The notes under the pieces were generated by a model that saw nothing but the letters and a program-made list of their open reading frames with translations, was not told the DNA's origin and ran no database searches. This document shows, in pieces, positions 1 to 64,000 of a stretch of 64,000 nt of DNA. Position 1 is the stretch's first letter, and the number at the start of each line of letters is the position of its first letter. The translations under genes were made by a program, and so were the position numbers. Source of the stretch: Arthrobacter sp. efr-133-R2A-120 (GTDB lineage: Bacteria > Actinomycetota > Actinomycetes > Actinomycetales > Micrococcaceae); assembly GCF_030209835.1 (NCBI RefSeq), contig NZ_JARVRF010000064.1:1-64000 (forward strand), read 5' to 3'.

Positions 1-730
1 GGGCGGCCGCCTTGGCGCGTCGCGCGGCTTCCGGGAGTGCACCGTAGCCGGGGAGTCTGGCGCCGAATGGCTCGGCTTTGCCGTTCCGGGCGATGTAGCG
101 CTCTGCCTGTTCGATGATCCAGAGGGAGTTGGCTTCGGTTTCCGCGCTCGTGGCTCCCCAGGCGGTGATGCCGTGGCCGCCCAGGATGGTGCCGATGGCC
201 TGTGGGTTGGTTTCCTTGATCGCTGCGATGTCCAGTCCGAGCTGGAAGCCGGGGCGGCGCCAGGGAACCCACACAACCTTCTCGCCGAAGACCTTGGAGG
301 TCAGGGCTTCGCCGTCCACCGCGGTCGCGATCGCGATGCCGGAGTCCGGGTGCAGGTGGTCCACGTGCGCGGCGTCCACGAGTCCATGCATGGCGGTATC
401 GATCGAGGGCGCGGCGCCGCCCTTGCCGAACAGACAGTAATCGAAGGCGGCCACCATGTCGTCTTCCCGCTCGACGCCGGGGTAAACGGCCTTGAGCGCC
501 TGCAGCCGGTCCAGCCGCAAAACCGCCAGGTTAGCCGCCTTCAGGGTTCCCAGGTCCCCGCCGGAACCCTTGACCCACAACAGCTCCACGTCCTCCCCGG
601 TCACCGGGTCCTTTTCCGTGCCCTTCGCCGAGGTGTTCCCACCGGCGAAGTTGGTGTTCCGCTTGTCCGCGCCCAGGCGGTTGGAACGGGTGATCAGCTC
701 TTCAACAGCGTGGTTTTCCATGTGACTCAT
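1..730 (-). CDS. rhaEW: Bifunctional rhamnulose-1-phosphate aldolase/short-chain dehydrogenase, N-terminal part (cut by window edge)
   Basis: Only the first 243 codons are present; the gene runs off the left edge. The visible part is a class II aldolase domain. It has an NFAGGNTSAKG segment near residue 30, a DHLHPDSGIA segment carrying the metal-binding HxH pair, and an HGITAWG segment carrying the third histidine. In this family the aldolase domain splits rhamnulose-1-phosphate into dihydroxyacetone phosphate and lactaldehyde, and a C-terminal dehydrogenase domain, not visible here, oxidises the lactaldehyde. It is the last visible gene of the minus-strand rhamnose locus. ATG at 730 is chosen; an in-frame ATG at 721 is possible. 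The fused dehydrogenase half is inferred from family resemblance only. Confidence 0.8.
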   Translation of the reverse strand, partial: MSHMENHAVEELITRSNRLGADKRNTNFAGGNTSAKGTEKDPVTGEDVELLWVKGSGGDLGTLKAANLAVLRLDRLQALKAVYPGVEREDDMVAAFDYCLFGKGGAAPSIDTAMHGLVDAAHVDHLHPDSGIAIATAVDGEALTSKVFGEKVVWVPWRRPGFQLGLDIAAIKETNPQAIGTILGGHGITAWGATSAETEANSLWIIEQAERYIARNGKAEPFGARLPGYGALPEAARRAKAAA

Positions 731-831
731 GCTTCCGATCGGACTGGGTGCTGAGGTGCTCAGCGGCTGTTTGGTCAGCGTTACTCTGCTGGCGGGACAA
801 CTCGCAGTCCCGCTCATCGGACGGAGGGGTT

Positions 832-866
832 TGCCGCTGGAAGGGTCAATTTCCCCGCCAGCGGCA
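832..866 (-). terminator. Hairpin downstream of the rhamnose binding-protein gene
   Basis: A perfect 9-bp inverted repeat (TGCCGCTGG at 832-840, CCAGCGGCA at 858-866) lies 24 bases beyond the stop of the binding-protein gene. There is no T-tract, so it may be a weak terminator or an mRNA-stabilising hairpin separating the abundant binding-protein message from the downstream aldolase gene. The remainder of 731-889 shows nothing else recognisable. Confidence 0.4.
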
Positions 867-889
867 CCCCACGCCGAGGTGGTGTTGAC

Positions 890-1948
890 TTAGAAGTCGT
901 AATTGCCGATGTTGCTCTTGTCGAAGACGATCGGGTCACCCACGTTAACGACGCCGTCTTTCCCAACCGTGTATTTCCCCAACCGCCCGGCCGTGAACGT
1001 TTCGCCTTCCTTGCCGCTGATCGTCCCCTTACCGAGCGCGTCGATCGCGTAGGTGGCCAGGTAGCCCATGTCCTTCGGGCTGTACAGTGCAAAGGCTGAG
1101 ACGGTGCCGTTTTTGATGTAATCCCGGGTCGCATTCGGTGTGCCCAAGCCAGTCAAAGCGACCTTGCCCTTGAATGACGAGTCGGAGATATAGCGTGCCG
1201 CGGCCGCGAGGCCCACATTCGTGCAGGCGATGATGCCTTTGAGCTGAGGATGGGACTGCAGCAAGGCGGCGGTCTTGTTGAACGACTCCTGGTCGTCATC
1301 ATTGCCGTAGACGGTGTCCACCAGCTTCAGGTTCGGGTGGTTTTTGGCCAGCTCGGTCTTCATTCCGGAAATCCAAGCGTTCTGGTTCTTAGCGTTTGCG
1401 GATGCACCGAGGATCGCGACCTCTCCGCTCTCGCCGATCTGCTTTACGAGCAGGTCCACCTGAATCTTCGCAATGCTCTCATCAGTCGCCGGGGCTATGA
1501 ACAAGTCCCTGAACTTAGGCTCAACGTCGGAGTCGAAGGTCACTACTTTTGTTCCGGCCTTCCGTGCCGCAGTCAGGGCCGAGCCGGGAGCAGTGGGGTC
1601 ACTGGCTGAGAGTACGATTCCGGAAGCCCCCTGTTGGCTGAGGGTGTTGATGAAGCTGACCTGGGCATCTGCTGCCGAAACAGCGGGACCGACCTCAGCA
1701 AACGTCCCCTTGAGCTCCTTTGACGCTTCCTCGCTGCCTTTGGCTGCATCCTGGAAGTAGGGATTGCCCAGCGCCTTGGGCAGGAAGCCAATGCTCAGGT
1801 CCTTGGCGGTGCTCTCCTGGGAAGAGCCTGACGGTCCGGACGTCTCTCCTGCGCCGCAGCCGGAGGTGACGAGGGCCACGGTGGCGGCGACCGCTGCTAG
1901 TGCGGCCAGACGAGAGCCACGTGTCCCTAGGGATGTGAATAGCGACAT
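890..1948 (-). CDS. rhaS: Rhamnose ABC transporter substrate-binding lipoprotein
   Basis: A secreted sugar-binding protein anchored as a lipoprotein. It begins with a signal peptide and a lipobox-like TLVTSGC region (cysteine near residue 31 from the chosen start), followed by a Ser/Gly-rich linker and a periplasmic-binding-protein type I fold of the ribose/rhamnose class. ATG at 1948 is chosen because an AAAGGAAAT ribosome-binding site precedes it and the signal peptide begins there; an upstream in-frame start at 2014 would put a charged, non-signal stretch in front. It follows two permease genes and an ATPase gene in the same direction, completing a CUT2 importer. The substrate is inferred from the neighbouring rhaI and rhaB. 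Confidence 0.88.
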   Translation of the reverse strand: MSLFTSLGTRGSRLAALAAVAATVALVTSGCGAGETSGPSGSSQESTAKDLSIGFLPKALGNPYFQDAAKGSEEASKELKGTFAEVGPAVSAADAQVSFINTLSQQGASGIVLSASDPTAPGSALTAARKAGTKVVTFDSDVEPKFRDLFIAPATDESIAKIQVDLLVKQIGESGEVAILGASANAKNQNAWISGMKTELAKNHPNLKLVDTVYGNDDDQESFNKTAALLQSHPQLKGIIACTNVGLAAAARYISDSSFKGKVALTGLGTPNATRDYIKNGTVSAFALYSPKDMGYLATYAIDALGKGTISGKEGETFTAGRLGKYTVGKDGVVNVGDPIVFDKSNIGNYDF

Positions 1949-2006
1949 TTCTTTATTTCCTTTCAATGACGGACAAAAGCGAGATAAGACTGGATCGGAC
2001 GTTCGC

Positions 2007-3077
2007 CTACGCATGACGGGCTGGGGTTTTCGATGTCCCCTCCTTGGCGGCCCGGGTAATTTTCCCTTTGAGCCAGGTAAGCAAGCTTGGTGACACGATC
2101 GACGCGACCAGCAGTGCGCCGACGATAATGTTGATGACGTCGGAGGTTACGTTGACGAAACGCAGGGCACTTTGAAGCGTGCCGATCAACAGGACCCCCG
2201 CGAGCACTCCGTGAAGGGCGCCCTTCCCGCCGAAGATGGAGACGCCGCCGAGAAGTACCGCGGCGATGACGGTCAGCTCCAGTCCCTGTGCGTTGTCACC
2301 GCGCGCGCTCCCGTAGCGGAATGTGAAGTAGATGCCTGCAAGTGCCGCGACGAGCCCCGACAGGACAAAGAGGATGAACTTTGTCCGCTGAACCTTTACA
2401 CCGGAGAAGGCTGCGACTTCCCGGTTTCGCCCGATGGCGAATATCCCGCGTCCGAAGGGCGTGAAATGAAGCAGGAGGACGAAGGCCAGGGCCAGAACGA
2501 CGACCAGAACCATGACGTAGGGGATACCGCTTTTGCCGAATACGGACGTCGTTAGTGTGGTCCAGTATTCGGGAAAGTTCACAACGGATCTCGTTCCCAG
2601 GATGCCGACAGCGATTCCACGAAAAAGCGCCAGCGTCCCGATTGTCACGGCGAGGGAAGGTAGCCCGACGACGGTGACGAGAAAACCGTTGATGGCTCCG
2701 CAGACAATGCCGAGCACGAGCGCTGCCAGCGCTGCGAGTTCAATGGGCCAACCGGCGTCGAACAAGGCCCCGAGCGTGACGTTGCTCAGTCCGACAATGC
2801 TTGCCACCGAAAGGTCGATTTCCGCTGAGATCAGAATCAAGGCCATCGGCAGGGCAATGAGGAGGATCGGGGTGACATCCAGCAGCAAGTATCCCAAGGT
2901 GAGGGGACTGGAGAACTTGCGGATCGACATCGACGCGACGGCAGCCACGATGATCAAGGCGATGACGACGGCGAATTCGCGGGTGAGGAAGAACCGTTTC
3001 CACGCCGGAGAACTGTAGTACGGATAGCTTTGGCTCCGGTACGGGGCGGCCTGCAAGGACGTGGATGAGTCAGTCAT
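2007..3077 (-). CDS. rhaQ: Rhamnose ABC transporter permease (second permease)
   Basis: A 356-residue integral membrane protein of the ribose/rhamnose (CUT2, BPD_transp_2) permease family. It has a cytoplasmic N-terminus of about 35 residues followed by many hydrophobic helices. The family signature around AEIDLSVASIVGLSNV (about residues 85-100) and the coupling region GGVSIFGGKGAL are visible. The ATG start overlaps the end of the upstream permease gene by 8 bases, suggesting translational coupling. It should pair with the preceding permease to form the rhamnose channel. The Q/P naming is by position and could be swapped. Confidence 0.87.
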   Translation of the reverse strand: MTDSSTSLQAAPYRSQSYPYYSSPAWKRFFLTREFAVVIALIIVAAVASMSIRKFSSPLTLGYLLLDVTPILLIALPMALILISAEIDLSVASIVGLSNVTLGALFDAGWPIELAALAALVLGIVCGAINGFLVTVVGLPSLAVTIGTLALFRGIAVGILGTRSVVNFPEYWTTLTTSVFGKSGIPYVMVLVVVLALAFVLLLHFTPFGRGIFAIGRNREVAAFSGVKVQRTKFILFVLSGLVAALAGIYFTFRYGSARGDNAQGLELTVIAAVLLGGVSIFGGKGALHGVLAGVLLIGTLQSALRFVNVTSDVINIIVGALLVASIVSPSLLTWLKGKITRAAKEGTSKTPARHA

Positions 3078-4104
3078 TTGCGTTGTCCCTGATCTCGATG
3101 AGTTTGTGGAATTGGCGAAGGGAGAGAACTCGATCCAGCGCGATGGCGCCGAGGATGAGGGCTCCGACGACCGCCTGCTGCCAAAAATCCTGCACTCCCA
3201 GAAGCGGCAGGGCCCGGTTGATGGTCAAAAGGAGCACGGCACCGATCGCGGCTCCAAGCACGCTTCCGCTTCCGCCGAAGATAGCGATTCCGCCGACGAC
3301 GGCGGCCGCGACAGAGATGAGTTCAAAGCCGGTTCCAGCCTGCGAGTCGACCGTCCCATAACGTGCGGCGAACAGGACGCCGGCGAGGCCGGTCAGCGCC
3401 CCACATGCAACGAAGGCGTGTATTACCCGTTTCGTGATGCGCAGACCATACAGTGTCGCTGCTGAGGGATCCGAGCCGATGGCGTAAAGCTCGCGGCCCC
3501 CACGCGTGGTCTTCATGCACCATCCGACGGCGACGAGCACCAGCGCCGCGATGATGGCCAGTGTGGGAATGTTCAGGAACGAGCTGACACCGAAGCCAAG
3601 GAAGTCGCGTGGCATGTCGGACGCGTTGATCGGCTTGCGCCCGACCCACCAGACGTCAACACCCCGGTAAATGTAGAGCGTGCCCAAGGTGACCACGAGC
3701 GCGGGCACCTTTGCGTAGGCGATCAGTGCACCGTTGATCAGTCCGAGGAGAGCACCGAGGGCGATTCCGGCAATAATGACGACCGGAATCGGCATCCCAG
3801 GGAAATCAATGAAGAGGCGTCCCGTCAGATAGGCGGTGAGCCCGACGACGGAACCGACTGAAAGGTCAATGTTGCGGGTAATGATGACCATCGCCTGTCC
3901 GATGGCCAGGAGCACAAAGATTGCCGGAGTGAGGAGGAGGTCCCGGAACCCGTCGGTGCTGACGAGAAACGCGGGGCTTCGAACCGTTGTCGCCACAAGG
4001 ACTAACAGGAGGGCGAGAACGATGCCCGTTTCTCGGGACTTCAGTAGTGTTTCGATAGCCTGCGCTGCGGGGTTCTTGCGTGCGGGGGAGATGAGGGCCG
4101 TCAC
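3070..4104 (-). CDS. rhaP: Rhamnose ABC transporter permease (first permease)
   Basis: A 344-residue CUT2-family permease with multiple hydrophobic segments. It carries the same class signatures as its neighbour: RNIDLSVGSVVGLTAY near residues 75-90 and GGIAIFGGSGSVLG in the C-terminal half. The start is GTG at 4104, which overlaps the TGA of the ATPase gene in a GTGA junction. The two permeases are distinct paralogues rather than a recent duplication, as expected for a heterodimeric channel. The name follows the rhizobial rhamnose transporter and is an assignment by context. Confidence 0.87.
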   Translation of the reverse strand: MTALISPARKNPAAQAIETLLKSRETGIVLALLLVLVATTVRSPAFLVSTDGFRDLLLTPAIFVLLAIGQAMVIITRNIDLSVGSVVGLTAYLTGRLFIDFPGMPIPVVIIAGIALGALLGLINGALIAYAKVPALVVTLGTLYIYRGVDVWWVGRKPINASDMPRDFLGFGVSSFLNIPTLAIIAALVLVAVGWCMKTTRGGRELYAIGSDPSAATLYGLRITKRVIHAFVACGALTGLAGVLFAARYGTVDSQAGTGFELISVAAAVVGGIAIFGGSGSVLGAAIGAVLLLTINRALPLLGVQDFWQQAVVGALILGAIALDRVLSLRQFHKLIEIRDNAND

Positions 4105-5669
4105 TGCGTCGGCTCCATCACGTTCGTGGCGGCCAGGACCTGTTGCCTGTCGTGCGTTGCCGCGAACATCACGGTTTCCGCCGTCGCCTCTGCGCGGGGG
4201 ATCTCTGACGTGATTCTTCCTTCACGCATGACGAGAACACGATCGGCCATGCCGAGTACCTCCGGTAGTTCTGAGGAAACCATGAGGATTGCGAGCCCCT
4301 GGCCCGCAAGTTGTGAGAGCATGCGGTGGACCTCCGCTTTGGTTCCCACATCGATGCCGCGGGTGGGCTCGTCGACGATAAGTATCCGAGGCTGAGCCGC
4401 GAGCCACTTGGCTAGGACAATCTTTTGCTGGTTGCCGCCCGAGAGCGTTCCTGCTGCCGTCGCCAGGGAATGGGACTTGACCTGCAGGCGCTGGGCCCAC
4501 CCGTCGGCCGCCAGGTTCTCCGCCTTGGAGGAGAGGAGACCGAAACGAGCGAGACCTCGGCAGATGGACAGCGTCAGATTTCGTGCTACACCGAAGTCCA
4601 GGATGAGGCCCTGCTGCCGGCGGTCCTCTGGTACGAGGGCAACACCGAGCTTCATGGCTGCTGCGGTGTTCTTTCTCGGAACACTTTCGCCGTACACCGA
4701 TACATGGCCCGAATCGTAGTTGTCGACGCCGAAGATGGCTCGGGCGACCTCACTGCGCCCGGCGCCGACGAGGCCAGCGAGGCCAACAATCTCTCCGGCG
4801 CGGACGGTGAAGCTGATGTCATGGAACGTTCCAGTGGAGTTCAGGTTGCGGACCTCTAAGGCGACGTCACCGATGGTCGCTTCTTCCTTTGGAAAGAGTG
4901 AAGCCACATCCCGTCCGACCATCTTTCGCACGAGCGAAGGGACGTCCGTCTCATCGATCGGATCGGTGGAGATGTACTCACCATCGCGCATCACGGTCAC
5001 CGTGTCGCAGAGCGCATAAACTTCCTCGAAGCGGTGCGAGATGAACAGCAACGCACGCCCCTCGTCGCGGAGCGCCCTGGCGATGGCAAACAGCCGGTCG
5101 ACCTCGGCGAGGCTTAGCGCCGCCGTCGGCTCATCCATGACCAGGACTTTCGCATCCAGCGACATCGCCTTGGCAACTTCGATGATTTGTTGATCTGCGA
5201 TGGACAGCCCCTGAGCGGGCCGGTCAGGATCAATATGCACATCTAGGCGGCTGAATAGCTCCTGCGCGTGCTTTCTCATCGCCGCCCGGTCGATCCGTCC
5301 CCAGGACTTCATGGGCTGACGGCCCATGAAGATATTCTCCGTGACGGAAAGATCAGGAAAGAGGGTCGGCTCCTGGTAGATGACGGCGATGCCGGCATTC
5401 TTGGATTCGGCAGTGGATCGAAAATCCACCTCGGTTCCGTCGAGGGTGAACGAACCGGCATCCCGGTGGTACAGACCTGCAATGATCTTGACGATTGTTG
5501 ACTTGCCGGCTCCGTTCTCACCCATCAAGGCATGAATGGAGCCGGCCCTGAGCGTCAGCTCGCCGTTTCGAAGCGCCCGTACCGCCCCGAACGACTTCGA
5601 GACTTCGGACAGCTCAAGCACAACATCGCCGACGGTTGACGTGGAAGAGTGACTCGACAAGCGGATCAA
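4101..5669 (-). CDS. rhaT: Rhamnose ABC transporter ATPase, duplicated nucleotide-binding domains
   Basis: A 522-residue ATPase with two fused ABC domains. The first has Walker A GENGAGKST near residue 52, a variant signature LSIADQQ and Walker B VLVMDEPTAAL. The second has a degenerate Walker A (GLVGAGRSE), a canonical LSGGNQQ signature and Walker B ILIVDEPTRGID. One competent and one altered site is normal for ribose-class CUT2 transporters. Its ATG overlaps the stop of the ASRT-family gene by 4 bases. It energises uptake through the two downstream permeases. Confidence 0.9.
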   Translation of the reverse strand: MIRLSSHSSTSTVGDVVLELSEVSKSFGAVRALRNGELTLRAGSIHALMGENGAGKSTIVKIIAGLYHRDAGSFTLDGTEVDFRSTAESKNAGIAVIYQEPTLFPDLSVTENIFMGRQPMKSWGRIDRAAMRKHAQELFSRLDVHIDPDRPAQGLSIADQQIIEVAKAMSLDAKVLVMDEPTAALSLAEVDRLFAIARALRDEGRALLFISHRFEEVYALCDTVTVMRDGEYISTDPIDETDVPSLVRKMVGRDVASLFPKEEATIGDVALEVRNLNSTGTFHDISFTVRAGEIVGLAGLVGAGRSEVARAIFGVDNYDSGHVSVYGESVPRKNTAAAMKLGVALVPEDRRQQGLILDFGVARNLTLSICRGLARFGLLSSKAENLAADGWAQRLQVKSHSLATAAGTLSGGNQQKIVLAKWLAAQPRILIVDEPTRGIDVGTKAEVHRMLSQLAGQGLAILMVSSELPEVLGMADRVLVMREGRITSEIPRAEATAETVMFAATHDRQQVLAATNVMEPTQ

Positions 5670-6049
5670 TCCCTTCCCGTGGGGGTGGCGGTCATCAATG
5701 TGTAGGCGCCCTGCGTGGTATCCAGGCGGCTGTACTGAGCGAGCACGGGGATGTCGCTTGTCACCATAAGGGCATAGGGGACTCCTGCGGGGATGCGTAG
5801 GCCACCCAGCTTGTCCGGATCGTCGGTCCTGAGGTGGTACGCCCGCTCGGCGGGCAGGAGAACCGGATCCGAAAGACGCGGTTCGTCGTCGGCGAAGTAG
5901 GCTGCGAAGGTCACTTCAGCAGCGGAGCTGCCTACGTTTAGCAGGCAGATCGATTCGTGGCTCGTTTGCCCGCAGGAGCTTTCAGAAGGAATGTACGCAT
6001 CGGGAACGTACCAGCGCGTGTGTCCGTCAGCCTTTGTTGCAGTGGACAT
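5666..6049 (-). CDS. ASRT-family small-molecule-binding protein (sensory rhodopsin transducer homologue)
   Basis: A 127-residue soluble protein with the hallmark N-terminal WYVPDAYIPSES segment, a central ESICLLNVGSSAAEVTFAAYF strand pair and a C-terminal PVLAQYSRLDTTQ segment of the Anabaena sensory rhodopsin transducer family (PF07100). No rhodopsin gene is near. It sits between rhaI (6-base gap) and the transporter ATPase (4-base ATGA overlap), so it is clearly part of the rhamnose operon. The family has been proposed to bind carbohydrate-like ligands, so a rhamnose or rhamnulose sensor or accessory binding role is a reasonable inference. Nothing in the sequence indicates an enzyme active site. 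Confidence 0.83.
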   Translation of the reverse strand: MSTATKADGHTRWYVPDAYIPSESSCGQTSHESICLLNVGSSAAEVTFAAYFADDEPRLSDPVLLPAERAYHLRTDDPDKLGGLRIPAGVPYALMVTSDIPVLAQYSRLDTTQGAYTLMTATPTGRD

Positions 6050-6055
6050 CCGGAT

Positions 6056-7240
6056 TCACCAGCCCGCCGGAGTGCCGACACGCTCACTGATGCGCTGCTT
6101 ACGGTCCTCGGAATCACGGTAGGCACCAAGCGGATCTGCCACCACGCCCTGACGCTCCCTCAGCCTCCGCAGCAGCGGACGAACGTCCGTTTCGTATGCA
6201 TCGGTCAGGACTTCATTGGCCGTCACGACATCCCCGGCTTCCTGGGCGGCGGAGAGAGCCGCGCGGTCCACGAGCAGGGCTTTCGCGAAGGCGGCCTGCA
6301 TCGCCGTGACACTGCGTAGCATGGCGGGAATTTTGTCCTCGATCATCGCGCACTGATCAATCTTGTAGAGGACGTTGCGCGCCGTTTCAGCGACGCGCGG
6401 GTCTGCATCGTCCTCTCCGCCAACGAGCTCGACCGCAATAAGGAAGAGTTCATAGGGGTTAATGGCGCCGACAAACAGGTCATCATCGGCGTATTTCTTA
6501 CCGTTAAGGTCAAAGCCGCCCAGGCGGTTCTCGTCAAGTAGGGTTGCGACTATGTGCTCAATATTGACACCGAGGGCATGGTGGCCCAGGTCGACCAGCA
6601 CCTTCGCACGATCGCCCAACTTTTGGCAGAAGGAGAGCGACTGCCCCCAGTCGGCAATGTCCGTGTGGTAGAAAGCCGGCTCGAAGAGTTTGTATTCGAG
6701 CACCATGGTCATGTCCTCGTCGAGCGCAGCGTAGATCTCCTGCAGGCCTTCACGAAGGAAGTGGCGCCGCCGACGGAAATCGGCCTGGCCGGGGTAGTTG
6801 GTGCCGTCGGCCAGCCACATGGACATCTGGGTGGAACCAACCGAACGCATGACGTCAACGACTTCGATCGAGTGCTCGATCGCCTTGCGCCGGATCTTGG
6901 GGTCGAGGTTCGTCAGCGAGCCGAACTTGTAGTCATCGTCCTGGAACAGGTTCGGACTGATTGAACCGATCACCAGACCTTCCTTTTTGGCGTAGTCAGA
7001 GAGTCGGCCATAGTCGTCGACCTGGTCCCAGGGAATGTGTAGGGCAACCGAAGGAGCAACTCCGGTGAGTCTGTGCACGAGCGCGGCGTCATCGATCTTT
7101 TCCCAGACGTCGCGCGGTGTTCCCGGGGTGTTGAACACCTTGAACCGTGTTCCGGTGCTCACGTACCCCCAACTCTGTGTCTCAATATGCTGCTGAGCCA
7201 GGCGTGTCAAAATTTTCTCGTGCTTATCAGATTCAGACAT
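6056..7240 (-). CDS. rhaI: L-rhamnose isomerase
   Basis: A 394-residue TIM-barrel sugar isomerase of the RhaI type found in actinobacteria and rhizobia, distinct in sequence from enterobacterial RhaA. It converts L-rhamnose to L-rhamnulose, the substrate of the RhaB kinase encoded upstream. Segments typical of the metal-dependent isomerase fold include MVLEYKLFEPAFYHTDI, VLVDLGHHALGVNIEH and GGFDLNGKKYADDDL, which carry conserved acidic and histidine ligands. ATG at 7240 is preceded by GGGAG. The 97-base gap to the upstream aldolase gene holds only a short GAGCCG/CGGCTC inverted repeat near 7318-7332. Confidence 0.9.
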   Translation of the reverse strand: MSESDKHEKILTRLAQQHIETQSWGYVSTGTRFKVFNTPGTPRDVWEKIDDAALVHRLTGVAPSVALHIPWDQVDDYGRLSDYAKKEGLVIGSISPNLFQDDDYKFGSLTNLDPKIRRKAIEHSIEVVDVMRSVGSTQMSMWLADGTNYPGQADFRRRRHFLREGLQEIYAALDEDMTMVLEYKLFEPAFYHTDIADWGQSLSFCQKLGDRAKVLVDLGHHALGVNIEHIVATLLDENRLGGFDLNGKKYADDDLFVGAINPYELFLIAVELVGGEDDADPRVAETARNVLYKIDQCAMIEDKIPAMLRSVTAMQAAFAKALLVDRAALSAAQEAGDVVTANEVLTDAYETDVRPLLRRLRERQGVVADPLGAYRDSEDRKQRISERVGTPAGW

Positions 7241-7337
7241 GGGATCTCCCGATCGATGTAGTAAGGCTGGTTTCGGCTTTTTATTGGCCGTCAGTTGGGT
7301 CAGCTGTGGTTCAGAATGAGCCGGGCCGGCTCTGAGT

Positions 7338-8111
7338 TCACTGGTGTGGGCCGCCGGGACTGAGAAGCTCCTTGCGGCGGAGATGTTCGTCCGGACGCGA
7401 GTCGATGCGCTCTGCGTCTGGTTCGGACAGGTGTGTAGTGTTTCCGATGGAAAGGGCGCCGCCGATGATACGGGCGCATTTCACAGCCATTTCTGTGATC
7501 TGCAGAGCTTCCGTGGCAGACTGACCCAAGGCAAACATTCCATGATTGACAAGGTAAAGAGCCTTCGGCGGCCCGCCGAAAGCGGCGATATGGCGCTGAA
7601 GTTCGCGGCGTGCGCTGCGGGCCAGTTGGAGCCCCGGGTCGGTGTAGGGAATGAGCAGCTGGCGCTTGCCCAGAACCACCACCTGGTCTGGAAAGAGGGT
7701 TCCTGAGACGAGCTCCGTGGCTTGGTCCGAACAGAGCAACGCATTGACGCTGACGGGATGGGTGTGCGCGACAACCGGCGTCTCCCCGTATTCCTGGCAG
7801 ACAGCGTGCAGCAAAGCCTCAACGGAGGGCCTCTTGTCTTCGGAGTCGACGAGGCTTTCCATCAGTACGCGCGCAACCGTTTCATCATCGGCCGTGTCAT
7901 CATTCAGGAGGGCCAGAAGCGGGGCCAGCCGGACCTCAACCAAGTCTTGTCGGGTGGCGGTCGCCATGTTTGCCCCTGACGCTTTGACAAACATTGTCTC
8001 CGGGGTGGCTCGACCGGAGACGTTTCCTTCAGCAAGGATCACCAGGTCCCGCCCGGGTTCTCCGAGGGTTCGGCAGAGTCTGACAATGTCGTCGGCTATT
8101 TTATGGCTCAC
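7338..8111 (-). CDS. Class II aldolase/adducin-family protein
   Basis: A 257-residue single-domain class II aldolase relative. Metal and catalytic motifs are visible: AEGNVSGR near residue 25, the HTHPVSVN pair near residue 120 and NHGMFALG near residue 200. GTG at 8111 is chosen because it forms a GTGA overlap with the rhaB stop and has an AAAGGAA site 6 bases upstream; the open frame extends to 8534 inside rhaB but that part is a shadow. Its exact substrate is unclear. It could cleave rhamnulose-1-phosphate, duplicating the aldolase half of the gene at 1-730, or act on a related ketose phosphate. Confidence 0.85.
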   Translation of the reverse strand: MSHKIADDIVRLCRTLGEPGRDLVILAEGNVSGRATPETMFVKASGANMATATRQDLVEVRLAPLLALLNDDTADDETVARVLMESLVDSEDKRPSVEALLHAVCQEYGETPVVAHTHPVSVNALLCSDQATELVSGTLFPDQVVVLGKRQLLIPYTDPGLQLARSARRELQRHIAAFGGPPKALYLVNHGMFALGQSATEALQITEMAVKCARIIGGALSIGNTTHLSEPDAERIDSRPDEHLRRKELLSPGGPHQ

Positions 8112-9610
8112 GACTTTTCCTTTCGCGCGGCTTGGAGGTAGTGCAGTTTTTGCGCGGCTGTCTGCCAGGCAAGCAATGAGGACCTGTCGGAGGCCGGGTT
8201 GTACCGCAACGGTTCGGTGCTGGCCCGAACGATCTTGCGGGCGTGGGCGACATTTTCGACGGCACCCGTCGAGATGGCCTGGACCAAGAGATTGCCCATC
8301 GACGTGGCTTCGGCGGGACCGGCCAGAACTGCGCGCTGGCTCGCGTCGGCGGTCAGCTGGCACAACAGCGAGTTTCTGGAACCTCCGCCGATCATGTGGA
8401 TCACCTCGACGGGTTCCCCGCTGATCTCCCGGGCCGCGGTGATCGCTGCGCGGTATGCCAGCGCCAGACTGTCTACGATGCATCTGGTCATTTCGGCATG
8501 ACTTTCGGGAATCTGCTGACCGCTTTGTTGGCAATAGCCTGCAATTCGTGCGGGAAGGTCGCCAGGCTCCAGGAACACAGGGCCGCCGACGTCGATGACA
8601 AATTGATGGGCCGGCACATCCTGGGCTGCCCGGAGGAGATCCGGAATTGTGGAGCGGCTACGATCGTCTCGGTTCCATTGTCGGACACATTCCTCGAGCA
8701 GCCACAGACCTGCCAGATTCCTCATGAAAAGTGTTGTGCCGTAGGCGCCTTGCTCATTCGTGAAATCTGCTGATCGTGCATCCTCGGTCAGTATCGGCCG
8801 GTCCAGTTCGAGTCCCACGAGCGACCACGAGCCGCACGAGATGAAGGCGTACGGTTCTTCGGCGGGTAACGCCAGCACGGCCGAAGCGGTGTCATGTTCG
8901 GCGACGCGATACACCGTCAGCGGCTCGGCCGCTGAGATGGCGCCGCGGACGGCAGGAAGAATTTCCCCGGCCACGGTCCCGGTATCGCACAACTGTGGCA
9001 GGGCCGAGAGCGGGATGCCGGCCCGTGAGGCCAGTTGCGGAGACCATCCACCGGTAGTTACGTCCACGAGTTCGGTGGTCGACGCTATTGAACGCTCCGC
9101 GCCGAAAGTGCCTGTGAGACCGTGCACCCACAGATCCGGGATCAGCAGGGCTTTCTCCCCGCCCGCCAGTTCACCGCGCTCGGCAGCGTCCGACAATTGG
9201 TAAAGGGTATTGATGGGGAGGGGGTTGATCCCTGTGATGCTGTAACCGACCCGGGCCGGAATCCGCCGACGGAGCCGTTCAACGGTCTCGGACGGAGCTG
9301 ACCTGTAGTGGCGCGCAGGAGGAAGGTCCTGTCCGCCAGGGCGGACGATGCCGTAGTCGACACCCCAGCTGTCGATGCCTGCGCCACTGGCCGAATGGCC
9401 CCGTTCGCGCAGTGATGTAACAGCTGTGCGAAGACCGACGAGCGTCTGTTGAAACAACCGGGTGGTGTCCCACTCCAAAACGCCCGCGATCAGGAGCGGG
9501 TCGTTGCTAAATCGTGTTACTTCTTTCAGCTCGATCTGTGTGTCTTCGATGATTCCGTAACAGACCCGTCCACTCGTGGCTCCAAGGTCAACCGCTATAA
9601 ACGCAGGCAT
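8108..9610 (-). CDS. rhaB: Rhamnulokinase
   Basis: A 500-residue FGGY-family carbohydrate kinase that phosphorylates L-rhamnulose at C1. The phosphate-binding N-terminus FIAVDLGATSGRV, the substrate-region motif GIDSWGVDYG near residue 80 and the C-terminal ATP-binding VIHMIGGGSRNSLLCQLTAD stretch are all present. The length is typical of RhaB. The start at 9610 is preceded by a GAGG site. It is the first gene of the minus-strand rhamnose locus, facing the divergent DeoR regulator across a 149-base promoter region. Confidence 0.93.
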   Translation of the reverse strand: MPAFIAVDLGATSGRVCYGIIEDTQIELKEVTRFSNDPLLIAGVLEWDTTRLFQQTLVGLRTAVTSLRERGHSASGAGIDSWGVDYGIVRPGGQDLPPARHYRSAPSETVERLRRRIPARVGYSITGINPLPINTLYQLSDAAERGELAGGEKALLIPDLWVHGLTGTFGAERSIASTTELVDVTTGGWSPQLASRAGIPLSALPQLCDTGTVAGEILPAVRGAISAAEPLTVYRVAEHDTASAVLALPAEEPYAFISCGSWSLVGLELDRPILTEDARSADFTNEQGAYGTTLFMRNLAGLWLLEECVRQWNRDDRSRSTIPDLLRAAQDVPAHQFVIDVGGPVFLEPGDLPARIAGYCQQSGQQIPESHAEMTRCIVDSLALAYRAAITAAREISGEPVEVIHMIGGGSRNSLLCQLTADASQRAVLAGPAEATSMGNLLVQAISTGAVENVAHARKIVRASTEPLRYNPASDRSSLLAWQTAAQKLHYLQAARKEKS

Positions 9611-9663
9611 GGATCCTCACTCTCGACACTGAAAGACGGCGATGCACCGAGTGGTACATGTTG

Positions 9664-9685
9664 TGAAATTTATCAACGAATTTCA
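9664..9685. promoter_or_regulatory. Candidate DeoR operator between rhaB and its regulator
   Basis: An inverted repeat TGAAATT-N8-AATTTCA lies in the AT-rich part of the 149-base divergent intergenic region. A second, weaker pair (CATTT...AAATG, 9698-9721) follows. This is the only intergenic region shared by the rhamnose operon and the DeoR gene, so it is the expected site of rhamnose-responsive control. The sequence was found by eye and has not been tested against other genomes. Confidence 0.45.
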
Positions 9686-9759
9686 TCCAACGCAAGGCAT
9701 TTAAACATGAACTAACAAATGTCGGCTAGGATTACGCTCATAACAAGCGAGGGGAAGAC

Positions 9760-10518
9760 ATGACGCTAAGCGGCTCTGCAGCCACTGAAGAACGCCGAGA
9801 AATGCTCAGGGTGATTCTTCGCGAGGAAGGCACGGTTGACTTGGTCGCAGCCTCTGAAAAACTCGAAGTGCACCCCATGACCGTTCGCCGCGATCTCGAT
9901 TTCCTGGAACAGGAAGGGATCGCTCGGCGTGTCCGGGGCGGTGCGGTCTACGTCGGCACCGAGGATTTTCATCAGCGCCAAGGTCGGCATTTTGCTGCAA
10001 AACGACGTATCGCCGAGAAGTTAGTGCCCCTGATCAAGTCAAACCAGGCCATCGGTTTCGATGCATCAACGACGGTCTTTCAGCTCGCAAGCGCGCTAAA
10101 GGACGTCGAGCAACTCTCGGTCATCACGAACGGACTGGCCACCTTCACGGCCCTTCAACATCGGCCAGGGATACGCGCGTACCTCACCGGAGGGGAATCC
10201 GAGGAGCAAAACGCCAGCCTCGTCGGGCCGTTGGCTGTGGCTTCGTTGTCCAGTTTCCTGCTGAATACATGTTTTCTCTCGACGACTTGCATCGACCCGG
10301 TCATCGGCACCAGCGAACCCACAATGGCTCAGGTTGAGGTGAAGAAGGCGATGGCGGACGCGTCCCAGTTTGTCGTCATTGCCACGGACTCATCGAAGCT
10401 CGGTACGCGGTCCGTCGCTCGTGCCCTTCCAATGACCAGGATCGATCTGCTCGTCACGGAACTCGATCCCAAAGACCCGAAACTGGACCCTTTCCGAGAC
10501 GTCACTGACATCCTCTGA
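9760..10518 (+). CDS. DeoR-family transcriptional regulator, probable rhamnose operon repressor
   Basis: A 252-residue DeoR/GlpR regulator. The N-terminal helix-turn-helix (LRVILREEGTVDLVAASEKL, then HPMTVRRDLDFLEQEG, residues 17-56) is followed by the conserved RRVRGGAV segment and a DeoRC sugar-phosphate sensor domain containing IGFDASTTVFQLASAL. The start at 9760 has a GAGGGG site. It is divergent from rhaB and probably senses a phosphorylated rhamnose intermediate. The 105 bases between its stop and the convergent aldo/keto reductase stop hold no recognisable element. Confidence 0.88.
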   Translation: MTLSGSAATEERREMLRVILREEGTVDLVAASEKLEVHPMTVRRDLDFLEQEGIARRVRGGAVYVGTEDFHQRQGRHFAAKRRIAEKLVPLIKSNQAIGFDASTTVFQLASALKDVEQLSVITNGLATFTALQHRPGIRAYLTGGESEEQNASLVGPLAVASLSSFLLNTCFLSTTCIDPVIGTSEPTMAQVEVKKAMADASQFVVIATDSSKLGTRSVARALPMTRIDLLVTELDPKDPKLDPFRDVTDIL

Positions 10519-10623
10519 AGCAGGCACAAGGCACTTCCCAAGCGGAAAGGGAATGGACAGCTCCCACCAGATGCTCGGTTCCGACATCGTTCGGCAAGCC
10601 CAAGAGGAGGCAGTTGCCGAGAC

Positions 10624-11643
10624 TCAGTGAGGGACTGGGGCGGGGAAGGTCACACGCTGATCCCTGTAAGACAGTGGATCCGTGGTCGGAACGACATGAT
10701 CACGGCAACTTATAGCCAGTTCAGATTCCTCCACTAGATCAAGCAGGTCGTCCCAGACGCCAGAGGGGATCCTCCACTGCGCAAGGTCCGTGACAAAATC
10801 GGCTTGCGACGGGGTGCTGGCGCCGACGATCGTTGAAGTAATCCGTGGATCAAGCGTCGAAAACTGCAGGGCAGCTGCCGCCAAGGGGATGCCATACGCC
10901 GCACAGATCAACCGCATCTTATCGCTGCGTTCCAGACGTGCCGGGCTCCTCTCCCAGTTCACGCCCTGGGTAGACCTTCCCGCCCCATCCGGAAGTAATC
11001 TGCCGGTGAATGGCGCGGCATTTACGAACGCCACCTCCCGGGAGGCGGCATTCTGGATCAGCGGCTCGGCCGCCCGGTCCAGCAGGCTATACGGAACGTG
11101 GCTGATCACCGCGTCGAACGCATCAGTTTGCAGGTACTTCAGTTGGAGATCTATCGGACCGCCCGCAATGCCAAGATGATTGATCAAGCCCTGATCCCGC
11201 AACCCAACGAGCGTTGCAAGAGGGCCGCTACGCGCCGTTCCTGATTCAAAGCTGAACTCTTCGGGATTACGCAGCAAGACGAGCGGGAGAAGATCGAGGC
11301 CAAGGCGCTGAAGGCTCTCTTCCACGGCGCGCACAATGCCGTCCCCCGAGAAGTCGAGCGCTAAGGCGGGTCCCACGCTACGGGTCAGGACAAATCCATC
11401 GGGCAAGCCGCCTGCTTCAGAGATGGCCCGCCCAATACACCGTTCTCCCTCGGCTCCTTGCCAGGATTCACCACTCGCATCGATGAAGTTGAAAGGTCCT
11501 TCCAACACCCTCCGGATGGTCTCCAAGGCGGTTTCGAAACCGGGCCCGCAATCGGGCTGTCTAGTGCACACATCCATCGTGCTGATGTCGATGCCCACTG
11601 ATGACGCCGACAGGCCCGCACGGCCAAGCATTCGTCTTCTCAT
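10624..11643 (-). CDS. Aldo/keto reductase-family protein with degenerate catalytic site
   Basis: A 339-residue protein of the family that includes bacterial L-fucose/D-threo-aldose dehydrogenases. The fold is intact (FNFIDAS, ESLQRLGLDLLPLVLL, GLINHLGIAGGP, STIVGASTPSQ), but the usual Asp-Tyr-Lys-His tetrad reads as Asp55, Trp61, Arg88 and Arg125. It may therefore bind a sugar or NADPH without normal reductase chemistry, or use altered chemistry. ATG at 11643 is chosen for its GAGG site; the longer frame to 11769 lacks support. It lies downstream of the ROK regulator in the same direction after a 189-base gap with no recognised element. Confidence 0.8.
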   Translation of the reverse strand: MRRRMLGRAGLSASSVGIDISTMDVCTRQPDCGPGFETALETIRRVLEGPFNFIDASGESWQGAEGERCIGRAISEAGGLPDGFVLTRSVGPALALDFSGDGIVRAVEESLQRLGLDLLPLVLLRNPEEFSFESGTARSGPLATLVGLRDQGLINHLGIAGGPIDLQLKYLQTDAFDAVISHVPYSLLDRAAEPLIQNAASREVAFVNAAPFTGRLLPDGAGRSTQGVNWERSPARLERSDKMRLICAAYGIPLAAAALQFSTLDPRITSTIVGASTPSQADFVTDLAQWRIPSGVWDDLLDLVEESELAISCRDHVVPTTDPLSYRDQRVTFPAPVPH

Positions 11644-11832
11644 CTTTACCCTCGTGCAACCCTTCAAACGGTTTTGTGAGCTTTCCCAGCCTCGGCATCT
11701 GGAGCCGAGAATTTCTTTTTTACAATCCACGCCTCGTTGGCCGTAAGCGCATGCCGGCACCAGCCACACCTGCCAGTGCCGAAACAGGCGTTGTGGCCGC
11801 CCGGCCTTCTCGAGGCACCCCGATAGGCCTCG

Positions 11833-13011
11833 TCAACCTCTCGCGGCTTGTACCCGCTCGTGAGTAAGCGCGTCGCCGCCGGGAAGGCTGACGAAGGCTT
11901 CCTCTTCTATGCCGAGATCCGCGTACACCCTGTGCAGTGCGGCGACCACGGCTCCGACAGCACCCGAGAAGTCGCCCAACTCGGCAGCAGCGAGCCGGGG
12001 AGACGCGCGGAGATTCTGCTCCAGAGCCGCCTGGTAGCGGTCAAGTGTCGACGCGAGGGAGTTCGCGATGCCGCCGCCGAGGACGATCGTCTGCGGATCG
12101 CATGAAACCGTTGTGGCAGTGAGAACGATCAGAAGAGCTTGATCGAAATGGGCGCGCAATGCCTTCAGCCCGGGGCCCGCATCGCTTGCGAAGAGCTGGC
12201 TAGGGGCGGCGAGATCGATGCCCGACTCGGCGGCACGGCGGATGATCCCGGCGCCGGTGACCATGTGCTCAAGGCGAGTCCCAAGGGGGCCGACGGGCAG
12301 CTGCCCGAATTCACCGATTAGTCCGTGGTCGCCCTGAAGGATTCGGCCATCGATCGCCAGGCCGGCACCGAGCCCGGAACCGATCGTGACCATTGCAGCG
12401 TTGGGCGCGGAACGTGCCGCGCCGAAATGCTGTTCACCGAGGAGCGCATAGTTGGCGTCGTTGTCGAAGCCGACTGGCCTGCCCATCGCATTCTCGACGT
12501 CGTCCAGGAACGTTGGCGCCTCGATCTGGGCCAAGTTGGGTGCGTTGGAAATTGTGCGCTTCTGCTGACTCACAGCCCCTGGCAGGCCAACGCAGAGGTG
12601 TTCGACCCGATCCCAGACGTCTCCGGCCGATGTGCGCGCCGTGGAGGCCAACCAGTTTGCAAGCTCGCGCGCAGTCGTCGCAGTGGGCGTCGCGATCTCG
12701 AGGGCAAGGAGCGGACGAGCAAGCAGGTCGGCGACGACGAGACGGACGTTGGACGCTCCGAGGTCCACGCCGACGACGAAACTGCGATTGGACACCACGT
12801 CTAGCTCGACGGCCCGACGTCCGCGAGATTCGGAGATGATCTCGGCAGTCTCGGTGACGATTCCTTCAGCGATCAGCTGGTCGACAGCACGGGTGACTGT
12901 CGCCGCGGAGATGCCTGATGCTTCGGCAATCCATTTGCGGCTGGCAGGTCGCGACATCATTAGGGCCGTCAAGACCGCCTTGCGGTTCAGCTCTCTAGTG
13001 TCTTGAACCAT
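11833..13011 (-). CDS. ROK-family transcriptional repressor
   Basis: A 392-residue NagC/XylR-type regulator. An N-terminal winged helix (ASRKWIAEASGISAATVTRAVDQL, residues 22-45) precedes a ROK sugar-kinase-like domain with GVDLGASNVR and a C-terminal IVLGGGIA stretch. The zinc-binding cysteine cluster found in many ROK proteins is not apparent: the region GEFGQLPVGPLGTRLEHMV has no cysteines. ATG at 13011 is preferred over an in-frame TTG at 13029, because AAGGAG lies ideally upstream of the ATG and inside the longer frame. It faces the long plus-strand operon starting at 13463 and is its likely regulator. Confidence 0.87.
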   Translation of the reverse strand: MVQDTRELNRKAVLTALMMSRPASRKWIAEASGISAATVTRAVDQLIAEGIVTETAEIISESRGRRAVELDVVSNRSFVVGVDLGASNVRLVVADLLARPLLALEIATPTATTARELANWLASTARTSAGDVWDRVEHLCVGLPGAVSQQKRTISNAPNLAQIEAPTFLDDVENAMGRPVGFDNDANYALLGEQHFGAARSAPNAAMVTIGSGLGAGLAIDGRILQGDHGLIGEFGQLPVGPLGTRLEHMVTGAGIIRRAAESGIDLAAPSQLFASDAGPGLKALRAHFDQALLIVLTATTVSCDPQTIVLGGGIANSLASTLDRYQAALEQNLRASPRLAAAELGDFSGAVGAVVAALHRVYADLGIEEEAFVSLPGGDALTHERVQAARG

Positions 13012-13307
13012 CGGGGTCTCCTTTTGCAATCAGTGTGAATTCAAAGTTAGCCTAAATCGCCGTGGCGATCCAGCCATCTCGGGGATCGATTTACTGGCCG
13101 GTTCATTTGCGATAACACGCGCCGGGCGGGATGCTCCAGCGGAGGCGGCTGCGCGGTTGGCCTTGTCCCGCGTGACTGAAAATCACCCGCAGCCCTGATT
13201 TTACGGGGCCCAAACGGTCGGGCGATGACGCCGCTCAGACCTCTCGGCAAGAGTCGCGAACGGGGCGAAAGTGCAGGGCGGAGGATGCCCCGCATCTTCG
13301 TCTGCAA

Positions 13308-13339
13308 CCCTCCGAGACCTATTCGTTACAATCGGAGGG
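13308..13339. promoter_or_regulatory. Inverted repeat, candidate ROK operator
   Basis: CCCTCCGA (13308-13315) and TCGGAGGG (13332-13339) form 8-bp arms separated by 16 bases, directly abutting a TTGACT at 13341. It is the clearest symmetric element in the 451-base divergent region (13012-13462). No small gene was recognised in the rest of that region. Confidence 0.4.
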
Positions 13340-13340
13340 G

Positions 13341-13369
13341 TTGACTTTACTTGCGCACTGAAATCAAAA
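13341..13369 (+). promoter_or_regulatory. Possible promoter of the 13463-24639 operon
   Basis: TTGACT at 13341-13346 and TCAAAA at 13364-13369 are separated by 17 bases, about 95 bases upstream of the binding-protein start. The -10 match is poor, so this is only a candidate. Its position immediately after the inverted repeat at 13308-13339 would allow repression by occlusion. Confidence 0.25.
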
Positions 13370-13462
13370 TGGATTACGCACAGTCGAAGATGACAGGCCA
13401 CGGACCAACCGCTACCTGTCACCGGAACTGGCATCCCACCCGGTCACGGAAGGTAGACCCCC

Positions 13463-14587
13463 ATGAGCACAGCACCCACGGTCCGACGGTTCGGCCTTCG
13501 TGCCGCCGTCGGCGCACTTGCGATCACGCTCGCCCTCGCTGGCTGCTCCAGCGGAGGCGGCGGCACGGCCGCTTCATCCGGGCCCGCAGCCAAGCCCAGC
13601 CTGGAGTTCGCAGGTCCGAACGGCGAAAAGCCCGGTGCGCTCTCGGAGCTTTCGCTGACGAGTAGCGAGCAGGCGAAGGTGAAGGACGGCAAGTACACCG
13701 CCGCTTTCGTCTGGCACACGTCCTCGGACTTCGTGACCGCCGTCGAGAAGGGCGCGCGTGAGGAGTTCAAGAACCTCGGGATCGACGTCGTCGCGAGCAC
13801 GCAGGCCAACTTCAACGCCGCTACCCAGGCCAACAACGTTCAGACAGTCCTCGCGCTGCACCCGAACATCATCGTTACCATCGCGGTCGACCCCACTTCC
13901 GCCGCCGAGGCGTTCAAGCCCGCCGTCGACGCGGGAACGAAGCTCGTCATTATGACGACGCCCCCCGCCGGATACCAGGCCGGCAAGGACTTTGTGTCCA
14001 TCGTGACGGAGAACCTGACCGAGGCAGGGCAAGCCAACGCCGAGATCTTGGGAGACGCCCTCGGCAAGACCGGCGAGGTGGGCTATATCTCGTACAACGC
14101 CAACTTCTGGTTCACGAACCAGAGGGACAAGTCGTTCAAGGATTGGCTGGCCTACGAATACCCCGACATGAAAATCGTTGACTCCGAAGGCTTCGCCGAT
14201 GAGACGGCCACCCAGACGATCGCGGCCGCCATGATCGCGAAGAACCCGAACATCAAGGGCATCTACGTGTCCTGGGCGACGGCTGCGCAGGGCGTCGTGG
14301 CCGCGATCAAGGCGGCCGGGCGGAGCGACATCCAGGTGGTCACGAACGACCTGGACACCACCCTCGCGGCCTCGATGGCCTCTGGAACGAACGTGGCCGG
14401 AATGGTCGGAAACGGATCCCTCGGAATCGGCAAGGGTCTCGCCTTGGCGGGAGCATACGGCGTCCTCGGCAAGACCGCGCCGGCGCTGGTCGCCTCGGAC
14501 CCGACCAAGGTCACCAAGGCAGACCTCGACAAGGGATGGCTGTCCGACTATGGCACCCAGCCGCCGTCGAGCATCACCGGCGGCTGA
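13463..14587 (+). CDS. Sugar-type ABC transporter substrate-binding lipoprotein
   Basis: A 374-residue exported binding protein. A signal peptide ends in the lipobox LALAGC (cysteine near residue 28) and is followed by a Gly/Ser linker and a type I periplasmic-binding fold of the ribose class, with VVTNDLDTTLAASMASG in the C-terminal lobe. The ATG follows GGAAGG. It opens the long operon; its permease (16652) and ATPase (18864) are separated from it and from each other by enzyme genes, an unusual order for a CUT2 importer. The substrate cannot be read from the sequence. Confidence 0.87.
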   Translation: MSTAPTVRRFGLRAAVGALAITLALAGCSSGGGGTAASSGPAAKPSLEFAGPNGEKPGALSELSLTSSEQAKVKDGKYTAAFVWHTSSDFVTAVEKGAREEFKNLGIDVVASTQANFNAATQANNVQTVLALHPNIIVTIAVDPTSAAEAFKPAVDAGTKLVIMTTPPAGYQAGKDFVSIVTENLTEAGQANAEILGDALGKTGEVGYISYNANFWFTNQRDKSFKDWLAYEYPDMKIVDSEGFADETATQTIAAAMIAKNPNIKGIYVSWATAAQGVVAAIKAAGRSDIQVVTNDLDTTLAASMASGTNVAGMVGNGSLGIGKGLALAGAYGVLGKTAPALVASDPTKVTKADLDKGWLSDYGTQPPSSITGG

Positions 14588-14676
14588 CCTCGGACCGAAC
14601 GGGGCGGACGGTCTCGCCCACCGCTCGCCCCGCTCGCCACGCACCCCAAACACCAAGCACCACGAAGGAGACATCG

Positions 14677-15687
14677 ATGTCAGGGCAAGTCACAACCGTT
14701 CTCGGTGCGGTTCCGGCCGATGACCTCGGCAGGGTCATGCCACACGAACACCTCCTCTCGCTGACTCCGGGACCCTGGCTCACTGGCGGGCTGCGGGACG
14801 ACGCCGTCGATAGGGCGGTGGAGGCTCTCGGGTCGCTCCGAGAGCTCGGATTCGGGACCGTCGTCGACCTCAGCCCTTACGGTGTCGTCGGTCGTGACGA
14901 CAATGGAGACAACGCTGCACTGCTCGCCGAGATCTCGCGCAAGACGGGCATGCACATCGTCTCCGGAACTGCGTTCTACCTCGAGTCCTACTCTCCCGAG
15001 TGGGTGCACGACGCCGACGCCGGCGTCCTCGCCGAGCGCCTGATCCGGGATGTGGTCCACGGCATTGGCGACTCGGGCATCCATGCAGGCATCTTCGGCG
15101 AACAGGCGACAAGCCTGGGCGAGATCACCGCGTACGAGGAGAAGTGCCTCCGCGCCGTCGCCCGCGCTCAACGCGAGACCGGACTCTCGATCATGACCCA
15201 CACCACCCACGGCACGATGGCGTTCGAGCAGCTCGAGATCCTTAACTCCGAAGGCGTTGACCTGGACCGAGTGGTCATCGGCCACCTTGACACCCAGCTG
15301 AGCCCCGAATTCGCACGCCGGGTCCTGGATGCCGGTCCCCGCATCGCCATCGACACGATCGGCAAGGAGAACTGGGATTTCTTCCTTGGTCCGGCCCCCG
15401 ACCCCCGCCCGGATGGCGAGTTCGACAAGCACGCCTTCCACCGGTCCGACGCCGGACGCGCCGACCTTGTCGCGTGGCTGGTGTCGCTCGGATACACCGA
15501 CCGCATCCTGCTCTCCCAAGACCTCACCGGAGCCGAAGTCTGGATGAATCCGAAAACCCACGGGATCCACGGCTACTCCTACCTCGGCGCCGTCTTCGTT
15601 CCCGAGCTCCGCGCACGCGGGGTCTCGGACATGGACTGCGAACGGCTCCTCACTGCCAACCCCGCCAGCGTGCTGGAGGTGCGGTGA
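14677..15687 (+). CDS. Phosphotriesterase-family metal-dependent hydrolase
   Basis: A 336-residue amidohydrolase-superfamily protein related to phosphotriesterase and to the E. coli phosphotriesterase homology protein Php. Metal ligands can be followed: H23-x-H25 in MPHEH, Glu142 in GIFGEQAT at the bridging position (where true phosphotriesterases carry a carboxylated lysine), H175 in MTHTTHGT, H203 in IGHLD and the late Asp in LLSQDLTG. The bridging Glu places it with Php-like members rather than paraoxonases. ATG at 14677 is chosen for its GAAGGAG site; the frame open from 14536 overlaps the previous gene. Family relatives are lactonases or esterases; the substrate here is unknown. Confidence 0.87.
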   Translation: MSGQVTTVLGAVPADDLGRVMPHEHLLSLTPGPWLTGGLRDDAVDRAVEALGSLRELGFGTVVDLSPYGVVGRDDNGDNAALLAEISRKTGMHIVSGTAFYLESYSPEWVHDADAGVLAERLIRDVVHGIGDSGIHAGIFGEQATSLGEITAYEEKCLRAVARAQRETGLSIMTHTTHGTMAFEQLEILNSEGVDLDRVVIGHLDTQLSPEFARRVLDAGPRIAIDTIGKENWDFFLGPAPDPRPDGEFDKHAFHRSDAGRADLVAWLVSLGYTDRILLSQDLTGAEVWMNPKTHGIHGYSYLGAVFVPELRARGVSDMDCERLLTANPASVLEVR

Positions 15688-16655
15688 ACGTTCTCCAGCA
15701 CTCCTCCGTTCCGGTTTCGCGGTTCGTCGTCGGTGTCGACCTTGGCGGAACCAAGGTGCGTGCCGGCATCGCCGGACTCGACGGTCGGGTGCTGTTCCAG
15801 ATGACCGAACCCACCGCTCCGGACGCTGGGCCCGATCTCGTTCCACAGTTGTCCGCACTGGTGGCCGCACTGGCCTCGGCTGTCGGGTCCGATGTATCGG
15901 CAGTCGTCGCCACGGCGATCGGAGGAGCGGGCGTTCCCGACGGCGACTCGGGCCGATTCGAGCGCGCGCCGAATCTCGGCGAGCTCGACGGATTCAGCCT
16001 GGCAGCCGACTTGGAGGAGGCGCTGGGGCATCCGGTGGTGCTGGAGAACGATGTCAACATCGCCGCCCTCGGCGAACTGCATGACGGCGTCGGCTTCGCG
16101 TACGACAGCTTCGCGTTCGTATCGGTCGGCACCGGCATCGGCGTCGGTCTCATCCTCGACCGTCGGCTGTGGGCCGGAGCGAGCGGCGGTGCCGGGGAGA
16201 TCGGATACCTGCCGTTCGGGGCCGACCCGATCAACCCCGCCAGCCACCGTCGCGGTCCGCTCGAAGAGGTGGTCGCGGGCGACGCCATCGGCCGTCGCTA
16301 CTCGGCGTCCTCCGACTCAGCCGCCCCCGAAGCCACTCCCGATGCCGTCGAGGTCTTCGACCGGGCCGGGCGCGGGGACCCCTTTGCGGCCGCCTCGCTC
16401 GACGAGGAGGCGAAGTGGATCGCCCATGCCCTCGTCGCGGTCGACGCCGTCGTGAACCCGGGACTCTTCGTCCTCGGCGGGGGAATCGGCACCCGCGTCG
16501 AACTCCTTGCGCCCATCCGTGCGTGGATGACGCGCCTCGGCCGGGGCGACCTCAAGGTCGTCATCAGCCGGCTCGGCCCCCGCGCCCCCATCGCCGGCGC
16601 CGTGCGCCTGGCCATCGACAAGGCCCTCCAGCCACAGGAAAGAGAAGCATCATGA
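15684..16655 (+). CDS. ROK-family sugar kinase
   Basis: A 323-residue kinase-type ROK protein with no DNA-binding domain. The ATP phosphate-binding motif FVVGVDLGGTKVRAG opens the protein, VLENDVNIAALGE contains the catalytic Asp, and GTGIGVGLIL and VLGGGIG follow. The cysteine cluster for structural zinc is missing, as in the regulator at 11833. The start is GTG at 15684 with GGAGGT upstream and a GTGA overlap with the hydrolase stop. It probably phosphorylates the imported sugar or amino sugar before the SIS-domain enzyme acts. Confidence 0.86.
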   Translation: MNVLQHSSVPVSRFVVGVDLGGTKVRAGIAGLDGRVLFQMTEPTAPDAGPDLVPQLSALVAALASAVGSDVSAVVATAIGGAGVPDGDSGRFERAPNLGELDGFSLAADLEEALGHPVVLENDVNIAALGELHDGVGFAYDSFAFVSVGTGIGVGLILDRRLWAGASGGAGEIGYLPFGADPINPASHRRGPLEEVVAGDAIGRRYSASSDSAAPEATPDAVEVFDRAGRGDPFAAASLDEEAKWIAHALVAVDAVVNPGLFVLGGGIGTRVELLAPIRAWMTRLGRGDLKVVISRLGPRAPIAGAVRLAIDKALQPQEREAS

Positions 16656-17632
16656 CCATCACGACCCACGTCAAGACAGGGACGGTCAGCGACGTCCTCC
16701 GGGACATCGATTGGCGGCAGTATGTCGTCTACATCGGCTTCGTAGTCGTCTTCGCCTACTTCGCCATCACCCAGGCCGGCAACTTCCTCAACACCACGAC
16801 CCTGGTCAACATCATCACCCAGGCCGCCCCCATCACAGTGATGGCGGTCGGGGCGGTGTTCGTCTTGAGCGTTGGTGAAATCGACCTCTCCATTGGTTCC
16901 ACCGTCGCACTCGCGTCCCTTGGGTCGGCCGTGACGCTGCAGGCGACCCACCAATGGTGGTTGGCCGCGTTGGCCGGACTCGCCATCGGCGCTGGGGTCG
17001 GCGCGATCAACGGGATCTTTATCACTATGGTGCGTCTGCCATCCTTCCTGGTCACTCTGGCCACGATGGGCCTGGTGGCCGGACTTGCCCAGCAGGCGAC
17101 CAACCTGCAATCGGTTCCGGTCACGAACAGCGCCTTCGGTTGGCTGTTCGGCGGCGGGACGCTTCTCGGGATCCCCATTCTGATCTGGTGGACAGCCGTG
17201 ATCGTCGCAATCGGCTGGCACGTGCTCCGTCAGCGCTCGTTCGGCGCACACGTGCTCGCAGTGGGCAACAAATCGTCGGCGGCTGCGGTAAGCGGCATCC
17301 GAGTGAATCGCGTGAAAATGATTGTCTTCATCGTGAGCGGCATGGCGGCGGCCCTGGCCGGCATCCTCTACGCGGGTCGTCTTGCCGGCGCGACGTATAC
17401 GCTGGGCAGCTCCGACCTGATGAGCGTGCTCGCCGCGGTCATTGTCGGTGGCACCTCCCTCACCGGAGGCAAGGGCTCCATCATCGGAGCACTTGTCGGC
17501 AGCCTGTTCATGAGCATGATCAACTACGGTCTGCTCCTGGGCGGCCTCAACGTGGCACAGCAGTTAATCGTGCGCGGCATCATCATCCTCGCCGCCGTCT
17601 CCCTCTCGCTCCGCGCCAAGAAGAACAGTTAG
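16652..17632 (+). CDS. Sugar-type ABC transporter permease
   Basis: A 326-residue CUT2-family permease. Predicted transmembrane helices begin at YVVYIGFVVVFAYFAI. The class motif VGEIDLSIGSTVALASL and the later VGGTSLTGGKGSIIG coupling loop are visible. ATG at 16652 overlaps the kinase stop (ATGA). Only one permease gene is present, so the channel is presumably a homodimer. The open frame extends upstream to 16169 but that part is a shadow of the kinase gene. Confidence 0.88.
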   Translation: MTITTHVKTGTVSDVLRDIDWRQYVVYIGFVVVFAYFAITQAGNFLNTTTLVNIITQAAPITVMAVGAVFVLSVGEIDLSIGSTVALASLGSAVTLQATHQWWLAALAGLAIGAGVGAINGIFITMVRLPSFLVTLATMGLVAGLAQQATNLQSVPVTNSAFGWLFGGGTLLGIPILIWWTAVIVAIGWHVLRQRSFGAHVLAVGNKSSAAAVSGIRVNRVKMIVFIVSGMAAALAGILYAGRLAGATYTLGSSDLMSVLAAVIVGGTSLTGGKGSIIGALVGSLFMSMINYGLLLGGLNVAQQLIVRGIIILAAVSLSLRAKKNS

Positions 17633-17640
17633 GCCCACCG

Positions 17641-18867
17641 ATGTTCTTAGACCTCCTTCGCCGCCGCAACCCGGCGCTCCTGCAAGCGGCCGCCCGGTTC
17701 CACCAGAACGGTCAGATCCCGGCCAACACCTATGTGATCGACCTCGACGCAGTGACCCGAAACGCGGCAGCCATCTCGGCCGAAGCCAGCCGACTCTCCC
17801 TGACCCCGTTCGCTATGACGAAACAGATCGGGCGCAACCCGGACGCCTCCCGGGCAATCGCCGCCGGCGGCATCGACAAGGCGGTCGGGGTGGACCTCGA
17901 GTGCGCGATCGCCGCTGCGACCGGCGGCCTCCGGACCGGTCATCTGGGGCACCTCGTCCAGATTCCCAAGCATCGCGCCGCCGAGGCGGCCGCACTCGAA
18001 CCGCTCTACTGGACGGTTTTCTCGGAAACGAAGGCGGCTGAGGCCGGCGCGGCCGCCCTGGCGCACGGCCGGGTCCAAGACGTCCTGTTGCGTATCCAGG
18101 CCCCGGGCGATCGGTTCTATCGCGGACACGAGGGCGGGTTCGACGCCACAGACGTCGTGGGCGCTGCCGACCGGATCGACGCCATTGGGGGCGTTCGGTT
18201 CGCCGGCATCACCACTTTCCCCGCAACGCTCTTTGACGCCACAACGGGTGCCGCACGTTCCACTCCGAACCTCGCCACGCTCACCACGGCGTTGCGGGCA
18301 CTGGAACGAGCGGGCCGCCGGGATGTGCAGGTGAACGCACCAGGAACGACCTCCGTTTCCATCCTGGCAACGCTCGCCGAAGCCGGGGCCACCCAGGTGG
18401 AACCGGGCCACGGCCTAACGGGCACCACTCCGACCCACGCGGTGCAGGATCTCGTGGAGGAACCCGCCATCGCCTATGTCTCCGAGGTCTCCCACCTCTG
18501 GAACGGCGACGCCTACGTCTTCGGCGGTGGCCTCTACATCGACCCGGTGCTCGGCGGCTCGACGACCACAGCGCTCCTTGTGGCGCCGGATACCAACGCG
18601 GTCACCGCGCCTGAGCTGCGGGTGGACATGCCGGCAGCCGACGCGATCGACTATTACGCCACCGTTCCTCTCGGCGACCACCGCGCACAACCAGGCGACA
18701 CCGTGCTGTTCGGGTTCCGCCCCCAAGTGTTCGTCACCCGCGCCCTCACCGCCGGCATTGCGGGCCTATCCACCGGAACGCCGACGGTCGCCGGTATCTG
18801 GTCTTCCGACGGCTCAGCACCCCTCACCATCTCCGACACACTCGCTGCACCCAGGAGGACAGCATGA
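17641..18867 (+). CDS. YhfX-family PLP-dependent protein (alanine-racemase fold)
   Basis: A 408-residue protein strongly resembling E. coli YhfX over its whole length, including the openings MFLDLLRRRNPALLQAA and VIDLDAVTRNA, the PLP lysine in FAMTKQIGRNP (Lys61), GHLVQIPKH, VEPGHGLTGTTP and the C-terminal GFRPQVFVTRA. The family has an alanine-racemase-like N-terminal barrel and a C-terminal beta domain, and probably handles an amino acid or amino sugar. In E. coli yhfX also lies near a phosphotriesterase homologue, and that pairing recurs here. ATG at 17641 lies 8 bases after the permease stop. The reaction is unknown. Confidence 0.87.
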   Translation: MFLDLLRRRNPALLQAAARFHQNGQIPANTYVIDLDAVTRNAAAISAEASRLSLTPFAMTKQIGRNPDASRAIAAGGIDKAVGVDLECAIAAATGGLRTGHLGHLVQIPKHRAAEAAALEPLYWTVFSETKAAEAGAAALAHGRVQDVLLRIQAPGDRFYRGHEGGFDATDVVGAADRIDAIGGVRFAGITTFPATLFDATTGAARSTPNLATLTTALRALERAGRRDVQVNAPGTTSVSILATLAEAGATQVEPGHGLTGTTPTHAVQDLVEEPAIAYVSEVSHLWNGDAYVFGGGLYIDPVLGGSTTTALLVAPDTNAVTAPELRVDMPAADAIDYYATVPLGDHRAQPGDTVLFGFRPQVFVTRALTAGIAGLSTGTPTVAGIWSSDGSAPLTISDTLAAPRRTA

Positions 18868-19643
18868 TCATCGCAGACCCCACATCCACGCCGAAACCCA
18901 ACGACGGAACGGTCAAGCCGCTACGGCTCGACGGCATCAGCAAGCACTTCGGCGGCATCGTCGCCATCAAGCGGTTCGACCTCGAGATCGAGCCAGGCGA
19001 GATCGTCGCCCTTGTCGGCGACAACGGCGCCGGCAAATCGACGCTCGTCAAGATCATCTCCGGCCTCTACCAGCCCACCGACGGGGAGATCTGGTTGAAC
19101 GGGGAACGCACCATCTTTCGCGACGCCTCCGATGCGCGCACGAAGGGCGTCGAGGTCGTCTACCAGGATCTCGCACTCGTCGACCTCCAGCCGGTGTACA
19201 TGAACCTGTTCCTCGGCCGCGAACTGCGCAAGCCGCCGTTCGGCACGCTCGATCGCAAGGGGATGGCAACGCGCACGCAGGCGCTCGTCGACGAGCTGGA
19301 TGTGCGCATCCCCTCTGCGAAATCGACGCTCAGCGACCTTTCGGGCGGCCAACGACAGGGTATAGCCATCGCTCGCGCCACCCATTGGGCCAGCAGCCTT
19401 GTGCTCATGGATGAACCGACGGCGGCCTTGGGGGTGGCCGAGACCGCGAAGGTCGAGGAGACCATCCTCAAACTCAAGGAGCGCGGCGCCGCCGTACTCG
19501 TCGTCAGCCACAACATGGAGCAGGTCTTCCGCATCGCCGACCGGGTTACCGTCCTCCGACGTGGGACACAGGTGGGAACCCGGCGCGTCGCCGACACGTC
19601 CCACAATGAGCTGATCTCGATGATCACGGGGCTCGCCTCGTGA
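18864..19643 (+). CDS. Sugar-type ABC transporter ATPase, single domain
   Basis: A 259-residue ATPase with one nucleotide-binding domain: Walker A GDNGAGKST near residue 51, signature LSGGQRQG, Walker B LVLMDEPTAAL and the switch histidine in VVSHNMEQV. It resembles the short FrcA-type ATPases rather than the duplicated RhaT type, so it should act as a homodimer with the permease at 16652. The start overlaps the YhfX-family stop by 4 bases. Confidence 0.9.
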   Translation: MIIADPTSTPKPNDGTVKPLRLDGISKHFGGIVAIKRFDLEIEPGEIVALVGDNGAGKSTLVKIISGLYQPTDGEIWLNGERTIFRDASDARTKGVEVVYQDLALVDLQPVYMNLFLGRELRKPPFGTLDRKGMATRTQALVDELDVRIPSAKSTLSDLSGGQRQGIAIARATHWASSLVLMDEPTAALGVAETAKVEETILKLKERGAAVLVVSHNMEQVFRIADRVTVLRRGTQVGTRRVADTSHNELISMITGLAS

Positions 19644-20695
19644 GCGCGGCGATCATCGACGGGCCCGGGGCACTAATGCGGGCGGAAATCGCCGAGCAGC
19701 CCAGCCGCTGGATCGACCTGCTTGATGACCAGCGGGCCGCCATCGACGCCGCCGCCGACCTGATCCGTGAAACCCAACCAGAATTGCTCGTCTTCGTGGC
19801 ACGAGGGTCAAGCGACCATGCCGCGATGTACGGCCAATACCTCGTCCACAACCTTCTTCACATCCCGGCCATGCTGGCGACCCCGGCAACGGTGACCGCG
19901 TTCGACACGAGCCTCCGCTACCCCTCGACTGTCGCCATCGCCGTATCCCAATCGGGCCAGTCCCCGGACCTCCTCGCGACCGCCGAATCCATTGCCGAAG
20001 CGGGCGTGCCCATCGTCGCGATCACCAACGATTCCCGGAGCGCCCTCGCCGCACTCGGGCGCGTTCATATTCCGCTCGCGGCAGGGCCGGAACTCTCGGT
20101 TGCCGCGACCAAGACATACACCGCGGAGCTCTTGGCCATCGCACTCGTGGTGTTCCGCGTCGCCGGCCTCGATTGGGACGACATCGGAACTCGCGTCCGT
20201 GCGACAGCGGAGGAGGCGATCGCAGTCCTCGGTCAGCCGCTCGACGAGCTGGTCGATGCGTTCGAGGGCCGCGAACGCATCCTCATCGTCGGCCGAGGCT
20301 ACGGGATGGCCACCGCGAAGGAGGGTGCCCTCAAGCTCATGGAGACGAATGCGATCGCAGCCTCGGGCTGGAGCGCCGCCGATGCGACCCACGGCCCGCT
20401 CGGGCAAGTCGTGCCTGGTGCGGGCATCATCGCGTTGACGCGCGGCGACGCAGGCCGCGACTCCGTCATCTCCTTCGCCGAAGCGGCCACCCGGCTTGGC
20501 GGGCTCGTCGCTGAGCTGGGTGGCCGGACAATCGCGGCCGCCCAGGTCCAGATGCCGAGCGCCACGGTGTCGACCGAACTGTCGCCGCTCGTCGACATTC
20601 TCCCGCTGCAGAGACTGGCCCTGGAACTGGCACTACGCCGCGGACTCGACCCAGACAGTCCAGTCGGTCTCGCCAAAGTCACCAAGACCCACTAA
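19640..20695 (+). CDS. Double SIS-domain sugar-phosphate isomerase/deaminase
   Basis: A 351-residue protein of the GlmS-isomerase/AgaS/NagB-II type with two SIS domains. The first contains VFVARGSSDHAAMYGQY and VAVSQSGQSPDL, followed by ELSVAATKTYTAEL. The second contains ILIVGRGYGMATAKEGALK and the histidine motif ADATHGPLGQV. The glutamine amidotransferase domain of GlmS is absent. Such proteins deaminate or isomerise amino-sugar phosphates or cleave related adducts such as fructoselysine phosphate. The GTG at 19640 overlaps the ATPase stop. With the ROK kinase upstream, a phosphorylated amino-sugar-like intermediate is a reasonable guess. Confidence 0.86.
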   Translation: MSAAIIDGPGALMRAEIAEQPSRWIDLLDDQRAAIDAAADLIRETQPELLVFVARGSSDHAAMYGQYLVHNLLHIPAMLATPATVTAFDTSLRYPSTVAIAVSQSGQSPDLLATAESIAEAGVPIVAITNDSRSALAALGRVHIPLAAGPELSVAATKTYTAELLAIALVVFRVAGLDWDDIGTRVRATAEEAIAVLGQPLDELVDAFEGRERILIVGRGYGMATAKEGALKLMETNAIAASGWSAADATHGPLGQVVPGAGIIALTRGDAGRDSVISFAEAATRLGGLVAELGGRTIAAAQVQMPSATVSTELSPLVDILPLQRLALELALRRGLDPDSPVGLAKVTKTH

Positions 20696-20745
20696 CGGTT
20701 CCGGGATGACGGCCGCGATGTCCAGGGAAGGCAGGAAGCTGAACA

Positions 20746-22065
20746 ATGAGAGTAGGACTGCGGCTGCAGGGAACCAGCTGCCGGACCGTTGTGCTGAACG
20801 GGCGGACTGTAGTTTCAGCCATTCGGGAGGTGCACGCGGGCAGTTTGTCGGAAGCCTTGGAATTGTCCATGTCAGGGCTCCGTCGGGAGTTCGGGCCAGG
20901 CATCACGGAGATCACTGCCGACGTCGGACGGGTCTTGGTGGAGCGGAAACTGGCCGACGTTGTCGCCATCCGCATTTCGCCCCGTCCGCCCGCGGACGCC
21001 TTCCACATGACCGTGCCGCCACCCCTTGTTGAGCCTGCAGTGACCCGGACCGTGCATGTCCGCGGGGGTCACGACCTGCGGGGACGGCCTCTGGCCCGGT
21101 TGGACCTGGAGGCGTTCCTGGCCGATCTCCCCGGCATCCTTGCCGGTGACGCACGGAACGTGGCGATCACTTCCGTCGGTTCGACCGCGTCAAGGAACCA
21201 TGAAACGCGTATAGCCGATGCCATCCTAAGCAACGATAGAGATATGCGGATCAGTATTTCCAGTGATTTCTATTCCAGTGTTTTCCGGGACCGCGACTAC
21301 ACGGCCATCCTAAACAGCGCCCTGATGGAGACGGGGGAAGAGCTGGCTGCAATGCTTACAGAGGCAGGCCGGCGGCAGTTCCCGGCCACCCACTTGTCGT
21401 TTGCAAAGAACGACGGCGGCCGCGCGCCTCTGTCACGGTTGGCGTTGGCTCCTGTGCACGGGTTGCACGCCGAGCCCGCGATGGCAATCCTTGGCGCGGC
21501 CACACTGGCGGGAATCCCCAACGGGGAAGTCATTCTCTGCATGGAGGCTGGGGCCACCGTGGGCCACACCCGCGGAGGGCTGCCTGTCTCCAGAAGCCTC
21601 ATTCGCCAAGGATTCGACGCAAGCCTCGCCAGCAACGCCGCCATTCTCGAGCCGTACACCATCCACCACCCGGTTCGCCCCGACATCCCGTCCGTGATTG
21701 CCGACCTCCGCGAGCGGCCGGAGAGTGCGCTGCCCTTCGGGCTGGTGCCCACTCTGCCAGCGGTGCAGGACGCCGCACTGGTAGGGTCTGCAGCGGCGCC
21801 GCTGACTGCGTGGATCGACAGACTCGAGACCGTCAGCGGCCGGGTTGACCTGGAACGCGTACAGAACCTCGCCGAAGAGGACGCCCACTCAGCGGCGGTC
21901 CAGTTAGGCGCCAGCCCCGGGCAAACCCGCATCCTTGAATCGAACGTCTACGCCATGCCCTACGGTAATCCCGGAATCGTTAGTATCCGGGTCCAAGCGG
22001 CAGGAGAAACGTCCGCCGACGAGGAACACGTGCTGCCCGCTGCCGTGCGGGGAACCAACCCATGA
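20746..22065 (+). CDS. HyuA-like (hydantoinase/oxoprolinase N-terminal family) protein, apparently inactivated
   Basis: A 439-residue protein, shorter than usual HyuA relatives. It retains family landmarks (YTAILNSALME near residue 185, FAKNDGG near 220, ASNAAILEPYTIHHPVRPD later). Both phosphate-binding motifs are broken: the expected N-terminal DxGGTxTD reads LQGTSCRT (residues 7-14), and the second DxGGTTTD-type motif reads CMEAGATVG (265-273). This suggests a non-ATP-hydrolysing structural partner, probably of the DUF917 protein that overlaps its stop. It starts 50 bases after the SIS gene, so it may be on the same transcript. Confidence 0.72.
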   Translation: MRVGLRLQGTSCRTVVLNGRTVVSAIREVHAGSLSEALELSMSGLRREFGPGITEITADVGRVLVERKLADVVAIRISPRPPADAFHMTVPPPLVEPAVTRTVHVRGGHDLRGRPLARLDLEAFLADLPGILAGDARNVAITSVGSTASRNHETRIADAILSNDRDMRISISSDFYSSVFRDRDYTAILNSALMETGEELAAMLTEAGRRQFPATHLSFAKNDGGRAPLSRLALAPVHGLHAEPAMAILGAATLAGIPNGEVILCMEAGATVGHTRGGLPVSRSLIRQGFDASLASNAAILEPYTIHHPVRPDIPSVIADLRERPESALPFGLVPTLPAVQDAALVGSAAAPLTAWIDRLETVSGRVDLERVQNLAEEDAHSAAVQLGASPGQTRILESNVYAMPYGNPGIVSIRVQAAGETSADEEHVLPAAVRGTNP

Positions 22066-23144
22066 GCACCATACTCACTACCGAGGACATCCGTAACCTC
22101 CGCACCGGGGCCCACTTCCTGACCTGCACCATCGACCCGACGGCCATCTACATCTACGCCGAGATGATTCAACGAGCGATGGAGGACCGGTCGTTGGAGC
22201 TCATCACCGTCGATGAGCTTGCTCCCGACGATCTGGTGGTGGCGGTCGGAATGGTAACGCAAGGCCTTTTCATCGCCGACATGCCTCCCGTGGGCGATGA
22301 GTTCCTTGGCTGCATCCGTGCCATCGAGGCGAGTCTCGGCCGGTCGGTGCGGGCGATCTATTCGCTCGCCGCCGCCAACATCAACGGAATCGTCCCCCTT
22401 ATGGTTGGGCTGCAGTCCTCGCTGCCTGTCATCGATTCCGACCCCATGGGCCGTGTTTTCCCCTTGATCAGCCAGACAACTCTGAACATTGGAAACGTGG
22501 CAATCGGCCCTATCGCGCTCATGGGGGTAACCGGGGAACGGGCGGTTGTTGAGGTCGAAAGCCCGCAGCGGGCCGAAACGCTGGTGCGTGCACTGGTGAC
22601 CGAACTCGGCGGCTGGGCAGCCACAGCCATGTATCCGTGTTCCGCGCAACAGCTGAAGGAGCATGGCGTCCATGGCTCCATCAGCCGGATGATCCGGATC
22701 GGGCAAATCCTTGACGCGAGCACATCGGTTGAGAGAAAGCTGTTGTTGCTCGCCGATCTCCTCGGCGCGACGCGCATCGCCCGGGCCCGCGTGAGCCACA
22801 TCGAAAGCCTCTCCCGGCCCAGCGACCTCGGCCTGCCGGCGCAGCCGTCCAGCGTAACGCTCGAAGACGAAACCACCGGACGCATCGTCCGTCTTGAAAT
22901 CCAGAATGAGATCCTGCTGGTCCTCGTGGATGGTGCGGTGACAGCAGCCGTCCCGGACATGGTGACGCTACTCAATTCCGAGCACGGCACGGTGGTCAAC
23001 ATCGACGACGTCCAGGTGGGCGACGTCATCGACATAATGAAGATCACGGCAGCGGCGCAGTGGTACACGGAGGCGGGGTTGGATCTCACCGAGCCAAAGG
23101 CCTTCGGCATTCCGATCGTGCACCCAAGGCGGAGACATGCGTAG
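22062..23144 (+). CDS. DUF917-family protein
   Basis: A 360-residue DUF917 protein, recognisable from the N-terminal region with MPPVGDEFLGCIRAIE, the AAANINGIVPLMVGLQSSLPVIDSDPMGRVFP segment, and a C-terminal beta-rich part. DUF917 proteins are usually encoded beside HyuA-like proteins and are thought to take part in hydantoin- or lactam-type catabolism; their reaction is not established. The ATG overlaps the HyuA-like stop by 4 bases and the PucR gene starts 8 bases before its stop, so all three are translationally coupled. Confidence 0.82.
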   Translation: MSTILTTEDIRNLRTGAHFLTCTIDPTAIYIYAEMIQRAMEDRSLELITVDELAPDDLVVAVGMVTQGLFIADMPPVGDEFLGCIRAIEASLGRSVRAIYSLAAANINGIVPLMVGLQSSLPVIDSDPMGRVFPLISQTTLNIGNVAIGPIALMGVTGERAVVEVESPQRAETLVRALVTELGGWAATAMYPCSAQQLKEHGVHGSISRMIRIGQILDASTSVERKLLLLADLLGATRIARARVSHIESLSRPSDLGLPAQPSSVTLEDETTGRIVRLEIQNEILLVLVDGAVTAAVPDMVTLLNSEHGTVVNIDDVQVGDVIDIMKITAAAQWYTEAGLDLTEPKAFGIPIVHPRRRHA

Positions 23145-24639
23145 ATCGAAAAATGAAACCCGCCTCGATGTCGCCGGGCTATTGGCGCACGGTTCCCTCC
23201 GTGGCACCACTCCGCTATATCTCACTCCATCCAGCGGGCTGATAGAAAGTGTTGTTCTCGTCTCCCAGCTTGAAGCAATCCGGCAGGTGCGGCCCAATAC
23301 CGTGGTGGTCCTCACCTCAGAGATGGGATCAGGGGGTTGGCTTGTGTCAGCGGCGCTGCGACACGCCTGGGAGCGGCGGGCCAGCGCCGTCGTCGTAGCC
23401 GGCAGCGCCTATGCAAGCGCGGCGGTCGGACTGGCAGAGCGGTTGGGCATCACGCTGCTGGCCACTGATGGGGAACCTGCAGCGCTCGCCTTGGCGCTGG
23501 CGGCCGAGATCGGAGCGGCCCTGTCAGTGGTCGATGCGGAACTGGCCAGGGTTGCTCGGACAGTCGCAAAGGACACCACACTCGGTGATGTCCTCAAGAC
23601 CATTTCCAGGGAACTGGACGGATCCGGAGTTTCGCTGGAACACGACGGCGTTGTTCTGGCCTCCGCCGGAATGCCTCCACGGGAGACTGACGAAGTCATC
23701 ACCGTGGAAGTCGGCGAGGCCAATAGTGCCGTCCGCTTCACCCTCACGGCCCGCGTGCCCACTTCCGGCGTCCACAACCTGCGGCTGGTCCGCTCAATCC
23801 TTGAAGTAGCCACCCCCTCTGTGAAGGCTGCCTGGCTGTTGGAGGACCTACTCAGCACTGCCCGGGCCGTTCCCACAGCAGCTATCGCCGGGTTGGATCA
23901 GGACCCTGCCGCGTCAGGCGCGGAGTTCGAGGAAAAGCACCGACATCTGCTGAAGCAGTTGGGCTGGCGCGAAGGGGAGCCGTACGTGGCCGTGTGGTTC
24001 CGCAGCGGGCAGGTGCAAGACCATCGGCCCGAGCTGACGGCCGTGTTGCGCCTGCTCTGGCGCAAGGTCACAGTACGCAGCCCCTTGGCGGAGGTTCAAG
24101 GCGGTTGGCTGACGCTCGTACCGGCCGGGGAGGAGGACGCCTCCACCCAGCTCGAAACCCGGATCAGGACACGTCTGGGGCCGGCTCTTGCCGAGCTTGG
24201 CCTGGTGGCGGGACTGTCCCGATGGCAGGAGGATGTCCCAGCGCTGGCGTTGATCGTGCGTGAGGCGCGGCTGTCCGCTGAATCCGCCCGGTCAACGGGA
24301 CCCGGCACGGTTCTAGGCTTCGCCAGCCTCGGGGTGGTCGCGGCCACGACCTTCGTCGACATGGCCGCCGTCGCGCTCGTGGCAGAACTATCACTGCCGC
24401 GGCTGATGACCTCCCCTGACCGCGACGTAATCATTACCGCAGTGGCCGTCTTCCTCGATCACCGCGGCTCGGTCAGCCTCGCTGCGAAAACCCTCAACCT
24501 GCACCGGAACACCCTGCAGGCCCGGCTTAACCGGGCGAGGGAACTCGGTGTCCCGCTTGATATTCCCTCTGAGCTGCTGTCCGTCCACCTCATCGCCAAA
24601 GTGCTGCAGCGCGCGTCTTCATCCGTCAGCAGTACGTGA
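23137..24639 (+). CDS. PucR-family transcriptional regulator
   Basis: A 500-residue regulator with the PucR architecture: an N-terminal purine-catabolism-regulator-like domain (about residues 10-135, including VVVLTSEMGSGGWLVSAAL), a central sensor/GGDEF-like region, and a C-terminal helix-turn-helix (HRGSVSLAAKTLNLHRNTLQARL, about 446-468). ATG at 23137 overlaps the DUF917 stop by 8 bases. It closes the operon and probably activates it, or the divergent hydantoinase locus, in response to a nitrogenous ligand. Confidence 0.83.
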   Translation: MRRSKNETRLDVAGLLAHGSLRGTTPLYLTPSSGLIESVVLVSQLEAIRQVRPNTVVVLTSEMGSGGWLVSAALRHAWERRASAVVVAGSAYASAAVGLAERLGITLLATDGEPAALALALAAEIGAALSVVDAELARVARTVAKDTTLGDVLKTISRELDGSGVSLEHDGVVLASAGMPPRETDEVITVEVGEANSAVRFTLTARVPTSGVHNLRLVRSILEVATPSVKAAWLLEDLLSTARAVPTAAIAGLDQDPAASGAEFEEKHRHLLKQLGWREGEPYVAVWFRSGQVQDHRPELTAVLRLLWRKVTVRSPLAEVQGGWLTLVPAGEEDASTQLETRIRTRLGPALAELGLVAGLSRWQEDVPALALIVREARLSAESARSTGPGTVLGFASLGVVAATTFVDMAAVALVAELSLPRLMTSPDRDVIITAVAVFLDHRGSVSLAAKTLNLHRNTLQARLNRARELGVPLDIPSELLSVHLIAKVLQRASSSVSST

Positions 24640-24669
24640 CGGCGCGGTCCATGCCTGAGCTCGACCCCG

Positions 24670-24703
24670 GTCCGTGTCCGCGGACTGTTCCACGGACACG
24701 GAC
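24670..24703. terminator. Long hairpin between convergent genes
   Basis: A 15-bp stem with one mismatch (left arm 24670-24684, right arm 24689-24703) and a CTGT loop lies in the 97-base gap between the PucR gene and the convergent reductase gene. No T-tract follows on either side. Its symmetry would let it serve both transcription directions. Confidence 0.5.
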
Positions 24704-24720
24704 ACGGACACGGACACGGA
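24694..24720. repeat. GGACAC hexamer tandem repeat, 4.5 copies
   Basis: Four perfect GGACAC units and a partial fifth begin inside the right arm of the hairpin at 24670-24703. Each unit can pair with the left arm, so several alternative hairpins are possible. Confidence 0.85.
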
Positions 24721-24736
24721 GCCAGGCGCGTCCGGG

Positions 24737-25735
24737 CTAACTTATTTCGACGACAATCTTCCCTGACTGTTCGTTTGACTCCATGTAGCGGTAGGCATCA
24801 AGCACTTGGTCGAAAGCAAAGACCCGGTCGACTCTGGGCCGCAGGGCCCCGGAGCTAATCCGCTCGAGGATGAAGTCGACACCTCGCCGCCGCTCATCGG
24901 CCCGTCCGACGTGGTTGAACATTGAGTACGGGTGGAAAACCGATTGAGTCCTGCACATTGCGGCCATAGGGACGACGGGCTGCAAATCGCTCAGCGTTCC
25001 GTAGCCGAAGATGACGGCGTTGGGTGCGAGGTGATCGACGTAGGTGCCGAGGGACTCTCCTCCGACAGGATCGAAAGCGACCCGCACGCCTTTGCCATCG
25101 GTGGTGCGGTCGATGACTTCGCCCAGGTCGTCGACTCCTACGAGGGCCACTTCGTTTGCGCCGGCCTCGAGGAGGAGCGATCGCTTCTTCTCCGACCGTG
25201 TCGTCGCGACCACCTTCGCCCCAAGTGCGCGTGCGATCTCGATGGCGCCAAACCCGGCTGAACTGGCGGCGGCCGTCACGAGCACTGTGTCTTCGGATCC
25301 GAGGTTGGCTACTTCTGCGAAAGCGAAGTAAGAAGTGAGATATTGCATCCACACAGAGCAGGCTTGGGCGTCCGAAAGTTCCGGTGGAGCAAGGGTTAGG
25401 TAGTCTGCCGGGAGGACGGCTGTTGTTGCCTGCACGCCGTCGGTTGTGGTGAAGAATGGAATGCTCGTAACGCGGTCGCCGATGCTGAAGGCGGTGACGT
25501 TCGCGCCGATCTCGGTGACGGTGCCAACTGCCTCGGAACCAATGCGCGAGGGGAACACCGGGATGGTGTAGTGCTCTCCGTGGATGAACATTAGATCTGC
25601 CCGGTTGAGTGCGAATGCTGCGACGTTGATCCGGACATCGTTTTCGGCGACTGGACGTGGAGAAGCAGCTTCGACGGCCAGCACATCGGGGCCGCCTAAT
25701 TTGCGGAAGACAACCGCGGATTCCGGCCTGTTCAC
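24737..25735 (-). CDS. Zinc-independent alcohol dehydrogenase/quinone oxidoreductase-family protein
   Basis: A 332-residue medium-chain reductase of the quinone-oxidoreductase class. The N-terminal GroES-like domain includes FALNRADLMFIHGEHY and RIGSEAVGTV; the Rossmann domain carries VTAAASSAGFGAIEIARALGAKVV. Zinc-ligand cysteines are absent. GTG at 25735 is chosen because it overlaps the racemase stop (GTGA) and the aligned sequence starts there. As the last gene of the MFS-racemase-reductase operon it probably reduces an enone or carbonyl intermediate; the substrate is unknown. Confidence 0.8.
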   Translation of the reverse strand: MNRPESAVVFRKLGGPDVLAVEAASPRPVAENDVRINVAAFALNRADLMFIHGEHYTIPVFPSRIGSEAVGTVTEIGANVTAFSIGDRVTSIPFFTTTDGVQATTAVLPADYLTLAPPELSDAQACSVWMQYLTSYFAFAEVANLGSEDTVLVTAAASSAGFGAIEIARALGAKVVATTRSEKKRSLLLEAGANEVALVGVDDLGEVIDRTTDGKGVRVAFDPVGGESLGTYVDHLAPNAVIFGYGTLSDLQPVVPMAAMCRTQSVFHPYSMFNHVGRADERRRGVDFILERISSGALRPRVDRVFAFDQVLDAYRYMESNEQSGKIVVEIS

Positions 25736-26556
25736 GAGGACACCGTGGTCATTGACACCATGTGCTTTGGCTCGAGGGCCGGGAAGAACCGCTGGCGTTC
25801 TTGGGCCGTGGGCCCGTCGTAGCCCAGGCGCTTGCTGTGCGTCCAACCGAACCGACGAACCGAGTCGACGAGCTGCTCGGCGTGTTTGAGCGGGGCCACA
25901 GTCGCGTCGATCACGGGTACGCCGATTTCCTCTTGAACCGTTCGGAAGAATCCGAATTCGGCCGTGCAGCCGAGGATAACGACGTCGGCGCCGTCCTGCT
26001 CCACGGCTTTGCGGGCTTCGGTCATGATCCGCTGTTCCGTGAGTGCCGGGTCCTCCTGGAAGTCATCGACGCCCATCTCAAGCACGCGCCATGAGGCAAG
26101 ACGGTCTGACGCGCCGCAACGATGGACGTTCTCGGCCATCTCGGGAATCCACTTTTTCCTTCCCACGAGGATGGAGAATCGCTCGCCTAGACTTCCGGCG
26201 ATGCTCAGCGCCGAGTGGGCCGGGCCCACAACCACCATGCGATCGGTGATTTCGCGTGCCGCCCGCAGCGCGGGGTCGTAAAAACAGCCGACGACGGCGG
26301 CGTCATAGCCTTCTTCTTCCGCCCACCGCACTGTTCGCAACAGCTGTGGAAGCATAAGTGCCTCGAAAGCGTTGTATTCAACGTGGGAGGGGCCCTCTCC
26401 GTCAAGGGAAACGACATCAACTTCGGTGCCGGGACGGACTATCTGGCGGAAGGAATCCGCCATCGCTCGGTTGTACGCATCGGTGTAGAGCGGGTTGATC
26501 CACAGGATTCGGGCGTTCTCCGAGAGATCGTGGAGATTGTCGGTGGGGGTGATCAT
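25732..26556 (-). CDS. Asp/Glu/hydantoin racemase-family protein
   Basis: A 274-residue protein with the paired catalytic cysteines of cofactor-independent racemases: VVGCFYDP near residue 91 and ILGCTAEFG near residue 198. The N-terminal RILWINPLYTDAYNRAMADS is typical of the hydantoin-racemase branch. It lies between an MFS transporter (4-base overlap) and a reductase, divergent from hyuA/hyuB, which supports racemisation of a hydantoin-like or amino-acid substrate before ring opening. An aspartate racemase-like or maleate isomerase-like activity is the main alternative. Confidence 0.83.
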   Translation of the reverse strand: MITPTDNLHDLSENARILWINPLYTDAYNRAMADSFRQIVRPGTEVDVVSLDGEGPSHVEYNAFEALMLPQLLRTVRWAEEEGYDAAVVGCFYDPALRAAREITDRMVVVGPAHSALSIAGSLGERFSILVGRKKWIPEMAENVHRCGASDRLASWRVLEMGVDDFQEDPALTEQRIMTEARKAVEQDGADVVILGCTAEFGFFRTVQEEIGVPVIDATVAPLKHAEQLVDSVRRFGWTHSKRLGYDGPTAQERQRFFPALEPKHMVSMTTVSS

Positions 26557-27905
26557 TCCAATTCACTTCCTTCGGTTTCGGGCAAGAACAGGCCAAGGAT
26601 GACTGTGACAAACAAGAACATGTTGATGAACAGAATTGTCGAGGTGGCTCCGGTGGCGGAGGCTAGGAGGAACCCGACAAGACTCGGTGCGACCGTATTC
26701 GCGACGCGCTGACCGAAAATCCCGAACCCGTAGCCTGAGCCACGAAGGGCTGAGGGATAGAGCTCGCCCATCCACGTGTCCCAGACACCCCAGGCTCCCA
26801 GAGCGAAGAAGGCCAGGGAGAACATGCCGAGATACATTTCGGTCTCGGTTGAGGCTGTCGCGAAGAAGAAGCCGCCGCCAGCCGCGGCGAGGACGTAGAT
26901 CGTGAATATCCATTTGCGGCCAAAGCGTCCGGTCAGGTAGGAAGCCGTCATGTATCCGGGGATCATGAGGACCGCGCTCAGGGCAATGAAGGCAAAGCTT
27001 GATGAGGCGCTCAGTCCCCGCCCTTCAAGCAATGTTGGCATCCACGATTGAAGTCCCCAGTAGCCCCAAGAGAAGGTGAAGTTGATGAGGACTTGAATGA
27101 CCGTGACCCGGCCCATCCTCCCCTTGAAAAGGCCCCAGATGGACTGCTTCTTGCCCTCCGAGACGGTGAAAATGGTGCCACGGGAGATGCCGCGGGCTCC
27201 CAGATGGTCGAGGACATCGTGCGCCTCTTCATTCCGCCCCCGCCTCGCGAGCCAGTACGGGGATTCCGGAACGATCTTGTACAGAACGATGCCCCAGAGG
27301 CTGGCAAGTGCGCTAACAGCAATGACCCAGCGCCAGCCGTGCCCTCCGATCAGAGCAGCGGTGCCGAGGGCGGCCAGGATACCAATCGGCCACCCTGCGG
27401 CCAGATAGACCGTTGCCTTTCCGCGGGCCTTGACCGGGAGCAGTTCTTCAAAATAGGGGAAAGTCACAGTGAAGACGCCGGAGAACAACAGCCCGGAGAG
27501 GAAACGAGCCACCGAGAGGGTCTCAAAGTTCGGTGCGAAGCAACTCAGGAGCGTGAAGACGCCATAACCGGCGAAGCTCCATGCACACGTGGCCTTCCTA
27601 CCGATCCGGTCAGAGATGGGCCCCCAAACTAGTGACCCGGGGATCATGCCCAGGAAGAGCGCCGAGATGGCGATTCCTACCTGCGTCGTGCCGACCTGCA
27701 GGCTGGTAGCCAGATCACCAGCAACGTAGGTGAGCATGAGCATTTCCCAGGCTTCGATTGCGAAAGCGAAGAATAGAACGGCGCAGATTTTAAAGTGGAT
27801 GGACCCGAAAGGCATGTCGCGGAACGCGTGCCCGACGGCCATGGAGCGAGGCGGGCTCGCCGTCCCGGGCGCTTGCCCTGAAATGAGTGGGTCGATGCTG
27901 GACAT
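26553..27905 (-). CDS. Major facilitator superfamily transporter
   Basis: A 450-residue membrane protein with about 12 hydrophobic segments and MFS signatures: GPISDRIGRKAT between helices 2 and 3, PVKARGKATVYLAAGWPIG in the N-terminal half and SYLTGRFGRKW in the second half. It belongs to the sugar/metabolite:H+ symporter branch. ATG at 27905 is chosen for a strong GGAGG site; the frame extends to 28019 without a ribosome-binding site. First gene of its operon and divergent from hyuA, it is the probable importer of the hydantoinase substrate. Confidence 0.87.
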   Translation of the reverse strand: MSSIDPLISGQAPGTASPPRSMAVGHAFRDMPFGSIHFKICAVLFFAFAIEAWEMLMLTYVAGDLATSLQVGTTQVGIAISALFLGMIPGSLVWGPISDRIGRKATCAWSFAGYGVFTLLSCFAPNFETLSVARFLSGLLFSGVFTVTFPYFEELLPVKARGKATVYLAAGWPIGILAALGTAALIGGHGWRWVIAVSALASLWGIVLYKIVPESPYWLARRGRNEEAHDVLDHLGARGISRGTIFTVSEGKKQSIWGLFKGRMGRVTVIQVLINFTFSWGYWGLQSWMPTLLEGRGLSASSSFAFIALSAVLMIPGYMTASYLTGRFGRKWIFTIYVLAAAGGGFFFATASTETEMYLGMFSLAFFALGAWGVWDTWMGELYPSALRGSGYGFGIFGQRVANTVAPSLVGFLLASATGATSTILFINMFLFVTVILGLFLPETEGSELE

Positions 27906-28085
27906 GTCTTGACCTCCGATATTTTGGACAGGATAAGAAGTACACGCAGTGTTTCTGGGCACGGAGAACAGTCCGGATATTAGGGAATTCACCTCGGAGC
28001 AGCTCACCAAAGCCTCCACTCGGGGTAGCTCTTCCTGGCCTCCCGCCGAGTGATTGCACTCACACTACAAGCGGGGAGTGCTCAG

Positions 28086-28099
28086 AAAGTGTTCACTTT
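28086..28099. promoter_or_regulatory. Palindrome in the MFS-hyuA divergent region
   Basis: AAAGTG-TT-CACTTT is a perfect two-arm palindrome followed by a T-rich run, about 180 bases from the MFS start and 290 bases from hyuA. It is the most symmetrical element in the 484-base intergenic region 27906-28389, in which I recognise no gene. Its regulator is unknown; the PucR protein encoded at 23137-24639 is one candidate. Confidence 0.35.
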
Positions 28100-28389
28100 G
28101 CACTTTTTTGATTCGAGCGTTTGGGCGTAAAGCACTGCCCCTCTAAACGCGCACCCTCTGGGGCGCCGGTCACCGTTCGTTCCAGCACTTGCGCCTGCCC
28201 CGGCCGGAATGGCTCGTGCCGCTTCAGGCCACCGGCCTCGTCAGCTCTGGTGCCCGCACAACCCTGTTATGCACTCTGCCCGTCCAGCCGTAGCCCAATC
28301 ATGCAGTATGCCCACCATCTTGCTCGGCCCCGTATGTACCGTGATGTCCCACACACAAAGTTCCATCCCAAGACCATGAGGAGATATAC

Positions 28390-30441
28390 GTGCCGAACTA
28401 CAGGGTGTCGATGGATATCGGCGGAACCTTTACCGACATTGTGGCGTACGATCAGGACGCCGGAACCTTCGCGGCTACGAAAGCGTCCACCACGCCGGGG
28501 AACCTGAGCGCCGGAGTCATCGCAGGCCTCGAATCGATAGTTAATGATCTATCGGACATCGATTTCCTGGTCCACGGCACCACCCAGGGCCTGAATGCGT
28601 TCCTGGAACGTCGGGGGGTTCCCGTGCTACTGCTGGCAACGGCCGGCATCGAAGATACCTATCACATCGCCCGCGGCCCGCGTCTTGAGCTCTACAATGC
28701 TCAATACCGCAAGCCTGCCCCGCTGGTCGATCGCAAGGACGTCATCGGCGTCGGTGGCAGGCTGGACAGTCAAGGCCAGGAACTCCGGCCTTTGGACGAA
28801 CTGGCAGTCCGCCAAGCAGCGCGCCGGGCGGTGGAGGAGGGCTACGGCGCCGTCGCCGTTGCGTTCTTGTTCAGCTACAAGAACCCCTCGCACGAGCTCC
28901 GGGCCCGCGAAATCTTGATCGAGGAACTCGGCGAAGAGTTCACGGTCTCCCTCTCGCACGAAGCAGCGAAGGAATGGCGCGAATACGAGCGCACGTCCTC
29001 CGCCGTCGTCGAGGCCTACACGGGTCCGGTCGTACGCAACTACCTCTTGGACTTGGAAGAGAAACTCGCTGACCGGGGAGTGGAAGCCCCGCTGCACATT
29101 ATGCAGTCCTCCGGCGGCGTTCTTACCGCAGAGTCCGCCCGTAAGCGCCCGCTGCAGACACTGCTTTCCGGCCCCGTCGGCGGTGCCATGGGCGATGTCG
29201 AACTGGCAGGTGTCTCGGGAAACCGCAACCTCATCGGTGTGGACATGGGCGGCACATCCTTTGACGTTTCCTTGGTGGTCGACGGCAAGCCGGATGTCTC
29301 CACGGAAGCCCACCTTGAAGGTCTGCCGATGCTCATGAGCGTCGTGAACATCCACACCGTCGGCGCTGGCGGCGGCTCCGTCGCTTGGCTCGAAGCCGGC
29401 GGCCTCCGGGTGGGACCGCGTTCCGCAGGAGCCAACCCTGGACCGGCCTGCTACGGCCGCGGCGGGACGGAACCCACCGTTACCGACGCCAACCTGGTGC
29501 TCGGCCGAGTCGACCCCGACTGGTTCGCCGGCGGACAGGTGGCCTTGAACCGCGAGGCCGCGATCACAGCCCTGAAGACAGTCGGTGACCAGCTCGGCCT
29601 TGACCCCATCGCCATGGCCGAAGGCATCTGCGACGTCGCCAACTCGCAGATGGCCCAGGCCATCCGGACCATCACCATCTCCCGCGGCATCGAACCCCGC
29701 GACTTCGCCCTCGTGGCCTTCGGCGGAGCCGGACCCATGCACGCTGTCTTCCTCGCGAAGGAACTTGGCATCCCGGAAACGGTCGTTCCCCGCTTCCCCG
29801 GCGCTTTCTCGGCCTGGGGCATGCTGCAGACCAACATCCGCAAGGACTTTTCCGAACCGTACTTCTACCTCGACGAAGACATCGATGTGGCAGATATGGC
29901 CGGCATCCTGCGCTCGATGGAAGTAGAAGGCCTGTCGTCGCTGGTCTCGGAAGGGGTCCCGGAGGAAAGCCGCGCCACGACGGCGTCCGTGGACGTCCGC
30001 TATCAATCGCAGGAGTTCTCCCTGAACGTTCCCCTGACGTCCGCTGACGAACCCGAATCTCCGGACTTCGTCGCGAACCTCGCTGTCCGCTTCTCCGCGA
30101 TGTACCACGAGCGCTACGGCCACTCCAACCTCGGCGCCCCGATCGAAATCGTCACGCTGCGCACGCAGGCCGTCGGCGACCTGGGACGGCTGGAAGCTCC
30201 CAGTTACGTAACCGCACGGGGCCCGGAGTTCAAGCACGAAATACGCCGGGTGGTCTTTGACCACGTCGAGCAGGACACCATCGTGGTCCGCCGGGACGAC
30301 CTCGGTGCCGGGCACACATTCGAAGGACCAGCCATCATCGTGGAGCAGACCGCCACCACCGTGGTTCCCCCCGGGTTCAGTGTCAAGGTCGACGAGTTCG
30401 GCTCACTGGTTATCCGCTCTGAAGACGTCGAAGGAAACTGA
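28390..30441 (+). CDS. hyuA: Hydantoinase/oxoprolinase subunit A (HyuA)
   Basis: A 683-residue ATP-dependent hydantoinase-type subunit. Both ATP-binding signatures are intact: SMDIGGTFTDIVAYD at the N-terminus and IGVDMGGTSFDVSLV near residue 279, with HGTTQGLNAFLER and GAGGGSVAWLEAG between or after them. With the HyuB subunit it should open a hydantoin, pyrrolidone or similar cyclic amide using ATP; acetone-carboxylase-like activity is possible for the superfamily. The start is GTG at 28390, preceded by AGGAG. Its intact motifs contrast with the HyuA-like protein at 20746. Confidence 0.88.
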   Translation: MPNYRVSMDIGGTFTDIVAYDQDAGTFAATKASTTPGNLSAGVIAGLESIVNDLSDIDFLVHGTTQGLNAFLERRGVPVLLLATAGIEDTYHIARGPRLELYNAQYRKPAPLVDRKDVIGVGGRLDSQGQELRPLDELAVRQAARRAVEEGYGAVAVAFLFSYKNPSHELRAREILIEELGEEFTVSLSHEAAKEWREYERTSSAVVEAYTGPVVRNYLLDLEEKLADRGVEAPLHIMQSSGGVLTAESARKRPLQTLLSGPVGGAMGDVELAGVSGNRNLIGVDMGGTSFDVSLVVDGKPDVSTEAHLEGLPMLMSVVNIHTVGAGGGSVAWLEAGGLRVGPRSAGANPGPACYGRGGTEPTVTDANLVLGRVDPDWFAGGQVALNREAAITALKTVGDQLGLDPIAMAEGICDVANSQMAQAIRTITISRGIEPRDFALVAFGGAGPMHAVFLAKELGIPETVVPRFPGAFSAWGMLQTNIRKDFSEPYFYLDEDIDVADMAGILRSMEVEGLSSLVSEGVPEESRATTASVDVRYQSQEFSLNVPLTSADEPESPDFVANLAVRFSAMYHERYGHSNLGAPIEIVTLRTQAVGDLGRLEAPSYVTARGPEFKHEIRRVVFDHVEQDTIVVRRDDLGAGHTFEGPAIIVEQTATTVVPPGFSVKVDEFGSLVIRSEDVEGN

Positions 30442-30451
30442 GGTACCAAAA

Positions 30452-32125
30452 ATGACAATTGCAGCAGTCAAAACCCTGGATCCCGTCACCGTGGAAATCA
30501 TCCGCAACGCGCTCACCAGCGCCGCGGATGACATGAACGCCACACTGATCCGTTCCGCTTACTCACCCATCCTCTACGAGGGCGGGGACTGCGTTGTGGC
30601 CCTGCTGGACACCGAACACCGCGTGCTCGGGCAGTCCGCCGGCCTGCCGCTCTTCCTCGGCAACCTCGAAACCTGTTCCATCGCTGTGGAGGAGATGTAC
30701 GGCCGCGCGGTCTGGCAGGAAGGGGACATATGGATCCTCAACGACTCATACCTGGGCGGCACCCACCTGAATGATGTGACCCTTTTTGCTCCGATCTTCG
30801 ACGAAGGCGCGGTGGTCGGATTCGCCGCCACCCGTGCGCACTGGATGGACATGGGGTCCAAAGATGTGGGCGGCTCGATGGACTCGACAGATATCTTCCA
30901 GGAAGGCTTCAGAATGGGGCCGGTCAAGCTGGTCGAAGCCGGAGTCGAGACTTCGGTTGTGGACCTGATCCGGACCAACGTGCGCTTCCCCTACCAGACC
31001 ATTGGTGACATGCATGCGATGATCGCAGCCCTCCGGATGGGGACCACCCGGATGAAGGAGCTCGTGGGCAGGTACGGGATGGAGCAGCTGGATGCCGCCC
31101 GGGATGAGATCTTCCGCCAAACGGAGGAAATTGAGCGTGCGACCGTCAGCAACATCCCGGACGGGGTATACGAAGCCGAGGGCTTCCTGGACAACGACGG
31201 CATCAATTTGGACACTCCCATTCCGATCAAGCTGCGGATCACTGTAGCCGGCGACACCGTTGACTTCGACGTCACCGGATCGGCGGACCAGACCCTGGGT
31301 CCGGTCAACTGCGGTGCTGCCCAGGCCGTCTCGGCACTGCGCGTTGGCTACAAACTCCTTGTCAGCCCTGAGTCCAACTCCAACGGCGGTTCCTTCCGGC
31401 CAATGACCACTCAGGTGCGGTCCGGCTCCGTGCTCGGGGCCGTAACGCCGGCCCCGTGCCAGTGGTACTTCTCCCACCTTGGGCTGCTGATCGACCTCGT
31501 CTCTAAAGCGATGGCTCCTGCCATGCCGGAACGCGTCGCCAGCGCCAGCCACGGTGACTCAATGATCATCACCGCCGCCGGTTTCGACACCCGCTTCGGC
31601 CGGAACTTCGTCACCATGGAAGCAACCCTGGGCGGCTGGGGTGCCTGGCAGGGCACGGATGGTGAATCAGCCATGATCAATAACGTCAACGGCTCTCTCA
31701 AGGACCTGCCCATCGAGATGCTGGAAACCCGCTACCCATTCCGGATCAATGAGTACTCCATCCGCCCCAACTCCGGAGGTCCCGGGCAGTACCGCGGCGG
31801 CAACGGCGTGGTGCGCGAGTACGAATTCCTGGCCGACTGCGTGGTCGGGCTCTGGTTCGAACGGTCGAAGACCCCCGCCTGGGGGCTCTTCGGCGGATCA
31901 GACGCCCAGGGCCCGGAGGTTGTGATTAACCCCGGCCGCACTGATGAGGTCCGCACGCTGAAGGCGAACGCCCGCAAGGTCAAGGCCGGCGATGTCGTCC
32001 GCCTCGCCGTGGGAGGGGGCGGCGGCTTCGGAGACGTCTCCAAGCGCTCCCGCGAGGACATCACCTATGACATCGTCAACGGTTTTATCACCGAGGACTT
32101 CGCCAAGACGCACTACGGCTACTAA
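30452..32125 (+). CDS. hyuB: Hydantoinase/oxoprolinase subunit B (HyuB)
   Basis: A 557-residue HyuB-type subunit. Family hallmarks include LDPVTVEIIRNALTSAADDM at the start, GDIWILNDSYLGGTHLNDVTL near residue 90, NCGAAQAVSAL, and the C-terminal SGGPGQYRGGNGVVREYEF and VGGGGGFGDVSKR. ATG at 30452 lies 10 bases after the hyuA stop. It forms the ATP-dependent cyclic-amide hydrolase with HyuA. The frame open from 30257 is a shadow within hyuA. Confidence 0.89.
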   Translation: MTIAAVKTLDPVTVEIIRNALTSAADDMNATLIRSAYSPILYEGGDCVVALLDTEHRVLGQSAGLPLFLGNLETCSIAVEEMYGRAVWQEGDIWILNDSYLGGTHLNDVTLFAPIFDEGAVVGFAATRAHWMDMGSKDVGGSMDSTDIFQEGFRMGPVKLVEAGVETSVVDLIRTNVRFPYQTIGDMHAMIAALRMGTTRMKELVGRYGMEQLDAARDEIFRQTEEIERATVSNIPDGVYEAEGFLDNDGINLDTPIPIKLRITVAGDTVDFDVTGSADQTLGPVNCGAAQAVSALRVGYKLLVSPESNSNGGSFRPMTTQVRSGSVLGAVTPAPCQWYFSHLGLLIDLVSKAMAPAMPERVASASHGDSMIITAAGFDTRFGRNFVTMEATLGGWGAWQGTDGESAMINNVNGSLKDLPIEMLETRYPFRINEYSIRPNSGGPGQYRGGNGVVREYEFLADCVVGLWFERSKTPAWGLFGGSDAQGPEVVINPGRTDEVRTLKANARKVKAGDVVRLAVGGGGGFGDVSKRSREDITYDIVNGFITEDFAKTHYGY

Positions 32126-32169
32126 GCACCGCCAGCTGATGGGTTCCCATCTAGAAAGGAAAGGACCTT

Positions 32170-32625
32170 ATGAGTTCCCAGTTTGAATCCTTTGGCGACG
32201 TGTACGCTCACGCCCAGGAGGCAGTCGGTGTCACGCTCTTTACCGCCTCCGTGATTGCTGAGAATGGCGCCAGCATGGCCCGCGTCTACACCACGCATCC
32301 CGATGTCTATCCGGTGGGCGGGAAGAAGACTCTCGCCGGGGACACGAACCAAGTGTGGCTGAAGCAGGTGCTCAATGGACAGCAGCCGTTCTTGGGGGCG
32401 GATAAGGAAGCGGTCCGCGCATTCTTCTTTGATTCGGCAACCATCGAGTCATTGGGCTGCGGGGCCATCGTCAACGTTCCGGTCGTGAGCAACGGCCAGA
32501 CTATCGGATCCATGAACTTCCTCGGCCCTGAGGGCAGCTACGACCAGAGTTCGGTGGACGCAGCCGTGGACGTTGCACGGCGGTCAGTCCATCTGCTCGA
32601 AGAATCCCTTACCGCCGCCAGCTAG
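32170..32625 (+). CDS. Small stand-alone GAF-domain protein
   Basis: A 151-residue protein consisting almost entirely of one GAF-like domain, with VTLFTASVIAENGASMARVYTTHPDVYP at the N-terminus and CGAIVNVPVVSNGQTIGSMNFLG in the core. It has no output domain and a single cysteine, so a methionine-sulfoxide-reductase-type GAF enzyme is unlikely. A strong AAAGGAAAGGA site precedes the ATG. Lying directly after hyuB in the operon, it may bind the substrate as a sensor, or be a minor enzyme subunit; neither is shown. Confidence 0.75.
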   Translation: MSSQFESFGDVYAHAQEAVGVTLFTASVIAENGASMARVYTTHPDVYPVGGKKTLAGDTNQVWLKQVLNGQQPFLGADKEAVRAFFFDSATIESLGCGAIVNVPVVSNGQTIGSMNFLGPEGSYDQSSVDAAVDVARRSVHLLEESLTAAS

Positions 32626-32631
32626 TTCCTT

Positions 32632-32664
32632 CACGGGCGGGCACCAATTGGGGGCCCGCCCGTG
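32632..32664 (+). terminator. GC-rich hairpin between GAF and amidohydrolase genes
   Basis: A perfect 11-bp stem (CACGGGCGGGC at 32632-32642, GCCCGCCCGTG at 32654-32664) with an 11-base loop starts 7 bases after the GAF-gene stop. No T-tract follows, and a further gene in the same direction starts at 32689, so partial termination or transcript processing is as likely as full termination. Confidence 0.55.
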
Positions 32665-32688
32665 CTGGACAACAGGAAGGAACCGTAC

Positions 32689-33942
32689 GTGACCACTCCG
32701 GAACGCCTGACAATACGGAACGCCCTAATCTTCGACGGTGAATCACCTGAGCTGATTGAGGGCTCAATCAGCATCCGGGATGGCCGGATCATCGCCGTAG
32801 GGCGGGAGGTGGAAGAGACCGGTGCCGTCCTTGACGCCGGCGGCCGAACCGTGATTCCAGGACTTATCGATGCGCATTTTCATGCTTACGCGCTCAGCCT
32901 GACGTCCGCCAGAAACGAGACGGGGCCGCTGAGCTATTCTGCACTGGTCGGAGCAAGGCGCCTCGCGGCTACACTGCTCCGCGGGTTCACTTCGGTTCGT
33001 GACGTAGCCGGTGGTGACGTTGGCCTTGCCAGCGCCATCGAGGAGGGTCTGTACCCTGGTCCGCGCTACTTCTTCACAGGCCCGGCGCTAAGCCAGACAG
33101 GCGGACACGGCGATATCCGTCCCGCGAACGACGGAGGATGCTTCCATGGCGGGCACATGTGCGAAGTGGTGGACGGCGCCGAAGACCTGCTGCGGACGGT
33201 GCGTCACCGCTTCCGCACAGGCGCCTCCGCTATCAAGCTCATGACCTCCGGAGGCGTCGTTTCACCGGTCGATCCGATTCGGGTTCCGCAGTACAGCGCG
33301 GCGGAAATCCGAGTCGTAACCGAGGAGGCTTCCCGCCGGGGCAGCTACGCCACGGCTCACGCATATTCGCCCGAGGCCATTCGCCATTCAGTACTCAACG
33401 GGGTTCGCTGCATCGAACACGGCAACCTGCTGGATGCCGAAACCGCCCAGCTAATGGCCAACAATGACGTCTATCTGGTCCCCACCTTGGTGACCTACGA
33501 AGCCATGGAACGGCGCGGCAAGGAAGTCGGCCTCACCGAAGTGGGAGCGGCCAAGAACCGGGAAGTGCTAGAGGCAGGGAGGAACGCCGTGGCACTGGCC
33601 CGAGATGCGGGGGTCCGGATTGGGTTCGGAACAGACCTCATGGGTGAACTAGAGGATGAGCAACTGGCCGGACTTCGCCTGCAGTGTGAAGTGCTTGGCG
33701 TGTACGGCGCCCTCCGGTCGGCAACGTCAACCAACGCCGCCCTGCTTCGGCGCGGTGACCTTGGACGCATCGCCGTAGGGTTCTGCGCAGACTTGGTGGT
33801 GCTAGACGGGAATCCCTTCTGTGAGCCCTCGATCCTCTGGGACGAAAGCAAGACGCGTACCGTCATCAAGGACGGGCAGATCATCTCCACCGGTGCCCTT
33901 CGGGGCGCGGCGGACTTAACCTTAAACGTTCCGGTTGCCTGA
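32689..33942 (+). CDS. Amidohydrolase-superfamily metal-dependent hydrolase
   Basis: A 417-residue amidohydrolase of the imidazolonepropionase/Xaa-Pro dipeptidase type. Metal-site motifs are GLIDAHFHAY (HxH), the lysine in AIKLMTSGG, TAHAYS, IEHGNLL and the late aspartate in GFGTDLMG. GTG at 32689 is chosen because GGAAGGAA lies 8 bases upstream; a GTG at 32662 lies within the preceding hairpin. It probably hydrolyses the open-chain amide or carbamoyl product made by HyuAB, although the exact bond is unknown. The 144 bases downstream to 34086 hold nothing recognisable. Confidence 0.83.
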   Translation: MTTPERLTIRNALIFDGESPELIEGSISIRDGRIIAVGREVEETGAVLDAGGRTVIPGLIDAHFHAYALSLTSARNETGPLSYSALVGARRLAATLLRGFTSVRDVAGGDVGLASAIEEGLYPGPRYFFTGPALSQTGGHGDIRPANDGGCFHGGHMCEVVDGAEDLLRTVRHRFRTGASAIKLMTSGGVVSPVDPIRVPQYSAAEIRVVTEEASRRGSYATAHAYSPEAIRHSVLNGVRCIEHGNLLDAETAQLMANNDVYLVPTLVTYEAMERRGKEVGLTEVGAAKNREVLEAGRNAVALARDAGVRIGFGTDLMGELEDEQLAGLRLQCEVLGVYGALRSATSTNAALLRRGDLGRIAVGFCADLVVLDGNPFCEPSILWDESKTRTVIKDGQIISTGALRGAADLTLNVPVA

Positions 33943-34086
33943 GAAAGCCGGAAGACGGACTTGTGCGCGCCCGGGCGCCGACCCGGTCATGCTGGACGTA
34001 CCCCAAACGGGTCCTGGCTGCTTTGGATACGGCGCCAAACACATCGACACAGCAGCCTGCCCAGGATCTCCGGGAGGAGAAGGTGC

Positions 34087-34698
34087 TCAGGCAGGTTGGG
34101 CGGCGGCCTTGAATGGATCACCGAACCGCGGTTGGGTGAGCTCTGCGTCGAGCTCCGCCCAGGTTGGCGGGTTGGCGCCGGGACGGCTCACGGTGATGGC
34201 CGCTGCCATGGAGGCGCTGCGGCCTATCGTTTCGAGCACGGACGGGGTGAGGCCTTCGCCGGTGCGGTTCAGGAGCCCGTGGATCAGTGCGGACATGTAG
34301 GAGTCTCCGGCGCCGATGGTATCGGCTACCTGTGTTGCCACCGCGGGGATGGTCAGTTGCGTTGCGGCGGTGGAGAGCAGGGAGCCGGAAGAACCAGTGG
34401 TGATGACGGCCAGTTCGGCGCCCAGGGCGAGGACCCGGGCTGCGATGTCCTCCAGCGCTGTTCCGGGGTACAGCCAGTGTGCGTCGTCGTCGCTGAGTTT
34501 GACGACGTCGGTCAACGGCACGAGTTCTTCGAAGATTGTCTTGGCTTCGTTGTGGCTGCCCAGCAGCGCGGGCCTGATGTTGGGGTCATAGGTGACCAGG
34601 CACGAGTCGTGGCATTGCAGCATCAGGGACCGGACGGCGGCTGCCCCGGGGGCGAGGAAGCGGTTGACGGCCGGCCCGAAGGCTCAGGAACTCAGCAT
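34087..34698 (-). pseudogene. Fructokinase (PfkB family) gene with internal deletion and stop
   Basis: The frame encodes the C-terminal two thirds of a PfkB sugar kinase: YDPNIRPALLG, ELAVITTGSSGSLL, and the catalytic anion-hole motif DTIGAGDSYMSALI, ending normally at 34087. Upstream in the same frame an original-looking start survives (AGGAG, ATG at 34698) but reads only four codons before a TGA, and then resumes with AFGPAVNRFLAPGAAAV, which matches the middle of fructokinases. About 110 N-terminal residues, including the sugar-binding glycine motifs, are missing. Re-initiation at 34623 would give only a fragment. It is divergent from the LacI regulator and was probably its target. Confidence 0.8.
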
Positions 34699-34734
34699 TG
34701 AATCTCCTGTTTTTGCATTCGGCACTTGCCGTGT

Positions 34735-34750
34735 CTGACAACGATGTCAG
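34735..34750. promoter_or_regulatory. LacI-family operator candidate O1
   Basis: CTGACAACGATGTCAG is a near-perfect palindrome (14 of 16 positions symmetric) in the 85-base gap between the broken fructokinase gene and the divergent lacI-type gene. A second copy of the same core lies at 34816-34827. Confidence 0.6.
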
Positions 34751-34783
34751 GTAAGATGCAACCCGGATCACAAAAGGGAGTCA

Positions 34784-35866
34784 ATGGTTCTCCGAATAAG
34801 AAGGAGCAGGCCGTTGACAACGTTGTCTAACCGTTACCAAGCCGAAGCCGCGAAACAGCGCCCGACCATGCGCGACGTCGCTGCGCTGGCGGGCGTGGGG
34901 ATCAAGACAGTATCCCGGGTCGTCAATGAAGAGCCCGGCGTCTCGGAAGCCAAAACGGTGCGGGTGCTCCGGGCCGTGGAACAGCTGAACTACCAGTTGG
35001 ACATGGCCGCGGGCAGTCTCCGCCGCACCGGGCGCCGGACCCTGTCCATCGGCTTGCTTCTGCCCAGCGTGGCCAACCCGTTCAGCGGGGAAATCCACCG
35101 CGCCATTGAAGATGCCCTGGCGGCGCGCGGCCTTGCCATGTTTGCCGCGAGCCTGGACGACGATCCCGAGCGGGAGAAAGCCCTCGTCGCCGCGTTTCTC
35201 AGGCGCCGGGTCGACGGGCTTATCCTCACACCCATTGCCAAGAGCCAGGCCCACGTCATCCCGGAACACTCCCAGGACTTGCCGGTCGTTTTCATCGACC
35301 GCGAACCCAACGGGATCGACGCCGACGCCGTCGTGAGCGACAACGCCACCGGCGGAGCGCGGGCGGCCGCCCACCTGCTCAGCCACGGCCACACCAGGCT
35401 GGCATACCTTGGAGACCGGACCGACATCCAGACCGCACGGGAACGCCGCCGGGGGTTCCTGGAGGAACTCGCCCGCTCCGGCATCGCCGTGTCCGACGTT
35501 CCCGCCATTGAGAACCTTCACGACGAAGAGGCAGCACATCGCGCGACACACGAACTGCTCGCCTCCCGGAATCCCCCTACCGCGATATTCTCCAGCCAGA
35601 ACCTGGTCACCTTCGGCGCCATGAGGGCACTGAAGGAAGCGGGCGCGAGCCACAAAGTGGCCCTGGTCGGTTTCGACGACTTCGCCCTCGCGGACATGAT
35701 GGAACCGGGCATCACGGTCATCGCGCAGCACCCTGAACGCATTGGCAAACTCGCCGCCGAAAGGATCCTGGCCAGGATCGACGGCGACCAAAGCCAGCCC
35801 AGCACCTGGGTTGTCCCCTCGGAGTTGATCGTGCGCGGCTCGGGCGAACTCCCACCATCTGACTGA
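34784..35866 (+). CDS. LacI-family transcriptional repressor
   Basis: A 360-residue LacI regulator. The helix-turn-helix TMRDVAALAGVGIKTVSRVVN (about residues 28-48) and hinge helix MAAGSLRRTGRRT are followed by a type I periplasmic-binding-like effector domain (IGLLLPSVANPFSGEIHRAIE, VDGLILTPI, VVFIDREPNG). ATG at 34784 has GGGAG upstream; a TTG at 34814 with AAGGAG would give a shorter N-terminus and is a real alternative. It probably repressed the adjacent fructokinase gene and itself. With that gene broken, its present role is uncertain. Confidence 0.88.
   Translation: MVLRIRRSRPLTTLSNRYQAEAAKQRPTMRDVAALAGVGIKTVSRVVNEEPGVSEAKTVRVLRAVEQLNYQLDMAAGSLRRTGRRTLSIGLLLPSVANPFSGEIHRAIEDALAARGLAMFAASLDDDPEREKALVAAFLRRRVDGLILTPIAKSQAHVIPEHSQDLPVVFIDREPNGIDADAVVSDNATGGARAAAHLLSHGHTRLAYLGDRTDIQTARERRRGFLEELARSGIAVSDVPAIENLHDEEAAHRATHELLASRNPPTAIFSSQNLVTFGAMRALKEAGASHKVALVGFDDFALADMMEPGITVIAQHPERIGKLAAERILARIDGDQSQPSTWVVPSELIVRGSGELPPSD
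34816..34827. promoter_or_regulatory. LacI-family operator candidate O2 within the regulator's 5' coding region
   Basis: GACAACGTTGTC is a perfect 12-bp palindrome sharing the core of O1 and lying about 80 bases from it. Two sites at this spacing would suit looping or dual occupancy by a LacI tetramer, giving autoregulation. Confidence 0.55.
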
Positions 35867-35912
35867 CCCAACCAACCACTCCAACAATTTCGCCTGAAAG
35901 AAGGAACCCACC

Positions 35913-36206
35913 ATGACCAAAACGTTGTACGCAGAATTCACTGTCAAGCCCGGCTGCGAAGCCAGCGTCGCGGAAATGATGCGCGAGCTCACCGAACACG
36001 TCCGCGCCGAGCCGGGAAACGTGGTCTTCTGGCCCTACACCAGGGAATCCCGGCCCAACGAGTACTTCGTCTTCGAGGTCTACCGCGACCAGGCCGCCTT
36101 CGAGGAGCACATCGGCGCCGACTACGGACGGAAGTTCAACGAAGAACTCGCAGGCCCCATCGAGGGCGACGGCTCGGAACTGACCTGGCTCCGGGCGATC
36201 CAATAG
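35913..36206 (+). CDS. Antibiotic-biosynthesis-monooxygenase (ABM/YgiN-like) domain protein
   Basis: A 97-residue ferredoxin-like dimeric alpha-beta-barrel protein with the ABM pattern: LYAEFTVKPGCEASVAEMMREL, EPGNVVFWPYTRE and YFVFEVYRDQAAFEEHIGADYGRKF. Relatives are cofactor-free quinol monooxygenases or small accessory proteins in sugar and aromatic catabolism. The start has AAAGAAGGAA upstream. It lies 46 bases after the LacI gene and may be cotranscribed. The substrate is unknown. Confidence 0.82.
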   Translation: MTKTLYAEFTVKPGCEASVAEMMRELTEHVRAEPGNVVFWPYTRESRPNEYFVFEVYRDQAAFEEHIGADYGRKFNEELAGPIEGDGSELTWLRAIQ

Positions 36207-36296
36207 CCGCCGGCACGATCCTGGGAGCCTGCGTCCTGCACATTCACCGCTCCCCGCGGACGTGCACGCTTTGCCGGAGAAAGGACCGGTGGGTAG

Positions 36297-36605
36297 ATGA
36301 AAAGAAACCTACCCCTGAGGGAAATCAAGCTGCCCAGGATGACGGTGAACGCACTGCTGAGGTCAGGCGTGCAGACGGTGGGGCAGCTGATCGCCCTCTC
36401 AGCCAAGAACCTGAGGGAAGACGTCGCCGGCATCGGTGCCGGCAGCATCCTGGCCATCGAAGACGCGCTGGCCGATGAAGGCCTGCGACTGGCCCCGGAC
36501 AACGGAAGCGACCGGTACATCCGTCCCCCAGACCGTCACGTCCGCAACCACAAGGCCTGGCTGCAACCCGTCGTCGAGCTGCCCGTGCCCGCCCGGAACG
36601 AATAG
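36297..36605 (+). CDS. Stand-alone RNA polymerase alpha C-terminal-domain-like protein
   Basis: A 102-residue protein. Residues 5-66 match the alpha-CTD helix-hairpin-helix fold: LPLREIKLPRMTVNALLRSGVQTV, GQLIALSAKNLREDVAGIG, then AGSILAIEDALADEGLRLA. In an ungapped alignment with E. coli alpha-CTD, Asn18 falls on N268 and Arg14-Met15 around R265. There is no alpha N-terminal domain, and the last 35 residues are a charged, histidine- and arginine-containing tail. It could bind UP-element-like DNA or contact a regulator. It follows the ABM gene by 90 bases. Confidence 0.78.
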   Translation: MKRNLPLREIKLPRMTVNALLRSGVQTVGQLIALSAKNLREDVAGIGAGSILAIEDALADEGLRLAPDNGSDRYIRPPDRHVRNHKAWLQPVVELPVPARNE

Positions 36606-36619
36606 GCAGCCTGGCAGAA

Positions 36620-36659
36620 AAACTACGGGCCCAGTTCGCTTGAACCGGGCCCGTAGTTT
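36620..36659. terminator. Bidirectional intrinsic terminator
   Basis: An 18-bp stem with one mismatch (36620-36637 with 36642-36659) and a GCTT loop separates the convergent alpha-CTD-like and GntR genes. The arms begin with AAA and end with TTT, giving short A/T flanks in both directions. It is the most convincing terminator in the window. Confidence 0.85.
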
Positions 36660-36670
36660 GTGTGCAAAAT

Positions 36671-37363
36671 TTACGCCGTAACGCCACTTGGCTGCCGCGT
36701 CGATGTGAGGTCCTCGACGGCCTTCTGCATGTGTCGCTTTATGGCTTGTTGAAGTCCGCTCTGGTCGCGCGCCTCAAGAAGGTCCAGGATGTCTTGGTGT
36801 TCCTGTACCAGCACATCTATGCGGGGATATGAGACTTCCAGGCTGAGGATACACATGCGGGATTCCGCGGCAAGTGTCTCGTAAATCCGGATCAGTCGAG
36901 TGTTCCCGGTGCCTGAAACGAAAGCGGTGTGGAATTGCATGTCGAGCCTGGCGATCGCCTGCCAGTCCGACGCCGCCACCTGCTTTGCCATGTTCTTGAT
37001 GATGCCCTTGAGCTCTCGGCAGGTATCCGTGATCTGGTCGGGACCAGAGTCGAGGAGAGTGTTGGCGGCGGCCAGTTCCACTGCCTCGCGCACGGCGTAG
37101 ATCTCTTTGATGTCTACGGTTGAAAGCTCCAGCACGAAAACGCCGCGGTTACGCTTGCTGACTAGGATGCCTTCCTGGCATAACCGTTGCAGAGCTTCCC
37201 TGAGTGGCCCCCTTGACGTGTTGAGCTGGCTAGCCAGGGCAGATTCGTTCACCTGCTGACCGGGCCTGAAAGCCCCTTGGACGATGAGCTCTCGGAGTTG
37301 GTCAGCGATCAGCTGCGCCGTGGGCCGGCCCTCCAATACGAACATTCCCTCCGGTGCCGCCAT
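36671..37363 (-). CDS. GntR-family (FadR subfamily, FCD domain) regulator
   Basis: A 230-residue regulator: an N-terminal winged helix (LIADQLRELIVQGAFRPGQQVNESALASQLNTSRGPLREALQRL, about residues 17-60) and an all-helical FCD ligand domain with the metal-ligand pattern LDMQFHTAFV and HMQKAVEDL. ATG at 37363 is preferred over 37369 because GAGGGG has proper spacing only to the former. It is the last gene after gabT and gabD, 39 bases from gabD, so it probably regulates them and itself. The palindromes at 40165, 44101 and elsewhere fit the FadR-subfamily consensus. Confidence 0.87.
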   Translation of the reverse strand: MAAPEGMFVLEGRPTAQLIADQLRELIVQGAFRPGQQVNESALASQLNTSRGPLREALQRLCQEGILVSKRNRGVFVLELSTVDIKEIYAVREAVELAAANTLLDSGPDQITDTCRELKGIIKNMAKQVAASDWQAIARLDMQFHTAFVSGTGNTRLIRIYETLAAESRMCILSLEVSYPRIDVLVQEHQDILDLLEARDQSGLQQAIKRHMQKAVEDLTSTRQPSGVTA

Positions 37364-37402
37364 TGACATCCCCTCATTTCATACTTCGCCAAATTGAATC
37401 TA

Positions 37403-38857
37403 TTAGACCGCTATCGCGGTGTACTTGTATTCCAGGAATTCTTCGATGCCGATCTTTCCGCCTTCACGTCCCAGGCCCGACTGTTTGACGCCCCCGAAAG
37501 GAGCGGCGGGATTGGACACGATGCCGGTGTTGACACCGACCATTCCGACCTCCAGTTCCGCTGAGAACCGCATGGCCTTGTCGACGCTTTCGGTGAACAC
37601 GTAGCCCACCAAGCCCCATGCGGTGTCATTGGCCATACGGAGTACTTCGTCCTCACTGTCGAAGGGAGTGATGGCTGCTACCGGTCCGAATATCTCCGTG
37701 GTCATCAGCTCGGATTCCAGCGCCACATCCGTCAGGACAGTGGGGGAGTAGAAGTAGCCGGGACCTTCCGGGTGGCTTCCGCCAGTCAGCACCCGTGCAC
37801 CCTTGGAAACGGCGTCGGCAACAAGAGACTCCACTTTGTCCAACCCTGCCTGTTCGATGAGCGGACCCACTTCTGTGCCTGCCAAAGCGCCGTTGCCCAC
37901 CTGCAATTCTGACATCTTTTTGGAGAACTTCTCGCCAAACTCCTCTGCAACGGAGCGGTGGACGAAGAAGCGGTTTGCGGCCGTGCAGGCTTCGCCCATG
38001 TTCCGCATCTTTGCCTTCATGGCTCCATCCACTGCCTTCTCGACGTCGGCATCGGCGAGCACGATGAACGGTGCGTTCCCGCCGAGCTCCATGGAAGAGC
38101 GCATGACGTTGTCAGCGGCTTGCCGCAAGAGGATTTTGCCCACCTCGGTGGAGCCGGTGAAGCTGATCTTGCGGGCGATGCCGCTGTCCGTCCAGGTCCG
38201 CACCACGCCGGAAGCGCTCGACGTCGTCACGACGTTCAGGACGCCGTCGGGAAGTCCGGCTTCCTGGAAGATGGCAACCAAAGCCAAGGAGGTCAGCGGC
38301 GTCAGCTCGGCCGGCTTGAACACCATGGTGCACCCTGCGGCGACTGCGGGGGCGATCTTGCGCGCTCCCATGGCGAGCGGGAAGTTCCAGGGCGTGACCA
38401 ATACCGACGGTCCGACTGGTTCCTTGGTGATGAGGATGCGCGTATTTCCGTCCACGGAGGTGGTGCTGTCGCCGCCGATCCTTACGGCCTCTTCCGAGAA
38501 CCAGCGAAGGAACTCGGCGCCATAGGCTACTTCGCCCCTTGCCTCGGCAAGGGGCTTTCCCATTTCGGCGGTCATGATCGCCGCGAGCCGGTCGGTGTTG
38601 GCAATGACCAGATCGAAGGCACGCCGCAGGATGTCGGCCCGCCGACGCGGCGTGGATTTGCTCCACTCCGCCTGCGCGCGACCTGCGGCCTCGATGGCCA
38701 GGGCGGCGTCTTCAGCACTGCCGTCTGCGACGTGGGCAATGACTTCGTTCGTGGCCGGGTTCTCTACCGGGAAGGTGGCTCCGTCAGCAGCGCTTTGCCA
38801 TTTTCCGTCAATAAACAAGTCTGTTTGGAGAGTGGTGGGATCAAATGGGGGGTTCAT
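37403..38857 (-). CDS. gabD: Succinate-semialdehyde dehydrogenase
   Basis: A 484-residue aldehyde dehydrogenase. The NAD(P)-binding region VTPWNFPLAMGARKIAPAVAAG, the SFTGSTEVGK loop, the general-base segment MELGGNAPFIV and the catalytic cysteine in GEACTAANRFFVH are all present, and the C-terminus matches GabD proteins (PFGGVKQSGLGREGG). It oxidises succinate semialdehyde to succinate. It starts 26 bases after gabT and is followed by the GntR gene, forming a gabT-gabD-regulator unit. Confidence 0.9.
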   Translation of the reverse strand: MNPPFDPTTLQTDLFIDGKWQSAADGATFPVENPATNEVIAHVADGSAEDAALAIEAAGRAQAEWSKSTPRRRADILRRAFDLVIANTDRLAAIMTAEMGKPLAEARGEVAYGAEFLRWFSEEAVRIGGDSTTSVDGNTRILITKEPVGPSVLVTPWNFPLAMGARKIAPAVAAGCTMVFKPAELTPLTSLALVAIFQEAGLPDGVLNVVTTSSASGVVRTWTDSGIARKISFTGSTEVGKILLRQAADNVMRSSMELGGNAPFIVLADADVEKAVDGAMKAKMRNMGEACTAANRFFVHRSVAEEFGEKFSKKMSELQVGNGALAGTEVGPLIEQAGLDKVESLVADAVSKGARVLTGGSHPEGPGYFYSPTVLTDVALESELMTTEIFGPVAAITPFDSEDEVLRMANDTAWGLVGYVFTESVDKAMRFSAELEVGMVGVNTGIVSNPAAPFGGVKQSGLGREGGKIGIEEFLEYKYTAIAV

Positions 38858-38883
38858 GTTCGCTCTTTCAGTGATCAGGGGAA

Positions 38884-40137
38884 CTAGGAAGTGGCCGACT
38901 TGAGCGCCTGCGTGAACTTGGACAGGCCTGCCTGGATTTCATCGCTGCTGACGTTCAGCGCGGGGATGAGACGAATGACGTTGCCATGCGGGCCGCAGGT
39001 GAGCAGCAGGAGCTCTTCCTTGATGGCAGCCTGCTGGACCGCGAGTGCGGTTGCCGCGTCGGGAATGTTGCCTTCGGCGGTGAATTCGACGCCCTGCATG
39101 AGGCCGCGTCCGCGCACGTTGCCGATTCCCGGGAATTCTGCCTGGAGCGCGTCCAGCCCTGCCCTCAGTTCGTCGCCGCGCAGCAAGGCATTTTCCACCA
39201 GGTTCTCCCTCTGAATGACACCCAAGGTGGCGACACCGGCTGCTGCTGCGACCGCGTTTCCACCATAGGTACCACCTTGGGAACCAGGCCAGGCCTTGCC
39301 CATCAAATCCGCCGATGCGGCAATAGCCGAAATCGGGAAGCCGCTTGCGAGGCCCTTTGCGGTGATGACCACGTCGGGCCGTATCCTGGCCCAGTCGTGC
39401 CCCCAGAACTTGCCCGTCCGGCCGACGCCGGCCTGGACTTCATCGAGGATGAGTACGATGCCGTGCCGGTCTGCCCGTTCCCGAAGTCCTTGGAGGAAGG
39501 CAACAGGCGTGGGGATGTATCCGCCGTCGCCGAGGACGGGTTCGATGATGAAGCCTGCCGTATCGGCCGGGGTGCTGACGGTCAGAAGGAGGTGGTCCAG
39601 TTCCTTCAAGGCAAATTCGACAGCCGTGGCTTCATCCCATCCGTACCGGTACCAATGCGGGAAGGGAGCTACGTGCACGCCGCCCATCAGGGGGGAGAAT
39701 CCTGAGCGGAACTTGGTTCCGGCGGTGGTCAAGGACGCCGCAGCCACCGTCCGCCCGTGAAAGCCTCCCTGGAAGGAGATGATGTTGGGGCGGCCGGTTG
39801 CCATGCGGGCCAAGCGGATGGATGCTTCCACGGCTTCTGATCCGGAAGTCGCGTAGAAGACACTGTCCAATCCTTCGGGCAGGACGCTGCCAAGGAGTTC
39901 CGTCAATTCCAGAAGGGGCTTGTGCATCACAGTCGTGTACTGGGCGTGGACAATCTTGCCCACCTGATCACGGGCTGCGGCCACGACGTCAGGGTGGCAA
40001 TGGCCAGTGCTGGTGACGCCAATCCCGGTGGTGAAATCGAGGTACTTCTTGCCGTCGGTCGCGTGGATCCAGCTCCCGAGTGCGTAGTCGACGACTACGG
40101 GAGTTGCCTGCTTGAGGAGGGGGCTAAGTGCTGCCAT
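38884..40137 (-). CDS. gabT: 4-aminobutyrate-type class III aminotransferase
   Basis: A 417-residue PLP enzyme transferring the amino group of GABA or a similar omega-amino acid. Motifs include the glycine-rich ATSGSEAVEASIRLAR, GGFHGRTVAA, the PLP Asp region VLILDEVQAGVGRTG and the Schiff-base lysine in VVITAKGLASGFP. ATG at 40137 begins the conserved protein; the frame open to 40554 lies over the upstream oxidase gene. No good Shine-Dalgarno is present. A palindromic operator with a TTGACA lies 28-39 bases upstream, so a very short leader is possible. Other omega-amino acids are alternative substrates. Confidence 0.88.
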   Translation of the reverse strand: MAALSPLLKQATPVVVDYALGSWIHATDGKKYLDFTTGIGVTSTGHCHPDVVAAARDQVGKIVHAQYTTVMHKPLLELTELLGSVLPEGLDSVFYATSGSEAVEASIRLARMATGRPNIISFQGGFHGRTVAAASLTTAGTKFRSGFSPLMGGVHVAPFPHWYRYGWDEATAVEFALKELDHLLLTVSTPADTAGFIIEPVLGDGGYIPTPVAFLQGLRERADRHGIVLILDEVQAGVGRTGKFWGHDWARIRPDVVITAKGLASGFPISAIAASADLMGKAWPGSQGGTYGGNAVAAAAGVATLGVIQRENLVENALLRGDELRAGLDALQAEFPGIGNVRGRGLMQGVEFTAEGNIPDAATALAVQQAAIKEELLLLTCGPHGNVIRLIPALNVSSDEIQAGLSKFTQALKSATS

Positions 40138-40164
40138 GGCTTCATACTTTCTTAGTAACTGTAG

Positions 40165-40176
40165 ATTGTCAACAAT
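40165..40176. promoter_or_regulatory. GntR-type operator upstream of gabT
   Basis: ATTGTCAACAAT, a perfect match to the shared TTGTYRACAA motif, lies in the 79-base gap between the oxidase stop and the gabT start. Read on the minus strand it contains TTGACA and could overlap a -35 element of a gabT promoter. Confidence 0.55.
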
Positions 40177-40216
40177 GCACGATCCAGAGTTCACCCGGGG
40201 AACCCATAAGAAGTCG

Positions 40217-41350
40217 CTAAATCTTTTCGAACCTGTGGGGCCGAACGAAGTCCAGCCCGTCGAACCAGCGCTTACCGAGGGCTTCGCTGGCTGCGATCTC
40301 GCCGTAGCCGGAAGCCATTTTGAATCCGGCGCCTGAGAATCCAGTTGCGGCGTAGATCCTGCTGGAAGTGTCGAGGAAGCCCAGCAAAGGCTGGGAGTCC
40401 GCGGTGTAGAGGTCCGGGAACGCGTCCGAGCGAACGATGCTGGGGAAAAGGCCGGGGAAGAACTCACGTACCGTCTCGGTGGTTTCGGCGATCTCCGCTG
40501 CGGTGAGGTCCCTTGGCACTGAGTCAGCCGCTGGTGTTGGCGCCCCGCGACCATCCAAGGTGGCCTTTACAGTCACTCCGTCAACGCTCGGTGCACCGTA
40601 CATGGAGCGGTCTCCGGAAATCCTGATGAACACGGGGAATCTCTCCGGGGAGAATTCCGCCGCGTCTCTGGCCACGAACCAGGACAGGAATATCCGCCGC
40701 GTCTCGGTTGCCGCTTTCAGATAGTCGGGCATGAGCTTTTGGGACCAGCCGCCGGACGCGACGATCACGTTTTCGAAGGTCCACGACTCGTCGCCCGAGG
40801 TGACGACCACGCCGTCGTCCGTTTCCTGGATGCTGTCGATCGGCGTGTCGGTGACCACTGCCGCCCCGTTTGCCTGTGCGGCGGCAACTGCCGCCGTCAC
40901 TGCACGGTCAGTGCGCAGGGCGCCGGCATGCGGATCGAACACGGCGCAGTCATCAGGCCGAAGGTTGTGCTGCGGATACCGTTCCGCCATGGCGTCGCGG
41001 CTCAAGATCTCATGCTCAGCCCCGTTGACCCGGGTCGTTTCGAGCAGGGCGGCGATATAGGGGCCGTCAACCGTCCCGATCGATAGCCCGCCGCAGCGCG
41101 TCAGAATGTCCTGGCCCGATTCCGCCTCGAGTTCGGCCCAGAGGCCGCGGGACCGCTGCAGGATGGGGTAATAGTCGGGTCGTCCGCGATATAGCATGCG
41201 GAAGAGACGGGTGTCGCCCCCGACGGCGCTACGGGCATGACCCGGCGCCTGCGCCTCGAATCCGACGATGGAATCGGTCAAACGGGAGGCCTGCCACAGG
41301 GCCATGCTTCCGATGCTGCCCAGGCCGATCACGGCCAGTTTTCCGTCCAT
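40217..41350 (-). CDS. FAD-dependent amine oxidase of the sarcosine/N-methyltryptophan oxidase type
   Basis: A 377-residue DAO-family flavoprotein. The N-terminal dinucleotide motif AVIGLGSIGSMALWQAS is followed by the monomeric-sarcosine-oxidase-like segments DTRLFRMLYRG and, near the C-terminus, ADSQPLLGFLD and AATGFSGAGFKMASGYGEI. It lies 3 bases after the ABC ATPase gene in the minus-strand operon. It should oxidise a secondary amine or N-methyl amino acid imported by the transporter, giving an aldehyde or amino acid for gabT/gabD. The exact amine is unknown. Confidence 0.83.
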   Translation of the reverse strand: MDGKLAVIGLGSIGSMALWQASRLTDSIVGFEAQAPGHARSAVGGDTRLFRMLYRGRPDYYPILQRSRGLWAELEAESGQDILTRCGGLSIGTVDGPYIAALLETTRVNGAEHEILSRDAMAERYPQHNLRPDDCAVFDPHAGALRTDRAVTAAVAAAQANGAAVVTDTPIDSIQETDDGVVVTSGDESWTFENVIVASGGWSQKLMPDYLKAATETRRIFLSWFVARDAAEFSPERFPVFIRISGDRSMYGAPSVDGVTVKATLDGRGAPTPAADSVPRDLTAAEIAETTETVREFFPGLFPSIVRSDAFPDLYTADSQPLLGFLDTSSRIYAATGFSGAGFKMASGYGEIAASEALGKRWFDGLDFVRPHRFEKI

Positions 41351-41353
41351 CGT

Positions 41354-42121
41354 TCAGAGCACCTGCTTCAGGAAGGCCTGGGTGCGGGGTTCTTTGGGGT
41401 TGGCAAGGACCTCCCGGGCGTCGCCGCGTTCGACGACGAAGCCCTCGTCCATGAAGATCAGCGAGTCCGCGACTTCGCGGGCGAACCCCATTTCATGGGT
41501 GACGACGACCATGGTCATGCCTTTTTTGGCGAGGTCCTGCATGACCATGAGGACTTCGCCGACTTTCTCGGGGTCCAGGGCGCTGGTGGGTTCATCGAAG
41601 AGCATGATCTCAGGATCCATCGCCAGGGACCGTGCGATGGCGACACGCTGCTGCTGTCCGCCGGAAAGCTGGGCCGGGTAGTGGTCGCCGAAAGCGTCGA
41701 GTCCGACGCTGGCCAGCAGCTCGTCGGCCCGTTTGGCTGCCTGCTTCTTGTCACCGCGTTTGACCAGCACGGGGCCGGCCATGACGTTCTCCCGTGCCGT
41801 CATGTTGGGGAAGAGGTTGAACTGCTGGAAAACCATGCCCACCCTGGTGCGCTGCTCGGCGAGCTTCTTTGGACTGAGGGCGTGGTAAGCGGTGTCGGTC
41901 TCGTAGTACCCGAAGTCTTCACCGTTGACCTTCAAAACCCCCGAGTCGACGGTCTCGAGCCCGTTGATGCAGCGAAGGAGCGTTGATTTGCCGGAGCCGG
42001 ACGGGCCGATGATGCAACAGACCTCACCGCAGGCGATGTCCAGGTCGATGTTCTGCAGGACTGTTTTGTAGCCGAACGATTTTCGGATCCTACGGGCGTG
42101 TATGGTGCCGTCGTTACTCAT
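41354..42121 (-). CDS. Polar amino-acid ABC transporter ATPase
   Basis: A 255-residue single-domain ATPase of the GlnQ/HisP type: Walker [10 protein letters not shown], signature [14 protein letters not shown], Walker [15 protein letters not shown] and switch histidine [12 protein letters not shown] at 42121 overlaps the permease stop by 4 bases; the longer frame to 42253 lies within the permease gene. It works with the permease and binding protein upstream to import an amino acid or amine. Confidence 0.9.
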
Positions 42122-43050
42122 CGGGCAACACCTTCCGGTTCTGTCAGCACAACCTTCTTCGCGTTCCGGGGAAGCCTGGAAGATGTACGGGAGTATTTTT
42201 TCTCGAGCAGGGATTGCGGGTAGCTCAGAAGGAGGGTCATGACGAGGTACCACAGGCTGGCAACGATCAGCAGCGGGATGGTCTCGTACGTGCGGGCGTA
42301 GATGAGTTGGGCGCTTTGCAGAAGCTCTGCGACGCCGAGCACGCTGACCAGTGAGGTTTCCTTGAACATGCCGATGAATTGGTTGCCGGTGGCAGGAATG
42401 ATCGATGGCATGGCCTGGGGAATGATGACCTTGCGCATTTTCGTTGCGCCGCTCATTCCCAATGAGTCGGCAGCTTCAATCTGGCCCTTGCCCACGGCGG
42501 AGAAGCCGCCGCGAATGATTTCTGCCATGTACGCGGCTTGATTGAGGCTCAAGCCAATCAGGGCTGCCGTGATCGGTGCCATCAGGGCGTTGATGTCGAC
42601 CGCCGTGCTGATGTTAGTGAACGGAATGCCGATGGTCAGGTTCGGGTAGAGGGCGGCGATGTTGAACCAGAAGATCAGCTGGACCAGGACCGGCGTACCC
42701 CGGAAAAGGGTGATGTAGACGCCCGCCGTGGCAGCGATCGGCTTGATCCGGGAGGATCTCATGATCGCCAGCGCCAGGCCCAGAAGGGTGCCCAGGAGCA
42801 TGCTGGCGACAGTAAGGAAGATCGTGAGCATCAGCCCACTGATGATTGTTTGATAAGTGAAGTACTTAGCGACCACGTCCCACTTGAAGTTGGGGTTGGT
42901 CGACACGGAAACGAGGATGCCCAGGCCAATCAGGCTGCACACCACCCAGGCCACGTATTCGAAGACGCTCCGCCGCCGCAGCCTTGGCTTGAGCGCCGGG
43001 TCGGTCCCATCTATCTTGTTCCTGCTTCCGCGACTGATGGTTTGCACCAT
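42118..43050 (-). CDS. Polar amino-acid ABC transporter permease
   Basis: A 310-residue HisM/GlnP-type permease with an N-terminal cytoplasmic tail, several transmembrane segments, and the amino-acid-class motifs [15 protein letters not shown] and the EAA-loop [33 protein letters not shown] at 43050 is chosen for the AGGAGG site. Only one permease gene is present, implying a homodimer. Confidence 0.9.
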
Positions 43051-43063
43051 GGGAGCACGCCTC

Positions 43064-43990
43064 CTAGTTGAGCTTGGCATCCGTGATGGCACCCGATTCG
43101 AGGCCCCAGTTCGAGAGTGACTGCTTGTACTCCGGGCTGTTCAGGACCGACTGGACGGCAGCCTGAAGAGCGGGGGTCAATGCCGAACCTTTCTTGAGGC
43201 CGACGGCTGTAAGGTCGCTCGAGCCGACGTTGATCTGGGGGGTGAGGATAGTGAAAGCGCCAGGCTGCTGCTTCGCGGCCCACGCGAGGGAGGTGGTGTC
43301 GTAGAGGATGCCGTCGATGCGCTTTGACGCCAATTGGGTCAGCGCCTCCTGGACGTTGGGAAGCGTCACGGCGTTAATGGCCGACTGTCCTTTGGAGGTG
43401 CACGTTTGATCCGAGAGGGCCGGGAGGCGCTTGAGCTGGCCCGTCGAACCGGCTGTGACGGCAATGTTCTTACCGCACAGGCTCTCATTCGTGAGCTTCA
43501 GCGGATTGCCCGCACTCACGGCCACTGAGTTGCCGGCCTTGAAGTAGTTGATCATATCCAGGACCTTCAACCGCTCGGCTGTGGGGGACATGGTAGTGAC
43601 GGTGAAGTCGTAGCGGCCGCCGTCGATACCGGGAATGATGGTGTCAAACACGGTGTTCTCGAACTTCAGCTTCAGCCCAAGCTTCTTGGCCACCAGGCGG
43701 GCAACGTCCGGATTCAGGCCGATCGGAGTCTTGTTGTCATCCGAGAGGAAGGTGGTTGGCGGGTAGTGAAGGTCCATCGCCACCGTCAGTTCACCTTTGT
43801 CCTTATAGGACTGCGGCAGCAGCTTGACCGCGGCCGCATCGGGCTGGACGCCCTCGGAGATGTCAGCGGTATTTGAGGCTTTGGAGCTGTCCGGTGCCGA
43901 GGTGCTTGTGGCGGTGCCTCCGCAGGCGGTCAGTGCGAGCAGCACAGCCAGTGCTGCGGCTGCGGTTTGTGCCTTTGTTCGAGTCTTCAT
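43064..43990 (-). CDS. Polar amino-acid ABC transporter substrate-binding lipoprotein
   Basis: A 308-residue type II (SBP_bac_3) binding protein with signal peptide and lipobox LLALTAC (cysteine at about residue 23), a Ser/Thr-rich linker, and the ligand-binding core GELTVAMDLHYPPTTFL, VTTMSPTAERLKVLDMINYF and SLCGKNIAVTAGSTGQ. It is the first gene of the minus-strand operon. Its promoter region is shared with the HAD operon and carries two copies of the GntR-type motif. Confidence 0.9.
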   Translation of the reverse strand: MKTRTKAQTAAAALAVLLALTACGGTATSTSAPDSSKASNTADISEGVQPDAAAVKLLPQSYKDKGELTVAMDLHYPPTTFLSDDNKTPIGLNPDVARLVAKKLGLKLKFENTVFDTIIPGIDGGRYDFTVTTMSPTAERLKVLDMINYFKAGNSVAVSAGNPLKLTNESLCGKNIAVTAGSTGQLKRLPALSDQTCTSKGQSAINAVTLPNVQEALTQLASKRIDGILYDTTSLAWAAKQQPGAFTILTPQINVGSSDLTAVGLKKGSALTPALQAAVQSVLNSPEYKQSLSNWGLESGAITDAKLN

Positions 43991-44100
43991 AATGCTTCCC
44001 TTCGAAGGGGTAGTCAGTTGGTGGTTGTCACCGGGGAGGGGAGAGAAGTGTGATCCGAATCTCTCCGCCGTCTAATGCAATGCAACCCCCTCAACAGTAG

Positions 44101-44112
44101 ATTGTCAACAAT
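44101..44112. promoter_or_regulatory. GntR-type operator overlapping the minus-strand transporter promoter
   Basis: ATTGTCAACAAT. On the minus strand it supplies a TTGACA (-35) followed after 17 bases by TTGCAT, giving a plausible promoter for the binding-protein gene at 43990. Occupancy would block it. Confidence 0.55.
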
Positions 44113-44172
44113 TTACAGAAACTTTTTCGGAGGCCGGATCGGTTCTGAATCGTTCCGGTCGGTCGCGTTCAA

Positions 44173-44206
44173 ACTGTTGACAATTTACAATTTGCAAGCC
44201 TAGAGT
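44173..44206 (+). promoter_or_regulatory. GntR-type operator and promoter for the HAD operon
   Basis: ACTGTTGACAAT at 44173-44184 matches the shared motif at 11 of 12 positions. Its TTGACA (44177-44182) is followed after 18 bases by TAGAGT (44201-44206), a good promoter for the gene at 44333. With the site at 44101 it makes a symmetric divergent control region (43991-44332), in which no other gene is evident. Confidence 0.55.
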
Positions 44207-44332
44207 CGAGTCATCGGGCAGGATCTTCCAGCCTGGCGGGGACCCGTTCCCGGCCCACCACGCGCTTCCCGAAACCTCCAATACGCAGGGACGGCAACCG
44301 CTTCCATTTCCTGACAAAGAACGGAACCGAAC

Positions 44333-45007
44333 ATGGCAGAGACCAATTTCCGGCCGAAGTACATCTCTTTTGATATCTACGGCACGCTCATCAACTTCGA
44401 CATTGACCCCACCACGCGTCGCCTGCTGGATGGCCGCATCTCGGAAGAGCAGTGGCCGACCTTCAAGAAGCAGTTCCGTGGGTACCGGTTCGACGAGGTC
44501 CTGGGCGACTACAAGCCTTACGAGCAGATCCTGCAGGATTCCTTTGACCGCGTGTGCAAGCGGTGGGGCATTGGACCGACCGAAGGTGCCGGCGCAGAGT
44601 TCGCTGAGGCGGTACGCGGCTGGGTTGCCCACGAGGACGTACCGGCTCCGCTGAAGCTCATGGGCGATAACTACAAGCTGGTGGCCCTCTCCAACGCAGA
44701 CACCAGCTTCCTGGACATCAGCATTCCGAAGCTCGGTGCAGACTTCCACGCCGTGTTTACCGCTGAGCAGGCCCGGGCCTACAAGCCGCGCTACCAGGCG
44801 TTCGAGTACATGCTGGACACCCTGAACGCCAAGCCGGAGGACTTCCTGCACGTCTCCTCGCACACACGCTACGACATGCATCCGATGCACGACTTGGGCT
44901 TCCGGAACCTCCTCCTGCTGGACCGTGGTTATGACCCCGTCACCACGGGCTACGACCTCTTCACTGTTAAGTCCCTGGACGAGCTCAACAAGCACCTCGG
45001 TCTCTAA
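44333..45007 (+). CDS. Haloacid-dehalogenase type II family hydrolase
   Basis: A 224-residue HAD hydrolase resembling L-2-haloacid dehalogenases. The nucleophile motif is YISFDIYGTL (Asp14), motif II is LSNAD, the lysine is in ARAYKPRYQAFEYML, and motif IV is SSHTRYDMHPMHDLGF. It heads an operon for amine/acid oxidation, which suggests it hydrolyses a phosphorylated or other intermediate rather than a xenobiotic. True dehalogenase activity cannot be excluded. The ATG follows CGGAACCGAAC. Confidence 0.83.
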   Translation: MAETNFRPKYISFDIYGTLINFDIDPTTRRLLDGRISEEQWPTFKKQFRGYRFDEVLGDYKPYEQILQDSFDRVCKRWGIGPTEGAGAEFAEAVRGWVAHEDVPAPLKLMGDNYKLVALSNADTSFLDISIPKLGADFHAVFTAEQARAYKPRYQAFEYMLDTLNAKPEDFLHVSSHTRYDMHPMHDLGFRNLLLLDRGYDPVTTGYDLFTVKSLDELNKHLGL

Positions 45008-45034
45008 ACCGACTTCGAGGCGAAAGGTCACACC

Positions 45035-46312
45035 GTGAAACTTGTTCCTTACTGGCTGGACACAGCCGAGCCTTCCGGCGACTACCGGCAAACATCCGTG
45101 CCGGAAAATGTTGATGTGGCGATCATCGGGGCCGGATTTACCGGGCTCTCCGCAGCCCTTGAATTTGCCCAGCAAGGCGCCAGCGTCGCTGTCTTCGAGC
45201 GCCACACAGTTGGTTGGGGCGCCTCCGGACGTAACGGGGGCATGGCAACCACCGGCTTGGCCATCAGTTTCAACACAGCCGTCAAGCGGTACGGGAGTAC
45301 CCGTGCCGTGGAGATGTTCCGCGAATACAACGACGCGATCGACAGCATCGAGAAGCTTGTCCACGACAACGGCATCGACTGCGACTACAAGCGCTTCGGC
45401 AAGCTTTCGCTGGCCTTCCACAAGTCCCACTACGAGGGGATGCTGAAGTCCCAGGAGCAATTGGCGAAACTTGCCGACTACTACGTGAAGGTCATTCCCG
45501 AGTCGGAGATCCACAGCGAAATCGGTACGGATTTCTATCACGGTGCAATGCTTGATCCGCTCGGGGCCGGCCTCCACGTAGGCAAGTTCGTGCACGGCTT
45601 GGCCGGTGCAGCCGCTGCTGCCGGTGCCCACATTTGCGAGAACGCCGGCGTCACCGAGCTGAAGAAAGTCTCCGGCACGGTCCATGACGTACACACCACC
45701 CGTGGCATCACACGGGCCAAGCAGGTTCTGGTCGCCACAAGCGGATACACAGGCAATGTCACACCGTGGCTGCAGCGCCGCGTGATTCCGGTGGGCAGCT
45801 TCATCATTGTCACCGAACCCTTGCCGGAGGACGTGGTGAACCGCATCCTTCCGCACAGGCGCCAAGCCTCGGACAGCAAGATGCTGACTTACTACTTCCG
45901 GATCACCCCGGACAACAGGCTCCTTTTCGGCGGACGTGCTCGATTTGCACTGTCCAGCCCGGATTCAGATGTCAAGAGCGGCGAGATCCTGCACAAGGCG
46001 ATGACTGAGCTCTTCCCGTATCTTGCCAACGTGAAGGTGGACTACACCTGGGGCGGCTTGGTGGACCTCTCCATGGACCAGATGGTCCATGCCGGCGTGC
46101 ACGATGGCCTGTTCTATTCGCTCTGCTACAGCGGCCACGGCGTGCAGATGGCCGCCCACATGGGCAAGAAGATGGCCCATTACATGGCCGGAGACAAGCA
46201 GGCGAACGTGTGGGAAGACCTTAAGAACCCGCCGGTGCCCGGCCACTTCGGCCCGCCGTGGTTCCTGCCCTTCATTGGCGGAGCCGCGAAGATTATCGAC
46301 CGATTCAGTTAG
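45035..46312 (+). CDS. FAD-dependent oxidase resembling gamma-glutamylputrescine oxidase (PuuB)
   Basis: A 425-residue DAO-family flavoprotein. After about 28 residues the FAD motif VDVAIIGAGFTGLSAALEFA appears, followed by the PuuB-like FERHTVGWGASGRNGG and, near the C-terminus, GGLVDLSMDQMVHAG and YSGHGVQMAAHMGKKMAHYM. GTG at 45035 has GAAAGG upstream. No gamma-glutamylputrescine synthetase gene is in the window, so the substrate may be a different amine; the aldehyde it makes would pass to the aldehyde dehydrogenase encoded next. Confidence 0.84.
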   Translation: MKLVPYWLDTAEPSGDYRQTSVPENVDVAIIGAGFTGLSAALEFAQQGASVAVFERHTVGWGASGRNGGMATTGLAISFNTAVKRYGSTRAVEMFREYNDAIDSIEKLVHDNGIDCDYKRFGKLSLAFHKSHYEGMLKSQEQLAKLADYYVKVIPESEIHSEIGTDFYHGAMLDPLGAGLHVGKFVHGLAGAAAAAGAHICENAGVTELKKVSGTVHDVHTTRGITRAKQVLVATSGYTGNVTPWLQRRVIPVGSFIIVTEPLPEDVVNRILPHRRQASDSKMLTYYFRITPDNRLLFGGRARFALSSPDSDVKSGEILHKAMTELFPYLANVKVDYTWGGLVDLSMDQMVHAGVHDGLFYSLCYSGHGVQMAAHMGKKMAHYMAGDKQANVWEDLKNPPVPGHFGPPWFLPFIGGAAKIIDRFS

Positions 46313-46329
46313 GCAAGAGAAGGTTTCCT

Positions 46330-47877
46330 ATGAGTTCGTCAACAACCGTCGCTGAAGCGCGCCCAAAAACAGCAGAAGAAACGGCCTACAGGCGGGCAAG
46401 CATAGCCGCGCTACCGGGTGGTGCATTCCTGGAAGGCCGTTGGGAGAGAGCCGAGATGATCCTGGAGGTCCGGGATCCCGAAGACGGTGTCCTCTTGGGA
46501 AATGTGTGTTCCTCGACCCCACAGGATGTGCGGCGGGCCGTAGCCTACATTCATCGGCACCTGCAGGACAGTGAATGGCCCCTCCGGGCCCGCCGCGAGG
46601 CTTTGGAACGTGCGGCCGTGCTTCTGGCGGAGCAGTCCGTTCGCTTCGCGGAGCTCATTGCCGCAGAGAGCAGCAAGACCATCAACGAGGCCGAACGTGA
46701 GGTGCGCCGCTGCACCGAAACGTTGCGGCTCTCCGCTGCTGCGTCCAGCGAACTCAATGGAGAAACCCTCGCTTTTGAGGACAGCATGGCCGGAGCAAAC
46801 AAGATCGGATGGTACAACCGCAAACCGGTGGGAATCGTCGCCGCCATCACGCCCTTTAACGATCCGCTCAATCTCGTGGCACACAAGCTGGGGCCGGCGC
46901 TCATCGGAGGCAACGGCGTCGTGCTCAAGCCCTCAGGCCGAACGCCGTTGACCGGGCTGGCCTTCGTCCAGCTGCTGCTGGAAGCCGGTGTCCCTGCCGG
47001 ACGCATCGCTGCGATTGTCGCCGGACCCGGAGTCTCCGAGGCGATCGTGACGGACCCGCAGGTAGACCTCATTTCCTTCACCGGCGGCCCGAAGACGGCG
47101 GACCGCATCGCTGCCGCCGCAGGTGCCAAGAAGATCCTCTCGGAACTGGGCGGCAACAACGCCACGATCGTCTGCGCCGACGCTGAACCAGCGAAAGCCG
47201 CTGAGGCAATCGTTGCCGGCGCGTTCGGAGTGGCCGGCCAGAATTGCCTTTCGGTCCAGCGCGTCTACGTCCACATTTCGCTGTTCGACGAGGTCCTCGA
47301 ACACGTGATCACCGGGACCAAGGCGCTCCGCTTCGGGGCGAAGTTCGATCGCAGCACGGACATCGGCCCCCTCATCACCGAAACGGAGGCACGCCGGGTG
47401 GAGGAATGGGTGGACGAGGCCAAGGCTGCGGGCGCCACCGTCCAGGTGGGCGGGCAGCGCAGCAACGCCTTCTACGAGCCAACTGTTCTCACCGACGTGC
47501 CGGCGGACTGCCGGGTCATCCGCGAGGAAGTGTTCGGCCCGGTGGTCAGCATCATGCCGTTTATCCAAGCCTCCGACGCCATCCGCGCGGCCAACGATTC
47601 CGAGTACGGGCTCCAGGCTGGAGTTTTCACGGAATCCATCGATCTGGCTTTGGCGATTGCCGAGAAGCTGGATGTGGGGGCAGTGGTGATCAATGAGACC
47701 AGCGACGTCCGGATCGATTCCATGCCCTTCGGCGGGTTCAAGAAATCCGGTGTTGGGCGTGAAGGCGTCAAGCACGCCGTCCGTGAAATGACCGAACCCA
47801 AAAGCACCATCATCAAACTGGCCGAGCCGGCCACCGGGTGGCAGCAGTTGACGACCGCAGAACGGAATGCATCATGA
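46330..47877 (+). CDS. Aldehyde dehydrogenase-family protein
   Basis: A 515-residue aldehyde dehydrogenase resembling the glyceraldehyde-3-phosphate/lactaldehyde-type branch. Visible motifs: GIVAAITPFNDPLNLVAHK, ISFTGGPKTADRIA, ELGGNNATIVCADAE with the general base, and the catalytic cysteine in AGQNCLSVQRVYVH. ATG at 46330, 17 bases after the oxidase stop, begins the recognisable protein. It probably oxidises the aldehyde made by the PuuB-like oxidase. Confidence 0.87.
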   Translation: MSSSTTVAEARPKTAEETAYRRASIAALPGGAFLEGRWERAEMILEVRDPEDGVLLGNVCSSTPQDVRRAVAYIHRHLQDSEWPLRARREALERAAVLLAEQSVRFAELIAAESSKTINEAEREVRRCTETLRLSAAASSELNGETLAFEDSMAGANKIGWYNRKPVGIVAAITPFNDPLNLVAHKLGPALIGGNGVVLKPSGRTPLTGLAFVQLLLEAGVPAGRIAAIVAGPGVSEAIVTDPQVDLISFTGGPKTADRIAAAAGAKKILSELGGNNATIVCADAEPAKAAEAIVAGAFGVAGQNCLSVQRVYVHISLFDEVLEHVITGTKALRFGAKFDRSTDIGPLITETEARRVEEWVDEAKAAGATVQVGGQRSNAFYEPTVLTDVPADCRVIREEVFGPVVSIMPFIQASDAIRAANDSEYGLQAGVFTESIDLALAIAEKLDVGAVVINETSDVRIDSMPFGGFKKSGVGREGVKHAVREMTEPKSTIIKLAEPATGWQQLTTAERNAS

Positions 47878-48992
47878 CCACCCACAAAATCGCGGTGATC
47901 GCGGGCGACGGCATCGGCAAGGAAGTTGTCCCGGCGGCCATCGAATGCCTTGAACGCATCGCCGGACTCCACTCGTTGCACCTTGAGTTCACCTATTTCG
48001 ACTGGGGATCGGACTACTACGCCGAGCACGGGCGCATGATGCCGCTTGACGGGCTCGAACAGCTGTCAGCGCACGAAGCGATCTTCCTGGGCGCTGTGGG
48101 CTCGCCGTCCGTCCCGGACGCTGAATCCCTCTGGGGGCTGTTGATCCCCATCCGCCGCGAATTCCAGCAATACATCAACCTCCGTCCAGTGAAAACGCTC
48201 GACGGCGTGAAGTCGCCCCTCGCGTCCAAGGAACCGATCGATATCCTCATCGTGCGTGAAAACAACGAGGGGGAGTACTCGGAGGTCGGCGGCCGCGCCT
48301 ATCGCGGGCTGCCGCATGAAACCGCGGTCCAGGAAACCATTTTCACCCGGCTGGGAGTGTCGCGGGCAGCGCACTACGCCGCATCGCTCGCATCCTCCCG
48401 GAAGGGCCGACTGACCTCGGCAACCAAGAGCAACGGCATCATCCACACCATGCCGTTCTGGGACGAAGTGGTGGAAGAGACAACCCGCCTCTACCCCGAC
48501 GTGACGCTCACCAGTGAACTTGTCGACGCGTTGTCCGCGCATCTGGTCCTGAAACCCTGGACCTTCGATGTCATTGTTGCCTCCAACCTGCTTGGCGACA
48601 TTCTCTCGGACCTTGGCAGTTCCGTCACCGGCTCCATCGGTGTAGCCCCGAGTGCCAACCTCAATCCCGAAGGTGACTTCCCGTCCCTCTTCGAACCTGT
48701 CCACGGATCAGCGCCGGACATTGCAGGCAAAGGCCTGGCCAATCCGGTAGGCCAGATGTGGTCCGGAGCAATGATGCTCCAACACCTCGGGTACCCGGAA
48801 GCTGCCGAGCACCTCCAATTGGCCTTCGAGTCCGTCCTACGGGACGGCCTGGGTACCCGCGATGTCGGAGGACCGTCCTCGACCTCCGAATTCACCGCCG
48901 CCGTCCTGGCCGCCATTGACGTCATCGACGCCGTTGGGGCGGTGGACGCCACGACGGGAAACACGCCGCCGGCAGCAACGGCGTCGTCATGA
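47874..48992 (+). CDS. Tartrate/D-malate dehydrogenase-type decarboxylating dehydrogenase
   Basis: A 372-residue member of the isocitrate/isopropylmalate dehydrogenase superfamily, closest in pattern to tartrate or D-malate dehydrogenases (TtuC/DmlA). Key segments are AVIAGDGIGKEVVPAA, ILIVRENNEGEYSEVGG (substrate loop), SNLLGDILSDLGSSVTGSIG with the metal aspartates, and PVHGSAPDIAGKGLANP. The start overlaps the aldehyde dehydrogenase stop (ATGA). It would oxidise and decarboxylate a 2-hydroxy diacid-like product; the leucine pathway is unlikely in this context. Confidence 0.86.
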   Translation: MTTHKIAVIAGDGIGKEVVPAAIECLERIAGLHSLHLEFTYFDWGSDYYAEHGRMMPLDGLEQLSAHEAIFLGAVGSPSVPDAESLWGLLIPIRREFQQYINLRPVKTLDGVKSPLASKEPIDILIVRENNEGEYSEVGGRAYRGLPHETAVQETIFTRLGVSRAAHYAASLASSRKGRLTSATKSNGIIHTMPFWDEVVEETTRLYPDVTLTSELVDALSAHLVLKPWTFDVIVASNLLGDILSDLGSSVTGSIGVAPSANLNPEGDFPSLFEPVHGSAPDIAGKGLANPVGQMWSGAMMLQHLGYPEAAEHLQLAFESVLRDGLGTRDVGGPSSTSEFTAAVLAAIDVIDAVGAVDATTGNTPPAATASS

Positions 48993-49969
48993 CAGCTACG
49001 GAACGCAAGCGGCCCGTCGTCGCGGTCCTGTACCGGGAGGCTTTGCCGCCCCGGCTACAGGAGATCGAGGAGCTGGCGGATGTCCGCCTTAGCAAGGCCG
49101 ATGGGCTTGCTAAGGCGTTGGACGGCGCGGACGTGTTGTACCAGTGGCACTCGTTCTCACCTGCCTTGAAGGAGAACTGGGCCGCAGCCTCGTCGCTGAA
49201 GTGGGTTCATGCCTCGGCGGCAGGCGTCAGCCAGCTGCTTTTCGAGGAGTTGGTCCAAAGCGGCGTTGTCTACACGAACTCCCGGGGTGTGCTCAGCAGG
49301 GCCATTGCCGAATTTGCGCTCGGGTTCGTTTTGGATTTGGCCAAGGATGCGCAGGGTTCGTTCCGGCTCCAGCAGCAACAACGCTGGCAGCACAGAACCA
49401 CGCAAAAGATCCATGGCAAAAATGCGCTGGTGGTGGGCATCGGATCGATCGGACGTGAAATCGCGCGCCTGTTCCGTGCCGTGGGCATGGAGGTCAGCGG
49501 TGCCGGACGCGCAAGTCGTCCCGGGGACGATGATTTCGACTGGATCTACTCTTCCCAAGACCTGCCCGGCATCGTCCATGACTACGACTATGTTGTGCTC
49601 GCCGCTCCGCTGACCGCGGAGACCAGGGGACTGATGAACGTCGACGTGCTTGCGTCCATGAAAACGTCGGCGCACCTCATAAATGTGGGCCGCGCCGAAC
49701 TTGTTCACACCGGCGCCCTGACTGAAGCACTGGCATCGGGCTCGATCGCCGGTGCCGCCCTCGACGTCGTGCACCCGGAGCCGTTACCTGGGGGACACGC
49801 GCTTTGGAGCATGGAGAACGTCATCATCACCCCTCACATGAGCGGTGACGCTGAAAACTATCTCGATGACCTCAGCAAGCTGTTCTTGGAGAATCTGGGA
49901 CGGTTCGTCAAAAGCGAACCGTTGTTGAACGTGGTGGACAAGACCCTCGGATTTGTCCCTGTTTCCTGA
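48989..49969 (+). CDS. D-isomer-specific 2-hydroxyacid dehydrogenase
   Basis: A 326-residue NAD(P)-dependent dehydrogenase of the D-2-hydroxyacid family. The nucleotide fold ALVVGIGSIGREIARLFRAVGMEV is clear, with the catalytic Arg in HLINVGRAELVHTGAL, the Glu in HPEPLPGGHALW and the His in VIITPHMSG. It overlaps the preceding gene by 4 bases and reduces a 2-oxoacid or oxidises a 2-hydroxyacid in the same pathway. Glyoxylate/hydroxypyruvate reductase-like activity is possible. Confidence 0.87.
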   Translation: MTATERKRPVVAVLYREALPPRLQEIEELADVRLSKADGLAKALDGADVLYQWHSFSPALKENWAAASSLKWVHASAAGVSQLLFEELVQSGVVYTNSRGVLSRAIAEFALGFVLDLAKDAQGSFRLQQQQRWQHRTTQKIHGKNALVVGIGSIGREIARLFRAVGMEVSGAGRASRPGDDDFDWIYSSQDLPGIVHDYDYVVLAAPLTAETRGLMNVDVLASMKTSAHLINVGRAELVHTGALTEALASGSIAGAALDVVHPEPLPGGHALWSMENVIITPHMSGDAENYLDDLSKLFLENLGRFVKSEPLLNVVDKTLGFVPVS

Positions 49970-49996
49970 TCCAGAAGGCGTCTAAGGAGCCGCAAC

Positions 49997-51040
49997 ATGC
50001 CCACTATTGCCAACGCGTATATCGCCAATTCGGCTACGTCCGCACTGCAGCCCGGCATCATTGAACGCCGCGATCCAGGTGAGTTCGACATCAAAATTGC
50101 CATCAAGTTCAGCGGCATCTGTCATTCCGACATCCACACTGCGCGAGGCGACTGGGCAAGCGTCAACTTCCCGATCGTTGTAGGACACGAGATCTCGGGA
50201 ATTGTTGAAGCTGTCGGAGCCAAAGTGACGCGCCATGCCGTGGGCGACCGGGTAGGTGTGGGCTGTTTCGTGGATTCATGCAGGAACTGCGTCAACTGCC
50301 TCGCAGGCGAGGAGCAGCACTGCCTGTCGGGATCGACGAGTACCTACAACTCGGTGGGCCGGGACGGCCGGCCCACCGCAGGCGGCTACAGCAACAGCAT
50401 TGTTGTGGACGAGAATTACGTTCTGCGGATTCCCGAGGGCATTTCACTCGAAACAGCCGCACCACTTCTATGCGCCGGGATAACCATGTACTCGCCCCTC
50501 CGCAATTGGGGTGCAGGCCCGGGAACGCGGGTGGCCATTGTCGGCATGGGCGGGCTCGGCCACATGGGCGTCAAGATCGCAACAGCGCTCGGGGCGCAGG
50601 TGACGGTGCTCAGCCAATCGCTCAGGAAGCAGGAGGACGCGCTCCGTTTCGGGGCGGCGGCCTGCCACGCGACGTCGGATCCCGCCACTTTCGCGCGCCA
50701 CCAAGGCTATTTCGATCTAATCATCAATACCGTCTCCGCGGACATCGACATCGATCAGTACCTTTCCTTGCTCGCCTTGGACGGCACCCTGGTCATCGTG
50801 GGGCTGCCCTCGAAACCACTAACACAACGGGCCTGGTCACTGGCCAGTTTCAGACGCAATCTGGCCGGTTCAAAGATGGGCGGCATCAGGCAGACGCAGG
50901 AAATGCTGGACTTCTGCGCCGCCCATGGGCTCGGCGCCGAGGTGGAGGTGATTCCGGCCGGCAAAATAGCCGAGGCTTTTGACCGAGTCATTGACAGTGC
51001 GGTGCGGTACCGCTTTGTCATTGACGCCGCGACGTTCTGA
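49997..51040 (+). CDS. Zinc-dependent alcohol dehydrogenase, cinnamyl-alcohol-dehydrogenase type
   Basis: A 347-residue medium-chain dehydrogenase. Catalytic zinc ligands are in [15 protein letters not shown] and [13 protein letters not shown]; the structural-zinc cysteines are in [20 protein letters not shown]; the NADP fold is [17 protein letters not shown]. It resembles broad-specificity aldehyde reductases such as YahK. It is the last gene of the HAD operon, 27 bases after the hydroxyacid dehydrogenase, and its 3' end overlaps the aminotransferase remnant on the other strand. Confidence 0.88.
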
Positions 51041-51313
51041 TCTTCCGCATTTCGAGTGTTTTGGCGAGTCGGGTAACGCCGAGTTCCGTCCGCTCAGGGG
51101 TTTGCGAGGCAAAGCATAGACGCAATGCGTTGCCAAACTGTCCTGCCACGGAAAACGCCGCATGGCGAAGCTGACAATATCGTGGGTCTGCTCCTGCAGC
51201 AGTGACGTACTTGAATCGATGATGGAGCCGACAAGGCTTTTGGCGCGGGCCGCCCACGGAAGGCTTGCTGGCTCAACGGATGGTGCTGACACGATGGATC
51301 TCGCGTTGGTCAT
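51018..51313 (-). pseudogene. PLP-dependent aminotransferase gene remnant with large internal deletion and frameshift
   Basis: From the ATG at 51313 (GGGAG upstream) the first 50 codons encode an N-terminus typical of MocR/2-aminoadipate-type aminotransferases, ending with GSIIDSSTSLLQEQTHDIVSFAM. In another frame the last 36 codons match the normal C-terminus of the same family (NALRLCFASQTPERTELG, then VTRLAKTLEM), ending at 51018. The roughly 300-residue PLP-binding core is missing. The start overlaps the stop of the membrane-protein gene (ATGA), showing an original operon. Confidence 0.65.
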
Positions 51314-51507
51314 CGGAACGCTCCCAGTTGCGCATGGACAGACAGGAGAACGGCACCCAGGGCAACGATTCCGACGCAGGCCTGTGACAAGGAGTTGGTT
51401 CCAAACATCCTCCTACGCCTTGTGCTCCAACTGGACGGCCGGTTGTGTAAGAGGGTAATTGTGCTAGTCAGGAACCCCGCTGCAATAAGCATGACGAGGC
51501 TGCCCAT
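51310..51507 (-). CDS. Small two-helix membrane protein
   Basis: A 65-residue protein with two hydrophobic stretches, SLVMLIAAGFLTSTITLL and ACVGIVALGAVLLSVHAQL, joined by an arginine-rich loop. Its ATG overlaps the stop of the upstream gene (TGATG) and its own stop overlaps the aminotransferase-remnant start (ATGA). The tight coupling is the main reason to call it. No family is recognised. Confidence 0.45.
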   Translation of the reverse strand: MGSLVMLIAAGFLTSTITLLHNRPSSWSTRRRRMFGTNSLSQACVGIVALGAVLLSVHAQLGAFR

Positions 51508-51797
51508 CAGACCTCCCAGTTGAAGGATCCGGGATGGCCGTCATGTCCCGCTGCGGCCACAGCCTCCTGGGCAGGTGTGGACAACGCCATGATGAGCAAC
51601 TCGTAGTCGTCCTCTATGTGGAAGAGTCGACGGTCACCGATGGCATCGGTCACCCAGATCATTCGGCCATCTTCGGTTCGTTCGTCAATAGTGCCCCTGT
51701 GGCACTGCATACCGCGCCGGAGAAGCGTGACGATGTCTCCGCGCTGGAGGGATGTCCACAGAGACACCTGACTGGACGCACGACCGCTTTGTCGCAT
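51507..51797 (-). CDS. Hypothetical protein, 96 residues
   Basis: A short soluble protein with a central LQRGDIVTLLRRGMQCHRG motif and acidic DDYELLIMAL segment, suggestive of a small beta-barrel domain. No family is recognised. It has an AAAGG site with correct spacing, begins the minus-strand mini-operon, and lies 57 bases from the GntR-type site at 51854. The alternative is a chance frame, but the overlap with the next gene argues against this. Confidence 0.5.
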   Translation of the reverse strand: MRQSGRASSQVSLWTSLQRGDIVTLLRRGMQCHRGTIDERTEDGRMIWVTDAIGDRRLFHIEDDYELLIMALSTPAQEAVAAAGHDGHPGSFNWEV

Positions 51798-51853
51798 CTT
51801 TATCTGCCTTTCTGGTCCGGCGCGAGATAAGGAACTTTAGCAGTCTATCGTCG

Positions 51854-51865
51854 ATTGTTGACAAT
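51854..51865. promoter_or_regulatory. GntR-type operator, first of four in the Dpp upstream region
   Basis: ATTGTTGACAAT, a perfect motif. It sits in a 26-base block (51845-51870) that is repeated identically at 62959-62984. Confidence 0.6.
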
Positions 51866-51906
51866 TGCTAGACCTGTGGAGCCGGCAGTTTCGACGGAGG
51901 CGGGGC

Positions 51907-51918
51907 ATTGTCGACAAG
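51907..51918. promoter_or_regulatory. GntR-type operator, second of four
   Basis: ATTGTCGACAAG contains the perfect palindrome TTGTCGACAA at 51908-51917. Confidence 0.5.
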
Positions 51919-52075
51919 CGTTGCCGACGCTCTTCGCGACAACGTCCAGGCGGGGCAAGAACTAGGTCGAGGCTTCGATTTCCGCTAATTGTAGAGGGAG
52001 TTCGGGATCTCCCCGAAGGATGCCAGTGCCGCCTAGTAGCGGGATGGGGCGAGCGGGGAAGTTGCCCGCCTCGGG

Positions 52076-52087
52076 GTTGTCGACAAT
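52076..52087. promoter_or_regulatory. GntR-type operator, third of four
   Basis: GTTGTCGACAAT contains the perfect palindrome TTGTCGACAA at 52077-52086, the same core as the site at 51907. Confidence 0.5.
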
Positions 52088-52100
52088 CCAAGAGCAAAAA

Positions 52101-52112
52101 ATCGTTGACAAT
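52101..52112. promoter_or_regulatory. GntR-type operator, fourth of four
   Basis: ATCGTTGACAAT matches 11 of 12 positions and lies 104 bases upstream of the binding-protein start at 52216. The 418-base region 51798-52215 holds no recognised gene. Confidence 0.5.
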
Positions 52113-52215
52113 CGACTATTTCGATGGAAATGTGTTCCGCACCACTTCAATGTGTGTTTCGCATCACTTCTTGGACCAACTCCACCGCATCCCCTGACTA
52201 AAGGCAGTTTGCATC

Positions 52216-53757
52216 ATGCGAAGAAGCAAAGCAGTCCTCCTCGGCGCATCAGGCGCCACCCTTGCGCTCACCATCAGCGCATGCTCGTTCTCCGGTGGAA
52301 GCGGCAACGGCGCCGCCACCGGAAGCGGGAACGCCATCATCGACATGCAGTTCACACCAAGGGCGAACTTCGCCCTGGAGACCGACGACGCCTTCATCCT
52401 CAGCCAGATCGGCTGCCTTGAGACCCTCGTGCGCTACGACGAGGGCACCGGCAAGCTGCAGCCCTCACTCGCCACGGCGTGGAAACAGACGACGCCGACG
52501 ACGTGGGACTTCACTATCAGGGACGGCGTCACCTTCCAGAACGGCACGAAACTGACGGCGGCGAACGTCGCGGGCGCGCTCTCGCGTGCACTCCACGTCG
52601 AGACCCCTGCCCGGTCATTCAAGCCCAGCGTCGTCAGCGACGTCAAAGCACTCGACTCCAGCACCGTGCGCGTGACTTCGCCGAAACCCAACGCCCTGAT
52701 CCCGTTCAATCTGGCCAGCGTGAACACCGGCATTCTTGCACCGGAGGCATTCAAGGCCAACCGCGTCGACCCGATCGGCGCCTGCACCGGCCCGTTCAAG
52801 GCGACGGCCTACACCCAGGGGCAGTCGATGAAGCTCGTCCGCAACGACCAATATTGGGGCGCGAAGCCAGCCCTGGGCAGCGTTGAGGCAAAGTTCGTGC
52901 CGGACGGAGCGACGCGGGCTACCCAGGTGAGGACCGGCGAGGCCGACATCGCCCTGGGCATTCCGGCCTCGAGCCTGGCGGACCTCAAAGGCGACAAGAA
53001 CGTCGTCGTGACCCAGACAGGCGCCCCCAAAACCAACGGGCTGTATCTCAACACATCCAAGGCGCCATTCAATAACCCAGACGTCCGCCGCGCCATCCAG
53101 CTCGCCATCGACACCTCGGCAATCGCCTCCCAGGTGTACGACGGCACCGCACAGCCCGCAATCGGTCCCTTCGCTCCGAACGAGCCGTGGTCGCCCAAGG
53201 ACCGAGCGGCGAAGCAGAACCTGGACCAGGCCAAGGCCCTGCTGAAGTCCGCCGGGGTCGACCCCGGCAAGCTCAGCCTCGAACTTCTCGGCTATACCGA
53301 GCACCCCGAGTTCCCCGACCTCGCGACGGTGATCCAGTCCGACCTGGCCAAGATCGGCGTGACCGTAAAGGTGCGGATCGCCGACTACGCTGCCATTGAG
53401 CCCAGCCTCCTCTCGGGGAAGTACGACATGGCGCTGCTGTCGCGGAACCACCTCATCGACATCCCCGACCCGCTCGGGTTCCTCTCATCCGATTACACCT
53501 GCAAGGGCTCCTTCAACATCAGCCACTACTGCAGCCCGGAGCTGGACAAGCTCATCGCCGACGCCGGCAGCAAACCAGAGGTACAGGACCGGGACGCCAT
53601 CTACGCCCAGATCGCCCAGAAGCTTCAGGACGACGCGGTCACGGTCTTCCTCGTGCACGAGCAGAGCACCGCTGTGGCGCGCGCCAATGTGAAGAACTTC
53701 CACATTGACCCGTTGGCCAGGGACGCCATCACCCCGACGCTCACAGTCGGCGGCTGA
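52216..53757 (+). CDS. Peptide/opine-type (Opp/Dpp) ABC transporter substrate-binding lipoprotein
   Basis: A 513-residue SBP_bac_5 protein. The signal peptide ends with the lipobox LTISAC (cysteine about residue 23), followed by a Gly/Ser-rich linker and the family pattern: LETLVRYDEGTGKLQPSLATAW, WDFTIRDGVTFQNGTKLTAANV, GPFKATAYTQGQSMKLVRND and VRRAIQLAIDTSAIA. These proteins bind peptides, opines, nickel complexes or similar ligands. First gene of a six-gene operon. Confidence 0.9.
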   Translation: MRRSKAVLLGASGATLALTISACSFSGGSGNGAATGSGNAIIDMQFTPRANFALETDDAFILSQIGCLETLVRYDEGTGKLQPSLATAWKQTTPTTWDFTIRDGVTFQNGTKLTAANVAGALSRALHVETPARSFKPSVVSDVKALDSSTVRVTSPKPNALIPFNLASVNTGILAPEAFKANRVDPIGACTGPFKATAYTQGQSMKLVRNDQYWGAKPALGSVEAKFVPDGATRATQVRTGEADIALGIPASSLADLKGDKNVVVTQTGAPKTNGLYLNTSKAPFNNPDVRRAIQLAIDTSAIASQVYDGTAQPAIGPFAPNEPWSPKDRAAKQNLDQAKALLKSAGVDPGKLSLELLGYTEHPEFPDLATVIQSDLAKIGVTVKVRIADYAAIEPSLLSGKYDMALLSRNHLIDIPDPLGFLSSDYTCKGSFNISHYCSPELDKLIADAGSKPEVQDRDAIYAQIAQKLQDDAVTVFLVHEQSTAVARANVKNFHIDPLARDAITPTLTVGG

Positions 53758-53773
53758 ACGAAAGGAGAGCAAG

Positions 53774-54718
53774 GTGATCTTCTTGCTGAGACGCTTCGTC
53801 GTCCTCCTCTGCACGCTGGCCTCGGTGTCGTTCCTCGTGTTCCTGATCCCCTACTTGACCCCCGGGGACCCGGCCCGGAAGATCCTCCAGGCCCGGACGG
53901 GGGAGCTGAACCTGGACCCCTCGGCGGTGGAGGCCGCCCGAGTCCGCTATGGCCTCGACAAGCCCGTGATCGAGCAGTACTGGAACTGGGGGCAGAATGC
54001 CCTCCATGGCGACTTGGGTCTGTCGTACACGAGCCGCACCCAGGTCTCCGACCTGGTGGGCAGCGCCCTTGCGGTGACGACCTCCCTGGCCGTCGCGGCA
54101 CTGTTCATCGCCTTGGTGGCGGCCCTTCCCCTCGGGTCACTGGCCGCGATCAGGCGCGGAAAGGCCTCCGACATCGCCATCACGACGGTCACCCAGGGCT
54201 TCGTCGCGCTCCCCGAGTACTGGGTGGCCCCGATGCTTGTCCTGGTGTTCGCCCTCAAGCTCGGGATCCTGCCCTCCGCCGGATGGACCGGACCGGCGTC
54301 GATGATCCTCCCCGCTGTGACCCTCTCGCTCCGCCCGCTGAGCTACTTCACCCAGGTGACCCGGGCATCGATGGTGGACGTCCTGGAGTCACCCCACCTC
54401 ACAGCCGCGCGTAGCCGGGGACTGAGCTTCGCCCAAGCGATGCTCAGGCACGGGCTGCGCAACGGCCTCCTGCCAGTGGTGACGCTGTTCTCCATCTGGC
54501 TTGCCGGACTGCTGGGCGGCTCGGTCGTCATCGAGGTCATCTTCGCGGTCCCCGGAATGGGGAGGCTCCTGTACCAGGCCGTGACCGACGGCGACGTCCC
54601 GGTCATCCAGGCTGGAATCGTCTGCATCGTCGCACTCACGGTCCTGATCACCACGCTGACCGATCTGCTCTACGCGCTCATTAACCCGACTGTGAGGTCC
54701 TCGAATGTCTCGCGTTGA
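53774..54718 (+). CDS. Opp/Dpp-type ABC permease (DppB-like)
   Basis: A 314-residue permease of the DppB class: an initial helix VIFLLRRFVVLLCTLASVSFLVFLI, a periplasmic loop with YGLDKPVIEQYWNWGQNALHGDLG, and the EAA region TAARSRGLSFAQAMLRHGLRNGLLPVVT. GTG at 53774 is chosen for GAAAGGAG upstream; the open frame from 53705 lies in the binding-protein gene. Confidence 0.9.
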   Translation: MIFLLRRFVVLLCTLASVSFLVFLIPYLTPGDPARKILQARTGELNLDPSAVEAARVRYGLDKPVIEQYWNWGQNALHGDLGLSYTSRTQVSDLVGSALAVTTSLAVAALFIALVAALPLGSLAAIRRGKASDIAITTVTQGFVALPEYWVAPMLVLVFALKLGILPSAGWTGPASMILPAVTLSLRPLSYFTQVTRASMVDVLESPHLTAARSRGLSFAQAMLRHGLRNGLLPVVTLFSIWLAGLLGGSVVIEVIFAVPGMGRLLYQAVTDGDVPVIQAGIVCIVALTVLITTLTDLLYALINPTVRSSNVSR

Positions 54719-55643
54719 TAACCCTGCAGTTGATAACCCTGCAGTTGATAACACTGCATCCGGGGCACTGGATGGCGTTCTTGACCCCGCGCCATCGCCT
54801 GGCGCCCCGCGCATCCGCGGCTTGCGGCGCCTTCGGGCCTGGCCGTGGAGCCTGCGCGTGGGCCTGTTCGGCGTCCTGGCCGTGGTCCTCGTGCTCCTCG
54901 CCACGCCGTGGAGCGCCCCGTTCGACCCCGCACTCCAGGACCTGTCCAATAGGCTGGCGCCGCCCAGCGGCGCCCACTGGCTCGGCACTGACCAGCTCGG
55001 GCGCGATGTCATGAGCCGGCTCATGTGGGGCGGCCGGTTCTCAGTCACCATAGCGGCCATCACCCTGACCATCTCCGCCGTGTTCGGCACCCTCTTGGGA
55101 ATCGTGTGCGCCCGGAGCAAGGGAGTGCTCGACGAATTTGTCATGCGCGTTTCGGACGTCCTGCTGGCCTTCCCCGAGATGATCGTCGCGATGTTCCTGG
55201 TGTCGATCCTCGGCGCCGGGTACGGCACGCTGATCCTGGCGCTGGCCGTCGCCGGGTGGACCCCGTTCGCCCGCCTGGCACGCGCCCTGACGCTGGAGAT
55301 CAACTCGCGCGACTTCATTGAGGCGGCCGAGAGCCTAGGCTTTTCGCGGACCTTCATCATCCTGCGCCATCTCCTCCCGAACGCGTTCAGCCCTCTCCTG
55401 GCCCATGCCTCGGTGCGCTTCGGGCACACGCTCATCACGGTGGGTGCGCTGTCCTTCCTCGGTCTTGGCGTCGCGCCGCCGGACTCCGACTGGGGCTCGA
55501 TGCTGGCCGATGGGCTGCCCTACATGTCACGCGCCGCGGGGCTGGTCATCTACCCTGGCCTTGCGATTTTCCTCACTGCTCTCGCAGTGACGCTGACGGG
55601 CAGGGGCATCAATGTCCGACCGGGGCGACAGGGGCGAGGCTGA
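54705..55643 (+). CDS. Opp/Dpp-type ABC permease (DppC-like) with repeat-encoded N-terminus
   Basis: A 312-residue DppC-class permease. Family features are LGTDQLGRDVMSRLMWGGR near residue 92 and the EAA loop DFIEAAESLGFSRTFIILRHLLPN. The cytoplasmic N-terminus is unusual: residues 4-18 are VDNPA-VDNPA-VDNTA, encoded by a threefold 15-base repeat. The start overlaps the DppB-like stop by 14 bases. Confidence 0.9.
   Translation: MSRVDNPAVDNPAVDNTASGALDGVLDPAPSPGAPRIRGLRRLRAWPWSLRVGLFGVLAVVLVLLATPWSAPFDPALQDLSNRLAPPSGAHWLGTDQLGRDVMSRLMWGGRFSVTIAAITLTISAVFGTLLGIVCARSKGVLDEFVMRVSDVLLAFPEMIVAMFLVSILGAGYGTLILALAVAGWTPFARLARALTLEINSRDFIEAAESLGFSRTFIILRHLLPNAFSPLLAHASVRFGHTLITVGALSFLGLGVAPPDSDWGSMLADGLPYMSRAAGLVIYPGLAIFLTALAVTLTGRGINVRPGRQGRG
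54714..54758 (+). repeat. Three tandem 15-base units at the start of the DppC-like gene
   Basis: GTTGATAACCCTGCA occurs twice perfectly and a third time with one change (CC to AC, as GTTGATAACACTGCA). Unit length is a multiple of three, so copy-number change would alter protein length but not the frame. The stop codon of the upstream permease lies inside the first unit. Confidence 0.95.
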
Positions 55644-55644
55644 C

Positions 55645-56466
55645 ATGAACCCGCTTTCAAAAAACACGCGAAGGGCAGGAACGACGATGACAGCGAGCTA
55701 CGGGGGTCAAAATGGAAAATCCGAGGTGCCCAAGCGGACCCTCTCGTCAGTGGTCGCCTCCCAAATGCGACGTCGGATCGTCGACGGGACCTACCCGCCG
55801 GGCATGCAGCTGAACGAGCAGGAGCTCGCGGCGTACTTTGCGACGAGCCGAGCGCCGGTGCGGGAAGGAATCCAGCGACTCGTCCAGGAGGGGCTGCTGG
55901 TAAGCGAGCCGCACCGCGGCGTCTTCGTGCCGCAGCTGACCTACGAGGACCTCGACGACATCTACTTCTCCCGCGCGGCCATCGAGCGGGCATCGATGGT
56001 GAGGATCACCGAGCGGGGCCTGGCCGCCGCCGATATCGCGGCCCTGGAACATTCGCTTGGCCAGATGGCAGTCGCTACCCGGCAACAGGAATGGCGGGAC
56101 GTGGTCGCGGCCGACCTGCGCTTCCACGAACTCATCGTGGGCGCCGCCCGAAGTCCCCGCCTGTCGCGCATGTACGCGTCGCTCTTGGGGGAGTCCCGGC
56201 TCGGCCTGAACATGCTCGTCGGCAGCTTCGAGGGGCGGGCCGACTACCTCGAGGAGCACCAGCGGATCTTTGACTACTTGGTCGCAGGAGACCGGACCCG
56301 GTTGGTCGAGGAACTCGAGTCTCACCTAGGAACAGCCCTGAACACGCTGCACAGACACTATGCGGAGGCCGCGGAACCCCTGCAAAGCCCGTTCGGCGCC
56401 GACGCCGAATTGAGTGTGCCTGCTGCCGGGGGCGCACCGAAAGCTCCAGGAGGAAGCAATGACTGA
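55645..56466 (+). CDS. GntR-family (FadR subfamily, FCD domain) regulator embedded in the transporter operon
   Basis: A 273-residue regulator with an N-terminal extension of about 30 residues, a winged helix (SSVVASQMRRRIVDGTYPPGMQLNEQELAAYFATSRAPVREGIQRL), an FCD domain with the metal-ligand pattern ADLRFHELIV, and a low-complexity C-terminal tail. ATG at 55645, one base after the permease stop and behind GCGAGG, is preferred; 55687 is an alternative. It separates permease genes from the ATPase genes and its stop overlaps the next start, so it is cotranscribed and probably autoregulates the operon through the sites at 51854-52112. Confidence 0.85.
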   Translation: MNPLSKNTRRAGTTMTASYGGQNGKSEVPKRTLSSVVASQMRRRIVDGTYPPGMQLNEQELAAYFATSRAPVREGIQRLVQEGLLVSEPHRGVFVPQLTYEDLDDIYFSRAAIERASMVRITERGLAAADIAALEHSLGQMAVATRQQEWRDVVAADLRFHELIVGAARSPRLSRMYASLLGESRLGLNMLVGSFEGRADYLEEHQRIFDYLVAGDRTRLVEELESHLGTALNTLHRHYAEAAEPLQSPFGADAELSVPAAGGAPKAPGGSND

Positions 56467-57454
56467 CACCCTTACAATCAGCGGGCTCACGGTCGAGCTC
56501 GGCCCGCCCGGCTCGCCGCCGATCCTGGACCGGGTCTCGCTCACGGTAGGCCCGGGCGAGATCGTGGCCCTCGTGGGCGAATCCGGATCCGGGAAGAGCA
56601 TGACCGCGATGTCATTGATGCGCTTGCTGCCACCCGGGGCGCGCATGCGCGCCGACGCCATCAGTCTGGGGGACATCGACGTGCTCCACGCCAGCGAGCA
56701 CGAGATGAACCACATCCGGGGCGCCCGGATCAGCATGCTGTTCCAGCAGCCCAAGCGGATGCTCGACCCCACCGCCACCGTGGGCGCCCAGGTCGCCGAA
56801 CCGCTACGCCTGTGCCTTGGCCTGAGCCGGTCGCAGGCGCACGCCCGAGTCATCGAGCTCCTCGCCGACGTCGGCATCGCCGAGCCGGAGCGGCGCGCGC
56901 ACTCGTACGCCCACCAGCTTTCCGGCGGCATCGCGCAGCGCGTCATGATCGCCATGGCCCTCGCGGGACAGCCCGACGTCCTGATCGCCGACGAGCCAAC
57001 GACGGCGCTGGACGTCACCGTGGAGGTCCAGATCCTGCAGCTCATCGCGGCGAAGCGGGCGAAGCTGGGCATGTCGGCGCTCTTCGTCTCCCACGACCTC
57101 GGAGTCGTCTCCTCCGTCGCGGACCGCATCGCGGTGATGTATGCCGGCCGCATCGTCGAGGAGGGTACGACCCGGGAGATCCTCCATTCCCCGCAGCACC
57201 CGTACACCAAGGCACTCGTCAAGTGCGCGATGCTCAAGCCGGAGGCAGACGGGTCCTTGTACACGATCCTGGGCGACGCGAACGCTGCCCGGGCGGTATC
57301 GCACGGATGCAGGTTCCGAGCGCGGTGCCTCGTCTGCACGGCCGAGCACCTTGAGCAGAAGTGCGAGAGCGAGGAGCCCGAGCTCGCAGGGTGCGGCAGG
57401 GCCGAGCACAGCTCACGTTGCTGGGCGACGATCGAGACGAGGAAGGCGAGATGA
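56459..57454 (+). CDS. Opp/Dpp-type ABC ATPase (DppD-like)
   Basis: A 331-residue ATPase: Walker A GESGSGKSM (serine-methionine in place of the usual ST), signature LSGGIAQRV, Walker B VLIADEPTTALDVT and switch SHDLGVV, followed by the oligopeptide-class C-terminal domain with the cysteine pattern CRFRARCLVC...EQKC. ATG at 56459 has AGGAGGAA upstream and overlaps the GntR stop by 8 bases. Confidence 0.9.
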   Translation: MTDTLTISGLTVELGPPGSPPILDRVSLTVGPGEIVALVGESGSGKSMTAMSLMRLLPPGARMRADAISLGDIDVLHASEHEMNHIRGARISMLFQQPKRMLDPTATVGAQVAEPLRLCLGLSRSQAHARVIELLADVGIAEPERRAHSYAHQLSGGIAQRVMIAMALAGQPDVLIADEPTTALDVTVEVQILQLIAAKRAKLGMSALFVSHDLGVVSSVADRIAVMYAGRIVEEGTTREILHSPQHPYTKALVKCAMLKPEADGSLYTILGDANAARAVSHGCRFRARCLVCTAEHLEQKCESEEPELAGCGRAEHSSRCWATIETRKAR

Positions 57455-58503
57455 GCATGCTCCGCACCGCACCGGTCAAGGACACGGCTCAGCCACTCGC
57501 CGTCGACATGGTGGCGCTGGACAACGTGGTCAAGCACTTCCGTCTCGCCCGGAAAAAACTGGTCGGCAGCCCCGAGTCCGTCCGTTCGGTCGACGGGATC
57601 AGCCTGCGGGTGCGCGCCGGCGAGGTGCTTGGCCTGGTCGGGGAATCGGGTTCGGGCAAGAGCACCCTGGCACGGGTGATTCTTCGATTGCTCCCACCTG
57701 ACTCGGGAACCGTGAGCATCGATGGCCAGGACGTCTCCCGAGGGGGAAGGGCCCTTCTCAAAAGCCTTCGAGCCAAGGCGCAGCTGGTCTTCCAGGATCC
57801 CCACGCCGCGATGGATCCGTGCATGACCATAGGCGTGGGCCTCGCTGCGGTCCTGCGTACCCACGGGATAGGCACGAGGGCCGACCGGTGGGCGCGGGTC
57901 GTGGCGGCGCTCGCGGAGGTCGGGCTCGATGCTTCTTACCTGGACCGGTACCCGGGCGGTTGCTCCGGCGGCCAGCTCCAGCGCGTTGTCATCGCGCGTG
58001 CGCTCCTCACGAACCCCAAGCTCCTGATCTGCGATGAGCCGACGTCGGCCCTGGACGCGTCCGTCCAGGCCAAGGTGCTCAACCTCCTCGCTCGGCTGCG
58101 CAAGGACCACCGGTTGACGATGGTCGTGATCTCCCACGACTTGCGGGTGGTCCAGTACGTCAGCGATCGCGTCGCGGTGATGTACCTCGGCCAGATCGTG
58201 GAGACGGCGGACAGGGAGGACCTGTTCCAAGGATCGCTGCACCCCTACACCATCGCACTGCTCTCCGCGGCACTGGCTACCGACGAGAAACATCCGGAGC
58301 AGCTAGTGGCGGCCGGGGAGCCTCCATCGCCGATCAACCCACCGGCAGGATGCCGGTTCAACTCCCGGTGCCCGCTCGCCACCGAGCAGTGCCGCACAGA
58401 GATGCCGGCGCTGCTCGAAGTCGCCCCTGGCCACGAGGTCAGGTGCCATCGATGGACCGAGTCGCGCGCACTGCTGATCCAGACCCAGGAGCCCACGATG
58501 TGA
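57451..58503 (+). CDS. Opp/Dpp-type ABC ATPase (DppF-like)
   Basis: A 350-residue ATPase: Walker [15 protein letters not shown], signature CSGGQLQRVVIARALL (Cys replacing the usual Leu), Walker [15 protein letters not shown], and the C-terminal cysteine region CRFNSRCPLATEQC. It overlaps the DppD-like stop (ATGA) and completes the importer. The 128 bases downstream contain no recognised element. Confidence 0.9.
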   Translation: MSMLRTAPVKDTAQPLAVDMVALDNVVKHFRLARKKLVGSPESVRSVDGISLRVRAGEVLGLVGESGSGKSTLARVILRLLPPDSGTVSIDGQDVSRGGRALLKSLRAKAQLVFQDPHAAMDPCMTIGVGLAAVLRTHGIGTRADRWARVVAALAEVGLDASYLDRYPGGCSGGQLQRVVIARALLTNPKLLICDEPTSALDASVQAKVLNLLARLRKDHRLTMVVISHDLRVVQYVSDRVAVMYLGQIVETADREDLFQGSLHPYTIALLSAALATDEKHPEQLVAAGEPPSPINPPAGCRFNSRCPLATEQCRTEMPALLEVAPGHEVRCHRWTESRALLIQTQEPTM

Positions 58504-58631
58504 CTCACCGTCCCGCCTTCCGCTAGACCCCATCCCCGACAGCCGGCCCCCGAGAGGAACGGCAATAGCCAAATGCGAAGAGTCGGATCGCGACCATCAC
58601 GATATTCATCCGAGAACGGAGAACTAAGAAC

Positions 58632-59354
58632 ATGAGCATTGAAACTGTCATCTTGCATCACGAGCCTCAGGGAACAGGCCTTGCGGCAAAACTGAACTGG
58701 CTCCGGGCCGGCATACTCGGTGCCAATGACGGCATCGTCTCAGTTGCCGCGGTCGTCGTCGGCGTCGCAGGCCTTACAACGGAGACTGGTCCCATCCTCG
58801 CTGCGGGTATGGCCGCCGTCGTGGGCGGCGCCATTTCGATGGCCCTCGGTGAGTACGTCTCGGTCAGCAGTCAGAGCGACAGCCAGAAGCAACTCATCGA
58901 GAAGGAGACCCGGGAGCTGCGTGAGCAGCCGGAGGAGGAATTCGCTGAGCTCGTGGGGATGTACCTGTCGAAGGGGCTGTCCCAGGAGACAGCATCGAGG
59001 GTCGCCATGGAGCTTACGGAGACGGATCCCCTGCGCGCACACCTCGACATCGAACTTGGAATCGACCCTGACGAGATCGTGAGTCCGTGGCATGCCGCCA
59101 TCGCGTCGGCGGTCTCGTTCCTGCTTGGCTCGATCCTCCCGATACTCTCGATCCTCCTGGCCCCCGCAGCGGTCCGTGTCCCGCTGACATTCGCGACGGT
59201 CCTCATCGCCCTCTTCCTTACCGGATGGGTCGGCGCGTGGATCGGCGGCGGCTCCAGGCTCAGGGCCTCGAGCCGCGTCGTCGTGGGAGGCGCCCTCGCA
59301 CTGGCCGCGACGTTCGCGATCGGAAGCCTCCTGGGCACCACGGGTATTGCCTAA
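58632..59354 (+). CDS. VIT1/CCC1-family membrane protein
   Basis: A 240-residue protein of the vacuolar-iron-transporter-like family. The hallmark LRAGILGANDGIVSVAAVVVGVAG near residue 25 and GGAISMALGEYVSVSSQSDSQ near 68-88 are followed by an acidic cytoplasmic segment and three more hydrophobic helices. Family members move iron or manganese out of the cytoplasm; the acidic EEEFAELVGMYLSKGLS region corresponds to the metal-binding domain. It is followed by an unrelated reductase gene. Confidence 0.87.
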   Translation: MSIETVILHHEPQGTGLAAKLNWLRAGILGANDGIVSVAAVVVGVAGLTTETGPILAAGMAAVVGGAISMALGEYVSVSSQSDSQKQLIEKETRELREQPEEEFAELVGMYLSKGLSQETASRVAMELTETDPLRAHLDIELGIDPDEIVSPWHAAIASAVSFLLGSILPILSILLAPAAVRVPLTFATVLIALFLTGWVGAWIGGGSRLRASSRVVVGGALALAATFAIGSLLGTTGIA

Positions 59355-59380
59355 ACATCGAACAATCAAGAGGAGCGCGC

Positions 59381-60622
59381 ATGAAGCAGGAAGATCGGGT
59401 CGTCGTGGTTGGGTCCGGGATAGCCGGTGCGGCATGCGCCGCGACGCTGCGGGAAGGAGGGTACGACGGCGAAGTCACAGTCGTGCGCGGCGAGGACGCC
59501 CTGCCGTATAACCGCACGGCCGTGAACACGAAGATGTTGTCCACGGCAGTCTCCCACCTTGAGTTGACCCTGCCGGAGGCGCGGACACCCGACGTCGAAT
59601 GGCTCTCGCCGGACGAGGCTGCGGCATTGGACCCCGTGCGCCGGGAGGTGGGGCTTGCCAGCGGCAAGGTGCTTCGATACCGCTCCCTCGTGATAGCCAC
59701 CGGCTTGCGCGCGCGGTCCTGGCCGCGGAGCGCCTGTTCGATGCCGGACCGAGTGGTGACCCTGCGCACCTCGGAGGACGCAGCACGCATGAGGTCGCTG
59801 CTCGGCTGGGCCGGCAATCACCTTCGGCGCTCTGGGCGCGTGATCATCCTGGGTGCAGGGCTGACCGGAGGGGAAACGGCTAGCCTGCTCAGTGGCGCCG
59901 GAGCGGAAGTGGACCTGGTCGCGAGGCAGCCGGTACCCATGTCGGACCGGCTCGGCCGCAATGCGGCCGCGTGGCTCCTGGACCGCCACAACGAGCACGT
60001 GCACACGCACATGGGGCGCACGGTCACCGGCTGCAGCGTCGGTGGGGACGGGGTCATGGTCCGCCTGGATGACGGACACCGACTGACGGGCGACCTGCTC
60101 CTGTTGGCGGTGGGCAGCCTCCCGAACACCGAATGGCTCCAGGGCAGCGGGCTTGACGTGGAGGACGGGGTGGCCGTCGACCCTTCGCTGCGGGCGCTCG
60201 GGGCCGAAGGGGTCTACGCGGCGGGGGATGTGGCCAGGGTCGCGACAACTGCGCGAGCCCGACGCACCGAGAACTGGGCCAGCGCTCTCGCCCAAGGCCG
60301 GCACGCGGGTCGCTCGGTCCTCCACGACCTCGGCCTGGGCGAGGCGCCCGGGCCGTTCTCGGACCTGCCGGTCTACACAAGCAAGATCTACGGGACAAAG
60401 CTGACCATGCTGGGGGAGACCGGCGCCGCCCTGCACCAGACCCCTATCCCCGGGGATACCCCGGTTCCGCTGACGGTGTTCACCGACGAGCGGGAATGCC
60501 TCCGGGGGGCCGTCGCAGTTGGCGTCGAGCAGCTGGAGGACTCGCTTGTCGAGGCCATCCGGGACCGGATTCCGCTCAGCAGCCTGCTTACCGCGGCCGC
60601 CGTCGGCAAGGTTCACCGCTAG
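59381..60622 (+). CDS. FAD-dependent NAD(P)H oxidoreductase (ferredoxin/rubredoxin reductase type)
   Basis: A 413-residue two-dinucleotide-domain flavoprotein: the FAD motif VVVVGSGIAGAACAATL at the N-terminus, the NAD(P) motif VIILGAGLTGGETASLLSGAGAEV near residue 155, LAVGSLPNTEWL, and the FAD C-terminal motif GVYAAGDVARV. The C-terminal domain resembles that of ferredoxin-reducing oxygenase partners. No ferredoxin or oxygenase is adjacent, so the acceptor is unknown. ATG at 59381 follows AGAGGAG. Its stop shares a CTAG with the convergent glycosidase stop. Confidence 0.83.
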   Translation: MKQEDRVVVVGSGIAGAACAATLREGGYDGEVTVVRGEDALPYNRTAVNTKMLSTAVSHLELTLPEARTPDVEWLSPDEAAALDPVRREVGLASGKVLRYRSLVIATGLRARSWPRSACSMPDRVVTLRTSEDAARMRSLLGWAGNHLRRSGRVIILGAGLTGGETASLLSGAGAEVDLVARQPVPMSDRLGRNAAAWLLDRHNEHVHTHMGRTVTGCSVGGDGVMVRLDDGHRLTGDLLLLAVGSLPNTEWLQGSGLDVEDGVAVDPSLRALGAEGVYAAGDVARVATTARARRTENWASALAQGRHAGRSVLHDLGLGEAPGPFSDLPVYTSKIYGTKLTMLGETGAALHQTPIPGDTPVPLTVFTDERECLRGAVAVGVEQLEDSLVEAIRDRIPLSSLLTAAAVGKVHR

Positions 60623-62796
60623 GCTCCGTCGCGCAGCCCGCCTTCAGAAATCCGCAGGCCGGCCTGGGCCACCAGTTCGGCCAGCCATGGGCGATGCCCT
60701 CGATGAAAGACCATCCCAGGTGGAAGTCCCTGCACGGTGGGAACCGAATCTGCAATGTCGATGGTTACCCGGCCGCCCGCCATAGGCGCGTTGGTGATAT
60801 GCAGGTCGCCGTAGGAAGGCGGCAGCTTCGGGTCCATCCAGAACCCGCCGCGGGAAACATGGGTGTCGTATCTCATCAGGCTCGTCACTAGTTGGATGGG
60901 TGAAGTCGCTGCCCACGCCTGGGGCGAGCATGCGGTCGGATAGGGCACGGGTTGGCTGTACTGGTCCCGGCTGAATCCGCAAAAAAGCTCCGGAAGGCGG
61001 CCTTCCGAGTAGTCAGCGGCTTCAAACAGGGCGGACGCAATCCGTTGAGCCTCTTCGACGAATCCGTAGCGCATCAGGCCGGCGGCAATGACGGCGTTAT
61101 CGTGCGGCCAGACGGAGCCGTTGTGGTAGCTGGCAGGATTGTAGGCGCCCATGTCGCTGGCCAGGGTTCGCACGCCCCAGCCGCTGAACATCTCAGGGGA
61201 CATCAACCGTTCGGCGACCAGCGGCGCTTTGTCCTCGTCTACGAGGCCGACCCAAAGGCAGTGCCCCATGTTCGAGGCGCAGGCATCCACCTGCCGTTTG
61301 TTGCCGTCCAAAGCTATGGCGTAGTACCCACGATCGGGCATCCAGAACTGCTCATTGAACCGTGCCTTCAACTGGGCAGCCCGATCGGCGAGTTCGGTCG
61401 CCAAAGCTGCGTCTCCGTCGTCGTAGGCAATCCAAGCTCGTGCCATGTACGCGTCATAGATGTAAGCCTGAACTTCGCAGAGCGCGATCGGCGGTTCTGC
61501 GAGGGTTCCGTCGGCGAAGTTGATCCCGTCCCAGGAGTCCTTCCAGCCCTGGTTGATCAAACCCCGGTCGTTGAGGCGCTCGTACTCGACGAAGCCGTCG
61601 CCGTCCCTGTCTCCGTAGTCCCGGATCCAATCCAAAGCCCTGTCCGCGTGGGGGAGCAGGGCGGCGATGGTGTCCTTGGCAAAGCCCCAACGGCTGACCG
61701 AGCCCAAGACCGTCACGAACAGCGGTGTCGCATCGATGCTGCCGTAGTAGATGGACTTGCCTCCCAGGGCCAGGCTGCTGGAGACGTCCAGCCTCACCTC
61801 ATGCAGGATCTTGCCGGGTTCCTCCTCTGTCACCGGGTCGACCACCGCCCCCTGCCGGTCCGCCAATGTCTGCAGCGTGCCAAGAGCCAAAGATGGATCA
61901 ACGGACATGGCCATTTCCGAGGCCCAGAGCGAGTCCCGGCCAAACAGCGTCATGAACCATGGAGCACCGGCTGCCACGACGATCCTCTCCGGGTGGGTGG
62001 GGTCCTCGATGCGAAGGGCGCCAAGATCGTCGTAGCTTCGCCGCAGCGTCCGTTCGATGGAGTGGTTGCCCATATGGAGAACGGGGATCTTGGCCACCCA
62101 TTCCTGTCTGCGGCGGTCGCTGCGTGAGAGTTCGCCGACGGCGGGATGAACCACAGTTGCCGCCGGCACCATTCCGTCATGCACTGGCGCGACGGTGAGC
62201 ACCGTTTTCCATTGGCCACGTGGCGGAATCGTGGTGCGATACGTCAGCGCATCCGGGGCGACATCCGCACCTTCGGACTTGATGACGACGGCCTTGCGGA
62301 TGTCCTGCCAACTTGCACGGATGGTGAGTTCATGTTCGCCCAGCTCGCGTGATTCGCTCCATTGGCGCTGGATCCGGGCTTCCTTCACCTCGAACACGTC
62401 CGCGAAATCGGAACCTACGCTGAACGAGATCGAGCATTCTGCTGGCTCCATGGAGTGGTTGTGCACCGTGACATGCTCCAGGATTCCAACGCCGACTTCA
62501 CGAATGCGCTCCACGATGAGCGGACTGTCCCCATATCCTTCCGACCGGACAACACGGCCTGCAAAAACGGCCCGGTAAGGCTCCTTGGTCTGGGCTGCCA
62601 GGGGCTCCAATTGTTGGCCGTTGATGGTCAGGTACCAACGCGACAGGATGCGGGTGTCCTGGACGAACACCCCGTGCGGTGAATCCGGATGGATGTCCCC
62701 GTTGGGCAACGAGATGCAGAACGACGTACCTTCCACGAGGGTTACCGTCCCGGCGCCGAGCGGGCCGGCGGCCGTGTCAGCATTCCATCCAGCCAT
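60619..62796 (-). CDS. Glycogen-debranching-like alpha-glycosidase (GDE N-terminal plus (alpha/alpha)6 barrel)
   Basis: A 725-residue cytoplasmic protein. Residues 1 to about 230 match the bacterial debranching-type beta-sandwich N-terminus (VTLVEGTSFCISLPNGDI, GVFVQDTRILSRWYL). The rest is an (alpha/alpha)6 glycosidase barrel with MTLFGRDSLWASEMAM, GLINQGWKDSWDGINFADG and ASYHNGSVWPHDNAVIA, carrying probable catalytic acids. It probably trims alpha-1,6- or other alpha-linked glucans. ATG at 62796 is chosen for AAGGAG; the frame extends to 62874. Confidence 0.85.
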   Translation of the reverse strand: MAGWNADTAAGPLGAGTVTLVEGTSFCISLPNGDIHPDSPHGVFVQDTRILSRWYLTINGQQLEPLAAQTKEPYRAVFAGRVVRSEGYGDSPLIVERIREVGVGILEHVTVHNHSMEPAECSISFSVGSDFADVFEVKEARIQRQWSESRELGEHELTIRASWQDIRKAVVIKSEGADVAPDALTYRTTIPPRGQWKTVLTVAPVHDGMVPAATVVHPAVGELSRSDRRRQEWVAKIPVLHMGNHSIERTLRRSYDDLGALRIEDPTHPERIVVAAGAPWFMTLFGRDSLWASEMAMSVDPSLALGTLQTLADRQGAVVDPVTEEEPGKILHEVRLDVSSSLALGGKSIYYGSIDATPLFVTVLGSVSRWGFAKDTIAALLPHADRALDWIRDYGDRDGDGFVEYERLNDRGLINQGWKDSWDGINFADGTLAEPPIALCEVQAYIYDAYMARAWIAYDDGDAALATELADRAAQLKARFNEQFWMPDRGYYAIALDGNKRQVDACASNMGHCLWVGLVDEDKAPLVAERLMSPEMFSGWGVRTLASDMGAYNPASYHNGSVWPHDNAVIAAGLMRYGFVEEAQRIASALFEAADYSEGRLPELFCGFSRDQYSQPVPYPTACSPQAWAATSPIQLVTSLMRYDTHVSRGGFWMDPKLPPSYGDLHITNAPMAGGRVTIDIADSVPTVQGLPPGMVFHRGHRPWLAELVAQAGLRISEGGLRDGA

Positions 62797-62967
62797 TGTT
62801 GGCTCCTTCAAGAACCCCGTGTCAGGCAGCCCCGGCCTTTCGCCTGGCGCTGACCGTCCCTCCTGCATCCTCACACCGACGCTACTCCTGCGCGCGGATG
62901 CGGGCCAGAGAGGTCGGGGCAGGCGCCGCGCCTGACCGGGACATTTTCCATCTCAGCCCTATCGTCG

Positions 62968-62979
62968 ATTGTTGACAAT
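62968..62979. promoter_or_regulatory. GntR-type operator upstream of the cupin gene
   Basis: ATTGTTGACAAT, perfect. Its TTGACA (62972-62977) is followed after 17 bases by TGTGCT (62995-63000), giving a possible promoter with a leader of about 46 bases before the cupin ATG. The flanking 26 bases equal those at 51845-51870. No other feature is seen in 62797-63052. Confidence 0.6.
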
Positions 62980-63052
62980 TGCTAAGGTTAAGTTTGTGCT
63001 CTTCCGAAGACGGTAGGCACTTTCGAAGGGCGCAGTCCCAGAAGGAGTAACA

Positions 63053-63406
63053 ATGGTCAAGGCCACTATCATGAGCGATGCAAACACAACGAACCCGGGC
63101 GAGCACAGCCCCAAGGCAACGTCCAGCACCCCGGGGCAGACGGAGGTGTCGTTGCGTCTTTGGGCCCGCGAAGGGCTGAAGACGGGCATCTGGGAAGTCA
63201 CTCCGGGAACGTTCGCGAGCACCCGGCCGGGCTATGACGAGATCTGCCAGATCCTGAGCGGCACAGCGACCATCACGGAAGAAGACGGAAGCAATTTCGA
63301 AGTCGGTCCGGGTTCCCTGTTCGTCACGCCTGCAGGGTGGCGGGGTACCTGGGAGATCCACGAGACCCTCCGGAAGATGTGGGTTGTGATTGACCTTCCC
63401 GCCTAA
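63053..63406 (+). CDS. Cupin-domain protein
   Basis: A 117-residue small cupin of the (S)-ureidoglycine-aminohydrolase-like type, with GIWEVTPGTFASTRPGYDEICQILSGTATITEEDG (motif 1) and VGPGSLFVTPAGWRGTWEIHE (motif 2). Histidines are few, so metal binding is uncertain. Proteins of this type often accompany amine or polyamine oxidases in catabolic loci. The ATG has GAAGGAG upstream. The GntR-type operator in front suggests the same regulon as the amine genes. Confidence 0.83.
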   Translation: MVKATIMSDANTTNPGEHSPKATSSTPGQTEVSLRLWAREGLKTGIWEVTPGTFASTRPGYDEICQILSGTATITEEDGSNFEVGPGSLFVTPAGWRGTWEIHETLRKMWVVIDLPA

Positions 63407-63433
63407 GTAGCCGCGGCCTGGTCGACCGGAAAA

Positions 63434-63469
63434 GCGCCCCCGGGACAGGAGCAACTGTTCCGGGGGCGC
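63434..63469 (+). terminator. Terminator-like hairpin after the cupin gene
   Basis: A 13-bp stem with one G-U pair (63434-63446 with 63457-63469) and a 10-base loop lies 27 bases after the cupin stop. A GGCGGGCGGC run, not a T-tract, follows. Confidence 0.55.
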
Positions 63470-63571
63470 CGGCGGGCGGCGCCCCATCCCATCAAATCCT
63501 TTGCCAACATGACTTGGTTTCATCGCCATTTGTTCGCGAAATCGTCAACTGTAGACAACAGGATGAACGTC

Positions 63572-64000
63572 ATGAACTCTCACCTCACTGCCTCCGCGAT
63601 CGCCTACACCATCCCTCCGCTTTGGCAAATGCTGTCCCTATTTGGCTACTTCGTCGGCCTGTTCGCGGCCATCGGCACCACCGTGACGTATGCGGCAGTG
63701 GTACGCCCGGCACTTCGAATACCAGGCAACGAGGGCGGCGATGTCGAGACCCTGCGTCGCCGGACTGCGACCTTCCTTGCGTGGGCCGGGGTCCTCCTGG
63801 CCGTCACCGCCTACTTCCAGCTCGCGGCCTTCGCGGCCCAGTCGGGGAAGGGGGCGCCGTACGGCGATGCCCTGGAACCCGGACAGATATGGGCCTTCAT
63901 GAGTGCGCCGGCGAAGCCGGGCAACTGGGTTTCGGAAGGCGCGCTCTTCCTGGTGCAGAGCCTCATTATCGTCCTGACCTCCGCCCTGCTGATCGCCCTC
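63572..64000 (+). CDS. Integral membrane protein, N-terminal part (cut by window edge)
   Basis: At least 143 residues with three or more hydrophobic helices: LWQMLSLFGYFVGLFAAIGTTVTYAAVV, FLAWAGVLLAVTAYFQLAAFAA and ALFLVQSLIIVLTSALLIAL, the last running into the window end. The arrangement vaguely recalls CopD-like copper-resistance membrane proteins, but this is not secure. ATG at 63572 is preferred because AGGA lies 8 bases upstream; an in-frame ATG at 63563 is also possible. A weak variant of the GntR-type motif (63548-63559) overlaps the upstream edge. Confidence 0.75.
   Translation, partial: MNSHLTASAIAYTIPPLWQMLSLFGYFVGLFAAIGTTVTYAAVVRPALRIPGNEGGDVETLRRRTATFLAWAGVLLAVTAYFQLAAFAAQSGKGAPYGDALEPGQIWAFMSAPAKPGNWVSEGALFLVQSLIIVLTSALLIAL

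Follow-up and report, generated by a model that had tools for sequence, protein, structure and literature searches.

In the Nag (GlcNAc) pathway with NagB-II, sugar uptake is combined with ROK proteins, and a GlcN6P-deaminase-type SIS enzyme or NagB acts last. The frl and fra routes for fructosamines and fructose-asparagine combine import, a kinase and a SIS enzyme. The yhf operon of Escherichia coli contains php and yhfX, and its actinobacterial counterparts likewise carry a phosphotriesterase-family (PTE) gene beside yhfX. Structures of Php and YhfX have been solved, and we know of no function assigned to either. PTER, a mammalian member of the PTE family, hydrolyses N-acetyltaurine and has a glutamate (E169) modelled among its metal ligands, as described in passages of PMC11374699; hydrolysis of N-acetyl-beta-alanine is described in PMC13311154.

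The locus described here lies in a stretch of 64,000 nucleotides from Arthrobacter sp. efr-133-R2A-120, referred to below as the window. It resembles the Nag pathway in its sugar-type importer, ROK proteins and deaminase-type SIS enzyme, but carries a PTE (at related loci an M20 hydrolase) and the pyridoxal phosphate (PLP) enzyme YhfX, and no NagA was found among the ten products scanned between 13463 and 24639. The nagA gene of this genome is located on contig C11, and most of the 44 genomes searched encode nagA elsewhere. With the yhf-type loci the window shares the PTE gene beside yhfX, whereas a ribose-type importer, ROK and SIS genes are present instead of the other yhf genes. YhfS-, YhfT- and YhfU-like genes were detected in all 13 yhf-type loci L106-L118 and YhfW-like genes in 11 of them (L107 checked by Pfam), and none of the four families occurs among the ten window products scanned. 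Searches (phmmer) with the YhfS, YhfT, YhfU and YhfW proteins of L107 and L104 found matches in L104-L118 and none in L024-L103 or L119-L123. In a tree of YhfX proteins, those from cassettes with an ABC importer form a branch separate from the yhf-type ones. A search of open-licence papers returned no description of an operon of this kind; a gene table of Lactobacillus rhamnosus in PMC7513527 includes a YhfX-family and a phosphotriesterase-related protein.

Layout and distribution of the gene set

Seven genes on the same strand (13463-20695) form one operon-like unit, in the order binding protein, PTE, ROK, permease, YhfX, ATPase and SIS (Table 1); their products belong to the Pfam families Peripla_BP_4, PTE, ROK, BPD_transp_2, Ala_racemase_N plus YhfX-like_C, ABC_tran and SIS, respectively. 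The spacings at the six junctions are +89, -4, -4, +8, -4 and -4 bases, confirming the original prediction of seven linked genes with mostly 4-base overlaps (4/6). The range up to 24639 given in that prediction is too long. Genes of the HyuA-N-like, S-Me-THD/DUF917-like and PucR types at 20746-24639 follow the cassette, within the flanks seen, in only one of 80 loci (L024, a near-identical relative), and they were rejected as part of it. A consensus scan of 20695-20746 detected no terminator-like or promoter-like site, thus read-through into these genes is possible.

Table 1. Coordinates of the operon-like unit and its upstream elements in the window.
Feature	Position	Strand	Basis or remark
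ROK-family repressor (HTH, no D-x-GGT motif)	11833..13029	-	divergent from the operon; position next to it conserved
Operator-like palindrome CTTTACTTGCGCACTGAAATCAAAA	13345..13369	+	in the operon's promoter-like region
Lipoprotein-like sugar-type solute-binding protein (Peripla_BP_4)	13463..14587	+	family match
Phosphotriesterase-family hydrolase, Glu142; proposed N-acyl (amide) hydrolase	14677..15687	+	family match; swap with M20
Stand-alone ROK protein, proposed sugar kinase	15684..16655	+	has D-x-GGT and ND motifs but no zinc motif
ABC permease (ribose/monosaccharide type)	16652..17632	+	family match
YhfX-family fold-type III PLP enzyme, Lys61	17641..18867	+	domains, fold, conserved Lys
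Single-domain ABC ATPase	18864..19643	+	family match
SIS-domain enzyme, NagB-II-like; proposed glucosamine-6-phosphate deaminase	19640..20695	+	E235, H251, K346

Related loci were retrieved with the YhfX protein as query, making all conservation counts conditional on YhfX, and genes were assigned to families by a profile score >120 at a distance of at most 6.5 kb from YhfX. The 78 ABC-type loci, which include close relatives, all have binding protein, permease and ATPase genes; loci without all three, such as L046 (PTE-ROK-YhfX), were left out, and 14 of the 78 are too near a contig end for full flanks. L121 is a duplicate of L047 (identical YhfX rows). Besides Actinomycetota, the cassette was found in Alphaproteobacteria and in one Chloroflexi MAG, and the order permease-YhfX-ATPase is kept in 77/78 loci of these three phyla. 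The interleaving of importer and enzyme genes was therefore predicted correctly, and the gene set, whose absence elsewhere had been named as the main argument against the prediction, recurs across three phyla. The expected co-occurrence of PTE and YhfX in yhf-type operons was likewise borne out: YhfX was matched in 20 of 394 genomes of the class, and a PTE gene lies within about 5 kb in all 20 (the window and 19 others).

Exchanges of hydrolase and putative deaminase

The window PTE matches PF02126 with 184.6 bits, and its structural model matches a TIM-barrel fold (Z 39.4, rmsd 2.4, 306 aligned). Residues H23, H25, E142, H175, H203 and D282, which we take to be the PTE metal ligands (His/His/bridging residue/His/His/Asp), are invariant in 29 ABC-type rows including the window; the predicted bridging Glu142 is thus real and present in every row. 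It is a point of likeness to PTER, but the amidase role of the window PTE is only proposed, and among solved proteins the phosphotriesterase-related protein 9efa (104.5 bits) scores lower than Php (134 bits). Ranking by fold was uninformative as to amidase or lactonase: the matches listed are PTE and lactonase entries, which give no preference to an amidase, and neither PTER nor Php appears in the best 50 listed.

The hydrolase slot of the 78 loci is occupied by a PTE in 27 cases and by an M20 enzyme in 50, never by both, and by neither in L070. These M20 enzymes are ArgE/DapE-like; for the two scanned, the top model is the ArgE/DapE deacylase with 140 and 171 bits, below the cut-off of 217.6. 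Since in the YhfX tree the M20 loci L033 and L044 are nested within actinobacterial loci that carry a PTE (support 100/86, within 100/98), the hydrolase was swapped in place. This exchange points to amide hydrolysis by the PTE.

NagB-II is the best model for the window SIS protein, at 196 bits compared to a cut-off of 430 that was passed in none of the 44 genomes searched. The protein keeps the Glu, His and Lys common to NagB-II and GlmS (E235, H251, K346), which have catalytic roles in GlmS. In three Rhodobacterales loci the SIS slot holds a NagB-family gene, and the two of these that were scanned (L069, L084) score above the NagB cut-off. The exchange points to an amino-sugar phosphate as the probable end product.

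These data bear on a glycated amino acid, either an Amadori or a Heyns compound, as substrate, in a scheme resembling the frl and fra routes, with a ROK kinase, a SIS deglycase, a hydrolase trimming a peptide or amide and YhfX treating the amino acid. The logic of kinase, SIS and amide hydrolase agrees with such a scheme, as does an amino-acid permease gene inside the cassettes of L076, L087 and L120. However, the window SIS resembles NagB-II and has no match up to E 0.001 to the fructoselysine-6-P deglycase model NF008481 (two relatives match it weakly, with 18.7 and 30.5 bits at a cut-off of 430), Lys346 is kept, and SIS is exchanged for NagB. We consider this substrate quite unlikely, and placing it first is unsupported.

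No deaminase gene was seen near YhfX in 35 of the 50 M20 loci (four of the 35 with short flanks). All 22 searched genomes whose operon has no deaminase gene carry a NagB or NagB-II-like gene elsewhere, adjoining nagA in 17, all alphaproteobacterial; this favours the salvage reading preferred below. The window genome also carries nagA and nagB elsewhere, which speaks against that reading. If the substrate were just an N-acetylated amino sugar such as GlcNAc or ManNAc, with the PTE or M20 enzyme replacing NagA and YhfX unrelated or accessory, the final steps would be those of the Nag pathway, and three genomes (G397/L031, G401/L040, G403/L047) have the operon with SIS but no NagA or NagB that exceeds its cut-off. 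On the other hand, NagA exceeds its cut-off in 37/44 genomes, a separate NagB-II-like gene lies next to nagA in the 17 alphaproteobacterial genomes, and YhfX, present in nearly every cassette (loci having been fetched with YhfX), has no place in this scheme, which is an unlikely one in our view.

ROK proteins, regulation and import

The stand-alone ROK protein of the window matches 13 models and reaches the curated cut-off of none of them, kinase models included. In the alphaproteobacterial loci, the ROK gene encodes a helix-turn-helix protein in 45 of 47 cases (37 matched a helix-turn-helix expression, eight were judged by eye), two loci have none upstream, and no stand-alone kinase precedes M20. 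The original assignment as ROK kinase therefore stands for the family and its D-x-GGT and ND motifs, and is less secure for kinase function, given the absence of the usual ROK zinc motif and the HTH type of the alphaproteobacterial genes. Due to the missing stand-alone kinase before M20 and the 35 M20 loci without visible deaminase, the core common to nearly all loci consists of importer, hydrolase and YhfX.

The palindrome upstream of the operon has one match per genome in 14/14 genomes, chosen for having the site at their locus, and none in a reversed control; a regulon search in these genomes revealed no target besides the operon itself. The divergent ROK repressor may control this single operon by binding the one operator-like site.

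Across 112 binding-protein rows drawn from both PTE and M20 loci, residues W84, H85, D143, R221, D222, W271 and D296 are the same in at least 93%. The proteins of the two locus types fall mostly on separate tree branches, thus their ligands could differ. Attempts to name the ligand from relatives failed: the nearest solved ones are generic sugar binders (at most 56.6 bits), and 36-38% relatives elsewhere belong to operons whose called products include no YhfX, one of which (L152, Pfam check) contains Gfo/Idh/MocA and xylose-isomerase-like genes. Generic sugar-binder relatives and sugar-type gene neighbours make a sugar-like ligand likely, though not one that can be named.

YhfX and the proposed pathway

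The window YhfX matches the solved YhfX 4kbx by sequence (241 bits) and by fold (Z 52.0, rmsd 2.0, 386 aligned). Its PLP lysine is invariant in 25 aligned rows; it is K63 counted from 17635 and K61 from the ATG at 17641, the latter being the numbering of the original prediction. After YhfX itself, D-threonine aldolase is the nearest fold. This neighbour, together with the lactonases among the nearest folds of the PTE, would suit an operon for an amino-sugar acid such as glucosaminate, in which the PTE would serve as a (phospho)sugar lactonase and YhfX as a dehydratase or aldolase. We regard this as very unlikely, since M20 would be an unexpected substitute for a lactonase, and SIS and NagB enzymes require an aldose- or ketose-phosphate rather than an aldonate. 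By eye alone, YhfX seems to be without the metal ligands of D-threonine aldolase, an impression given no weight here.

Our preferred reading, held with about even confidence, is a salvage operon for an N-acylated hexosamine whose acyl group is most likely an amino acid. The hexosamine conjugate would be imported by the sugar-type ABC importer, as its family suggests, and phosphorylated by the ROK protein. The PTE or M20 enzyme would then hydrolyse the amide and free the acyl group, a role proposed because of the exchange with ArgE/DapE-like M20 enzymes and the amide-hydrolase activity of PTER. Judging from its conserved residues and the NagB exchange, SIS would convert hexosamine-6-phosphate to fructose-6-phosphate and ammonia, and YhfX could convert the freed amino acid by way of a PLP carbanion, for instance by aldol cleavage, elimination, decarboxylation or racemisation. 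We infer the substrate, the step order and the YhfX reaction. The amino-acid permease gene in the cassettes of L076, L087 and L120 and the binding-protein positions shared by PTE and M20 loci also agree with this reading; the low NagB-II score of SIS and the core lacking kinase and deaminase speak against it. The earlier reading, in which a sugar joined to an amine or amino acid is taken up and degraded, gains support and precision from the NagB-II-like SIS and the NagB and M20 exchanges. Phosphorylation before import, which it included, is unsupported; the sugar-type importer and ROK protein suggest phosphorylation after uptake.

Taken together, the gene set of this soil actinobacterium is compact and widely conserved, has apparently not been characterised before, and most likely serves to import a sugar bearing an amino-group attachment, remove the attachment and pass the sugar into central metabolism. 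Only tentatively, as a somewhat doubtful extension, do we propose an undescribed catabolism of N-aminoacyl-hexosamines in three phyla, with the Php-type PTE as an amide hydrolase interchangeable with M20 and YhfX degrading the amino acid. Owing to the PTE/M20 and SIS/NagB exchanges, a short substrate panel can test amide hydrolysis and the amino-sugar phosphate product. If true, this would be the first role for both orphan families, Php and YhfX, and a bacterial counterpart to amide hydrolysis by PTER. By extension, cleavage of an amide conjugate would be suggested for the yhf operon of E. coli as well, and the pathway would represent a dedicated route to a carbon and nitrogen source in soil, plant-associated and marine bacteria.

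Layout and conservation of the operon

The seven linked genes of the original prediction are borne out by strand, junctions and Pfam families. They lie on one strand, are joined at +89, -4, -4, +8, -4 and -4 bases, and belong, in gene order, to Peripla_BP_4 (binding protein), PTE (phosphotriesterase-family hydrolase), ROK, BPD_transp_2 (permease), Ala_racemase_N plus YhfX-like_C (the PLP protein YhfX), ABC_tran (ATPase) and SIS. Both residues singled out earlier, Glu142 of the PTE protein and the YhfX lysine (K61, numbered from its ATG), are correct as well. The genome comprises 5.12 Mb, and the window lies on contig C4.

An extension of the operon to 24639 had also been proposed. The following gene begins 50 bp downstream of the SIS stop, but within the available flanks of 80 fetched loci the additional group was found behind the cassette in L024 only, an Arthrobacter sp. 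locus whose YhfX shares 98% identity with the one in the window. It was therefore treated as a neighbour of the operon, not a member. The hydantoinase-like module that begins here looks like a separate catabolic cluster adjoining the operon. Outside the window, the same genome has two more tandem PTE-family genes (locus L123), and the 20 kb examined there contain no YhfX match.

Coordinates of the features (window numbering unless a locus is named)
Feature	Position	Strand	Remarks
Palindrome copy	13345-13369		2 mismatches
Seven-gene operon	13463-20695	one strand
ATG of the YhfX gene	17641
Group behind the operon	20746-24639
Hydantoinase-like module	20746-30441
HyuA-N-like protein, S-Me-THD/DUF917-like protein, PucR regulator	first part of module		Pfam/profile-scanned
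ADH-like, Asp/Glu-racemase-like and MFS-like genes	later part of module	opposite	labels by eye
HyuA-like gene	28390, within module	opposite	label by eye
Tandem PTE-family genes	9092-11192 of L123 (G000:C5:58001-78000)
NagB-type gene of L089	about 11980-12900 of L089		two open frames

From the YhfX protein scan, the best 80 of 101 loci were kept, each together with as much as 10 kb of flanking sequence. In the class sample, YhfX is encoded in 20 of 394 genomes, all of which have a PTE gene at most about 5 kb away. Five of the 20 carry the ABC cassette and 13 carry loci like the E. coli yhf operon (L106-L118), with YhfS-, YhfT- and YhfU-like genes in every case and a YhfW-like gene in 11 (Pfam check of L107: YhfT, DUF2620 (YhfU) and YhfS); YhfS-, YhfU- and YhfW-like genes are also present in L104 and L105, two further loci of this sample. 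Across L024-L122, binding protein, permease and ATPase genes accompany YhfX in 78 loci (ABC-type), and because 77 of these keep YhfX between permease and ATPase (exception: L041), the interleaving counts as a fixed trait rather than a chance feature of one genome. As a set, the genes are real and conserved; a search of the searchable papers returned no description of it, and it is apparently undescribed. In L033, L041 and L044 the operon is accompanied by a second, diverged YhfX gene, and these second copies form one clade (100/100).

Exchange of hydrolase and putative deaminase genes

The hydrolase of the 78 ABC-type loci is PTE in 27 and M20 in 50, never both, and one Chloroflexi locus (L070) has neither. 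In the YhfX tree (103 rows), the actinobacterial M20 loci L033 and L044 group together (100/86) within a set (100/98) whose other members have PTE wherever the hydrolase is visible, as do L040 and L039/L043/L049, which branch off just outside it. This nesting among PTE loci argues that the hydrolase was replaced in place. Amides are the bonds cleaved by ArgE/DapE-group M20 enzymes; for both M20 proteins scanned, the best model was ArgE/DapE deacylase, below its cut-off. The mammalian PTE-family protein PTER is reported to hydrolyse N-acetyltaurine (PMC11374699) and N-acetyl-beta-alanine (PMC13311154); the former study also places a glutamate (E169) at the metal site of a PTER model, comparable to Glu142 here. 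Together, the activities of these M20 enzymes and of PTER suggest amide hydrolysis as the best candidate for a common reaction. For the PTE model (mean pLDDT 86.0), structural matches did not discriminate between amidase and lactonase.

The top model for the window SIS protein is NagB-II, a glucosamine-6-phosphate deaminase (196 bits versus a cut-off of 430), followed by GlmS models. Its Glu235, His251 and Lys346 align with the solved structure 8eol, a glucosamine-6-phosphate deaminase, and with GFAT 2zj3, and are kept in at least 95% of 37 rows. SIS is present in 21 of the 27 PTE loci and 12 of the 50 M20 loci; in L069, L084 and L089 its position is occupied by a NagB-family gene, above the NagB cut-off in the two scanned (L069, L084) and split, possibly by a sequencing error, in L089, a MAG. 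Neither gene was seen in 6 PTE and 35 M20 loci, with short flanks in 6 of these 41. All 22 searched genomes whose locus shows no deaminase gene encode NagB or a NagB-II-like protein elsewhere, scoring 211-314 bits against NF046059 or, for NagB, 238 and 232 bits (cut-off 236.9), and in the 17 alphaproteobacterial ones the NagB-II-like gene adjoins nagA. The 22 of 22 is consistent with the proposed reading but no proof, since a deaminase is present in many genomes in any case. Of 44 genomes, none scored above the NF046059 cut-off (430).

ROK protein, YhfX and binding protein

The stand-alone ROK protein contains the D-x-GGT and ND motifs and lacks the C-x-C-G-x-x-G-C zinc motif; it matched 13 models, each below cut-off. 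In alphaproteobacterial loci, the ROK gene ahead of M20 encodes an N-terminal helix-turn-helix in 45 of 47 (37 called by expression, 8 by eye), and no such gene is seen in the other two; the stand-alone kinase is thus seen solely outside these loci.

The YhfX model (mean pLDDT 92.7) matches E. coli YhfX (4kbx) at Z 52.0, followed in rank by (Z, rmsd, aligned residues) D-threonine aldolase (7yqa, Z 27.9, 3.3, 346), beta-hydroxyaspartate aldolase (6qkb, Z 26.7, 3.3, 341), diaminopimelate decarboxylase (4xg1, Z 26.3, 4.0, 346), D-serine dehydratase (3anu, Z 25.6, 3.6, 339) and alanine racemase (4lut, Z 24.7, 3.7, 332). The ranking of the model leans away from alanine racemase; several of the matches after YhfX are level with one another, and the fold by itself does not single out one of these reactions.

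The binding protein alone has matches at E 1e-30 or better in 12 of 394 class genomes, five with the YhfX cassette; in seven, and as a second copy in genome G022, the matching protein is more distantly related (31-38% identity) and lies in a different gene setting. W84, H85, D143, R221, D222, W271 and D296 are shared by at least 93% of 112 rows from PTE and M20 loci, which suggests one ligand class for both; the mostly separate branches formed by the two sets of binding proteins count against this. Relatives with 36-38% identity occur in L148-L153, actinobacterial operons (two of the genomes measure 1.4-1.5 Mb) with a 502-539 aa ATPase, oxidoreductase-like and isomerase-like genes and mostly a ROK repressor; L152, with two Gfo/Idh/MocA and two xylose-isomerase-like proteins by Pfam, looks like a keto-sugar route. 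In L154 (G366) and L155 (G264), a distant relative adjoins genes for a YhfT-like transporter, an SDR and a KDPG-aldolase-like protein (labels by eye), and these genomes also carry the yhf-like loci L105 and L104, respectively.

Local control and proposed pathway

A palindrome, TTTGATT-N9-AATCAAA, is located between the binding-protein gene and a divergent ROK repressor gene. Among 28 divergent regions, 14 have the site with at most one substitution and one has it with 2, and 13 do not show it. In the genomes of those 14, the pattern, allowing 3 mismatches at most, has exactly one occurrence each, with none in the reversed control; since they were chosen for having the site, this demonstrates uniqueness in 14 genomes, not spread. 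The simplest reading is a putative dedicated local repressor whose regulon is this one operon.

As the best proposed mechanism, the operon would serve the salvage of an N-acylated, most likely aminoacylated hexosamine, with kinase and hydrolase steps. The amino-acid part is proposed because of YhfX and of the amino-acid permease gene inserted between the ATPase and PTE genes in L076, L087 and L120 (L120 copy Pfam-checked). Neither NagA (GlcNAc-6-P deacetylase) nor NagB exceeds its cut-off in G397 (L031), G401 (L040) and G403 (L047), where the operon SIS may be the sole such enzyme. NagA is above cut-off in 37 of 44 genomes, the window's own included, so that in most hosts the operon would run parallel to the ordinary GlcNAc route.
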